Shown: in pieces, positions 1-47,540 of the stretch
Layout of the letters: each line of letters begins with the position of its first letter
Numbering within the stretch: the stretch's first letter is position 1
Assembly: GCF_945952055.1 (NCBI RefSeq)
Contig: NZ_CAMFHB010000048.1
Span: forward strand, 1 to 47,540
Direction of reading: 5' to 3'
DNA length: 47,540 bases
DNA from: an uncultured Alsobacter sp.
GTDB lineage: Bacteria > Pseudomonadota > Alphaproteobacteria > Rhizobiales > Beijerinckiaceae
Made by a program: the position numbers and the translations under genes
Notes under the pieces: model-generated
What the model was told of the DNA's origin: nothing
What the model saw: the letters and a program-made list of their open reading frames with translations, nothing else
Databases searched by the model: none

Positions 1-797
1 TCGGTGCCGTCGATCTCGGCGTTGACGGCCGGGATCTCCTTCAGCGCCTGCACGCAGGCCTTCACGAAGAAGCCCATGAAGCCGAGCTTGGTGCCGTGCT
101 TCTTCTCGAACACGTCCTTGTAGGTGGCGCGCAGCGCCATCACCGCGCCCATGTCGACCTCGTTGAAGGTCGTCAGCATGGCGGCGGTGTTCTGGGCGTC
201 CTTCAGGCGGCGGGCGATGGTCTGGCGCAGCTTGGTCATGCGCACCCGCTCCTCGCGGGTGGCGTCCTCGGCCACCGACGGCGCGCGCACCTGGGCGGGC
301 GCGGGAGCCGGGGCGGCTGCCGGCGCCGAAGCGGCGGTCGCCACCGCGGCCAACATGTCGCCCTTCGTCACGCGGCCGTCCTTGCCGGAGCCCGCGACGG
401 ACGCCGGGTCGACGCCGGTCTCCGAGGCGATGCGCTGCACCGAGGGGGCCTGGGGCGTGTCGGCGGGCAGAGCCTTGGCGGGAGCGGCGGCGGGGGCCGG
501 CGCGGGCGCGGCCTTGGGTGCCTCGGCCTTGGCGGCCGGGGCGGGAGCGGCGGCGCCGGAACCGGCGCCGATGGAGCCCAGCAGGGCGCCCACGCCGACC
601 GTGTCCCCGTCCTTCGCGACGATCTCGGCGAGCACGCCTGCAGCCGGCGCGTTCACCTCGAGCGTGACCTTGTCGGTCTCGAGCTCCAGCAGGGGCTCGT
701 CGGCCTTCACGGCGTCGCCGGGCTTCTTGAACCACTTGCCGATAGTGGCCTCGGTCACGGATTCGCCGAGGGTGGGGACGCGGATTTCGGTCGACAT
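1..797 (-). CDS. odhB: 2-oxoglutarate dehydrogenase E2, dihydrolipoyl succinyltransferase (partial)
   Basis: This is the E2 core of the 2-oxoglutarate dehydrogenase complex, which moves the succinyl group from the E1 thiamine intermediate to CoA. Translation from the ATG at 797 begins MSTEIRVPTLGESVTEATIG, a typical lipoyl domain. The lipoylated lysine is in ETDKVTLEV at about residue 43. An Ala/Pro-rich linker follows (about 85-115), then a peripheral-subunit-binding domain (about 118-152, PSVQRIASETGVDP), another Ala/Pro linker, and the start of the catalytic domain. About 265 codons are visible. The catalytic C-terminus, with its His and Asp, lies outside the window, so completeness cannot be judged. 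It is the last visible gene of the mdh-suc-odh operon, 134 nt after odhA. The family call is firm. Confidence 0.96.
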   Translation of the reverse strand, partial: MSTEIRVPTLGESVTEATIGKWFKKPGDAVKADEPLLELETDKVTLEVNAPAAGVLAEIVAKDGDTVGVGALLGSIGAGSGAAAPAPAAKAEAPKAAPAPAPAAAPAKALPADTPQAPSVQRIASETGVDPASVAGSGKDGRVTKGDMLAAVATAASAPAAAPAPAPAQVRAPSVAEDATREERVRMTKLRQTIARRLKDAQNTAAMLTTFNEVDMGAVMALRATYKDVFEKKHGTKLGFMGFFVKACVQALKEIPAVNAEIDGT

Positions 798-895
798 GGT
801 CGTTTGGACCTCTCGTCTGGAGCCGGGCCGTTCCGGCGGCAGGGGAGCCTGCGCGGCGGCGGAGAGCCTGGCGGGAGTTCGGGGCTCGGTCGGCA

Positions 896-919
896 GGCGG
901 CCCTGGCTTCAGGGCCGCC
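896..919 (-). other. perfect 10-bp hairpin between odhA and odhB
   Basis: Bases 896-905 (GGCGGCCCTG) pair perfectly with 910-919 around a 4-nt loop. It begins 12 nt after the odhA stop. No T-run follows on either strand, so it is not a standard intrinsic terminator. It could stabilise or process the odhA-odhB mRNA or lower odhB expression; that is inference. Confidence 0.6.
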
Positions 920-931
920 GGCGGGTCGGGA

Positions 932-3904
932 TCAGGCGGCGTAGACCTCCTCGAGGAAGGCCGCCAGCTGGGCCAGATGCTTGGACATCAGGCCGGTCGC
1001 GGTCGCGGCCGAGGCCGGCCGTCCCGCGTAGATCGGTTCCTTCGTCTTGGTGCCGGCGTGCTGCAGCACCCAGCGCAGGTACGGCTCGACGAAGCTCCAG
1101 GACCCCATGTTCTTGGGCTCTTCCTGGCACCACACCACGTCCGCGTTCTTGAAGCGGGCGAGTTCGGTGGCGAGCGCCTTCACCGGGAAGGGATAGAGCT
1201 GCTCGACGCGCAGGAGGTAGACGTCGTCGATGCCGCGCTTCTCCCGCTCCTCGTAGAGGTCGTAGTAGACCTTGCCCGAGCACAGGACGACGCGACGGAT
1301 CTTGTTGTCCTTGGCGAGCTTGATCTTCTCGCCCTTGAGCAGCTGGGCGTCGTCCCACAACACGCGGTGGAACGTGGTGCCCGGGCCTATCTCCTCGAGC
1401 CGCGACACGGCGCGCTTGTGGCGCAGCAGCGACTTCGGCGTCATCAGGATCAGGGGCTTGCGGAAGTCGCGCTTCAGCTGCCGGCGCAGGACGTGGAAGT
1501 AGTTGGCCGGCGTCGTGCAGTTGGCGACCTGCATGTTGTCTTCGGCGCACATCTGCAGGAAGCGCTCGAGACGGGCCGAGGAGTGCTCGGGACCCTGCCC
1601 CTCGTAGCCGTGCGGCAGCAGGCAGACGAGGCCCGACATGCGCAGCCACTTGCGCTCGCCAGACGACACGAACTGGTCGAACACGACCTGCGCGCCGTTG
1701 GCGAAGTCGCCGAACTGGGCTTCCCACGCGGTGAGCGCGTTCGGCTCCGACAGCGAGTAGCCGTACTCGAAGCCCAGCACCGCCTCTTCCGAGAGCATCG
1801 AGTTGATGACCTCGTAGCGGGACTGGCCCTCGCCGATGTTGTTCAGCGGGGTGTAGCGGGCCTCGGTCTCCTGGTCGATCAGCACCGAGTGGCGCTGCGA
1901 GAAGGTGCCGCGCTCGCAGTCCTGGCCGGACAGGCGCACGGGGTGGCCTTCCGTGAGCAGCGAGCCGAAGGCCAGCGCCTCGCCGGTCGCCCAGTCGATG
2001 CCCTCGCCGGTCTCGATCGCCTTGCGGCGGTTGTCGAGGAAGCGCTGGATCGTGCGGTGGACGTTGAAGCCATCGGGCGCCCTGGTGATCCGCTCGCCGA
2101 TCTGGCGCAGGCGCTCGAGCGCGATGCCGGTCTGGCCGCGACGCGCGTCGTCCTCGCTCTCCTTGATCGCCTTCAGGCCGGCCCAGCGACCGTCGAGCCA
2201 GTCGGCCTTGTTGGGCTTGTAGGCCTGGCCGGCCTCGAACTCGGCCTCGAGACGCTGGCGCCAGTCGGCGCGCATCTTCTCGACCTCGCCCTCGGTGACC
2301 ACGGCCTCGCTGACGAGCTTGCGGGAATAGAGCTCCAGCGTCGTCGGCTGCGACTTGATCTTCTTGTACATCAGCGGCTGGGTGAAGCCGGGCTCGTCGC
2401 CCTCGTTGTGCCCGAACCGCCGGTAGCAGAACATGTCGATGACGACCGGCTTGTGGAACTTCTGACGGAACTCGGTCGCGACCTTGGCCGCGAAGACCAC
2501 CGCTTCGGGATCGTCACCGTTCACGTGGAAGATCGGCGCCTCGATCATCTTCGCCACGTCCGACGGATAGGGCGACGACCGCGAATAGCGCGGATAGGTC
2601 GTGAAGCCGATCTGGTTGTTGATGATGAAGTGCACCGAGCCGCCGGTCCGGTGGCCCTTCAGGCCCGAGAGGCCCAGGCACTCCGCCACGACGCCCTGGC
2701 CGGCGAAGGCCGCGTCGCCGTGGATCAGCAGCGGCATCACCTTGGCGCGCTCGACGATGTCGCCGAGCTGGTCCTGCTTGGCGCGCACCTTGCCGAGCAC
2801 GACGGGATCGACGATCTCCAGGTGCGACGGGTTGGCGGTCAGCGACAGGTGGACGTTGTTGCCGTCGAAGGTGCGGTCCGAGGACGCGCCGAGATGGTAC
2901 TTCACGTCGCCCGAGCCCTCCACGTCCGAGGGGGCGTAGGAGCCGCCCTTGAACTCGTGGAACAGGGCGCGGTGGGGCTTGGCCATCACCTGGGTGAGCA
3001 CGTTCAGGCGGCCGCGATGGGCCATGCCGAACACGATCTCCTTCACGCCGAGATTGCCGCCGCGCTTGATGATCTGCTCGAGCGCGGGGATCAGCGACTC
3101 GGCGCCGTCCAGGCCGAAGCGCTTCGTGCCCGTGTACTTGACGTCGATGAACTTCTCGAAGCCCTCGGCCTCGACGAGCTTGTTGAGGATGGCGCGCTTG
3201 CCCTCGCGGGTGAAGGCGATCTCCTTGTCCGGCCCCTCGATGCGCTCCTGGATCCAGGCCTTCTCGGCCGGATTGGAGATGTGCATGAACTCGTAGCCGA
3301 TGGTGGAGCAGTAGGTGCGCTTCAGGATCGCGAGCATCTCGCGGATCGTGGCGTGCTCCAGGCCCAGCACGTTGTCGATGAAGATCTTGCGGTCCCAGTC
3401 GGCCTCGGTGAAGCCGTAGGAGGAGGGATGCAACTCCTCATGGTCCTTCAGCGGCTCGATCTCGAGCGGGTCGAGCTGGGCATGCAGATGGCCGCGCATG
3501 CGATAGGCGCGGATCATCATCAACGCGCGGACCGAGTCACGGGTCGCACGCTGGATGTCGGCGTCCGAGAGGCCCGGGGCGCCCTTGGCCTGCAGGACCT
3601 CGGCCTTGCCCTTGATCTTGTCGGCGACGATCTCTTCGACCTGGCCCCAGTTGCCGTCGAGGGCGGAGACGAGTTCCCCGTTGGCCGCGACCGGCCAGTT
3701 CGGCTTCTTCCAGGAGGCACCCTTGGCGCTCTTGGCGATGGCGGCGCCGTCGTCCTTGAGCGCTCCGAAGAAGGCCTGCCACTCGGCATCGACCGAGGAG
3801 GGGTTCTCCTGGTAGCGCGCGTAGAGGTCCTCGATGTAGGCGGCGTTCGCGCCATACAGGAAGGAGGTCTGCAGGAAGGCGTCGTTCTGGTCCTGGCGTG
3901 CCAT
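932..3904 (-). CDS. odhA: 2-oxoglutarate dehydrogenase E1 component
   Basis: This is the thiamine-diphosphate E1 subunit, which decarboxylates 2-oxoglutarate in the TCA cycle. At 990 residues it is full length for the family. The N-terminus contains SFLYGANAAYIEDLYARY (about 14-31), the short segment of OdhA proteins thought to contact E2. The E1 signature GMAHRGRLNVL is at about 293-303. The cofactor region HGDAAFAGQGVVAEC to NNQIGFTT follows at about 395-435, and a transketolase-like C-terminal half follows that. The ATG at 3904 is followed by MARQDQNDAFLQTSFLYG, as expected. It lies downstream of sucD across a 155-nt repeat-containing spacer and upstream of odhB on the same strand. A very long open frame on the opposite strand is a codon-bias shadow. 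Confidence 0.98.
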   Translation of the reverse strand: MARQDQNDAFLQTSFLYGANAAYIEDLYARYQENPSSVDAEWQAFFGALKDDGAAIAKSAKGASWKKPNWPVAANGELVSALDGNWGQVEEIVADKIKGKAEVLQAKGAPGLSDADIQRATRDSVRALMMIRAYRMRGHLHAQLDPLEIEPLKDHEELHPSSYGFTEADWDRKIFIDNVLGLEHATIREMLAILKRTYCSTIGYEFMHISNPAEKAWIQERIEGPDKEIAFTREGKRAILNKLVEAEGFEKFIDVKYTGTKRFGLDGAESLIPALEQIIKRGGNLGVKEIVFGMAHRGRLNVLTQVMAKPHRALFHEFKGGSYAPSDVEGSGDVKYHLGASSDRTFDGNNVHLSLTANPSHLEIVDPVVLGKVRAKQDQLGDIVERAKVMPLLIHGDAAFAGQGVVAECLGLSGLKGHRTGGSVHFIINNQIGFTTYPRYSRSSPYPSDVAKMIEAPIFHVNGDDPEAVVFAAKVATEFRQKFHKPVVIDMFCYRRFGHNEGDEPGFTQPLMYKKIKSQPTTLELYSRKLVSEAVVTEGEVEKMRADWRQRLEAEFEAGQAYKPNKADWLDGRWAGLKAIKESEDDARRGQTGIALERLRQIGERITRAPDGFNVHRTIQRFLDNRRKAIETGEGIDWATGEALAFGSLLTEGHPVRLSGQDCERGTFSQRHSVLIDQETEARYTPLNNIGEGQSRYEVINSMLSEEAVLGFEYGYSLSEPNALTAWEAQFGDFANGAQVVFDQFVSSGERKWLRMSGLVCLLPHGYEGQGPEHSSARLERFLQMCAEDNMQVANCTTPANYFHVLRRQLKRDFRKPLILMTPKSLLRHKRAVSRLEEIGPGTTFHRVLWDDAQLLKGEKIKLAKDNKIRRVVLCSGKVYYDLYEEREKRGIDDVYLLRVEQLYPFPVKALATELARFKNADVVWCQEEPKNMGSWSFVEPYLRWVLQHAGTKTKEPIYAGRPASAATATGLMSKHLAQLAAFLEEVYAA

Positions 3905-3938
3905 GTGGCGTGTCCTCGGCCGGGGATTAGTTGCGGCC

Positions 3939-4054
3939 AGCGAGTAGCGAGTAGCAAACAGGATAAGGCAAAAGTCTTGATGCCTCGTTCCTGTCCGAAC
4001 TGCTTCCCGCTGGCGCCCTGAACCACTCGCTATTCGCTACTCGCTATTCGCTCG
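3939..4054. repeat. inverted pair of tandem heptad (GCGARTA) repeats, odhA-sucD spacer
   Basis: The spacer carries a 7-bp tandem unit GCGAGTA/GCGAATA. The left arm 3939-3955 matches the reverse complement of 4036-4052 at 16 of 17 positions, with about 80 nt between. On the minus strand, 4054-4025 reads as four successive heptads. The same arrangement recurs at 6362-6446. The whole may fold as a stem-loop in the operon mRNA. I recognise this type of repeat loosely from Rhizobiales intergenic regions but know no function for it. Confidence 0.75.
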
Positions 4055-4059
4055 GGCTC

Positions 4060-4944
4060 TCAACCCTTGAGCACTTCGGCCAGCGTCTTGCCGAGGCGGG
4101 CCGGGGAGGGCGACACGCGGATGCCCGCCGCCTCCATGGCCGCGATCTTGTCCTCGGCACCGCCCTTGCCGCCCGAGATGATGGCGCCGGCATGGCCCAT
4201 GCGGCGGCCGGGAGGGGCCGTGCGCCCGGCGATGAAGCCGACCATCGGCTTCTTGCGGCCGCGCTTGGCCTCGTCGGCGATGAACTGGGCCGCGTCTTCC
4301 TCGGCCGAGCCGCCGATCTCGCCGATCATGATGATCGACTCGGTCTTGGGGTCGGCGAGGAACAGCTCCAGCACCTCGATGAACTCGGTGCCCTTCACCG
4401 GATCGCCGCCGATGCCCACGGCCGTCGTCTGGCCCAGGCCCTCGCGGGTGGTCTGGAACACCGCCTCGTAGGTCAGCGTGCCGGAGCGCGACACGATGCC
4501 CACCGAGCCCTTCTTGAAGATGTTGCCCGGCATGATGCCGATCTTGCACTCGCCGGCGGTCATGACGCCGGGGCAGTTGGGGCCGATCAGGCGCGACTTC
4601 GAGCCCGACAGAGCCCGCTTCACCTTGATCATGTCGGTGACCGGGATGCCCTCGGTGATGCAGACGATGAGCGGGATCTCCGCCTGGATCGCCTCGCAGA
4701 TCGCATCCGCCGCGCCCGCCGGGGGCACGTAGATGACGGAGGCGTCAGCCCCGGTCTTGTCGCGGGCCTCGGCGACCGTGTCGAAGACGGGCAGGCCGAG
4801 ATGGGTGGAGCCACCCTTCCCCGGCGACGTGCCGCCGACCATCTTGGTGCCGTAGGCGAGCGCCTGCTCGGAGTGGAAGGTCCCGTTCTTGCCGGTGAAG
4901 CCCTGGCAGATGACCTTGGTGTTGGCGTCGATGAGGACGGACAT
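4060..4944 (-). CDS. sucD: succinate-CoA ligase, ADP-forming, alpha subunit
   Basis: This alpha subunit of succinyl-CoA synthetase interconverts succinyl-CoA and succinate with nucleotide phosphorylation. It has 294 residues, normal for the family. The CoA-binding Rossmann region is visible near the N-terminus ([20 protein letters not shown], about 16-34), and GPNCPG at 121-126. The phospho-histidine sits in [15 protein letters not shown] at about His251. The start ATG at 4944 overlaps the stop of the preceding tautomerase gene by one base (TAATG), which argues for translational coupling. Its partner sucC lies just upstream, separated by that small gene. Confidence 0.98.
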
Positions 4945-5150
4945 TAGCCCCTCGCAATCTTTCGTGTCTCGGCGACCAGCTTGCCCGAGTGTCCCCAGTC
5001 CTCGTCGTCGACGACGTCGATGACGATGTGGATGTTCTCGGGCTTCTTTCCCAGAACGCGAACGAGAGTTTCGCTGAACTCCTTCACGATCTGCGCCTTG
5101 GTTTCCCGGGTGAGGTTGGTTTTCGTCGTCTTGATGTTGACGAAGGGCAT
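4944..5150 (-). CDS. tautomerase-family protein (4-oxalocrotonate tautomerase-like), inside sucCD
   Basis: A 68-residue protein starting [16 protein letters not shown]. Met followed by Pro is the hallmark of the tautomerase superfamily, where the exposed Pro1 is the catalytic base. The 4-OT fold is supported by [24 protein letters not shown] and the C-terminal WGHSGKLV. The classical arginines of 4-oxalocrotonate tautomerase (Arg11, Arg39) are not visible: Asn and His lie near those positions. The substrate is therefore unlikely to be 4-oxalocrotonate and remains unknown. It starts 1 nt after the sucC stop and overlaps the sucD start by 1 nt, so it is fully embedded in the TCA operon. I do not recall this position as general for sucCD operons. 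Confidence 0.88.
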
Positions 5151-5151
5151 G

Positions 5152-6345
5152 TCAGCCCCTCACCGCCTTCACGATCTTCTGCGCGGCATCGTCGAGGTCG
5201 TCGGCCGGGATGACGTTCAGGCCGGACTCGCTGATGATCTTCTTGCCGAGATCGACGTTCGTGCCCTCGAGGCGCACCACCAGCGGCACCTTCAGGCCGA
5301 CTTCCTTCACCGCGGCGATCACGCCCTCGGCGATGACGTCGCAGCGCATGATGCCGCCGAAGATGTTGATGAGGATGCCCTTCACGTTCGGATCGGCGGT
5401 GATGATCTTGAAGGCCGCGGTGACCTTCTCCTTGCTGGCGCCGCCGCCGACGTCGAGGAAGTTCGCAGGCGCCTCGCCGTAGAGCTTGATGATGTCCATC
5501 GTCGCCATGGCGAGGCCGGCGCCGTTGACCATGCAGCCGATCGTGCCGTCGAGCGTGATGTAGTTGAGGTCGTACTTGGAGGCCTCGATCTCCTTGGCGT
5601 CCTCTTCGGTCTCGTCGCGGAGCGCCAGGACGTCCGGGTGCCGGTAGAGGGCGTTGGAGTCGAAGGAGATCTTGGCGTCGAGCGCGCGCAGCTTGCCGTC
5701 GGTGGTGACGATCAGCGGGTTGATCTCCAGCATGCTCATGTCCTTGGACACGAACGCCGTGTAGAGCTTCGCCACGAGGCTCTCGGCCTGCTTGGCGAGG
5801 TCGCCGGACAGGCCCAGCGCCTGGGCAACGCGGCGGCCGTGATGCGCCATGACGCCGGTGGCCGGGTCGACCGAGAAGGTGATGATCTTCTCGGGCGTGT
5901 CGTGGGCCACGTCCTCGATGTTCATGCCGCCTTCGGTGGAAACCACGAAGGAGATGCGCGAGGTGACGCGGTCGACCAGCATCGACAGGTAGAATTCCTT
6001 GGCGATGTCGGAGCCGTCCTCGATGTAGAGGCGGTTGACCTGCTTGCCGGACGGGCCCGTCTGGATCGTCACCAGCGTGGCGCCGAGCATCTCGCGGGCG
6101 AACTGCTTCACCTCGTCGATCGACTTGGCGAGGCGCACGCCGCCCTTTTCGCCGGCCGAGGCTTCCTTGAACTTGCCCTTGCCGCGACCGCCGGCATGGA
6201 TCTGGGACTTCACGACCCACAGCGGGCCGCCGAGGTCCTTGGCCGCCTGCTCGGCCTCGTCGGCCTTGAAGATGGCGCGGCCATTGGAGACCGGCACGCC
6301 GAACTCCTTGAGGACGGCCTTGCCCTGGTATTCGTGGATGTTCAT
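5152..6345 (-). CDS. sucC: succinate-CoA ligase, ADP-forming, beta subunit
   Basis: This beta subunit of succinyl-CoA synthetase carries the ATP-grasp nucleotide-binding domain. The 397 residues match the family. The start [20 protein letters not shown] is characteristic. The ATP-grasp region is visible as [15 protein letters not shown] (about 45-59), then [18 protein letters not shown] (metal-binding Asn) and the C-terminal [12 protein letters not shown] signature. It is downstream of mdh across a 105-nt spacer with heptad repeats and directly upstream of the tautomerase gene and sucD. Confidence 0.98.
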
Positions 6346-6361
6346 GGGAACCTCGCTATGA

Positions 6362-6446
6362 GCGATTGGCGAGTAGCGAATGGCGAGTAGGGGGCGGTCA
6401 GGCGGGCGCGGACGCCCTTGTTCGCTACGCCCTACTCGCTACTCAC
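6362..6446. repeat. inverted pair of tandem heptad repeats, sucC-mdh spacer
   Basis: Four tandem heptads GCGATTG GCGAGTA and GCGAATG GCGAGTA occupy 6362-6389. The right arm (about 6421-6446) carries related heptads on the other strand. Bases 6383-6392 and 6430-6439 form a perfect 10-bp inverted repeat with a 37-nt loop. The unit and layout are the same as at 3939-4054, so the same element type occupies two spacers of one operon. Confidence 0.72.
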
Positions 6447-6450
6447 CGTC

Positions 6451-7830
<1,380 letters not shown>

Positions 7831-10053
7831 ATGCCCATGGAGAGGCATGACGAGCACGATGCGCCGACCCCGATCCCGGGCGCCGGGCCGACGGTGGCAG
7901 AAGTGCTCGTCCCCACGGGCCTCGACCAGACCTATAGCTATACGGTGCCAGCCCACCTGTCGGTGGACCCCGGCGACGTCGTCCGTGTGCCGTTCGGCCC
8001 GCGCGAGTGGCCCGGCGTGGTCTGGGAGGTCCGGGAACAGAGCTCCGCCGGCGCGTCGAACCTGAAGGCGATCGCGGGGCGGGTGGACAGCCCCGCGCTC
8101 TCGGCGAACCTGAGGCGCTTCGTCGAATGGGTGGCCCGCTACACGCTGGCTCCCCGCGGGATGGTCCTGCGCATGGCCCTGCGCGGCCCCACCAACGACG
8201 AGCCCGAGCGGATCCAGGTCGGCGTGCGGCTGGCCGGTCCACCGCCAGCCCGCATGACGCCCGCCCGCGCCAGGGTCATCGCGGCGGCGGAGGGCGGCGT
8301 CGCCTTCTCCAAGCGCGCGCTGGCGGAGGCCGCGGTCGTGAGCGTCGGCGTCGTCGACGCCCTGGTCGACGAGGGAACGCTGGAACCCGTCGGGATCCCG
8401 CCGCCCCCGATCGCCGCGCGTCCGGACCCCGCCTACGCCGTCACCGCGCTGGAGGCCGGGCAGGCCGAGGCCGCCTCGGTGCTCTCGCAGGCGGTCGCCG
8501 CCCGCCGCTTCGGGGTGACGCTTTTGGAAGGCGTGACCGGCTCGGGCAAGACCGAGGTCTATTTCGAGGCGGTGGCCGAAGCGGTGAGGATGGGGCGCCA
8601 GTCGCTCATCCTGATGCCGGAAATCGCCTTGACGGGGCAGTTCCTGGATCGATTCACGCGCCGTTTCGGCGTGCGGCCGGCGGAGTGGCATTCGGGCGTG
8701 GCGGGCCGGCGGCGCGAGCGCACCCATGCGGCCGTGGCCTCGGGCGAGGCGCTCGTCGTCGCCGGGGCGCGGTCGGCCCTGTTCCTGCCGTTCCGAGACC
8801 TCGGGCTCGTGGTGGTCGACGAGGAGCACGAGGCGGCCTACAAGCAGGAAGACGGCGTGCACTACCACGCCCGGGACATGGCGGTCGTGCGCGGCCAGAT
8901 CGAAGGCGCGCCGGTGGTGCTCGCCTCGGCGACCCCCTCGATCGAAAGCCGTGTGAACGCGCAGCGCGGCCGCTACCGGCACGTGCGACTCGAATCGCGC
9001 TTCGGCGGGCGTGCGCTTCCCTCCATCTCGGCCATCGACCTCAGGACGGCGGGGCCGGAGCGCGGCCAGTGGCTTGCCCCCAGGCTGGTGCAGGAGGTGA
9101 CCCGGACGCTGGAGGCCGGCGAGCAGGCCCTGCTCTATCTCAACAGGCGCGGCTATGCGCCGCTGACGCTGTGCAAGGCCTGCGGCCATCGGTTCCAGTG
9201 CCCGAACTGCACCGCCTGGCTCGTCGAGCACCGCTTCCGCCGCGCTCTGGTGTGCCACCACTGCGGCCACATCGAGCGTCGGCCCGAGACCTGCCCGGAA
9301 TGCGGCGCCGCCGACAGCCTCGCGGCCTGCGGCCCCGGCGTGGAGCGCCTGGCCGAGGAGGTGGCCGAGCGCTTTCCCGGCCACCGCGCGCTCGTGCTGT
9401 CGTCCGACTTTCCTGGCGGTACCGAGCGGCTGAGGCGCGAACTGGACGCGGTGGCGGCCGGCGAGTTCCGCATCGTCATCGGCACCCAACTGGTCGCCAA
9501 GGGGCACAATTTCCCGTTCCTGTCGCTCGTGGGCGTGGTCGACGGCGACATCGGCCTCGCCTCCGGCGATCCGCGCGCCGCCGAGCGTACCTTCCAGGTG
9601 CTGCAGCAGGTGACGGGACGCGCGGGGCGCGGCAACACGGCCGGCCGGGCCCTGATCCAGACGCACCAGCCGGACCACCCGGTGATGAAGGCGCTGATCT
9701 CCGGCGACGTGGAGCGCTTCTACAATGAGGAGACGCGGCTGCGCGAAAGCGCCGGCCTGCCGCCCTTCGGCCGGCTCGCGGCGCTGATCGTCTCGGCGAC
9801 CGACCGCCCCTCCGCCGAGAGCCATGCGCGGGCCCTGGCCCGCTGCGCCGGCGAGCATCCCGACGTCATGGTGCTCGGCCCCGCCGAAGCACCGCTCGCG
9901 GTGGTCAGGGGCCGGCACCGGTTCCGCCTCCTGGTGAAGACGGCCCGCGAGTTTCCCCTCCAGGACTGGCTGCGCGGCTGGCTCGCGCGGGCGCCGAAGA
10001 CGACGGGGAGCGTGCGCGTGGCCGTGGACGTGGACCCGATGAGCTTTTTGTAA
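7831..10053 (+). CDS. priA: primosomal protein N', replication restart helicase
   Basis: PriA is a 3'-5' superfamily 2 DNA helicase that recognises stalled forks and reloads the replisome. The 740 residues are normal for it. Order: N-terminal 3' DNA-binding domain (about 20-120, AEVLVPTGLDQTYSYTVP), winged-helix region, helicase lobe 1 with Walker A GVTGSGKT (234-241) and DEEH box VVVDEEHEAAYKQ (about 330), a cysteine-rich zinc insertion (CKACGHRFQCPNC ... CHHCGH ... CPECGA, about 447-492), and lobe 2 with GTQLVAKGHNFP and QVTGRAGRG. The ATG at 7831 is taken; an in-frame ATG two codons on is equally possible. It is divergent from mdh. Confidence 0.97.
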   Translation: MPMERHDEHDAPTPIPGAGPTVAEVLVPTGLDQTYSYTVPAHLSVDPGDVVRVPFGPREWPGVVWEVREQSSAGASNLKAIAGRVDSPALSANLRRFVEWVARYTLAPRGMVLRMALRGPTNDEPERIQVGVRLAGPPPARMTPARARVIAAAEGGVAFSKRALAEAAVVSVGVVDALVDEGTLEPVGIPPPPIAARPDPAYAVTALEAGQAEAASVLSQAVAARRFGVTLLEGVTGSGKTEVYFEAVAEAVRMGRQSLILMPEIALTGQFLDRFTRRFGVRPAEWHSGVAGRRRERTHAAVASGEALVVAGARSALFLPFRDLGLVVVDEEHEAAYKQEDGVHYHARDMAVVRGQIEGAPVVLASATPSIESRVNAQRGRYRHVRLESRFGGRALPSISAIDLRTAGPERGQWLAPRLVQEVTRTLEAGEQALLYLNRRGYAPLTLCKACGHRFQCPNCTAWLVEHRFRRALVCHHCGHIERRPETCPECGAADSLAACGPGVERLAEEVAERFPGHRALVLSSDFPGGTERLRRELDAVAAGEFRIVIGTQLVAKGHNFPFLSLVGVVDGDIGLASGDPRAAERTFQVLQQVTGRAGRGNTAGRALIQTHQPDHPVMKALISGDVERFYNEETRLRESAGLPPFGRLAALIVSATDRPSAESHARALARCAGEHPDVMVLGPAEAPLAVVRGRHRFRLLVKTAREFPLQDWLRGWLARAPKTTGSVRVAVDVDPMSFL

Positions 10054-10070
10054 GGACTGCTACCGCTACG

Positions 10071-10397
10071 TCATTCGATCAGACCAAGCTGCGTTCGGAT
10101 CGCGCGCTCGACCCCGGCGAGATCGGATGCCGAGAGAGCCCCGAGCCTGCTCGAGAATCGCTCCTTCGCGGCGGTCGTCAGCTGATCGGCCAAAGCCTTG
10201 CTTGGCTTTCCCTGAATGCTGACGAGAGCTTCGCAGGGATAAATCCGGCTCGTGTTGCTCGTCAGTAGGACGACCTGAACGCGGTTGAGCGCCGTATTGG
10301 AAGCATCATTGCTGACGATGACCGCAGGGCGGGTCTTGCGGATTTCTCCACCGCGGGCGGGCTCGAAATCAACCCACCAGACTTCACCTCGCCGCAT
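10071..10397 (-). CDS. MazF/PemK-family toxin, predicted endoribonuclease
   Basis: A 108-residue protein starting [30 protein letters not shown], which carries the PemK/MazF hallmark (GEvWwvdf ... G.EI.[10 protein letters not shown]). Family members cut mRNA at short specific sequences and are neutralised by a cognate antitoxin. The length is typical and no key motif is missing. The gene overlaps the 3' end of the upstream antitoxin by 14 nt, so the two are co-translated. It converges with priA, whose stop is 17 nt away. Target specificity cannot be read from the sequence. Confidence 0.9.
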
Positions 10398-10605
10398 CGC
10401 CGATCAGGCCTTCCGCCCATTCCAGCGCCTCGGCTTCTCTCTGCTCGTCGCGAGCCATCTCGGCATAGGCCGTCTCGAGGGATCCCTGGACCACGTAGGG
10501 TCGCGCAAGGTCTTCGAGAAAGCCGCTGATCCTGCGGCGACCGATGACCCTGACGAGCCCATCGTACACCTCGGCGTCTATGCTGATGGTCATGCGCTTC
10601 TGCAC
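10384..10605 (-). CDS. ribbon-helix-helix antitoxin (MazE-like)
   Basis: A small antitoxin, 73 residues from GTG at 10605. The N-terminal [20 protein letters not shown] looks like a ribbon-helix-helix DNA-binding arm and first helix. The acidic C-terminus (about residues 50-73) is the likely toxin-binding tail. The start is chosen because GGAGG (10615-10611) lies 5 nt upstream. A TTG at 10617 and an ATG at 10593 are the alternatives, and the latter leaves too long a spacing. It precedes and overlaps the MazF-like gene by 14 nt. The inverted and direct repeats just upstream suggest autoregulation. Confidence 0.85.
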
Positions 10606-10616
10606 CACAACCTCCA

Positions 10617-10638
10617 ATGCATACAGCTATGCATACAG
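10617..10638. promoter_or_regulatory. candidate operator of the toxin-antitoxin pair
   Basis: ATGCATA (10617-10623) and TATGCAT (10628-10634) form a perfect 7-bp inverted repeat with a 4-nt spacer. TGCATACAG occurs twice as a direct repeat (10618-10626 and 10630-10638). The site sits between the candidate promoter and the antitoxin ribosome binding site, where antitoxin-toxin complexes usually repress. Confidence 0.65.
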
Positions 10639-10667
10639 AGTGTAGGGGCAGGGTTGGCGTCGGGCAA
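10639..10667 (-). promoter_or_regulatory. candidate promoter of the toxin-antitoxin operon
   Basis: On the minus strand TTGCCC (10667-10662) and TACACT (10644-10639) are separated by exactly 17 nt. They lie directly upstream of the palindromic operator and about 35 nt from the antitoxin start. The boxes match consensus only moderately. Confidence 0.4.
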
Positions 10668-10913
10668 GTCACACCCGCTCCGCCGCCCACCTAAAGTCGC
10701 TCCTTCGGCGGGTCCGTTCGGGTTGCGCGGCTGTAACACTCATGCTAGGTCACCCCCGCCTTTCGGACCTTCTGCAAGGGACTTTCCACGCGTGCGTGGG
10801 GTGTTTCGGCGAGGTTCGGTTCCACTCCAGACGGTGGCGTCACGACCGGCCTTCCCGCTTGCGGGTGCGGCGTCTTGGCACCGAAGTCGGGACAATCATT
10901 CGAGAGACGGCCG

Positions 10914-13003
<2,090 letters not shown>

Positions 13004-13042
13004 GCCCGCGAGCGGCCCGAACCTGAGAGGTAGGCGCGAGCC

Positions 13043-15381
<2,339 letters not shown>

Positions 15382-15447
15382 GGTCCAACGTCCAGACGCC
15401 CGGGCGGCATGGGCCGGCCGGGCTGAGGGACTACGAGGTACAGGGCG

Positions 15448-15864
15448 ATGGCCACTTTCAATTTCGAACTCGTCTCGCCGGAGCGCCTGCTCTTCTCGGG
15501 CCCGGTTCAGCAGGTCGTGGTTCCGGGCACCGAGGGTGACTTCGCCGTGCTCAAGGATCACGCGCCCGTCATGGCGACGCTGCGCCCCGGCGTGGCCGTC
15601 GTCACCGACGAGAAGGGCGCCACGCAGCGGCTCTTCGTGCGCGGGGGCTTCGCCGAGGTGTCGGCGAACGGCCTGACGATCCTCGCCGAGCAGGCCGTGC
15701 CGGTGGAAGAGGTGACCGACGAGGTCATCGCCGCCGAGGTGAAGGCCGCCGAGAAGGAATTCGCCGACGCGACGACCGACGAAGGCCGCCGCGTCGCCGC
15801 CGAGAAGCTCGCGCAGCTCCTCGAAGTTCGTGACGCCTTCCTGTCGCGCACGCACCTGCACTGA
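15448..15864 (+). CDS. atpC: ATP synthase F1 subunit epsilon
   Basis: Epsilon is the rotor-foot subunit and regulates ATP hydrolysis. The 138 residues begin [20 protein letters not shown], the N-terminal beta-sandwich. [22 protein letters not shown] is the conserved core, and a helical C-terminus (about 85-135) is Lys/Glu-rich. Last gene of the operon, 66 nt after atpD. In many Hyphomicrobiales I remember rppH following closely; here an accessory cassette of about 3.9 kb intervenes. Confidence 0.97.
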
Positions 15865-16110
15865 TCGTCCTTCAGATCCCGGGCCGCTCCGGACACTCTT
15901 GCCGCTGGGCTAGTGGTTCCTATCACCCGCGGCTCGGAGAGGACTGTCGCCTCGATCCGGCAACGCGCTCGCCGCCGGCAACACCCATGCGAGCGCGTCC
16001 GACTACAACAGTGCACGAGCCGTCCACATCGCTAGAATTTATCCTGTTCTGGAATCACCGGAACTGTTTATCCGGCCGTTCGCCGTGTCTTAGCGCGTAC
16101 ACTGGGGCAA
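15865..16110. other. intergenic region after atpC with a weak hairpin
   Basis: No gene is evident. GTTCTGG (16046-16052) pairs with CCGGAAC (16058-16064, one G-T pair) around AATCA and is followed by TGTTTAT, a weak terminator candidate for the atp operon. Base composition becomes more AT-rich from about 16030, which may mark the left boundary of the accessory cassette. Confidence 0.35.
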
Positions 16111-16148
16111 ACGTCATGGCCGCCGATGTAATTCGACGGCCATGACGT
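16111..16148. terminator. 12-bp perfect inverted repeat, possible bidirectional terminator
   Basis: ACGTCATGGCCG at 16111-16122 pairs perfectly with 16137-16148. After one mismatch another 3 bp pair, leaving a 6-nt loop TGTAAT. It lies 9 nt beyond the stop of the 65-codon gene and 246 nt beyond atpC, between convergent genes. The lack of a T-run makes intrinsic termination uncertain; a protein-binding or recombination site is possible. Confidence 0.5.
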
Positions 16149-16157
16149 GAATGCGCG

Positions 16158-16355
16158 CTATCGAACGAAGGCCGCCGCGAGCTCTTCCACGAAGCCGGCG
16201 TGTGCAATGTACGATGCCCCAACGGTGCACATAAACAGCTGCTTGGTACGCTCCATGATCGCCAGCATGGGATTACTCTGACGATGCATAAGCCTGTACT
16301 CGAGTGCGGCGATGCCCACGTAGCTGCTACCGAGAACTAGATCCGACCAATTCAT
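16158..16355 (-). CDS. small two-helix membrane protein, unknown function
   Basis: A 65-residue protein I do not recognise. It is supported by a strong ribosome binding site: AGGGAGG ends about 5 nt before the ATG at 16355. Two hydrophobic segments are visible, about residues 3-19 (SDLVLGSSYVGIAALEY) and 39-56 (QLFMCTVGASYIAHAGFV), joined by a basic stretch RLMHRQSNPMLAIMERTK. This suggests a helical hairpin in the membrane. Codons are less GC-biased than in the atp genes. It is divergent from the XRE-STAND gene, with 266 nt between the starts, and ends at a strong inverted repeat. A partner, target or effector role for the STAND protein is inference only. Confidence 0.62.
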   Translation of the reverse strand: MNWSDLVLGSSYVGIAALEYRLMHRQSNPMLAIMERTKQLFMCTVGASYIAHAGFVEELAAAFVR

Positions 16356-16621
16356 GAGATCCTCCCTTTTTGGTAGGATTTCATTCTATTTTTAGGCTCC
16401 TGGGCAGTTTAGTCATTCTCCCGCTGCCTTCGATCGCCGATTTGCCCCTAGGCAACTTCAGTTTCTGCGGACCGGCCATCTACCGCTAATTCCCTGTTGG
16501 ATCGACTTCGAGCGCGCCACGCGAGTGCCTCCGGCTTACCTATTCGACTCGCCCTTGCGGAACGCGTGCCGCCTGTCATTGTACCCACGAAACTACCTAT
16601 GTTTGTCTCCGCGGGTTGCCT
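16356..16621. other. divergent promoter region of the accessory cassette
   Basis: The 266 nt between the two divergent cassette genes must hold both promoters. TAGAAT within an AT-rich tract about 30 nt before the small gene could be its -10 box, but no matching -35 is clear. No repeats or further genes stand out. Confidence 0.35.
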
Positions 16622-19555
16622 ATGAGCGGTGCGTCCAACTCCATCTCTTCCAACGTCGTTCCAGTCGGTCAGGCGATAAAGTACGTCAGGCGTCAATTGG
16701 ACATGGACGAGAGTCGTCGGCCGCGGTTCAGCCAGACGTCGCTCTACAGGAGGTGCAGTGAGATCGAGACGGGCGACCCGCCCGCTGGTCGGCGACGTTT
16801 CAAGGACGTTCCGGACGACGCATACGCCCGCCAGAAGATTGCGAAGTTGGAGAACGACCTCACAAACTTAGTCACGACATACGAGCTCTCGGTCCTGGCG
16901 CGGGCCTTCGGGCTACCTAGTGGCTTTTTCTCGGATCGCTTCGAGTCTTTCGAGGCCATAAATCAGGCCTATCTGTTGGCGAAGACACGGCCGTCCAAAT
17001 TGGACGAGTTTCCGCGGGTCTACGACTCCGACCCTATACCACAGAGCCGTATGAGACTCTCACGCTCCGTGGCTGACAGGCTGCTGGCGTCTCGGACCAA
17101 TCGCTTCGTGGTGCTCATCGAAGGGCCGACATCAGTCGGCAAGAGCTTCTTCGTAGGTCATCTCTACCGTTCCGTCCTCCGGGCCAATTTTGCGCAACTA
17201 GTGTACCTCAACTGCGCGAAGCTGACTGTCGACCAGATCAAGCCAGAGCTTCAACGCCAGGGTTTCCTGGTCAACGACAAGTCCCCGAAGCGCATAGCCC
17301 GCGCCGCTGCCAAGCACGACATGGTGGTGCTTGACGGTCTCCGCTACGATCAATTTCGCGAGGGGCCGCGGATGCTGGGGGCGGCACCCGGTCGAAGGCT
17401 GTCGGTCAGTGACCTCATGGCGGTGGTCGCTGGGCTAACCGGACGCGATAGCCCGACTTCCGTTATCCTGGTAATGGAGAACAACGGCGAAGCGATCGCC
17501 GACGGCCGATTTGTCGATCAGCTGCCGTCGGACGTGAGCTTCATTCGAGAGCAGATCGGGCCACTGGTCCGCGAAGAGGCCATATCGTTCTTACGGAGCG
17601 TCGGCGCCGACAAGCTATCTGATCATCTCGCAGGCCAAATCGCAGAGTACTTCTACGGAATGCCGATGGCGCTGTCCGTCGTGGCCGAGGAGATACGCCA
17701 ATTGAGCGCGATACAGGTCGAACGATACATCGATGACCTGAAGCGGGGTTCCGATTCAGGCGAGAGCGCCGTCGCTCGATCAGGCAACTTCATCCTTAAG
17801 TATTTAAATCGCCTAGAGGAAACAGAGGAACTGACGCCGTCCGCGCGTTATGAGGCAAGCTACGTTCACCCTCACGCGTTCCTCAGGCTGCTTGCGTTGA
17901 TGCCTGGGCCCGTCTCTAAGGTCCATCTCATGGAGTTGGTCCGAGAAACGGCCATCAAGCGGATCGGCAGATCCGCCGATCTTCAGAACGCCGTTAAGGC
18001 ACTGCCGTTCGTCGTCGAGACGGAGCAGTCCTACGACCTCCATGGACTGGTTCGCGGGTTCCTGTCATCCGAGATTGATCGGATTGTCGCGATCGGAGGC
18101 TACGATGAAAACACGAGCCGCGACGAACTTGAGAGAATAAGTTGGCGCAGCGCTCTCCTCAGTTGGCGAATGATCAAGAGGGCCTCAGCCACTGACGGGA
18201 TCACCATCGAGGCCGTGGATGCATTCGTCCACCACGTAACGCGGCTCATAATGCTGCTGCCCAGCAACAGGCGGCAAAAAAAGAAACAGACGCCCCTATC
18301 CGATGAAATCATTGGGCGCTTCGAGGCACGCCACGACAGCCTTAACGACTACCATCTCTGGTCGATCGCCTACGAGCGGGCCGCGCGCCCCTTCCTGTTG
18401 GATCGGGCGTTCCAAGCTACGCGGCTCCATGGCCAGTATCACGCAAAAGCTCGAATCCTGGAGCGGCTTATTGACTCCGTCGAACGAGGCATACCGCTGG
18501 CGGATATCCCGTTGGCTGAATTGTACAAGGAGACGGCGCTATGCTGGATGCATACTGGACGCCTCCTGTCTGCCGAGGAGCTTTCCTATCGTGGCCTCGC
18601 GGTTCTCAGGCGGTTAGAGCCCAACTTCACGAAGTTTACGCAAGCGATCGGAACTGGGGCGGACAGCGCAACGTCGGAACGATGGCGGCAGCTGTGCGAT
18701 GCCAAGAGCATCGAAAGCATCATCAAGTTGCGCCAAGGTAGGCAGGTCGACGACATCCGTACATTGCTGGAACCATTCGCGATGGCTGCGACCCGGATCG
18801 CCACGGGCAGCCCGAGGGACTCAATCGGCGGCCGAACCTTTGCTCCATCGCTGGAAAGCGGCGCAGTGCGCATCCTCAGTCGATCTGCGGAGCTGGAGAT
18901 GCATGCCGGCGATCTGGATACTGCGTTGTCCCAGTTTGAGCTTGCCGATGCGCTGCAGCGGGCGATCAGAGGCCGGTCGCTCGATGGTGAGGCTGCGAGG
19001 AAGCTGGCGGTCGCGTTGATGCGCGGCGCCGCCGCCGATATGGCGAAGCTGCGACGGGCGCGTGGAATCGTGGTCGAGAACCTTCAGTCGATGGAAGAAT
19101 TTGCGGCGAAGCGAGGCGGCCGCGTGTCGAACGACATCATTCCGTTTCTTACCATGGAAGTGGCGGTGCTTCGCTGCGAAGGGAACTTGGACGTTGCTCG
19201 AGAGAAATTGGCGCAACTCCTGAACCATCCGTATGTGACGCGGAACGAATGCACCTTCATCGCGTCGTTGGAACTGCAGCTCGAGCGTTTTCGCCTCGCC
19301 ATCCGATCAGATACTTTGGAGGATGAATCGAGAGCAAAGCTTCGTCGGCTGGTCGACGAGTGCGAACGCTCGCACCACTTCATCCTCGCGAACGAGTTTC
19401 GGCTCTTGCAAGCCGAGGTCGCCGGGTCGGGGCTTAGGGAGGAGATGATTCTGGAGGCGAAACGCTTCTACCAAACGACAGGGCATCGTTTGCGATTGGC
19501 CGATTGCGACATGCTCGATAGTGGACACTCCGCGGTGAAGGCCATCGGGATCTGA
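16622..19555 (+). CDS. XRE-like HTH / STAND NTPase / TPR-repeat protein
   Basis: A 977-residue protein. The N-terminus (about 14-110) resembles an XRE helix-turn-helix domain: VGQAIKYVRRQLDM, SQTSLYRR, then after a roughly 25-residue insertion KIAKLENDLT and LSVLARAFGLPSGFF. A STAND-type NTPase follows: Walker A EGPTSVGKSFF (P-loop about 168-175), Walker B MVVLDG (about 234-239), YFYGMPMALSVVAEEI (about 344-359) matching the G-x-P motif, and a winged helix ending in YDLHGLVRGFL (about 471-481), like the NB-ARC MHD motif. The C-terminal half (about 570-977) is helical with TPR-like repeats. The usual TTR sensor is replaced by VILVMENN. STAND proteins are ATP-driven switches in regulation or phage defence. 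ATG at 16622 is chosen; a TTG lies two codons upstream. Codon use is atypical for the region, suggesting transfer. Confidence 0.82.
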   Translation: MSGASNSISSNVVPVGQAIKYVRRQLDMDESRRPRFSQTSLYRRCSEIETGDPPAGRRRFKDVPDDAYARQKIAKLENDLTNLVTTYELSVLARAFGLPSGFFSDRFESFEAINQAYLLAKTRPSKLDEFPRVYDSDPIPQSRMRLSRSVADRLLASRTNRFVVLIEGPTSVGKSFFVGHLYRSVLRANFAQLVYLNCAKLTVDQIKPELQRQGFLVNDKSPKRIARAAAKHDMVVLDGLRYDQFREGPRMLGAAPGRRLSVSDLMAVVAGLTGRDSPTSVILVMENNGEAIADGRFVDQLPSDVSFIREQIGPLVREEAISFLRSVGADKLSDHLAGQIAEYFYGMPMALSVVAEEIRQLSAIQVERYIDDLKRGSDSGESAVARSGNFILKYLNRLEETEELTPSARYEASYVHPHAFLRLLALMPGPVSKVHLMELVRETAIKRIGRSADLQNAVKALPFVVETEQSYDLHGLVRGFLSSEIDRIVAIGGYDENTSRDELERISWRSALLSWRMIKRASATDGITIEAVDAFVHHVTRLIMLLPSNRRQKKKQTPLSDEIIGRFEARHDSLNDYHLWSIAYERAARPFLLDRAFQATRLHGQYHAKARILERLIDSVERGIPLADIPLAELYKETALCWMHTGRLLSAEELSYRGLAVLRRLEPNFTKFTQAIGTGADSATSERWRQLCDAKSIESIIKLRQGRQVDDIRTLLEPFAMAATRIATGSPRDSIGGRTFAPSLESGAVRILSRSAELEMHAGDLDTALSQFELADALQRAIRGRSLDGEAARKLAVALMRGAAADMAKLRRARGIVVENLQSMEEFAAKRGGRVSNDIIPFLTMEVAVLRCEGNLDVAREKLAQLLNHPYVTRNECTFIASLELQLERFRLAIRSDTLEDESRAKLRRLVDECERSHHFILANEFRLLQAEVAGSGLREEMILEAKRFYQTTGHRLRLADCDMLDSGHSAVKAIGI

Positions 19556-19638
19556 ACGGGTCGCCGAGGAACGCATCAATCACCTTGCGCTTTACGTCAG
19601 TCCCTGTACGCCAACTGAGACGGGCCCATCGTGCCGCA

Positions 19639-19743
19639 CGGGTGTCGGCTATTGTCGACGACTACACTCGCGAGTATTTGGCGCTATTCGCCAACACTTC
19701 ACTTTCTGGTCTGTACGTGGCTCGGGGGTTGGACAGCGTTCGG
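19639..19743 (+). mobile_element. remnant of an IS3-family transposase (OrfB integrase core)
   Basis: In frame from about 19639 the translation reads VSAIVDDYTREYLALF followed by ANTSLSGLYVARGLDSV. This matches the IS3-family OrfB core (VVDeyTREcLAl..dtSlsG.rVareLd), including the second catalytic Asp region DD. Only about 33 residues survive, with unrelated sequence on both sides, so it is a dead fragment. It lies between the STAND gene and rppH, marking past insertion activity at the cassette's right edge. Confidence 0.75.
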
Positions 19744-19761
19744 TCCCGCGACCGACGACCG

Positions 19762-19785
19762 CGCCCGGCTCACGCCGGGCGTTTT
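19762..19785 (+). terminator. intrinsic terminator
   Basis: CGCCCGGC (19762-19769) pairs with GCCGGGCG (19774-19781) around TCAC and is followed by TTTT. It would stop plus-strand transcription just before the convergent rppH. It could be the original atp-operon terminator, now separated by the cassette, or the STAND gene's own. Confidence 0.8.
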
Positions 19786-19790
19786 GCGTT

Positions 19791-20285
19791 TCAGGGGGCG
19801 GCGTGGGCCGCGAAGGCCGTGACGACGCGGGCATAGACCTCGCGCTTGAACGGAACCACCATCGTCGGCAACGCCGACAGCCGAAACCAGCCCCATTCCG
19901 AAAACTCGGGGATCTCCGGTCCGCCGGGATCGAGCACGTCGATCTCGCTGTCCGGCCCTTCGAACCGGAACGCCACCCAGCGCTGGCGCTGGCCGCGGAA
20001 GGCGCTGAGCTTGTGGGGCGGCCCGTCATAGGGCGGGAAATCGTAGGCCCACCATTCATCGGTCGCCGCGAGCAACGACACGCTGGTCACGCGGGTCTCC
20101 TCCGCCAGTTCCCTGCGCGCGGCGGCGACGATCTCCTCGTCTGGCTCGATGCCACCCTGCGGCATCTGCCACTCGAAGCCGGGCTCAATGCGTTCCGGGC
20201 CCGCCGCATGGGAGCGGCCGGCGAAGACGAGACCTTCGGCATTGAAAAGCGCGATGCCGACGTTCGGGCGGTAGGGGAGTGTCAT
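19791..20285 (-). CDS. rppH: RNA 5'-pyrophosphohydrolase (Nudix)
   Basis: RppH removes pyrophosphate from mRNA 5' ends to start decay. It has 164 residues from ATG at 20285 (MTLPYRPNVGIALFNAEGLV), a typical RppH start; the open frame extends far upstream only through repeat sequence. The Nudix box is GGIEPDEEIVAAARREL plus AEETRV, matching Gx5Ex7REUxEE, but the final conserved Gly is replaced by Arg. WQMPQGG before the box and the YDFPP region fit RppH. It converges with the accessory cassette. A different dinucleoside polyphosphate hydrolase specificity is possible. Confidence 0.9.
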   Translation of the reverse strand: MTLPYRPNVGIALFNAEGLVFAGRSHAAGPERIEPGFEWQMPQGGIEPDEEIVAAARRELAEETRVTSVSLLAATDEWWAYDFPPYDGPPHKLSAFRGQRQRWVAFRFEGPDSEIDVLDPGGPEIPEFSEWGWFRLSALPTMVVPFKREVYARVVTAFAAHAAP

Positions 20286-20308
20286 CGGCAGGTCCGAAGT
20301 TGGAGTGT

Positions 20309-20630
20309 CGTGCGTCCTTCGACACGGCCGCTGCGCGGCGTGCTCAGGATGAGGACCATTGTAAGGTTCTGTGACCCCAACGTCCCCATCCGGAGAGGTT
20401 GTGAAGCGTTCGTTGTCCAGCTCGCATGTCCCTCTCCGCGTCCTGGCCGGGCTCGGCCCGGCCATCCACGACTTCAGAATGGCCCCGGCAAAGTCGTGGA
20501 TGCCCGGGCCGAGCCCGGGCACGACGGCTGAGAGGTGGTCGCGCACGCGGAACGTCAGGTGCAATGCGGCGCTGGAGATGGATTCACATCGCTGAGCAGC
20601 CTGCGAAGCAGGCGTGTCGAAGGACGTACG
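20309..20630. repeat. nested palindromic intergenic repeat (REP-like composite)
   Basis: The outer arms 20309-20326 and 20613-20630 are inverted copies (17 of 18). Inside, 20439-20474 and 20491-20526 form a second large imperfect palindrome (GGCCGGGCTCGGCCCGGCC against GGGCCGAGCCCGGGC, flanked by ATCCACGACTT and AAGTCGTGGAT). Both types resemble intergenic repeats I know to be widespread in Rhizobiales genomes. The 350-nt gap between gntR and rppH is otherwise empty. Confidence 0.8.
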
Positions 20631-20635
20631 ATCGA

Positions 20636-21388
20636 TCAGTCCGCCACGCCTGCCACGGCGGTGTCGCCTTCGATGCCGAGGCGGAGCCGGAAGCGGTAGC
20701 GGGAGCCGCTGAGGTGCTTTTCCATGGCCTTGCGGGCGGCGCCGACGTTGCCCTTGGCCACGGCGGTCTCGATGGCCCGGTGCTCGGCCTGGACACGGTC
20801 GAGATAGGCGCGGCGCAGGGCCGGCGTCTCGAACTCGACGCGGCGGCGCGGGATGAGCGCGGCGCCGAGCGACTGCAGGACACGACCGAAATAGGGGTTG
20901 CCGCCGGCATCCGCGACGGCGATGTGGAAATCGAAGTCGGCCTCGATCGAATCGGCGCCGGCCTCGATCTGGCGCTCCAGCTCCGCCAGCGCCTTCGAGA
21001 TGCGCTCCAGGTCCGCCGGCGTGCGCCGTTCGGCGGCGAGGCCCGCCGCCTCGACCTCGAGCGTGGCGCGCAGCTCCAGGATCATGAGGATGTCGGTGAG
21101 CGAGGAGGCTTCCTCCGGCGTCACCTGGAAGGGCACGCCGGTGCCGGCCGCGGCCACGAACGCGCCGCGACCCTGGCGGGTGGTGACGAGCCCCTCGGCC
21201 CGCAGTGCCGCCACCGCCTCGCGCACCACGGTGCGGCTGACGCCGAAGGTCTGCATCAGCTGGGCTTCCGTGGGCAACTGGTCGCCCACGGCGAGCTTGC
21301 CGCCCACGATCTCGGACCGGATCTGCGAAACGAGCCGCGCGGTCAGGCTGGGCGAGGGAGCCAGGTGTCCGGACTTCGTGGTCAGCAT
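20636..21388 (-). CDS. GntR-family regulator, FadR/FCD subfamily
   Basis: A 250-residue ligand-responsive regulator. The winged helix is at about 15-75 (GDQLPTEAQLMQTFGVSRTV, LRAEGLVTTRQGRGAFV). The C-terminal all-helical FCD domain (about 95-235) shows metal-site residues in DFDFHIAVADAGGNPYF and a later EHRAIE / EKHL. FCD GntR proteins usually repress sugar-acid catabolic genes and are released by the substrate or an intermediate. It is the last gene of the kdgD-SBP-dehydratase operon, 49 nt after the dehydratase, and probably controls it through the candidate operator at 25685-25703. Confidence 0.92.
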   Translation of the reverse strand: MLTTKSGHLAPSPSLTARLVSQIRSEIVGGKLAVGDQLPTEAQLMQTFGVSRTVVREAVAALRAEGLVTTRQGRGAFVAAAGTGVPFQVTPEEASSLTDILMILELRATLEVEAAGLAAERRTPADLERISKALAELERQIEAGADSIEADFDFHIAVADAGGNPYFGRVLQSLGAALIPRRRVEFETPALRRAYLDRVQAEHRAIETAVAKGNVGAARKAMEKHLSGSRYRFRLRLGIEGDTAVAGVAD

Positions 21389-21437
21389 GGGCTCCCCGCC
21401 GTGGGTGACCGGCGCCGTGGCGCCGGGAATCGCACCG

Positions 21438-22595
21438 TCACTTCGTGACGAGATGGCCTTCGATATAGTCGAAATCGATGTCCTGGCCGAGACCCGCGTC
21501 CTCCCGCAAATGGACGTAGCCGTCGGCGTCCATCTCGTCGTCGATCCGCTTCAGGTAGCCCGGGGGCTTGTCGTAGTCGATGAACGGGTGGAGCAGGCCC
21601 CGCTCGTAGTAGGTCGTGTTCTGGATCGCGGCACAGACGGCGAGGTTGCCGGCGCCGGTGCCGTGCACCTCGCAGCTCATGCCGAAGCTTTCGGCCAGGC
21701 GCGCCACCTTCATCGACGGGCCGATGCCGCCGACGTCCCAGACGCCGGTCCGCACCATGTCGCAGGCATTCTTCGCCACCCACTCGGCGCGGGTCCAGTG
21801 CTTGCCGAGCATGGTCTCGGGCCCGAGGATGTTGAGCTTCTGCAGGTTGCCCGACAGCCACTGGTAGGAGGAGATCGACGCTTCCTCCATCGGCTCCTCC
21901 ATCCACAGGTAGCCGAGTTCCTCGAGCTTCTGGCCCAGCCAGAGCGTGTCGGCGCGGCTGTACCAGTGGTTGGGGTCGAGCATCAGCGGGATGTCCGGGC
22001 CCACGGCCTCGCGCACGGCGGCGCAGGCCAGGTAGTCCGACTTGACGTTGGGCGCGCCGGGGATGGGCGGCATCCAGGTGTGCAGCTTCACCGCCTTGTA
22101 GCCGCGCTCCTTCACCAGCCACTCGGCGAAGCGGGCGTAATCCTGCGGCGTCGCGAGCCCGTTCTCCAGGTCGTCACCGCACATGGTCGAGCCGTAGGCC
22201 AGGATCTTGTCGCGATAGCCGCCGAGCAGCTTCCATACCGGCTGCCTCGTGATCTTGCCGACGAGGTCCCACAGCGCGAGATCGACGGTGGTCAGCGTGC
22301 GGTCGTCGAGGGCGAAGCCGCTGCCGCGCTGCCACTTGTAGAGGGCGTACCAGATCTTCTCGGTGCGCATCGGGTCGGCGCCGATCAGCACCGGCCGGAC
22401 GTAGTTCGCCAGGAGGTCCTCCCGGGCGTCGCGCGGGCTCACCACCGTGCAGCCCTGCGTGCCGTCGTCCGTGGTGATCGTGAACAGCGTCATCTTCGCC
22501 TCGCGGGGCGGGCCCGGATGCGAGTGGCCGTCGGAATCCTTCATCTGGTTCGTCGTGTAGACGAAGGTCTTGGTGCTGACGTCGGTGATCTTCAC
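21438..22595 (-). CDS. enolase-superfamily (mandelate racemase/muconate lactonising) sugar-acid dehydratase
   Basis: A 385-residue protein from GTG at 22595 (VKITDVSTKTFVYTTNQM). A longer open frame upstream overlaps the preceding gene and is rejected. The N-terminal capping domain is followed by a TIM barrel. Visible active-site positions: GYKAVKLHTW (base on the second strand), LMLDPNHW and YLWMEEPMEE (metal Asp and Glu), LGPETMLGKH (third metal ligand) and SCEVHGTGAGN (His base on the seventh strand). This is an MR-subgroup enzyme, most likely an acid-sugar dehydratase. With KdgD beside it, glucarate or galactarate dehydration, or galactarolactone cycloisomerisation, is plausible. Exact substrate uncertain. 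Confidence 0.85.
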   Translation of the reverse strand: MKITDVSTKTFVYTTNQMKDSDGHSHPGPPREAKMTLFTITTDDGTQGCTVVSPRDAREDLLANYVRPVLIGADPMRTEKIWYALYKWQRGSGFALDDRTLTTVDLALWDLVGKITRQPVWKLLGGYRDKILAYGSTMCGDDLENGLATPQDYARFAEWLVKERGYKAVKLHTWMPPIPGAPNVKSDYLACAAVREAVGPDIPLMLDPNHWYSRADTLWLGQKLEELGYLWMEEPMEEASISSYQWLSGNLQKLNILGPETMLGKHWTRAEWVAKNACDMVRTGVWDVGGIGPSMKVARLAESFGMSCEVHGTGAGNLAVCAAIQNTTYYERGLLHPFIDYDKPPGYLKRIDDEMDADGYVHLREDAGLGQDIDFDYIEGHLVTK

Positions 22596-22666
22596 GGGAC
22601 GAGGCTTTCTGCAGGAGGGGCGTCGATGCGGGCGGGGCCGCCCGGAGGCGGCCCCCGGTCGAGGGT

Positions 22667-24601
22667 TCAGCCGAAATACATCAGCTGGGTGCCGGCGGTG
22701 CCGGGACTGCCGAAGCTCCAGGAGTTCGGCACTTTCTTCGGCACGTTCTTGAGCGCGTTGCGGGCGACGCCATCGGCGTTCACCGACAGGCACAGCCCGA
22801 TCATCTCGAACTGGTCGGCGGCGATGTCGAAGATCTCCTTCATCAGCGCGCCGCGCTTCTTCAGGTCGGTCGTGCCGCTCGCCTCGGCGAAGAGCTGCAT
22901 GCGCTTCTTCTGGTGATCCGGCGGCTCCTGCCCGGACTTGCCCCCCGACACGTACCAGTTGGCCCACGGGATCGCGTAGCGCGTGCCCTGGGGATGCTGG
23001 GCGAAGAAGTCGCGGGGGTCGAGCATGGGATCCAGCCCGCCCGGGCCGCCCCACACCGCCGCGTCATGGTCGTTGTTGTCGCCGCGCGTGTAGTAGAGCG
23101 CGCGCTCGATGACGTTGACCTTCATGTCGATGCCGATCGCCGCCCAGTGGCGCTTCACGAGCTCGAGGGCGTCGATCTGGTAGGGGTTGGCGGTGATGAC
23201 GTCGACCGCGATGAAGACCTTCTGGCCGTCGGCGCGAAGCCGCATGCCGTTGCCGTCCTTCTTCGTCAGGCCGAGCTTGTCCAGCGCGGCATTGGCCTTG
23301 GCGGGATCGTGCTCGGTGAACTGGCGCGAGGCCTTCTCGTGGTACCAGGGGTGCTCGGGCCGCGGCCCGAACTGCCAGGGCTGGCTCTGGCCCAGGAACA
23401 CGAGCTCGATGATCTCGCGCCGGTCGATGCCCATGGACAGCGCCTGCCGGAACTCCTTGTTGGCGAAGAGCTCGCGGACCTTCGGGTCCTTGTGGGTGAT
23501 GTTCAGGTAGATCTGAACCATCTGGCTGTCGGCGTTGACCAGGTCGAACAGCCGGTAACCGCCCTTCTGGATGTTCTGCGACAGGGTCGGCTTGTTCTGG
23601 ATGTTGTCGATGTGGCGGTCCTGCAGGTCGATGCGGCCCGAGACCACGTCGAGCATCAGCGCTTCCGTGTCCTGGTAGATGTTGAAGTTGACCCGGTCGA
23701 TGTAGGGCAGCTGGTTGCCCGACGGGTCGACCTGCCAGAAGTACGGGTTGCGCTTCATCGTCACCCGGGTGGCGCCGCCGGTGTAGGGCTCCTCGATCAC
23801 CCAGGCATCGAGGGTGGGCCGCTCGGGATTGGCCCAGCGCTGCGGGATCTCGATATCGCCGCACTTGTTGCGGAACAGGGTCGGCCAGTCGGAGAGGTTG
23901 GCCGCCTTCACGAGATCGGCGACCTTCGGATTGTACTTGGGGTGGAACTGCGAGCAGTAGTGCTTGGCGAACAGCGTCGGGTGCTGGCCGAGCGGCGTGG
24001 CGAGCTGGTCGAGGAAGGTGCCGTAGGGGCTCTCGAAGGTGATCTTCACCGTGACGTCGTCGACCTTGCTGGCGGTCGCCGGCTTGCCGTTGATCACGAG
24101 CTGCGAGGGCACGGACTTGAAAAGGTCGGTGTTCTTGGCGCAGTCCTCGATCGCGAAGACGACGTCGTCGGCCGTGAAGGGATGGCCATCCGACCACTTC
24201 ATGCCCTTGCGCAGGGTGAAGACGAATTCGGTGGCGTTGTCGTTGACGGTCCACTTCTCCGCAACGTTGGGTCCCACCTCGGTGAACTGCGGGTTCCAGC
24301 GCACCAGGCCCTGGTGTCCGACGAGGCGCAGGATGCCGTTGTGGTCGGCCGAGCCGCGCAGGCCGCGGCGCAGGGTGCCGCCGTGCTTGCCGATGCCGTC
24401 GACCGGGGTCATCACGAGGGGATTGGCCGGAAGACGCTCGGCCAGGGCCGGCAGCTTGCCTTCGGAAACCAGCTTGGCGAGGTCCGCCGATTCCTTGGCG
24501 GCCTGGGCGAGCGAGGGGCCGGCAAGCGCGAGCGTGGCGCCGCCCGCAAGCCCCATCAGAACGTGACGGCGGTCGAGCCCGCCGGTGGTGCCGTCTTTCA
24601 T
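22667..24601 (-). CDS. ABC transporter periplasmic binding protein, family 5 (oligopeptide/solute type)
   Basis: A 644-residue exported binding protein. The N-terminus LDRRHVLMGLAGGATLALAG ending in SLAQA has twin arginines and a hydrophobic stretch, a likely Tat signal. The family 5 signature is seen in VNDNATEFVFTLRKGMKWSD and GHPFTADDVVFAIEDC (about 110-150). It captures a solute for an ABC importer; the context suggests a sugar acid or oligomer. No permease or ATPase genes adjoin it, so the rest of the importer must be encoded elsewhere. Second gene of the operon, 71 nt before the dehydratase. Confidence 0.9.
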   Translation of the reverse strand: MKDGTTGGLDRRHVLMGLAGGATLALAGPSLAQAAKESADLAKLVSEGKLPALAERLPANPLVMTPVDGIGKHGGTLRRGLRGSADHNGILRLVGHQGLVRWNPQFTEVGPNVAEKWTVNDNATEFVFTLRKGMKWSDGHPFTADDVVFAIEDCAKNTDLFKSVPSQLVINGKPATASKVDDVTVKITFESPYGTFLDQLATPLGQHPTLFAKHYCSQFHPKYNPKVADLVKAANLSDWPTLFRNKCGDIEIPQRWANPERPTLDAWVIEEPYTGGATRVTMKRNPYFWQVDPSGNQLPYIDRVNFNIYQDTEALMLDVVSGRIDLQDRHIDNIQNKPTLSQNIQKGGYRLFDLVNADSQMVQIYLNITHKDPKVRELFANKEFRQALSMGIDRREIIELVFLGQSQPWQFGPRPEHPWYHEKASRQFTEHDPAKANAALDKLGLTKKDGNGMRLRADGQKVFIAVDVITANPYQIDALELVKRHWAAIGIDMKVNVIERALYYTRGDNNDHDAAVWGGPGGLDPMLDPRDFFAQHPQGTRYAIPWANWYVSGGKSGQEPPDHQKKRMQLFAEASGTTDLKKRGALMKEIFDIAADQFEMIGLCLSVNADGVARNALKNVPKKVPNSWSFGSPGTAGTQLMYFG

Positions 24602-24710
24602 GGCGATCCTCCCATGGATCAGCTTCGTTGAAGGGTGCGCGCGATGCTCTGGCGGCGTCTGCGCGGGACGTGTGCGGAGCCCCGACTGGCGGGGCCCCGC
24701 GGCATGCGTG

Positions 24711-25646
24711 TCACTCGGCGGCGATCGCCCGGCTGCCGAAGCAGCGATCGAGAAGCGATGCGAGATCAGCTTCGTCCTTCGGGGTCAGGTCGATCAAGGG
24801 GGTCCGCACCGGGCCCGCCGGACGGCCGGTCAGGCGCAGGCCGGCCTTGATGATGCTCACCGCGTATCCCGGCCGCCGGTTGCGGATGTCGAGGTAGGGC
24901 AGGAAGAAGTCCTGGATCATCCTGTCCAGCGCCGGCTGGTCGTGGCCGCGCAGAGCCTTGAAGAAGCTCGCCGCGAACTCGGGGATGAAGTTGAACACGG
25001 CCGACGAATAGGTCGTGATGCCCATGGCCTGCCCGGCCAGCGCGTGCACTTCGGCCGTCGGCATGCCGCCGACATAGGTGAGGCGGTCGCCGAGCTTGTG
25101 GCGCACGGCCATCAGCAGTTCGACGTTGCCGACCCCGTCCTTGAAGCCGATCAGGTTGGGGCAGGCGTCGGCAAGCCGCGCCACGGTGTCGGCGGTCAGG
25201 ACGCAGTTGTCGCGGTTGTAGACGATGACGCCGATGCCGACGCTGTCGCAGATCGCCTTGACGTGGCGGTAGAGGCCTTCCTGCTCGGCCCCGACCAGGT
25301 ATTGCGGCAGGGCGAGGACGCCGTGGGCGCCCGCCTTCTCCGCGGCGCGGGCGAACTGCACGGCCATGGCGGTCCCGTAGCCGACCCCCGCGATCAGGGG
25401 CATCGTCGCCGGCACGGACTCCGCGGCCGCCCGGATGATGGCGGGGTACTCGTCGAGGGTGAGGGAGAAGAACTCGCCGGTGCCGCCGGCGGCGAACAGG
25501 GCCGCGGGGGCGTAACCCGCCATCCAGGCGACGTGCCGGCGATAGGGGGCTTCGTCGAACCGGCCTTCCTGATCGAAATGGGTGACCGGGAAGGAGAGCA
25601 GACCGCTGCCGACGGCCGTCCGCAGCGCAGTGGGAGTGAAGGTCAT
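24711..25646 (-). CDS. kdgD: 5-dehydro-4-deoxyglucarate dehydratase (KdgD-like)
   Basis: A 311-residue member of the dihydrodipicolinate synthase family. It is predicted to dehydrate and decarboxylate 5-dehydro-4-deoxyglucarate to 2,5-dioxopentanoate. The start ATG at 25646 gives MTFTPTALRTAVGSGLLSFP, then VTHFD and FAAGGTGEFFSLT, typical of KdgD. The Schiff-base lysine is in NLIGFKDGVGN and the active-site tyrosine in GVIVYNRDNC. An open extension upstream to 25703 runs through the operator and is rejected. First gene of the operon. The semialdehyde dehydrogenase that would yield 2-oxoglutarate is not in the window. Other DHDPS-family activities cannot be excluded. Confidence 0.85.
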   Translation of the reverse strand: MTFTPTALRTAVGSGLLSFPVTHFDQEGRFDEAPYRRHVAWMAGYAPAALFAAGGTGEFFSLTLDEYPAIIRAAAESVPATMPLIAGVGYGTAMAVQFARAAEKAGAHGVLALPQYLVGAEQEGLYRHVKAICDSVGIGVIVYNRDNCVLTADTVARLADACPNLIGFKDGVGNVELLMAVRHKLGDRLTYVGGMPTAEVHALAGQAMGITTYSSAVFNFIPEFAASFFKALRGHDQPALDRMIQDFFLPYLDIRNRRPGYAVSIIKAGLRLTGRPAGPVRTPLIDLTPKDEADLASLLDRCFGSRAIAAE

Positions 25647-25684
25647 GAACGGTCCTCGATGACGCGCGTGGATGCGCGTCCTAG

Positions 25685-25703
25685 TCATACGGTCATCGTA
25701 CAA
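25685..25703. promoter_or_regulatory. candidate GntR operator upstream of kdgD
   Basis: TCATACG-GTCAT-CGTACAA is an imperfect palindrome with perfect TACG/CGTA cores, 39 nt upstream of kdgD. FCD-type GntR regulators bind such short palindromes. On the minus strand a weak promoter (TTGGTT then CTAGGA, 17-nt spacing) overlaps it. Confidence 0.45.
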
Positions 25704-25798
25704 CCAATCGAGGGGGCGTCAATGGAGCGGCCGTGCCGTGACGCCGGGGCAGCCATGCAGGCGACCCCGGCGCGTCGGCAGGGCTTGCCTTGGCTCGC

Positions 25799-26575
25799 TT
25801 ACATGGCCGGGAGGGCGGCGATGTCGCGCACCGGCCCGGTCAGGCCAGAGATCTTGCCGGCGGCCGTGGCCTTGCCGGTGGCCAGATCGACCGCGTGCAG
25901 CGTGTCGTCGATCATCAGCCAGCCCTCGTTGGTGCCGTCCGCCTTGGTGACGATGTCGAAGGCGTAGTGCATGCCCTTGGGTCCGAACTTGCCCACGGCG
26001 TTGAGCACGCCGTCGTTCGGCGGAGCCTGCTTGATCAGGGCGCCGATGGTGGCGTCGACGTCGAAGAGGGCGGTCTCCTTCGCACCCTTCATGGAGTTGG
26101 TGTAGGCGCCGGCCACGATGCGCGGCTTCTCGCCCTTGTGCATGTCCGTCTCGGCGAAGCGCAGCTTGCCGTCGGTGACCACCTTGCCGTCGTCGACGTT
26201 GGCGCGCAGGTTCGTGCCGTCCTCGCCGATGATGCGCAGGCGGTCCGCGACGGGATTGAAGTCCACCGTCGCGCCGGTCCCGGCCGGCAGCATCGTCTCG
26301 AGCTTGACCTTGACAGTGGCCTTGCCCGCCATGGCGTCGATCGTCACGACGCTTCCGTCCGCCGACAGACCGTAGAGCTGGCCGTCGGCCGGCCGCACGT
26401 CGATGCCGACCAGGGGTGCCGGCAGTCCGGCGATCTTCATGGTCTTGCTCACCTTGCGGGCCGAGGCGTCGACGATGGCGAGCGTGTCCCCACCCACGAG
26501 GGCGGCCACGGGCTGGGCGAAGGCCGTGCCGGCGGAGAGCACGGTGGCGAGGCAGGCAAGCGCGATGCGTGACAT
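25799..26575 (-). CDS. DUF4394-containing exported protein
   Basis: A 258-residue protein with a clear Sec signal (MSRIALACLATVLSAGTAFA, cleavage after about residue 20). The mature part is beta-rich with repeats typical of DUF4394: LVGGDTLAIVDASARKV, GQLYGLSADGSVVTIDAMAG, VDFNPVADRLRIIGEDGTNL, and DDTLHAVDLATGKAT. Function is not established; the repeats suggest a propeller-like periplasmic fold. It is divergent from the ECF sigma/anti-sigma pair and shares the palindrome-containing region between them, so it is probably a target of that sigma factor. Confidence 0.85.
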   Translation of the reverse strand: MSRIALACLATVLSAGTAFAQPVAALVGGDTLAIVDASARKVSKTMKIAGLPAPLVGIDVRPADGQLYGLSADGSVVTIDAMAGKATVKVKLETMLPAGTGATVDFNPVADRLRIIGEDGTNLRANVDDGKVVTDGKLRFAETDMHKGEKPRIVAGAYTNSMKGAKETALFDVDATIGALIKQAPPNDGVLNAVGKFGPKGMHYAFDIVTKADGTNEGWLMIDDTLHAVDLATGKATAAGKISGLTGPVRDIAALPAM

Positions 26576-26669
26576 GAAAGGTCTCCGTTCTGGCGCCGGT
26601 CGAGCCGGCTTGCAGGGCGGCTACCGCCACGGACCCGCCCCCGGATGCAGCAAAATTTTCTTTTTTCAA

Positions 26670-26705
26670 GGATGCATCCGGACCGCTGCCGGGACAGTAT
26701 CGTCC
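26670..26705. promoter_or_regulatory. candidate divergent ECF promoter region
   Basis: GGATGCATCC (26670-26679) is a perfect palindrome, so GCATCC reads out in both directions. Rightward, CGTCC follows 21 nt later. Leftward, another GCATCC (26648-26643) follows at the same 21-nt distance. It lies between the DUF4394 and sigma genes in an AT-rich patch. It resembles the CCATCC -35 of SigK-type factors only loosely. Confidence 0.35.
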
Positions 26706-26727
26706 GGATGACACGCGGAACCCTCTC

Positions 26728-27294
26728 GTGACGGCCATCACCTCTGCCGGCTTGGCCGGGCCCAAGGAACTCACCGAGGCGCTGCGGCTGTGCGCGGCCG
26801 GCGACCGGCGTGGGCTGCGCCTCATCTACGAAAGCGAGGCGGCCCGGATGCTCGGCGTCGCGATCCGGCTCCTGCGCCGCCGCGACATCGCCGAGGAAGC
26901 CGTCCACGACTGTTTCGTGAAGGTCTGGCAGCGGGCCGCGAGCTTCGATCCGACCCGCGGCGATGCCCGCTCCTGGCTCTACGCGGTGCTCCGCAACCGC
27001 GCGCTGGACATCCTGCGCGGCGAGGGCCGCACGGATCTGGTCGACGATTTCGAGCCGATGGGGCTGGAGGACGATGGCGAGACGCCCGAGCAGGCCGTCG
27101 AGCGGTTGTCCGATACGGGGGCGCTGCGCCGCTGCCTGGAGAAGCTCAATCCGGTGCGCCGCAACGCGATCCTCCTGGCCTATGTGAACGGCCTCACCCA
27201 TGGCGAGATCGCAGGCCGGCTCGGCCTGCCGCTGGGCACCGTCAAGACCTGGATCCGGCGCGGCGTCCTGGCGCTCAAGGAGTGCATGGCATGA
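26728..27294 (+). CDS. ECF-family RNA polymerase sigma factor
   Basis: A 188-residue sigma-70 family, ECF-type factor (GTG start at 26728). Region 2 is at about 40-95 (IAEEAVHDCFVKVWQRAASF, RSWLYAVLRNRALDILRGEG). Region 4 is at about 130-185 (RNAILLAYVNGLTHGEIAGR, LGLPLGTVKTWIRRG). It directs RNA polymerase to a small regulon under stress. The stop overlaps the next gene's start (ATGA), coupling it to its anti-sigma. The partner type places it near SigK-like factors. The GTG has only a weak ribosome binding site. Confidence 0.93.
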   Translation: MTAITSAGLAGPKELTEALRLCAAGDRRGLRLIYESEAARMLGVAIRLLRRRDIAEEAVHDCFVKVWQRAASFDPTRGDARSWLYAVLRNRALDILRGEGRTDLVDDFEPMGLEDDGETPEQAVERLSDTGALRRCLEKLNPVRRNAILLAYVNGLTHGEIAGRLGLPLGTVKTWIRRGVLALKECMA

Positions 27295-28016
27295 GCGCCG
27301 GCGACGACGATCGGCTGGCCGCCGAACATGTCATGGGCCTTCTCGACGGGGCCGAGCGAGACCGCGCGGAGCAGATGCTCGACAACGATCCCGCCTACGG
27401 GCGACTTTACCGCGATTGGCAGGACCGGTTCGCGGAACTGGACCTCAGCGCGCCAGCCATCACCCCGTCCGCCGCGCTCTGGCCGTCGATCGAGGCCAGC
27501 GTCGCCAGCCTTCCGGCGGCGGTCGTGCACAGCCGCGCGGTGCCGCGGCCGGTGCGCCAGGCCCGTCCGTCGTTGTGGAGCAGCCTGGGGTTCTGGCGCC
27601 CCGCCGCGCTGGCCGCGGGGCTTGCGGCGGTCATGCTGGCCACCGGGCTCGTCGCGGCGCTGAACCGTGCGGCCCGGACCCCCGTGCTGGTCGCGGTGCT
27701 CGTGACCGACACGTCGAAGCCCGCGGCCATCGTCAATGCCTTCGCCGACGGGCGCACCGAGCTGGTCCCGCTGGAGTCCATCGCCGTTCCGCCGGGCAAG
27801 GCCCTGGAGATCTGGACCTTGTGGGATCGGGCGCGCGGCCCGGTCTCGGTCGGGCTGATCGGCCAGGCCCGCAGCGTTCCCCTGCGTCTCGACGGCTTGC
27901 CGCGCCCCGGGCCCGACCAGCTCTTCGAGATCACGCTCGAGGATGCCAAGGGCTCCCCGACGGGCCGTCCGACGGGTCCCGTCCTGATGAAGGGCACGGC
28001 GAGCACGGCGCTCTGA
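27291..28016 (+). CDS. RskA-type membrane anti-sigma factor
   Basis: A 241-residue single-pass membrane protein that should hold the adjacent ECF sigma inactive. The N-terminal cytoplasmic part (DDDRLAAEHVMGLLDG, DPAYGRLYRDWQDRFAEL, about 1-50) fits the anti-sigma domain. One transmembrane helix is at about 101-122 (PAALAAGLAAVMLATGLVAA). The periplasmic C-terminal RskA domain contains PAAIVNAFADGRTELVPLES and GKALEIWTLWD. It overlaps the sigma gene by 4 nt. The inducing signal is unknown. Confidence 0.92.
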   Translation: MSAGDDDRLAAEHVMGLLDGAERDRAEQMLDNDPAYGRLYRDWQDRFAELDLSAPAITPSAALWPSIEASVASLPAAVVHSRAVPRPVRQARPSLWSSLGFWRPAALAAGLAAVMLATGLVAALNRAARTPVLVAVLVTDTSKPAAIVNAFADGRTELVPLESIAVPPGKALEIWTLWDRARGPVSVGLIGQARSVPLRLDGLPRPGPDQLFEITLEDAKGSPTGRPTGPVLMKGTASTAL

Positions 28017-28104
28017 ACAGAGCCGACCCGCGCTGGCGAAGGTCGCGAGGGCTCGACAGGCGGACATCGCGCGGCGACTGTGCGCTCCAAAAGGGAGAGC
28101 GCCC

Positions 28105-29148
28105 ATGACCTATGTGCCCGCCGAGAACCGCTACGAGCGGATGCTCTACAACCGCTGCGGCCGCAGCGGCCTCATGCTGCCCGCCATTTCGCTGGGGCTG
28201 TGGCACAATTTCGGCCATGACAAGCCGGCGGCCGTCGGACGCGAGATCTGCCGGCGCGCCTTCGACCTCGGCATCACCCATTTCGACCTCGCCAACAATT
28301 ACGGCCCCCCGCCCGGCTCGGCCGAGGAGGCGTTCGGGGAGATCCTGCGCACCGACTTCTCGGGGCTCAGGGACGAGCTCGTCATCTCCACCAAGGCCGG
28401 CCATCGCATGTGGCCCGGGCCGTATGGCGAGTGGGGCAGCCGCAAATACCTGCTGTCGAGCCTCGACCAGAGCCTGAAGCGGATGAAGCTCGACTATGTC
28501 GACATCTTCTATTCGCACCGTCCCGACCCCAACACGCCGCTCGAGGAGACCATGGGGGCGCTCGACGCGGCCGTGCGCCAGGGCAAGGCGCTCTATGCCG
28601 GCATCTCCCAGTACACCGGCGCGCGCACGCGCGAGGCGGCCGCGATCCTGCGCTCCATGGGGACGCCGTGCCTGATCCATCAGCCGCGCTACTCGCTGAT
28701 CGACCGCTGGATCGAGGACGACGGCCTGCTCGACGTGCTGGACGCGGAAGGCATCGGTTCGATCGCCTTCTCGCCGCTCGGCCAGGGGCAGCTCACGAAC
28801 AAGTATCTCGCCGGGATTCCCGACGACAGCCGCGCGGCGGCGGGCAAGTCGCTGCGGCTCGCCTCCCTCAACGCGGACAACGTGACGCGCTTGCGGGCCC
28901 TCGACGCCATCGCTCGCCGGCGCGGCCAGACCCTGGCGCAGATGGCGCTGGCCTGGGTGCTGCGTGGCGGCCGCGTGACCACCGCGCTCATCGGCGCCAG
29001 CCGCCCCGAGCAGGTGGACGACTGCGTCGCGGCGCTGAAGAACCTGGCCTTCTCTCCCGAGGAACTCGCCGAGATCGACGGCCATCTCGTGAAGGACGGG
29101 GTCAACCTCTGGGCGGCCGCGATGGAGAGGGCGGCGCAGCAGGGCTGA
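28105..29148 (+). CDS. mgrA: aldo/keto reductase, L-glyceraldehyde-3-phosphate reductase type
   Basis: A 347-residue NADPH-dependent aldo/keto reductase. The N-terminus MTYVPAENRYERMLYNRCGR and GLMLPAISLGLWHNFG match the YghZ/MgrA group, which reduces L-glyceraldehyde 3-phosphate and methylglyoxal. Catalytic residues are visible: Asp/Tyr in THFDLANNYGPPPGSAE, Lys in VISTKAGHRMWPGPYGEWG, His in DIFYSHRPDPNTP. GGGAG precedes the ATG. It stands alone between the anti-sigma gene and a convergent GST gene. The symbol is by family resemblance. Confidence 0.9.
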   Translation: MTYVPAENRYERMLYNRCGRSGLMLPAISLGLWHNFGHDKPAAVGREICRRAFDLGITHFDLANNYGPPPGSAEEAFGEILRTDFSGLRDELVISTKAGHRMWPGPYGEWGSRKYLLSSLDQSLKRMKLDYVDIFYSHRPDPNTPLEETMGALDAAVRQGKALYAGISQYTGARTREAAAILRSMGTPCLIHQPRYSLIDRWIEDDGLLDVLDAEGIGSIAFSPLGQGQLTNKYLAGIPDDSRAAAGKSLRLASLNADNVTRLRALDAIARRRGQTLAQMALAWVLRGGRVTTALIGASRPEQVDDCVAALKNLAFSPEELAEIDGHLVKDGVNLWAAAMERAAQQG

Positions 29149-29177
29149 GCGGAGGGACGCGCGCCGACGAGTGGCCG

Positions 29178-29819
29178 TCAGTCGAAGTGGCGCGCTACGA
29201 CGGCCGCGACCTTGGGGTGGCGTTCGGCTGCCCGTGCGGCGGCGACGACCCGCGGCACGTTGGCCTCGAACCAGGGCCGCCCCGGCCGCCACCGCGTGAG
29301 CGCGACGAGGTACAGGTCGAGCGCCGACAGCGATTCTCCCAGCCAGTACGGGCCGGTGATGCGGGCGTCGATCTGCCGGAAGATGTCGAGGCGGCGGCCG
29401 TCGGCCTGCGCCTTGAAGTCCACGGCCGCGTCGCCGTCCAGGCCGAACTTGCCCGGGTCGTCGGCGAAGGTGAAGGTCGGGTAGACGGCGGCGACCAGCA
29501 CGATCAGTTCGTTCAGGAAGCGGCTTCTCGCAGCGCTGGCCGGCGGCGGCGCCAGCCCGCAGTCCGGCGCGGACTCGGCGGCATGGAGGATCATGGCCGC
29601 GCTTTCGGTCAGCACCGTGCCGTCGGGCAGAACGAGCGTGGGAACCTGTCCCAAAGGGTTGAGCGCGAGCAGCCGGTCGCGCCCGGCGCCGGGCTCCAGG
29701 TAGGGCAGGTCGGTGACCCGGCAGGGGATCCCGGCGATGTCGAAGGCCATCTCGACGATGGCCGAACCGCAGCCCTTCGATCCGATGAGTTCATGGTCGG
29801 CCAAGGCGAGGCTCCTCAT
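29178..29819 (-). CDS. glutathione S-transferase family protein
   Basis: A 213-residue GST. The N-terminal thioredoxin-like domain has HELIGSKGCGSAIVEMAFD, the cis-proline segment NPLGQVPTLVLPDG and the glutathione-binding LTESAAMILHAAE. The C-terminal helical domain includes YWLGESLSALDLYLVALTRW. The likely nucleophile is the Ser/Cys in SKGCGS. The ATG at 29819 has no ribosome binding site, but GAGGAG lies 7 nt before an in-frame TTG at 29804, so the true start may be five codons later. Substrate unknown. It is convergent with mgrA and divergent from the Nfu gene. Confidence 0.88.
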   Translation of the reverse strand: MRSLALADHELIGSKGCGSAIVEMAFDIAGIPCRVTDLPYLEPGAGRDRLLALNPLGQVPTLVLPDGTVLTESAAMILHAAESAPDCGLAPPPASAARSRFLNELIVLVAAVYPTFTFADDPGKFGLDGDAAVDFKAQADGRRLDIFRQIDARITGPYWLGESLSALDLYLVALTRWRPGRPWFEANVPRVVAAARAAERHPKVAAVVARHFD

Positions 29820-29960
29820 CCGTCAGGGGTGGACATGTCCGCAACGCGAACACGCAAGCCTCGCCCATCCGCCGATTGATTCGCAGCGCTTTCCGCTCCA
29901 CATAGGGGGATCAGGAGATTCCGACCGCCGGCCTTGAACCGGACGCGTGAGGAGACGGAC

Positions 29961-30527
29961 ATGTTCATCCAGACGGAAGCCACGCCGAACCCGGCGACCC
30001 TCAAGTTCCTGCCCGGCCGCACCGTGCTGGCCGAAGGCACGCTCGACATCCGCGACGCGCGGGCGGCCGAGCGCTCGCCGCTGGCGCGCCGGCTGTTCGC
30101 CGTTCCGGGCGTCACAGGCGTGTTCTTCGGCGGCGACTTCGTCACCGTGACCAAGGCCGAGGGCGAGTGGCAGCACCTGAAGCCGGCCATTCTCGGCGCC
30201 ATCATGGAGCACTACCTCGCCGGCGATCCGCTGTTCGAGGGTGACGGCTCGGCCGAGCAGGCCGCCGAGGAGGGCGACGAGTTCTTCGAGGCCAACGACG
30301 CGGCGACCGTGGCGACGATCAAGGAACTGCTCGAGACGCGGGTCCGCCCGGCCGTGGCCGGTGACGGCGGAGACATCACCTTCAAGGGATTCCGCGACGG
30401 GATCGTCTATCTCACGATGAAGGGATCCTGCTCCGGTTGTCCCTCCTCGACGGCGACGCTGAAGCACGGCATCCAGAACCTCCTGCGCCACTTCCTGCCG
30501 GACGTGCGCGAGGTCCAGGCGGTCTGA
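29961..30527 (+). CDS. NifU-like Fe-S scaffold protein (Nfu type)
   Basis: A 188-residue Fe-S carrier. The N-terminal Nfu_N domain begins [20 protein letters not shown]. The C-terminal NifU domain contains [20 protein letters not shown] and the cluster-binding CSGCPSS. It receives 4Fe-4S clusters and passes them to enzymes such as MiaB, encoded about 3.4 kb downstream. ATG at 29961 with GGAG upstream is preferred over a TTG nine codons earlier. It is the first of a plus-strand run reaching trmB. Confidence 0.93.
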
Positions 30528-30603
30528 GCGGCCGCCGACGATCCTTCCCACCAGCCTGATCGGCGGCGATCCGTGGCGATCGCGCCGACCCGAGAGTTTG
30601 CGC

Positions 30604-31209
30604 ATGACCGATGCCTCTGAAGGCGCCGTCTCCCAGGACGCGCTGCGCCGGATCTTCCTCGACGCCCGGACCCACAATGGCTGGCTCGACAGGCCGGTCC
30701 CGGACGAACTGCTGCATCGCCTCGCCGATCTGGTCCGGCTGGGGCCGACGAGCGCCAACACCTGCCCCGCCCGGCTGGTCTTCGTGAAGTCGGCCGAGGC
30801 CAAGGCGCGGCTGTCTCCCCATCTGTCGGAGGGCAACCGGGCCAAGACCATGGCCGCGCCCGTGACCGTGATCGTGGGCATGGATCTCGCCTTCTACGAA
30901 CACATGCCGAAGCTGTTCCCGCACAATCCCGATGCCATCAACTGGTTCAAGGGCAAGACGTCCTCGGTCGAGGAGAACGCCTTCCGCAACTCGTCGTTGC
31001 AGGGCGCTTACCTGATCCTTGCGGCCCGAGCGCTCGGCCTCGACACCGGCCCCATGGGCGGCTTCAGCAAGGAGGGGGTCGACAAAACCTTCTTCGAGGG
31101 CACGCAAATCCGGTCGAACTTCCTGTGCAACCTCGGCTATGGTGACCCGGCGAAGCTGATGCCGCGCCTGCCGCGGCTCGATTTCGACGAATTCTGCCGC
31201 ATCGACTGA
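30604..31209 (+). CDS. RutE/HadB-like nitroreductase-family protein
   Basis: A 201-residue flavoprotein of the nitroreductase fold, similar to malonic semialdehyde reductase RutE. Visible: [35 protein letters not shown] (FMN phosphate region), [20 protein letters not shown], and [12 protein letters not shown] with the [12 protein letters not shown] tail. It would use FMN and NAD(P)H to reduce a small aldehyde or quinone. There are no other rut genes nearby, so a pyrimidine-catabolic role is not supported by context. ATG at 30604 follows GAGAG; a TTG lies two codons upstream. Confidence 0.85.
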
Positions 31210-31247
31210 CCCGCGGGGGCGCGGGAGAGACCAGGGGCCTTTGCATC

Positions 31248-31931
31248 GTGCGCGTCCTAGCCATCGACACCGCGCTCGAGGCCTGTTCGGCCTGCGTCCT
31301 CGAAACCGACACCGGCGAATCGCTCGCGCTCGAGTCCGTGCCCATGCTGCGCGGCCATGCCGAGGCCCTGGTGCCGATGATCGACCGCGTCGTCGCGGCG
31401 AGCGGCGGCGGTTTCCAGGATCTCGGCCGCATCGCGGTGGCGATCGGCCCCGGCAGCTTCACCGGCCTCAGGGTCGCGATTTCAGCGGGGCGGGCCATCG
31501 CGCTGGCCACCGGCGTGCCCTGCGTCGGCGTGACCACCCTCGCCGCGCTCGCCGCCCCCGTGATCGCCTCCGGGGTGGGCACGCTCGTCGCCGCGGCCAT
31601 CGATGCCCGCCACGGCTCGATCTATTTCCAGGTCTTCGCGCCGGCGGGCCGCACCATCGTCACGCCGCGGATCATCCCCCTGCGCGATGCCGCCCGTCAG
31701 CTGGGCACCGGCAGCGTGCGCATGGTGGGATCCGGCGCCGCCCTGCTGGCGGCCGAGGCCCGGGCGATCGGGCTCGACGCCGTGGTCGAGACGGTCGATC
31801 CGGCCGCCGACATCCGGTGGGTCGCCAGGCTGGGCTACGCCGCCAACCCCGCCCAGGCCACGCCCAAGCCGTTCTACCTGCGACCGCCGGACGCCAAGCC
31901 GCAGGACCACGTCCGCGTTCCCCGCCGCTAG
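31248..31931 (+). CDS. tsaB: tRNA threonylcarbamoyladenosine biosynthesis protein TsaB
   Basis: TsaB is the ASKHA-fold partner of TsaD in making the t6A37 modification of ANN-decoding tRNAs. The 227 residues begin with GTG at 31248 (VRVLAIDTALEACSACVLE). Signature segments AIGPGSFTGLRVAISAGRAI (about 66-85) and IDARHGSIYFQVF are seen. RimI follows after 7 nt, a common alphaproteobacterial pairing. Confidence 0.95.
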   Translation: MRVLAIDTALEACSACVLETDTGESLALESVPMLRGHAEALVPMIDRVVAASGGGFQDLGRIAVAIGPGSFTGLRVAISAGRAIALATGVPCVGVTTLAALAAPVIASGVGTLVAAAIDARHGSIYFQVFAPAGRTIVTPRIIPLRDAARQLGTGSVRMVGSGAALLAAEARAIGLDAVVETVDPAADIRWVARLGYAANPAQATPKPFYLRPPDAKPQDHVRVPRR

Positions 31932-31938
31932 GCTTGCG

Positions 31939-32436
31939 ATGCTCGGCTCGCTGCGCTCCTGGTTCCGCCGCAGGCGCATCCCGGCCCTTCGCGCACTCAC
32001 GCAGGCCGATGCCCCTGCCGTGGCCGCCCTGCATGCGGACGGCTTCCACCGGGGCTGGTCCGTCGCCGAGATCGAGGCCCTCCTGGCGGACCGCGTGGTC
32101 TTCGGCCTCGGTGCCGGTCACGGACGCTTCGCGACCGTGCTGGACGGCTTCGTGCTGTCGCGGGTCGCGGCCGGCGAGGCGGAGATCCTGACCATCGCGG
32201 TGTCGCGGCGGGCGCGCGGGCAGGGCATCGGCCGCCTGCTGATCGAGGGCCATCTGGGGCAACTCGCGACCGCCGGCGTGCGCGACGTGTTCCTGGAGGT
32301 CGACGAAGCCAATGCGCCGGCGCGGGCCCTCTACGCCCGGGAAGCCTTCGCCGAGGTGGGGCGGCGGAAGGCGTACTATGCCCGGCCGGACGGGTCCCGC
32401 GGGACGGCGCTGATCCTGCGGCGAGCCTTGGGATGA
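31939..32436 (+). CDS. rimI: ribosomal protein S18-alanine N-acetyltransferase (RimI-type GNAT)
   Basis: A 165-residue GNAT acetyltransferase. The N-terminal LRALTQADAPAVAALHADGF starts the fold. The acetyl-CoA loop is in RRARGQGIGRLLIEGHL (Q/RxxGxG). The C-terminal EVDEANAPARALYAREAF and YYARPDG are typical of RimI. Adjacency to tsaB supports the assignment. Its stop overlaps the plsC start by 4 nt. Confidence 0.92.
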   Translation: MLGSLRSWFRRRRIPALRALTQADAPAVAALHADGFHRGWSVAEIEALLADRVVFGLGAGHGRFATVLDGFVLSRVAAGEAEILTIAVSRRARGQGIGRLLIEGHLGQLATAGVRDVFLEVDEANAPARALYAREAFAEVGRRKAYYARPDGSRGTALILRRALG

Positions 32437-33251
32437 GCGCTCCCGGGGTGCGGGGCCGGATGCGGATCGCCGCGGTTCTCCTCGTGCTGGTGCCCGCCAC
32501 CCTGGCGCTCATGGGCCTGCAGGCGCTGTCCCTGCGCCTGGGGTGGCGCCTCCAGCATCGCCTGCCGACGCTGTTCCACCGCGTGGCCTGCGCGCTCCTG
32601 CGGGTGCGCGTCACCGTCGAGGGACGGCCGGCGCGGGGCCGCCCCCTGCTCGTGGTGTCCAACCACGTCAGCTGGCTGGACATCACGGTCCTGTCGACCA
32701 CGATGCCGCTCTCCTTCATCGCCAAGTCCGAGGTCGCGGGGTGGCCGGTCTTCGGGACCTTCGCGCGCCTGCAACGGACCGTGTTCATCGACCGCACCCG
32801 CCGCAAGGGCGCCGCGGAGGCCAACCGGCAGGTGGCGAGCCGCCTGGCCGACGGCGACGCCATGGTGCTCTTCGCGGAAGGCACCACGAGCGACGGCAAC
32901 CGGGTGCTGCCCTTCCGCTCGGCCGTCATCGGCGCGGCCCGCGACGCCATCGCCGAGGCCGGGCATACCGGCCACGTGCTGGTCCAGCCGCTGACCGTGG
33001 CCTACCGGCGGCGCGGAGGACTGCCGCTCACCCGGCGCGAAAGGCCTGAGATCGCATGGTACGGCGACATGGACCTGCTGCCCCACCTGTCCGCCATCAT
33101 GGCCGGCCCCCCGCTCGACGCGGTCGTGTCGTGGGGCGAGCCGTTGGCCTTCGACACTGGGACCGATCGCAAGGAGGTCACGCGCTGGCTACAGGGTGAA
33201 ATCAGGGCCATGTATCGGCGATTGACGCATGGGCGGGGCGGGGCGGACTGA
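32433..33251 (+). CDS. plsC: 1-acyl-sn-glycerol-3-phosphate acyltransferase
   Basis: A 272-residue membrane-associated acyltransferase that makes phosphatidic acid, or possibly transfers acyl groups to another lysolipid such as lyso-ornithine lipid. A hydrophobic helix lies at about 10-35. The catalytic NHVSWLD (NHx4D-type motif) is at about 76-82, FIDRTRRKG follows, and LFAEGTTSDG is the third conserved block (FPEGT variant with Ala for Pro). It overlaps rimI by 4 nt. Confidence 0.92.
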   Translation: MSAPGVRGRMRIAAVLLVLVPATLALMGLQALSLRLGWRLQHRLPTLFHRVACALLRVRVTVEGRPARGRPLLVVSNHVSWLDITVLSTTMPLSFIAKSEVAGWPVFGTFARLQRTVFIDRTRRKGAAEANRQVASRLADGDAMVLFAEGTTSDGNRVLPFRSAVIGAARDAIAEAGHTGHVLVQPLTVAYRRRGGLPLTRRERPEIAWYGDMDLLPHLSAIMAGPPLDAVVSWGEPLAFDTGTDRKEVTRWLQGEIRAMYRRLTHGRGGAD

Positions 33252-33359
33252 TCCGCCGCGGCCCCGATTGCTGGGAATCCAGTTCTCTTGAAGCCCGGAA
33301 CCGTCTAAACAGCGTGATGGGCCGGCGATCGTCGAAGGATCGTCGCCCCCTTGATTCGC

Positions 33360-34787
33360 ATGCACGGCGCCCGGGGCGGGCGTCGCCTTGACACGACGAG
33401 CGACGAACGCGGGAACGCCTTGGAGAAGAAGGTCTACGTCAAGTCCTACGGCTGCCAGATGAACGTCTATGACGCTCAGCGCATGGCCGATGTCCTGGCG
33501 CCGGAAGGGTGGAGCCAAACGGCCTCGATCGAGGAGGCCGACCTCGTCGTCCTCAACACCTGCCACATCCGCGAGAAGGCGGCCGACAAGGTCTATTCCG
33601 AGCTCGGGCGCGTCCGTGAGCTGAAGCGCGAGCGTGCCGCGGCCGGGCATGAGACCCAGGTCGTGGTCGCCGGCTGCGTGGCCCAGGCCGAAGGGGGCGA
33701 GATCCTGCGCCGCGCCCGCGACGTGGATCTCGTCGTCGGCCCGCAAAGCTACCATCGCCTTCCGGCGCTGCTGGCCGAAGCCAGGCGGACGCCGGGCGTC
33801 GTCGACACGGATTTCCCCGCCGAGACCAAGTTCGACGCGCTTCCCGCCCCCTCGCGCGACAAGACGCTGGCGCGCGGCGTGACGGCGTTCCTGACCGTCC
33901 AGGAAGGCTGCGACAAGTTCTGCAGCTTCTGCGTGGTGCCCTACACCCGCGGCGCAGAAGCGTCCCGACCCGCGGCAGCCATCGTGAGCGAGGCCGAGCG
34001 GCTCGCCTCCTCGGGCGTACGGGAACTGACCCTGCTCGGGCAGAACGTGAACGCCTATCACGGCGCGGGCCCGCAGGGCGGCGACTGGGGGCTGGCGCGC
34101 CTGCTCCAGCGCCTCGCCGAGGTCCCCGGCATCGAACGGCTGCGCTTCACAACGAGCCATCCCCGCGACATGGATGCGGAACTCATCGCCGCCCATCGGG
34201 ATTTGCCGCAATTGATGCCGTATCTGCATCTTCCGGTGCAGTCGGGATCGGACGCGATTCTCGATGCCATGAACCGCAAGCACACGCGGGATGACTATTT
34301 CAGGCTCGTCGACCGCATCCGGCGGGCGCGGCCGGACATCGCCCTGTCGTCGGACTTCATCGTCGGGTTCCCCGGCGAGAGCGACGCCGACTTCGCCGAC
34401 ACGATGGACCTGATCGCCCAGGTCGGCTTTGCCGCCTCGTTCTCGTTCAAGTATTCGCCGCGGCCGGGCACGCCGGCCGCCGACGCCGAGCGGCAGCTCC
34501 CCGAGAGCGTGAAGTCCGAGCGCCTCGCCGCGCTGCAGGCGGCGCTCGACAGGCAGGCCAAGGCGTTCAACGCCGCCACGGTCGGGCGCACGGTGGACGT
34601 GCTGCTCGAGAAGCCGGGGCGCCACCCCGGCCAGATCGCCGGCAAGTCGCCCTATCTGCAGGCCGTGCATCTGGACGGCGACGGCGCCGCGGTGGGCGAC
34701 ATCGTGTCCGTTCGCATCACGGCCACAGGGCCCAACAGTCTGTTCGGCGAGCGGGCCGACACCCCGCCGCACAGGGCCACCGCATGA
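33360..34787 (+). CDS. miaB: tRNA-2-methylthio-N6-dimethylallyladenosine synthase
   Basis: A radical-SAM methylthiotransferase acting on i6A37 of tRNA. From the ATG at 33360 it has 475 residues. The first cluster cysteines are in [19 protein letters not shown] and VVAGCVAQ. The radical-SAM motif is CDKFCSFC. The C-terminal TRAM domain ends near FGERADTPP. The start is uncertain: a TTG at 33420 ([12 protein letters not shown]) would give 455 residues, closer to the usual N-terminus. An open TTG at 33351 is least likely. Confidence 0.96.
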
Positions 34788-34806
34788 GGGGGCGGCGCAG
34801 GGAGGA

Positions 34807-35889
34807 ATGTCCTTGAGACCTGAAGGCGTCGGGCGTTTCACGCGGCAGCAGGCCCCGCAGGGCGTGGTCGAAGCTGCCGAGATCAAGCTCACCTTCGAGG
34901 ACAACCGGCTCGCGAGCCTGGTGTTCGGTCAGTACGACCAGAACATCGCCCATCTCGAGCGCCGCCTCGGCATCGTGGCCAACGCCAACGGCAACCACGT
35001 CGTCATCCGCGGCAACCCGGAGATCGTCGAGCGCACCCGGCGGGTGCTCGAGCGGCTCTACGAGCGCGTCCGCGACGGCACGCCGCTGACCGTCGGCGAC
35101 GTCGACGGTGCGATCCAGGAGACCGCGCTGCAGGGCAGCCTGTTCCCGGTCGCGGACCAGGCGTCCAGCGCGTTCGAGGAAATCGGCACGCGCAAACGCC
35201 GCGTCCGGGCCCGCAACGTCGCCCAGCACGCCTATATGCGCCTGCTCAAGCGCCACGAGCTCGTCTTCGCCGAAGGGCCGGCGGGAACCGGCAAGACCTG
35301 GCTCGCCGTCGGCCATGCGGTGTCCCTGCTGGAGCAGGGCGCGGTGGAGCGGCTGGTGCTGTCTCGGCCGGCGGTCGAGGCCGGCGAGCGGCTCGGGTTC
35401 CTCCCGGGCGACATGAAGGAAAAGGTCGATCCGTACCTGCGGCCTATCTACGACGCGCTCTACGACTTCATGGAGGCGCGGCACGTCGAACGCGGGCTGC
35501 AGACCGGCATGATCGAGATCGCGCCGCTCGCCTTCATGCGCGGGCGCACGCTCACCAACGCGGTCGTGCTGCTGGACGAAGCCCAGAACACCACCACCAT
35601 GCAGATGAAAATGTTCCTGACGCGTCTTGGCGAGGGTTCGCGCATGGTGGTCACGGGCGATCCGAGCCAGATCGACCTTCCGCCCGGCCAGAAATCCGGC
35701 CTGGTGGAGGCCGTGCGCATCCTCGACGGCGTCGAGGGCATCGGCCGCGTCACCTTCGCCGAGGGCGACGTGGTGCGCCACGACCTCGTCCGGCGCATCG
35801 TGGGCGCCTACGAGGCAGATGTCCGCGCGGGCGCCGACTTGCGAGCGGGGGCAGACTCGCGCGCGGGGCAGGAGAAGCCCAGGCCGTGA
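34807..35889 (+). CDS. phoH: PhoH-family ATPase (PhoL/YbeZ type)
   Basis: A 360-residue P-loop ATPase, linked in many bacteria to YbeY and rRNA or RNA metabolism. An N-terminal KH-like region (about 30-95) precedes Walker A AEGPAGTGKTWLA (about 160) and Walker B VVLLDEAQNTT, then RMVVTGDPSQIDLP. The C-terminus carries a short repeat RAGADLRAGADSRAG not needed by the fold. GGAGG touches the ATG; a TTG two codons on (34813) has better spacing. The stop overlaps ybeY (GTGA). Confidence 0.95.
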   Translation: MSLRPEGVGRFTRQQAPQGVVEAAEIKLTFEDNRLASLVFGQYDQNIAHLERRLGIVANANGNHVVIRGNPEIVERTRRVLERLYERVRDGTPLTVGDVDGAIQETALQGSLFPVADQASSAFEEIGTRKRRVRARNVAQHAYMRLLKRHELVFAEGPAGTGKTWLAVGHAVSLLEQGAVERLVLSRPAVEAGERLGFLPGDMKEKVDPYLRPIYDALYDFMEARHVERGLQTGMIEIAPLAFMRGRTLTNAVVLLDEAQNTTTMQMKMFLTRLGEGSRMVVTGDPSQIDLPPGQKSGLVEAVRILDGVEGIGRVTFAEGDVVRHDLVRRIVGAYEADVRAGADLRAGADSRAGQEKPRP

Positions 35890-36401
35890 CGCGCATCGTC
35901 CCCGATATCGAGCAGGACAGTCCCCTCTGGGACGGTTTGCCCGAGGCCGAGACGGTGGTCTCGCGCGCCCTCGAGGCGGCGGCCGCTGGGTGCCAGACGG
36001 CGCTGCAGGCCGGCGCCGGCGTGTCGGTGCTGCTCACCGACGACGCGCACATGCGGGAGATCAACCGCGACTGGCGCAAGCAGGACAAGCCCACCAACGT
36101 GCTCTCCTTCCCGGCCGTGGAGCCGCGGCGCATCGCGTCGTCGCCCTTCCTGGGGGACATCGCCATCGCGTTCGAGACCGTCGAGCGCGAGGCGCGGGAC
36201 GAGGGCAAGGCGGTCCACGACCATCTGGCCCATCTCGCGGTCCATGGATTTCTGCATCTCGTCGGGTTCGACCACATGACGGATGCCGAGGCCGATGCCA
36301 TGGAAGGCCGTGAAATCGCGATCCTCGCGGATCTTGGAATTGCCAACCCCTACGCCGACACCGTTCCGGAGTCCTCCGGCCCGGTTCGCGCGGCCTCTTG
36401 A
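35886..36401 (+). CDS. ybeY: endoribonuclease YbeY, 16S rRNA maturation factor
   Basis: A 171-residue zinc metalloendonuclease for 16S rRNA 3' maturation and ribosome quality control. The zinc motif H-x3-H-x5-H is in HGFLHLVGFDH (about 119-129). INRDWRKQDKPTNVLSFP is the other family signature. GTG start at 35886 overlaps phoH by 4 nt. The phoH-ybeY-corC-lnt order is widely conserved. Confidence 0.97.
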   Translation: MTRIVPDIEQDSPLWDGLPEAETVVSRALEAAAAGCQTALQAGAGVSVLLTDDAHMREINRDWRKQDKPTNVLSFPAVEPRRIASSPFLGDIAIAFETVEREARDEGKAVHDHLAHLAVHGFLHLVGFDHMTDAEADAMEGREIAILADLGIANPYADTVPESSGPVRAAS

Positions 36402-36437
36402 CGCGGAAAGACCGCACGGCAGGATGTTTTCCACGCC

Positions 36438-37529
36438 ATGACTTCGAACGACAGCCAACAAGGTTCCTCTTCCGCGCGGGTAACGCCCGCGGCGGACAAA
36501 CCGCGTGACAACGGCGACGGCTTCCTCGAGCGGATGCTGGTTCGCCTCGGCCTCAAGCAGCCGGCCTCCATCCGCGACGACCTCGAGGACGCGCTCTCCG
36601 AGACCGGAGAGACGGACGAGTTCTCGCCGCAAGAACGGACGATGCTCAAGAACGTCCTCGACCTGCGCAGCAACAGGGTCGACGACGTCATGGTGCCGCG
36701 CGCCGACATCGTGGCCGTGCCCATCGAGATCAGCATGGGCGAACTGCTGCGCGTCTTCCGCACGGCCGGCCATTCGCGCCTGCCGGTCTATGCCGAGACG
36801 CTCGACGACCCGCGCGGCATGGTCCACATCCGCGACTTCCTCGACTATCTGGCCAGCAGGGCCGAGACGGAGCCGGGCAAGCGCCGCCGCAAGGTGCCCG
36901 CCGGGGCGCCGGATCTCGGCAAGGTCGATCTCTCCGCCCCGCTGTCCGGCGCCAAGATCCTGCGGCCGGTCCTGTTCGTGCCCCCGTCCATGCCCGCGCT
37001 GGACCTGCTGGTGAAGATGCAGACGCTCCGGACCCACATGGCGCTCGTCATCGACGAGTATGGCGGGACGGACGGCCTCGTTTCCATGGAGGATCTCGTC
37101 GAGATCGTGCTCGGCAACATCGAGGACGAGCACGACGAGGAGGAGACGCCCGCCATCTCGCGCACCGCGGACGGCAGCTTCCTGCTGGATGCCCGCACCA
37201 CGCTGGAGGAGGCCTCGGCCGCGTTCGGCGTCGACCTGGTCCAGGGCGAGTCCGCCGAGGACGTGGAGACGGTCGGCGGCCTGGTGGCGACCATCGCCGG
37301 CCGGCTGCCGGTGCGGGGCGAGATCATCGCCCATCCCGCGGGTCTGGAGTTCGAGGTCCTGGAAGCCGATCCGCGGCGCATCCGGCGTCTGCGGGTGCAT
37401 ACCGGCGCCGGCGGCGCCCCTGCGCAGAAGGCGCTGCCTCCCCCCACGCCCCAGCCCACGCCTTCGCCGCAGCCCGCGCCCCAGGCCGCGCGAGACGAAC
37501 CGCCGCCCGAGTCGGGCGCCGCCGCATGA
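36438..37529 (+). CDS. CorC/HlyC-family CBS-domain protein (YbeX type)
   Basis: A 363-residue cytoplasmic protein with two CBS domains (MVPRADIVAVPIEISMGELL, then RPVLFVPPSMPALDLLVKMQ, about 85-215) and a C-terminal CorC_HlyC domain (EEASAAFGVDLVQGE to IIAHPAGLEFEVLEADPRRI). Members are tied to magnesium homeostasis and ribosome function. The last 45 residues are Pro/Ala-rich and probably disordered. It overlaps lnt by 4 nt. Confidence 0.92.
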   Translation: MTSNDSQQGSSSARVTPAADKPRDNGDGFLERMLVRLGLKQPASIRDDLEDALSETGETDEFSPQERTMLKNVLDLRSNRVDDVMVPRADIVAVPIEISMGELLRVFRTAGHSRLPVYAETLDDPRGMVHIRDFLDYLASRAETEPGKRRRKVPAGAPDLGKVDLSAPLSGAKILRPVLFVPPSMPALDLLVKMQTLRTHMALVIDEYGGTDGLVSMEDLVEIVLGNIEDEHDEEETPAISRTADGSFLLDARTTLEEASAAFGVDLVQGESAEDVETVGGLVATIAGRLPVRGEIIAHPAGLEFEVLEADPRRIRRLRVHTGAGGAPAQKALPPPTPQPTPSPQPAPQAARDEPPPESGAAA

Positions 37530-39118
37530 AGGCATTGGCCCACCGTGTCATCCTGTCGTCCGGGTGGGCACGTTTTCTGATCGCGGTGGCCGCAGGCGCC
37601 CTCGGCGCCCTCGCCATGCCTCCGTTCGGCGTGCTGCCGGCGCTCGCCGTGTCGCTGCCGGTCGCGGTCTGGCTGCTGGACGGTGCCGCCGAGGGCGGCG
37701 GCCGGTTCTCCCGGGGCACCCTCGCGGCGGCTGCCTGGATCGGCTGGTCCTTCGGCTTCGGCTATTTCGTCGCGGGGCTGTGGTGGCTCGGCGCGGCCTT
37801 TCTCGTCGAGCCCGACCAGTTCGCGCTGCTGATGCCGCTCGGCGTGCTCGGCCTCCCGGCCGGGCTCGCGCTCTTCCCGGCCATCGGCTTCGTGCTGGCC
37901 CGGCTCCTGTGGACGCCGGGCGCGGCGCGCCTGTTCGCCCTCGCGGTCGGTCTCGGCGTTTCGGAATGGCTGCGCGGCACCATCCTCACCGGCTTTCCCT
38001 GGAACGAGTTCGGGATGGCGCTGGGCGCCCACCTGGTCCTCGCGCAGGGCGCAAGCGTCGTGGGCCTGCAGGGCCTGACGGCGCTGGCCGTACTCGTCTG
38101 CGCCACGCCGGCCACGCTGGGCACCGGGCGTGACGGGCGCGGGCGGTGGCTCGCCCCGGCGCTCGGGCTGGTGTGCCTCGCCGGCCTCGCGGGGTTCGGC
38201 CTGTGGCGGTTGTCGGGCCCCGCCGTTGCCACCGTGCCCGGCGTGAAGCTGAGGATCGTCCAGCCGAACGTGCCCCAGGACGACAAGTTCAGGCCGGAAA
38301 ACGCCCCGGCGATCATGAGCCGGTATCTGTCGCTGTCGGACAGGGCGACCTCGCCGCAGCGCACCGGCATCGCCGACGTGACCCATCTCGTCTGGCCGGA
38401 ATCCGCCTTTCCCTTCGTGCTGGCGCGCGAGCCCGCGGCGCTCGCCCAGATCGGCCGGCTGCTGCCGCCCTCGGGCGTGCTGGTGACCGGCGCCGTGCGC
38501 ATGACCGAGCCTTTGCCGGGCGAGAAGGGGCGCCGGTTCTACAACGCCATCCAGGTCGTCGGGCATGACGGCGTCATCGTCGACAGTTCCGACAAGGTGC
38601 ACCTCGTCCCGTTCGGCGAATACCTGCCGCTGTCGGGCCTCCTCACCAGCCTCGGCCTGCGCCAGTTCGTCAACGCACCGGGCGGCTTCGAGGCGGGGGT
38701 GCGCCGCAAGATGCTGCGCGTGCCCGGCCTTCCGCCGGTTTCCCCGCTCGTGTGCTACGAGGCCATCTTCCCCGGGGAGGTCCGCCCCGCCGAGGGCGAG
38801 CCGGGCCTGCTGTTGAACGTGACCAACGATGCCTGGTTCGGCACCACGCCGGGCCCCTGGCAGCACTTCGCGCAGGCGCGGCTGAGGACCATCGAGGAGG
38901 GCCTGCCGCTGGTGCGCGCCGCCAACTCCGGAATCTCCGCCGTGGTCGACCCATACGGTCGAATCACGGGGATGCTGACGCTCGGCGTGGAGGGCGTTCT
39001 CGACGCGAGCCTGCCCGTCGCCACGCCGCCAACCCCTTTCAGCCGCTGGCCCTTTCTTTATTGGATCGAATTAAGCGTTTTTTTGAGCTGCTCCCAGATC
39101 CGTCGGCGTAACGTTTGA
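37526..39118 (+). CDS. lnt: apolipoprotein N-acyltransferase
   Basis: A 530-residue inner-membrane enzyme that adds the third acyl chain to lipoproteins. Several hydrophobic helices fill the first 220 residues. The nitrilase-like periplasmic domain follows with Glu in WPESAFPF, Lys in DSSDKVHLVPFGEYLP and Cys in PLVCYEAIFP, the catalytic triad. The length is normal. It is the last of the coupled phoH-ybeY-corC-lnt run. Confidence 0.96.
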   Translation: MKALAHRVILSSGWARFLIAVAAGALGALAMPPFGVLPALAVSLPVAVWLLDGAAEGGGRFSRGTLAAAAWIGWSFGFGYFVAGLWWLGAAFLVEPDQFALLMPLGVLGLPAGLALFPAIGFVLARLLWTPGAARLFALAVGLGVSEWLRGTILTGFPWNEFGMALGAHLVLAQGASVVGLQGLTALAVLVCATPATLGTGRDGRGRWLAPALGLVCLAGLAGFGLWRLSGPAVATVPGVKLRIVQPNVPQDDKFRPENAPAIMSRYLSLSDRATSPQRTGIADVTHLVWPESAFPFVLAREPAALAQIGRLLPPSGVLVTGAVRMTEPLPGEKGRRFYNAIQVVGHDGVIVDSSDKVHLVPFGEYLPLSGLLTSLGLRQFVNAPGGFEAGVRRKMLRVPGLPPVSPLVCYEAIFPGEVRPAEGEPGLLLNVTNDAWFGTTPGPWQHFAQARLRTIEEGLPLVRAANSGISAVVDPYGRITGMLTLGVEGVLDASLPVATPPTPFSRWPFLYWIELSVFLSCSQIRRRNV

Positions 39119-39271
39119 CAAGCATCTGCGTTTCCCCGAAAACTCGCGTTCAACCGAGGGTCGTTTTTCTCGGTGCAGAGCCACAGCGATTTTAGATACG
39201 TGGCGATTTGGGTCATTTCAGGTTTTTCCCGCTTCCCAGGGAGCGGCCATTCATTGGGGGTCACTTTGAAC

Positions 39272-39733
39272 ATGTTGACGAAGAAGTCTCCGAATCCGAT
39301 CGACAAGCACGTAGGCAGTCGTGTCCGGATGCGTCGCGTTCTGATCGGAATGAGCCAGGAAAAGCTCGGAGAGGCCCTCGGCCTCACCTTCCAGCAGGTC
39401 CAGAAGTACGAAAAGGGCACCAACCGGATCGGTGCCAGCCGCCTTCAGCAGATCTCCAACATCCTCGGCATGCCGGTCGAGTTCTTCTTCGACGGGGCGC
39501 CGGTGGGCGAAACGGCGCAGCCGCTCGGCGAGGGCCTCCGCGAGCCGGCCGACACGCCCTACGTCGCCGACTTCCTGGCCTCGAACGAGGGCGTCCAGCT
39601 GAACCGCGCGTTCCTGCGGATCAGGGATCCCAAGCTTCGCCGCCGCGTGGTCGACCTGGTCAACGCCATTGCCGGCGAAGACGAAATCGCCCAGGCGGCC
39701 GCGGTTCCGGCGGCGCCGCCGGTCGAAGCTTAA
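39272..39733 (+). CDS. XRE-family transcriptional regulator
   Basis: A 153-residue regulator of a type usually found beside lnt and metK in Rhizobiales. The helix-turn-helix is at about 12-70 (VGSRVRMRRVLIGMSQEKLG, TFQQVQKYEKGTNRIGASRL). The C-terminus has a helical segment RDPKLRRRVVDLVNAIAGED. ATG at 39272 (MLTKKSPNPIDKHVGSRV) fits the family; the frame is open further upstream without similarity. A TTGACA at 39115 could be a -35 but lacks a good -10. It is followed by a small terminator hairpin. Target genes are not known from sequence. Confidence 0.9.
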   Translation: MLTKKSPNPIDKHVGSRVRMRRVLIGMSQEKLGEALGLTFQQVQKYEKGTNRIGASRLQQISNILGMPVEFFFDGAPVGETAQPLGEGLREPADTPYVADFLASNEGVQLNRAFLRIRDPKLRRRVVDLVNAIAGEDEIAQAAAVPAAPPVEA

Positions 39734-39738
39734 GGCAT

Positions 39739-39759
39739 CGTTCGTCAAAACGAACGTTT
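39739..39759 (+). terminator. short intrinsic terminator candidate after the XRE gene
   Basis: CGTTCG (39739-39744) pairs with CGAACG (39751-39756) around TCAAAA and is followed by TTT. The stem is short, so termination may be partial. It separates the XRE gene from metK. Confidence 0.45.
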
Positions 39760-39819
39760 CCGGCGTTGCGGCTTGACCCGACGAACGGACCCTGTCACAG
39801 ACACGGCACAACTTGGTCA

Positions 39820-39839
39820 CCCGGCTCGCAAGGGCCGGG
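39820..39839 (+). other. hairpin in the metK leader
   Basis: CCCGGC (39820-39825) pairs with GCCGGG (39834-39839) with an 8-nt loop. It ends 23 nt before the metK GTG. Control of metK translation is possible. I could not match it to a known SAM or SAH riboswitch. Confidence 0.3.
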
Positions 39840-39862
39840 CCCTTTCCGTCGAGAGGTGGTCC

Positions 39863-41053
39863 GTGGCGCGCTCCAATTACCTGTTCACCAGTGAGTCGGT
39901 TTCCGAAGGCCATCCCGACAAGGTTTGCGACCGGATCTCGGACGAAGTGGTCGACGCGTTCTTCCGGGCCGCCGCGGCCGAAGGCTGGGACCCGAGCCAG
40001 GTGCGTGTCGCCTGCGAGACGCTGGCCACGACCAACCGCGTGGTGATCGCCGGCGAGACCCGTGGTCCGGCCTCCCTCACCCGCGATTTCGTCTCCCACA
40101 TCGCACGGCTGGCGATCCGTGACATCGGCTACGAGCAGGCGGGCTTCCACTGGGAGACCTGCGACATCGAGGTGCTGCTGCACGCCCAGTCCGTCGACAT
40201 TGCCCAGGGCGTGGATTCGGCGGGCAACAAGGACGAAGGCGCCGGCGACCAGGGCATCATGTTCGGCTACGCCTGCCGCGAGACCCCGGAGCTGATGCCC
40301 GCTCCGCTCTACTACGCGCACGAAATCCTCAAGCGCCTGTCCCAGGCCCGCCGCTCCGGCGAGAGCAAGGTTCTCGGCCCCGACGCCAAGAGCCAGGTCA
40401 CGGTGCGCTACGAAAACGGCAAGCCCGTCGGCGTCACGCAGATCGTCGTCTCGACCCAGCACCTCGACGAGGCGCTGTCCTCGCGCGACGTGCGCGCCAT
40501 CGTCGAGCCCTATGTCCGGCAGGCCCTGCCGGCAGGCTGGATCTCCGACGCGACGGTGTGGCACGTGAACCCGACCGGCAAGTTCGTGATCGGCGGTCCG
40601 GACGGCGACAGCGGGCTCACCGGCCGCAAGATCATCGTCGACACCTACGGCGGTGCCGCGCCGCACGGCGGCGGCGCCTTCTCGGGCAAGGACCCGACCA
40701 AGGTCGACCGTTCGGCCGCCTATGCTGCCCGCTACCTCGCCAAGAACGTCGTCGCGGCCGGCCTCGCCGACCGCTGCACGATCCAGCTGTCCTACGCCAT
40801 CGGCGTCGCCCAGCCGCTGTCGATCTACGCGGATCTGCACGGCACGGGGAAGGTCGACGAGGGCAAGCTCGAGTCCGCGCTGATGAAGGCGATGGACCTG
40901 TCGCCGCGCGGCATCCGCGAGCATCTCGGCCTCAACAAGCCGATCTACGCCCGCACGGCCGCCTACGGACATTTCGGGCGCGCCCCGGAGGCCGATGGCG
41001 GCTTCAGCTGGGAGCGCACGGATCTCGTCGACCAGATCCGCGGCCTGATCTGA
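39863..41053 (+). CDS. metK: S-adenosylmethionine synthetase
   Basis: MetK makes S-adenosylmethionine from methionine and ATP. From GTG at 39863 ([20 protein letters not shown]) it has 396 residues. Motifs: [14 protein letters not shown] (ATP and metal site), [12 protein letters not shown] and [16 protein letters not shown] (phosphate loop). GAGAGGTGG precedes the start. An open extension 30 codons upstream is rejected. TrmB follows 11 nt after the stop; its cofactor is SAM. Confidence 0.98.
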
Positions 41054-41064
41054 GCGACCGGGCG

Positions 41065-41754
41065 GTGACCGACGCCGCGGACCAGGGCGGCGCCTTCTTC
41101 GGCCGCCGCAAGGGACACAAGCTGCGCCTCGGGCAGGCCGGGCTCGTCTCCGACCTGCTGCCTCGCCTGCGCATCGATCCGCAGGCGCTCGCCGACCCGG
41201 CCTCGCTGTTCGCCACCTCGGTCGAGGAGGTGCGGCTCGAGATCGGCTTCGGCGGGGGAGAGCACCTGCTGAGCCGCGCGCGATCCGCGCCGACGACCGG
41301 CTTCATCGGCTGCGAGCCGTTCGTGAACGGCATGGCGAAGATGCTGGCGGCGATCGCCGCCGAGGATCTCGGCAACGTCAGGCTGTGGGACGGCGACGCC
41401 GAAGAGGTGCTCGCCGGCCTGCCGGACGCGAGCGTCTCGACCGTCTATCTGCTCTATCCCGACCCCTGGCCCAAGCGTCGCCACAACAAGCGGCGTTTCG
41501 TGTCGGATGCACGCCTCGCCCAGATCGCCCGGGTTCTGCGTCCCGGCGGGCATTTCCTGTTCGCCAGCGACATCGACCATTATGTCGGCTGGACGCTGGC
41601 GCGGATCCTGCGCTCGCCCGACCTGACGTGGACGGCCGCGCGCCCCGGCGACTGGCGGACGCCGTTTCCGGGCTGGCCCGGCACCCGTTACGAGGCGAAG
41701 GCGATCCGCGAGGGACGGGTGGCGAGCTACATCACGGCCCGGAAGGCCGGCTGA
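41065..41754 (+). CDS. trmB: tRNA (guanine-N7-)-methyltransferase
   Basis: A 229-residue SAM-dependent enzyme making m7G46 in t[18 protein letters not shown] is the SAM-binding motif [19 protein letters not shown] is the TrmB signature with the catalytic Asp. [13 protein letters not shown] closes the family pattern. GTG at 41065 lies 11 nt after metK. It converges with a DUF2336 gene. Confidence 0.95.
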
Positions 41755-41765
41755 GAAGCGCAGCC

Positions 41766-42887
41766 TCAGCGCTCCGTCACGACACCCAGGACGTTGCTCG
41801 TGGAGGCCGGATCGCGGGCGCGCAGGAAGCGCACCACGCGGTCGGCCGTCACCCGGCTCAGCGTCTCGTAGCTGCTCTTCAGCTTGGCTGCGGGCGGCTG
41901 GGTCCTGCCGTCGCGCACCTTCAGCCGCCGCAGGGCCTCGACCGTGTCCCAGCCGAAATCCAGCGACTTGCAGACGATGAGCAGCAGGTCGTCCTGGGGC
42001 TCCACGAGCACGCGTACGCCGAAGGACTCGGGCATGCGAGCCAGCAGGTTGAGCGCCGACTCGGCCTCGATCGCCTGCCCGGCCAGGGCGAAGCCGTAGA
42101 CGTCCGTCTCGCCCAGCTCGCCGCGCTCGAAGCGGCGCACGGCCTCGCCGGTGTCCTCGCCCGATCCCAGCCGGTTCCACAGCGCCTGGTAGGCGTCCGC
42201 ATCCACCTGGGCGGCCCCGTTCTCCACCGCCTCCTCGACCAGCGCGGCCGAACGGGTCCCCAGGGCCGCCAGAAGACGCTGCTTGGCCGCCGCCTTGGCG
42301 TGCCCGACGAGATCCTTGAGGCGCGCCAGAGGCAGGTCGGGCCGGTCGCCGAGGGTGAGCTGCAGGGATTCGTCCCCACGGGAGCGCTCCACCAGCCGCC
42401 CGAAGCCGTGGTCCGAGAAACGGGCCTGCAGGTTGCGGGCCGCGGCATGGACGACGACCTGGTCGCCGTGCTCCACCAGGACGTCGGTGACCGTCTCGCT
42501 CAGGGTCGGCCGCTCGGTGATGGCGATCATGTGGTTGCGGCCGCGCGTGAGGGCCACGTCCACGAGGTCGTCGTCGGTCAGGCGGGCCGAGCGCGACAGG
42601 ACGGGACGGGCCACGAGGATCTCGTCGCGCGCCAGCTTGCGGATGAGGTTGGGCGGAGCGTTGGGCACGTCGGCGAGGCGCTCGGCCAGCTCGGCGCGCG
42701 CATGCGCCTCGATCCGGGCCGCGAGCATGCCGATGACTTCATCGAACACGGCGACGTGCTCGTCGCGCAGCCGCTCGCAATCGCGCAGGAACAGATCCGT
42801 GATGCGCTTGACGGCCTCGGCATTCCGATCCGTATCGGTCGAGGCCGCAGCCCCGAGAAGATCCTGGGTTCCGAGCCGGGCGGCCAT
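41766..42887 (-). CDS. DUF2336 domain-containing protein (paralogue 1)
   Basis: A 373-residue, helix-rich, soluble protein of DUF2336, a family mostly of alphaproteobacteria without a firm function. Recognisable parts: FDEVIGMLAARIEAHARAEL and AERLADVPNAPPNLIRKLA near the N-terminus, LTDDDLVDVALTRGRNHMIA in the middle, FGWDTVEALRRLKVRDGR and VRFLRARDPAS at the end. It aligns by eye along its length with the next gene, so the two are paralogues. Together they interrupt the common trmB-rimP neighbourhood on the opposite strand. Confidence 0.85.
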   Translation of the reverse strand: MAARLGTQDLLGAAASTDTDRNAEAVKRITDLFLRDCERLRDEHVAVFDEVIGMLAARIEAHARAELAERLADVPNAPPNLIRKLARDEILVARPVLSRSARLTDDDLVDVALTRGRNHMIAITERPTLSETVTDVLVEHGDQVVVHAAARNLQARFSDHGFGRLVERSRGDESLQLTLGDRPDLPLARLKDLVGHAKAAAKQRLLAALGTRSAALVEEAVENGAAQVDADAYQALWNRLGSGEDTGEAVRRFERGELGETDVYGFALAGQAIEAESALNLLARMPESFGVRVLVEPQDDLLLIVCKSLDFGWDTVEALRRLKVRDGRTQPPAAKLKSSYETLSRVTADRVVRFLRARDPASTSNVLGVVTER

Positions 42888-43007
42888 GTCCTGTACACCT
42901 GAATCAATCGGCGACCAGAGCTACACGGCGGCCGCTTGTCGGGTGCTGAAACGGATCGTTCGAATGCGACGGATCGGTCCGCGGCGCCCGCTCCGACCCC
43001 GTCGTGG

Positions 43008-44105
43008 TCACTGGGTGGTTGCCATCTTCTGCTTGGCGAGCACGAAGCGCATGACGCGCTGCGCCGTCGGGATGGAGAGCGCCTCGTAGCCGGCGAAGGC
43101 GCTCTTGAGCAGCGTCTGCGGCGGGTTGCGGCCGGACTTCACCGTCAGCAGCAGCTTGAAGGTGGGCCAGCCGAACTTGATGCCGCGCACGACGAAGAGG
43201 AGCGGGTCGAAGTGCGGCGCGCTGTAGGCGTGCGCCATCACCTCCGGCGGCAGGTTAGCCAGGCGGCCCAGGGCCATGAGGGCGTCGGCCATCTTGTCGT
43301 CGCGGATGAGCTTTTGAACCTCGTCCTCGACCAGCCGGCCCTCGGCCTCCATCTTGTCGATGCGCGGCTTGGCCGCGACGATGTCCTCGACGAGGATCAG
43401 CGAGGACCCCTCCGCCATCACCATGTCGGCGCCGGCGTTCAGGGCGTCGGCGATCGCCTCGTCGGAGCCGCCGCTGGTCCCGATCAGTCCGCGCCGGGCG
43501 CGTTCCTTCGCGGCCTCGACCAGCGCCGACATGCGCTCGGCCGAAATGTCGCTGCGGGTGTCCAGGATCCCCTTCAGGCGCGGATCCGCCATGGCGCGGT
43601 CCACGAGCGTGCCGAGACCCTGGTCGGAGAAGGCCGCGGTCTGGTTGCCGGCCACCGAGCGCACGACCGTCTGGTCGCCGCGCACCACCAGCACGTCGGT
43701 GACGGCCTCGGTGAGGTTGCGGCGCACGGACAGCGCGAGCAGATGGTCCTGGCCCTTCTGCTGGGCGATCTCGACGAGATCCTTCTCGTCCAGGCGGGTG
43801 GACCGCTCGAGGACGGGCCGGGCGATCTCGATCGAGGCGTCGAAGGCGAGGTCGCGCACGGTGCGGCGCGGAGCGTTGCCGACGTCGGCGAGACGCTCGG
43901 CCAGCTCGACGCGGGCGCGGAATTCGATTTCCTTGGCGAGGCGCGAGATCACCTCGTCGAAGACGTCCACATGGGACTCGTTCAACTGCGGGGACATGTC
44001 GACGAACAGGCCGGTCAGGCGACGGAGCGTGTCGGCACGGCGCGCGTCCTCGCCGCTGGCGATCGCGTCCTCCACGTCCTGCACGAGTGAATTCAAAGGC
44101 TGCAT
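43008..44105 (-). CDS. DUF2336 domain-containing protein (paralogue 2)
   Basis: A 365-residue DUF2336 protein. FDEVISRLAKEIEFRARVEL and AERLADVGNAPRRTVRDLAF match paralogue 1 at the same place, as do RLDEKDLVEIAQQKGQDHLL and FGWPTFKLLLTVKSGRNPPQ. ATG at 44105 (MQPLNSLVQDVEDA) has AGGGGA about 6 nt upstream; an ATG two codons earlier touches that site and a longer frame is unlikely. It is 120 nt upstream of paralogue 1 on the same strand and divergent from the rimP operon. Function unknown; helical-repeat architecture suggests protein binding. Confidence 0.85.
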   Translation of the reverse strand: MQPLNSLVQDVEDAIASGEDARRADTLRRLTGLFVDMSPQLNESHVDVFDEVISRLAKEIEFRARVELAERLADVGNAPRRTVRDLAFDASIEIARPVLERSTRLDEKDLVEIAQQKGQDHLLALSVRRNLTEAVTDVLVVRGDQTVVRSVAGNQTAAFSDQGLGTLVDRAMADPRLKGILDTRSDISAERMSALVEAAKERARRGLIGTSGGSDEAIADALNAGADMVMAEGSSLILVEDIVAAKPRIDKMEAEGRLVEDEVQKLIRDDKMADALMALGRLANLPPEVMAHAYSAPHFDPLLFVVRGIKFGWPTFKLLLTVKSGRNPPQTLLKSAFAGYEALSIPTAQRVMRFVLAKQKMATTQ

Positions 44106-44181
44106 GCACATTCCCCTGTCGCTGGGAGTGTGGCACGGAAATTCTACCAAAAGGTTCACCTTGATGGACCGGCGATTGCGC

Positions 44182-44209
44182 TTGCATCCGGGGCGCCGCT
44201 GCGTATAGT
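44182..44209 (+). promoter_or_regulatory. candidate promoter of the rimP-nusA operon
   Basis: TTGCAT (44182-44187) and TATAGT (44204-44209) are separated by 16 nt. The start site would be near 44216, giving a leader of about 100 nt that contains the hairpin-terminator pair below. Confidence 0.55.
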
Positions 44210-44226
44210 GCGCGCCATCCGATACA

Positions 44227-44285
44227 TCTCAGAGCGATATGACATCGCATTGAGAGAGTGGGGCCCCCGGGACCCGCTCTTTTTT
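44227..44285 (+). terminator. rimP-operon leader: hairpin plus terminator-like hairpin (putative attenuator)
   Basis: The first hairpin: TCTCA (44227-44231) with TGAGA (44251-44255) and GCGAT (44234-44238) with ATCGC (44244-44248), separated by a 2x2 internal loop. The second: AGAGTGGG (44255-44262) with CCCGCTCT (44273-44280, one G-T pair), then six Ts (44280-44285). The two stems abut and share a base. It is placed between promoter and rimP start, so termination here would control the whole operon. rimP leaders with premature terminators have been described in other proteobacteria; NusA, made from this operon, acts at such sites. Confidence 0.65.
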
Positions 44286-44319
44286 GCTTAGCCGCATCGC
44301 TTTCGCCGCAGGAGCCCGC

Positions 44320-45027
44320 GTGGACGCACTCGAAGAACCCAGGCTGATCGCAGATGGAGGCGTGGCCGCCCGCGTGGGCGCCATCGTCGAGCCGGTGCTG
44401 CACGACCTCGGATTCCGGCTGGTGCGCGTGCGTGTCACGGCTCTCAACGGTTGCACCGTGCAGATCATGGCCGAGCGTCCCGACGGGACGTTCACCGTCG
44501 ACGATTGCGAGGCGGTGAGCCGCGCCGTGTCGCCCGCGCTGGACGTGGACGATCCGATCGACCGGGCCTACCACCTCGAGGTCTCGTCGCCGGGCATCGA
44601 CCGGCCGCTCGTCCGCGCCACCGATTTCGCGCGCTGGGCCGGGCACGAGGCCAAGATCGAAGCCACGCTTCCGATCGGCGGACGCAAGCGGTGGCGCGGC
44701 ATGATCGTCGGCGTCGAAGACGGCGCCGTGCAGCTCGAGCGCGGCGACGCCAAGGCCGACGAGGACCGTCGCATCACCATCCCGCTGCGCGATCTCGCCG
44801 ATGCCCGGCTGGTGCTGACCGACGAGCTGATCCGAGAGTCCCTGCGCCGGGACAAGGCCGCCAAGAAGGCGGCCGTCGGCGACGATGGCGGCGAAGACGA
44901 GCCGGACGACGAGCCGGCCGCGGACGCCGCCCCCCAACCCAAACCCAGGAAGCCCGGCCCCGCCGGACGTGGGACGCCCGGCGGCAAGGCTGCCGGCAAG
45001 GCCCGCCCGAGACCCGAAGAGGAGTGA
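44320..45027 (+). CDS. rimP: ribosome maturation factor RimP
   Basis: RimP assists 30S subunit maturation. From GTG at 44320, with AGGAG 5 nt upstream, it has 235 residues. Core: [53 protein letters not shown] (signature) and an SH3-like C-terminal domain to about residue 170. A low-complexity tail of about 55 residues follows, first acidic (EDEPDDEP), then rich in Pro, Lys and Gly, unusual in length. Start of the rimP-nusA-ylxR-infB operon. Confidence 0.95.
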
Positions 45028-45032
45028 CGCGC

Positions 45033-46616
45033 ATGGCCGTCAGCGCCAACAGGCTGGAACTGCTGCAGATCGCCGACGCGGTGGCCCGCGAGAAGGTGAT
45101 CGATCGTCAGATCGTGCTCACCGCGATGGAGGACGCCATCGCCAAGGCGGCCCGCTCGCGCTACGGCACCGAGACGGAAGTCCATGCCGAGATCAACCCG
45201 CGCACCGGCGAACTGCGTCTGTCCCGCTATCTCCACGTGGTGGAGCGGGTCGAGAACCCGGCCATCGAGATCGCGCTGCCCGACGCGCAGCGCTTCAACC
45301 CGGCCGCGCAGGTCGGCGACACCATCGCCGATACGCTGCCCCCGTTCGACTTCGGCCGCATCGCCGCCCAGTCGGCCAAGCAGGTCATCGTGCAGAAGGT
45401 GCGCGAAGCCGAGCGTGACCGCCAGTATGACGAGTTCAAGGACCGTGTCGGCGAAATCGTCAACGGCACCGTGAAGCGCGTCGAATACGGCAACGTCATC
45501 GTCGATCTCGGCCGCGGCGAAGGCATCATCCGCCGCGACGAGATGATCCCGCGCGAAACCATGCGCTACGGCGACCGCGTCCGCGCCTATGTCTACGACG
45601 TGCGCCGCGAGCAGCGCGGCCCGCAGATCTTCCTGTCGCGCACCCATCCGCAGTTCATGGCGAAGCTCTTCGCCCAGGAAGTGCCCGAGATCTACGACGG
45701 CATCATCGAGGTGAAGGCGGTCGCCCGCGACCCCGGCTCGCGCGCCAAGATCGCCGTGATCTCGCGCGACAGCTCGATCGACCCGGTCGGCGCCTGCGTG
45801 GGCATGCGCGGTTCGCGCGTGCAGGCCGTGGTGGGTGAACTCCAGGGCGAGAAGATCGACATCATTCCCTGGTCGCCCGACGTCGCGACCTTCATCGTCA
45901 ACGCGCTGCAGCCGGCCGAAGTGGCCAAGGTGGTGCTCGACGAGGACGCCGAGCGCATCGAGGTCGTGGTTCCCGACGACCAGCTCAGCCTGGCCATCGG
46001 CCGCCGCGGCCAGAACGTCCGCCTGGCCTCGCAGCTCACCGGCTGGGACATCGACATCCTGACCGAGGCCGAGGAGTCCGAGCGCCGCCAGAAGGAGTTC
46101 CTGGAGCGCACGCGGATCTTCATGGAGGCCCTGGACGTTGACGAGGTCGTCGGCCAGCTGCTCGCCTCGGAAGGCTTCTGCTCCGTCGAGGAACTGGCCT
46201 ATGTCGAGCCGGCGGAACTGGCCGGCATCGAGGGCTTCGACGACGACACCGCGCAGGAGATCCAGGCGCGTGCCCAGGATTACCTCGCCCGCATCGAGGC
46301 CGAGTTCGACGCGCGTCGCGTGGAACTGGGCGTCGCGGACGAGCTGAAGGAAGTCGACGGCGTCACCACCCCGATGCTGGTGAAGTTCGGCGAGAACGAC
46401 GTGAAGAGCGTCGAGGATCTCGCCGGCTGCGCCACCGACGACCTGGTGGGCTGGACCGAGCGCAAGGGCGGCGAAACCGTCCGTCACGCCGGCTTCCTGG
46501 ACGGCATCGAGCTGTCGCGCGAAGAGGCGGAGGCCATGATCATGGCGGCCCGCGTCAAGGCTGGCTGGATCGAGGCCCCGGCTCCGGTCGAGGACGAAGA
46601 GCCGGCAGAGGCCTGA
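45033..46616 (+). CDS. nusA: transcription termination/antitermination factor NusA
   Basis: NusA binds RNA polymerase and modulates pausing, termination and antitermination. It has 527 residues. Order: N-terminal domain (about 1-125), S1 domain (about 135-200, [20 protein letters not shown]), KH1 and KH2 (about 230-345, [39 protein letters not shown]), then two C-terminal helix-hairpin-helix repeats ([18 protein letters not shown] and [15 protein letters not shown]) and an acidic end. It follows rimP after 5 nt. Confidence 0.98.
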
Positions 46617-46638
46617 GCGCAGGGCGGAAGGAGACGGA

Positions 46639-47349
46639 GTGGGCAGTCGGGCCGAGCAGGCGAGCGCGATCGACGATCCGGAGGGCGACGGCCCCTTGCG
46701 GACCTGCGTCGCCACGCGGACGGTTCGCCCGATCGACGAGCTCATCCGCTTCGTGGTCGCGCCCGACGACACGCTGGCCCCGGACCTGCGGCACAAGCTG
46801 CCGGGGCGAGGCGTCTGGGTGACCGCCAGCCGGCAGGCCGTGGCCGAGGCGATGCGCAAGAAGGCGTTCGCCCGCGGCCTGAAGGCGGCCGTGAAGGTCT
46901 CGGCCACGCTGCCGGACGACATCGAAGCCCTCCTCCGGCGCGCGGCGCGGGAGGCTGCGAGCCTCGCCAACAAGGCGGGGCTCGTCGTCACGGGCTTCTC
47001 GAAGGTTGAGGCCGCGATCGGTCGGGGGCCTCTGGCGGGCGTCGTCCACGCGGCGGATGCGGCCCCGGACGGGGTGCGGAAGGTCGGGCAGGCGCTCCGG
47101 AGGCGCTTCGGCGATGCAGCCGAAGCAATTCCGGTCATCGCCGCGCTCGATTCCGCGGATTTGGATTTGGCATTGGGGCGGTCACATGTGATACATGCTG
47201 CGCTTCTGGACGGGCCTGCATCCCGCGCGGCGATCGCGCGGATGCGGGCCTTGGAGCGCTACCGCGATCCTTCGCCGCCTCTGGTGGCCGACGCGGGTGC
47301 CACATCAGCGACCGACGACCCGGGAACCCGCAGGACAAGAGCGGAATGA
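46639..47349 (+). CDS. YlxR-type RNA-binding protein with C-terminal L7Ae-like domain
   Basis: A 236-residue protein, longer than stand-alone YlxR (about 90 residues). The N-terminal YlxR domain (about 20-95) contains [20 protein letters not shown] and [16 protein letters not shown] second region (about 95-195; [36 protein letters not shown]) resembles an L7Ae/YlxQ-like RNA-binding fold, a fusion common in alphaproteobacteria. GTG at 46639 has AAGGAG 5-6 nt upstream. It overlaps infB by 4 nt. Confidence 0.88.
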
Positions 47350-47540
47350 GCGATACGAAGAATAGCGGCGACAAGACGCTTCACGTCCCTTCGAAGACGT
47401 TGAGCCTGAAGCGCCCGGTCGAGTCTGGCGTCGTGCGTCAGAGCTTCTCGCACGGGCGCACCAAGGCCGTCGTCGTCGAGAAGGTGAAGCGCCGTGTCAT
47501 CGGACCGGGTGGCGAGGGCAAGCCCGAGCCGGCCCCGGCG
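47346..47540 (+). CDS. infB: translation initiation factor IF-2 (N-terminal part)
   Basis: Only the first 65 codons are inside the window. [20 protein letters not shown] and [20 protein letters not shown], then VVVEKVKRR, match the N-terminal region of alphaproteobacterial IF-2, which is rich in charged residues before the G domain. Position after nusA-ylxR with a 4-nt overlap (ATGA) fits the conserved operon. The GTPase domain lies beyond the window end. Confidence 0.95.

Follow-up and report, generated by a model that had tools for sequence, protein, structure and literature searches.

A gene at positions 16622-19555 (+ strand) of the window, the whole 47,540 nt stretch of DNA analysed here, encodes a 977-amino-acid protein that is well supported as a horizontally acquired STAND NTPase, very probably an NB-ARC-type ATPase. 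Proteins of the STAND class act as ATP-driven switches, in the control of bacterial genes as well as in the immunity of plants and animals. On our best reading, the protein belongs to an undescribed and very rare family of a known kind, and would act as a sensor or regulator in the manner of AfsR or MalT, possibly with a link to defence. We consider the chances about even that it is an ATP-switched, NB-ARC-type STAND sensor carried as rare, horizontally transferred cargo.

The reading frame begins with an ATG at 16622 and ends with a stop codon at 19553-19555; in 300 mononucleotide shuffles of 15865-19790, the longest open frame was 347 codons. The four STAND motifs named in the original prediction are all present on the + strand and in the expected order. 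Walker A (GPTSVGKS, residues 168-175, 17123-17146) is followed at +66 by Walker B (MVVLDGL, residues 234-240, 17321-17341), then by a GxP motif (YGMPMALSV, residues 345-353, 17654-17680) with GMPMAL at +178 from Walker A, and finally by an MHD-like motif (YDLHGLVRGF, residues 471-480, 18032-18061) with LHGLVR at +305. When the residues after Walker A were shuffled 20,000 times, GxP fell in place 4 times, HxLV 17 times and both together never. Among relatives in which patterns located these elements, Walker B lies at +68-84 and GxP at +147-171, and the 977-aa protein falls just outside both ranges, with a shorter Walker B spacing and a slightly longer GxP spacing. NB-ARC proteins usually carry a sensor-1 arginine, but none is evident in its sequence.

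To these motifs can be added a profile comparison of the type first proposed for this protein. A profile built from the 977-aa protein and its homologue (see below) matched the NB-ARC domains from the loci of 10 relatives with an E value of 7.1e-7 over 235 columns, compared with 0.21-0.95 for 20 column shuffles and 0.44 for the reversed profile. Much of this match comes from the P-loop stretch, which alone gives 7.2e-6, and the similarity is also detected past the P-loop (E 0.0036, shuffles 0.08-0.81). The isolated ATPase region is matched by AAA_16 at E 1.6e-4, below the curated cut-off, and PF00931 (NB-ARC) does not appear among the Pfam matches of either protein. In the copies of Pfam, NCBIfam, PADLOC and PHROGs that were searched, no convincing family match was obtained. 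The defence-system search that had likewise been proposed matched no system in PADLOC 2023, where the best result for the 977-aa protein was Csx3 in the P-loop region (E 0.021) and the homologue had no match at E values up to 0.01. The AlphaFold models, made with no relatives in the input, were of no use (mean pLDDT 36 and 47).

The regions flanking the ATPase are less readily classified. The N-terminal domain (residues 1-130, 16622-17011, + strand) is partly conserved with the homologue, and we suspect that it contains a helix-turn-helix. The more specific XRE label originally given to it is not confirmed. It depends on inspection by eye and on one unstable match: HTH_26 appeared at E 0.02 only after an assumed insert had been excised, and was lost when the cut was changed slightly and in both excisions tried on the homologue. 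The intact first 130 residues of either protein have no Pfam match at E values up to 10, and no profile library searched assigns them a DNA-binding domain. Nor was a SARP domain (trans_reg_C plus BTAD) found in the 977-aa protein, or a known effector domain at its N-terminus. The C-terminal region (about residues 500-977, 18119-19552, + strand) probably comprises helical repeats and the sensor. For the TPR-like repeats that had been noted earlier, the window protein itself gives no better match than TPR_12 at E 8.1, and in the homologue TPR_2 matches at E 2.5e-4, below the curated cut-off.

The idea that the 977-aa protein is an orphan was dropped once a full-length homologue had been found, the single one among 396 other genomes of the order (27% identity, E 2.2e-60). 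The alignment runs from end to end, and the homologue (G941:C41:17046-20051) carries Walker A as GPTGVGKT, Walker B as VLFLDG, GLPIAL at +182 and MHALVR at +296. Common to both proteins are GxAIKYxR, F[ST]QxxLY[RK]RC, LRLLALMPG, CxMHxGRLLSA and a C-terminal LxSGxSAxxxxGI. Weaker matches occur in 15 other genomes (E 0.002-0.02), and the longest frames at 5 of these 15 loci held no STAND protein; in a further profile search, five other matches spanned only profile columns 189-287, the P-loop region. The distribution of the family is patchy across the genome samples, which overlap and in which, for the large ones, two candidates per genome were scored. A family this patchy would probably be missed by neighbourhood-based screens.

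The surroundings of the homologue include a tyrosine integrase gene about 0.6 kb away (PF00589, E 6e-16), a gene for a caspase-domain protein at 2.4 kb and a type I restriction operon, hsdR-hsdS-hsdM, at 6-12 kb. The family therefore looks like the cargo of mobile islands, although with two members only, restriction genes are known to accompany it in just one instance. Signs of transfer also accompany the window gene. Its GC3 is 0.71 and that of the 65-aa gene beside it 0.69, compared with values of 0.86-0.96 for seven neighbours (another one, read out of frame, is excluded), which bears out the earlier remark on less GC-biased codons. The IS3 remnant reported to flank the cassette was recovered as a transposase fragment downstream (about 19630-19731, + strand) whose frame is matched by 30 plasmid records, with 68-77% identity in the 8 matches listed. 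Together with the integrase and hsd genes near the homologue, these features point to mobility of the family. Around the cassette, neither terminal repeats nor a target duplication could be identified convincingly. The proposal that it interrupts an atpC-rppH locus is not confirmed: the two genes are tail-to-tail neighbours within 1.5 kb at 4 of 29 other loci, but rppH was not found within about 9.5-11 kb past atpC at 7 of these loci examined further, two of them from the same genus.

Divergent from the STAND gene lies a 65-aa reading frame (16158-16355, - strand), and both genes are situated where the original prediction placed them. The small gene has the good Shine-Dalgarno sequence claimed for it, and shuffling its stretch 1000 times gave a frame at least as long and so preceded 14 times. 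Its product is not convincingly membrane-bound, judging from its hydropathy. The two-helix membrane protein first envisaged is not supported, as the best 19-residue Kyte-Doolittle means are 1.05 and 0.92 versus the 1.6 usually asked of a membrane segment, two clearly hydrophobic segments are absent, and 1638 of 2000 composition-preserving shuffles reach 1.05. Relatives of the protein were found neither in genome searches nor in peptide-pattern scans, which reach mainly close relatives. None was detectable in the 19 kb surrounding the homologue, or in the homologue's genome by a search run without a positive control.

The homologue is itself accompanied by a small divergent gene, which lies across a 309-bp gap and encodes 103 amino acids with a strongly hydrophobic N-terminus. 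This gene too is preceded by a Shine-Dalgarno sequence, and none of 1000 shuffles gave a frame as long with such a sequence before it. Kinship between the two small proteins was considered and rejected, their sequences being unrelated; neither the genome of the window (best E 0.26) nor viral contigs matched the 103-aa protein convincingly. That the one homologue found has no detectable relative of the 65-aa protein partly counts against a pair by the original prediction's own yardstick, yet its small divergent gene keeps the idea alive. In the 266-bp divergent region of the window (16356-16621) no sigma-70-type consensus was found (0 promoter matches around both genes, 1.0 expected). A candidate operator repeat, TGAGAT-N17-ATTTCA at 16355-16383, is weak and was picked post hoc. 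Three inverted-repeat half-sites, with different spacers, are common to the 266- and 309-bp gaps; in a post hoc test, sharing of at least three never occurred among 200 mononucleotide shuffles, occurred twice among 300 dinucleotide shuffles and was seen in 4 of 300 random pairs of real sequence.

Several known systems resemble this architecture. MalT-type STAND activators join an ATP-switched ATPase to a helical sensor, as is predicted for the 977-aa protein, but the DNA-binding LuxR domain of MalT is C-terminal and was not found here. Proteins of the trans_reg_C/NB-ARC type from this and related genomes (e.g. G000:C27), whose domains were assigned by eye, have an N-terminal domain, an NB-ARC core and a long C-terminal region in roughly 900-1000 codons; they pass Pfam's NB-ARC cut-off, which the 977-aa protein does not. 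AfsR is about the size of the 977-aa protein. This SARP-NOD-TPR regulator from Streptomyces shares the order of N-terminal domain, STAND ATPase and helical repeats, and before ATP is bound its DNA-binding output is inhibited by the NOD and TPR parts (PMC10936776). Having no SARP or BTAD match, the 977-aa protein differs from AfsR in the kind of its N-terminal domain. Bacterial defence ATPases of the CARD-NLR-like and other NLR-like kinds, such as LypB, also combine a Walker A/B ATPase with helical repeats (PMC13236601), and restriction and caspase genes near the homologue add to the likeness; the 977-aa protein, however, has neither a PADLOC match nor an identified CARD or peptidase partner.

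By analogy with AfsR and MalT, the C-terminal half may keep the STAND protein off until an inducer is bound, and ATP binding would then fix the open form. The N-terminal domain, perhaps through a helix-turn-helix, would act on DNA in the way that AfsR and MalT use their DNA-binding domains on their own targets, the simplest target being the divergent promoter region between the STAND gene and the small gene. If residues 1-130 bind DNA, an AfsR/MalT-like sensor has been added to mobile islands; if they do not, they may constitute an unrecognized output domain of an NLR-like protein.

This second case corresponds to a possible but rather unlikely explanation, an NLR-like antiphage receptor in which the C-terminal part recognizes a phage component, ATP drives assembly, the N-terminal domain is the effector or recruits one, and the small gene is unrelated. 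The STAND core, the type I restriction and caspase genes on the homologue's integrase-bearing stretch, and the ATPase plus TPR-like repeats of proteins such as LypB (PMC13236601) are all consistent with such a receptor, but neither protein matched PADLOC, the N-terminus has no known effector domain, and the restriction operon is known at one locus only. We regard as improbable that the gene is a regulator left by a decayed integrative element and by now of scant use, if any, to the host. An integrase adjoining one gene, an IS3 fragment adjoining the other and the patchy distribution would suit such selfish cargo, whereas an unbroken frame of 977 codons that keeps every ATPase motif argues against it, as do the ORFs listed for 12-24 kb of the window, among which inspection by eye revealed no integrase or other element gene but the IS3 fragment.

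The dedicated two-gene system of the original prediction, in which the STAND protein regulates the 65-aa protein as its effector, now appears distinctly improbable. Its divergent layout, the similar GC3 of the two genes, the Shine-Dalgarno sequence and the small divergent gene at the homologue speak for it; against it stand the unrelated sequences of the two small proteins, the lack of relatives of the 65-aa protein in our searches, near the homologue included, and its unconvincing membrane character. We give still less credence to a STAND switch with interchangeable cargo, in which each sensor gene would face an unrelated small gene (65 or 103 aa), control it via an operator in the gap, related between the copies, and release it when triggered. 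This idea derives from the two Shine-Dalgarno-preceded frames exceeding chance, the gaps of 266 and 309 bp and their three common half-sites, at two loci only. Of the explanations weighed, the AfsR- or MalT-like sensor remains the one that we prefer.

A 16-bp inverted repeat (16111-16148) lies between the converging atpC and 65-aa genes. This palindrome was considered as an operator and rejected, having no 8-mer in common with the divergent gap. Although it has no T-run, the hairpin predicted for either strand (z about -6) and its position between converging genes fit a terminator better.

The large and small ORFs of the cassette both lie between atpC and rppH, as had been predicted. The ORF for the 977-aa protein (the window protein) occupies 16622-19555 on the plus strand, and the divergent ORF for the 65-aa protein occupies 16158-16355 on the minus strand, with a gap of 266 bp separating them. 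The less GC-biased codons ascribed to the cassette are also evident, as GC3 is 0.71 for the large gene and 0.69 for the small gene compared with 0.86-0.96 in seven neighbours (atpA, atpG, atpD, atpC, rppH, a fadR-like gene and a solute-binding gene; a dgoD-like neighbour was excluded for its out-of-frame reading). Similarly, GC content is 57-62% in the four 1-kb bins spanning 16001-20000, compared with 62-74% in every other bin of the window.

Searches for homologues of the large protein were negative in 98 genomes of relatives, in 384 genomes of the class, and in the genome-contig collection, plasmids, phages and viral contigs, and 396 other genomes of the family gave only 15 short weak matches. 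Among 396 other genomes of the order there was one match, on contig 41 of genome G941 (17046-20051, minus strand; E 2.2e-60); identity is 27% across aa 156-977, and a further segment aligns at aa 8-57. This match is a single open frame of 1018 codons (1007 aa counted from ATG), and its product, termed the homologue, aligns with the window protein from end to end. When 101 genomes surrounding G941 were searched with the profile of this pair, G941 alone was recovered, and among 353 genomes of the phylum the profile matched only the window and five short P-loop segments. Viral contigs yielded nothing with the pair's profile or the homologue, and plasmids and phages yielded nothing with the homologue; the genome samples searched overlap.

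The 977-aa protein is very probably a STAND ATPase, and the Walker A, Walker B, GMP and LHGLVR motifs originally read from it are present in order. Relative to Walker A at 0, Walker B lies at +66, GMPMAL at +178 and LHGLVR at +305; the corresponding positions in the homologue are 0, +69, +182 and +296. For both proteins alike, none of 20,000 shuffles had both later motifs in place. Pattern searches of ten NB-ARC loci of relatives (an eleventh, L069, was excluded as a different ATPase) located Walker B at +68-84 in all ten, the GLPL motif at +147-171 in nine and, in eight, a motif in the MHD position at +267-327, and thus the window protein falls near these ranges, with two of them narrowly missed. 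With the window protein on its own, a profile of the ten domains aligned at the P-loop and nowhere else (E 7.3e-4, compared with 0.23-0.74 for eight shuffles and 0.097 for the reversed sequence). Against the pair, the same profile gave E 7.1e-7 (probability 91.9, 235 columns), with 0.21-0.95 for 20 column shuffles and 0.44 for the reversed pair. The P-loop stretch by itself gave E 7.2e-6 and the portion past it 0.0036 (20 shuffles, 0.08-0.81), indicating that the P-loop carries most of the NB-ARC signal and that the remainder has modest independent support.

The best library matches of the whole protein were AAA_16 in Pfam (E 0.0015) and NorR in NCBIfam (E 7.1e-4, 50 residues at the P-loop), both below curated cut-offs, Csx3 in PADLOC (E 0.021) and a PHROG at E 0.059. 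For the isolated ATPase region, AAA_16 improved to E 1.6e-4, and Sigma54_activat scored 20.3 bits, marginally above the family cut-off of 20.2; as the latter match is confined to 55 residues at the P-loop, we read it as common P-loop sequence. Sequence searches of solved structures returned nothing, with thresholds of E 1 for the window protein and for the pair's profile and of E 10 for the homologue.

The XRE-like region originally proposed would lie at the N-terminus, where its profile evidence is unstable. The N-terminus is conserved in part between the two proteins, and visual inspection of its second half (IAKLEN...LARAFGLPSGFF in the window protein, IRSFEKGKED...IEYALNVSTGLL in the homologue) suggests Cro/C1 helices 3-5, with an insert ahead of helix 3; the automatic alignment places the two stretches out of register. 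Neither intact N-terminus matches a Pfam HTH family, and HTH_26 (E 0.02) emerged after a single excision and after none of three other cuts. The chances that the N-terminus binds DNA are about even, and we give similar odds to the large protein being an ATP-switched regulator that acts on DNA. The nearest worked example is AfsR, in which the NOD and TPR parts hold back the SARP output until ATP binding relieves this (PMC10936776). In LypB of Caulobacter, TPR-like repeats come after an ATPase that carries Gx4GKS and MVLD (PMC13236601). Within the largely open-access literature covered, we recognised no description of this protein family or of a STAND gene paired with a small gene in divergent orientation.

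The surroundings of the homologue were examined in L072 (positions 9000-28000 of G941 contig 41). The end of a tyrosine integrase gene (PF00589, E 6e-16) is 0.6 kb from the stop codon of the homologue, and a 140-aa ORF separates the two. The homologue's other flank has ORFs of 103 aa (divergent), 144 aa and 312 aa. A caspase and FGE-sulfatase domain protein (PF00656, E 4.5e-32) lies 2.4 kb away, with a protein carrying a RelA/SpoT-type segment on the same side; the type I restriction operon hsdR-hsdS-hsdM is 6-12 kb from the homologue, and past it are EamA, tgt, queA-like and gyrA genes. L072 contains no tRNA gene. Its GC content is 36-40% in bins 6001-17000 compared with 38-45% in earlier bins, and therefore composition marks this stretch off only mildly. 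In this single case, the integrase, homologue, caspase/FGE-sulfatase gene, RelA/SpoT-type fragment and restriction operon (L072 6208-18932, continuing in L081 40-6082, a further stretch of the contig) possibly form a defence island.

We take the 65-aa ORF to be a gene because an SD-preceded ORF of at least that length arose in only 14 of 1000 shuffles and because its codon-position GC is similar to that of the large gene. The proposal that it encodes a two-helix membrane protein is not supported, as its best 19-residue hydropathy of 1.05 (second peak 0.92) was equalled or exceeded in 1638 of 2000 shuffles. The protein matches no family in Pfam, PADLOC, NCBIfam or PHROGs, and has no relative in the 98 genomes, plasmids, genome-contig collection or viral contigs, or in G941 (a search run without a positive control). 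The 103-aa neighbour of the homologue is SD-preceded (0 of 1000 shuffles), has a strong hydrophobic N-terminal stretch (2.07) and shows no recognisable similarity to the 65-aa protein. That the small gene and the STAND gene form a dedicated pair is unlikely.

The cassette is likely of mobile origin. The predicted IS3 remnant is present beside it as a transposase fragment at about 19630-19731; no second copy of the cassette was found in its own genome. Insertion into an atpC-rppH gap is plausible because 4 of 29 other loci have the two genes tail to tail and no more than 1.5 kb apart. It is weakened by seven of the 29 that were followed further (L033-L039, two from the same genus), where the first 9.5-11 kb or so past atpC showed no rppH, so what follows the ATP synthase operon is variable in gene order. 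A strong 16-bp inverted repeat (16111-16148) lies between the converging atpC and 65-aa genes, with a folding z of about -6 on both strands and without a T-run. Separately, nested inverted repeats of 40 nt (83%) and 36 nt (92% complementary) at 20308-20631, between rppH and the fadR-like gene, look like repeated palindromic elements.
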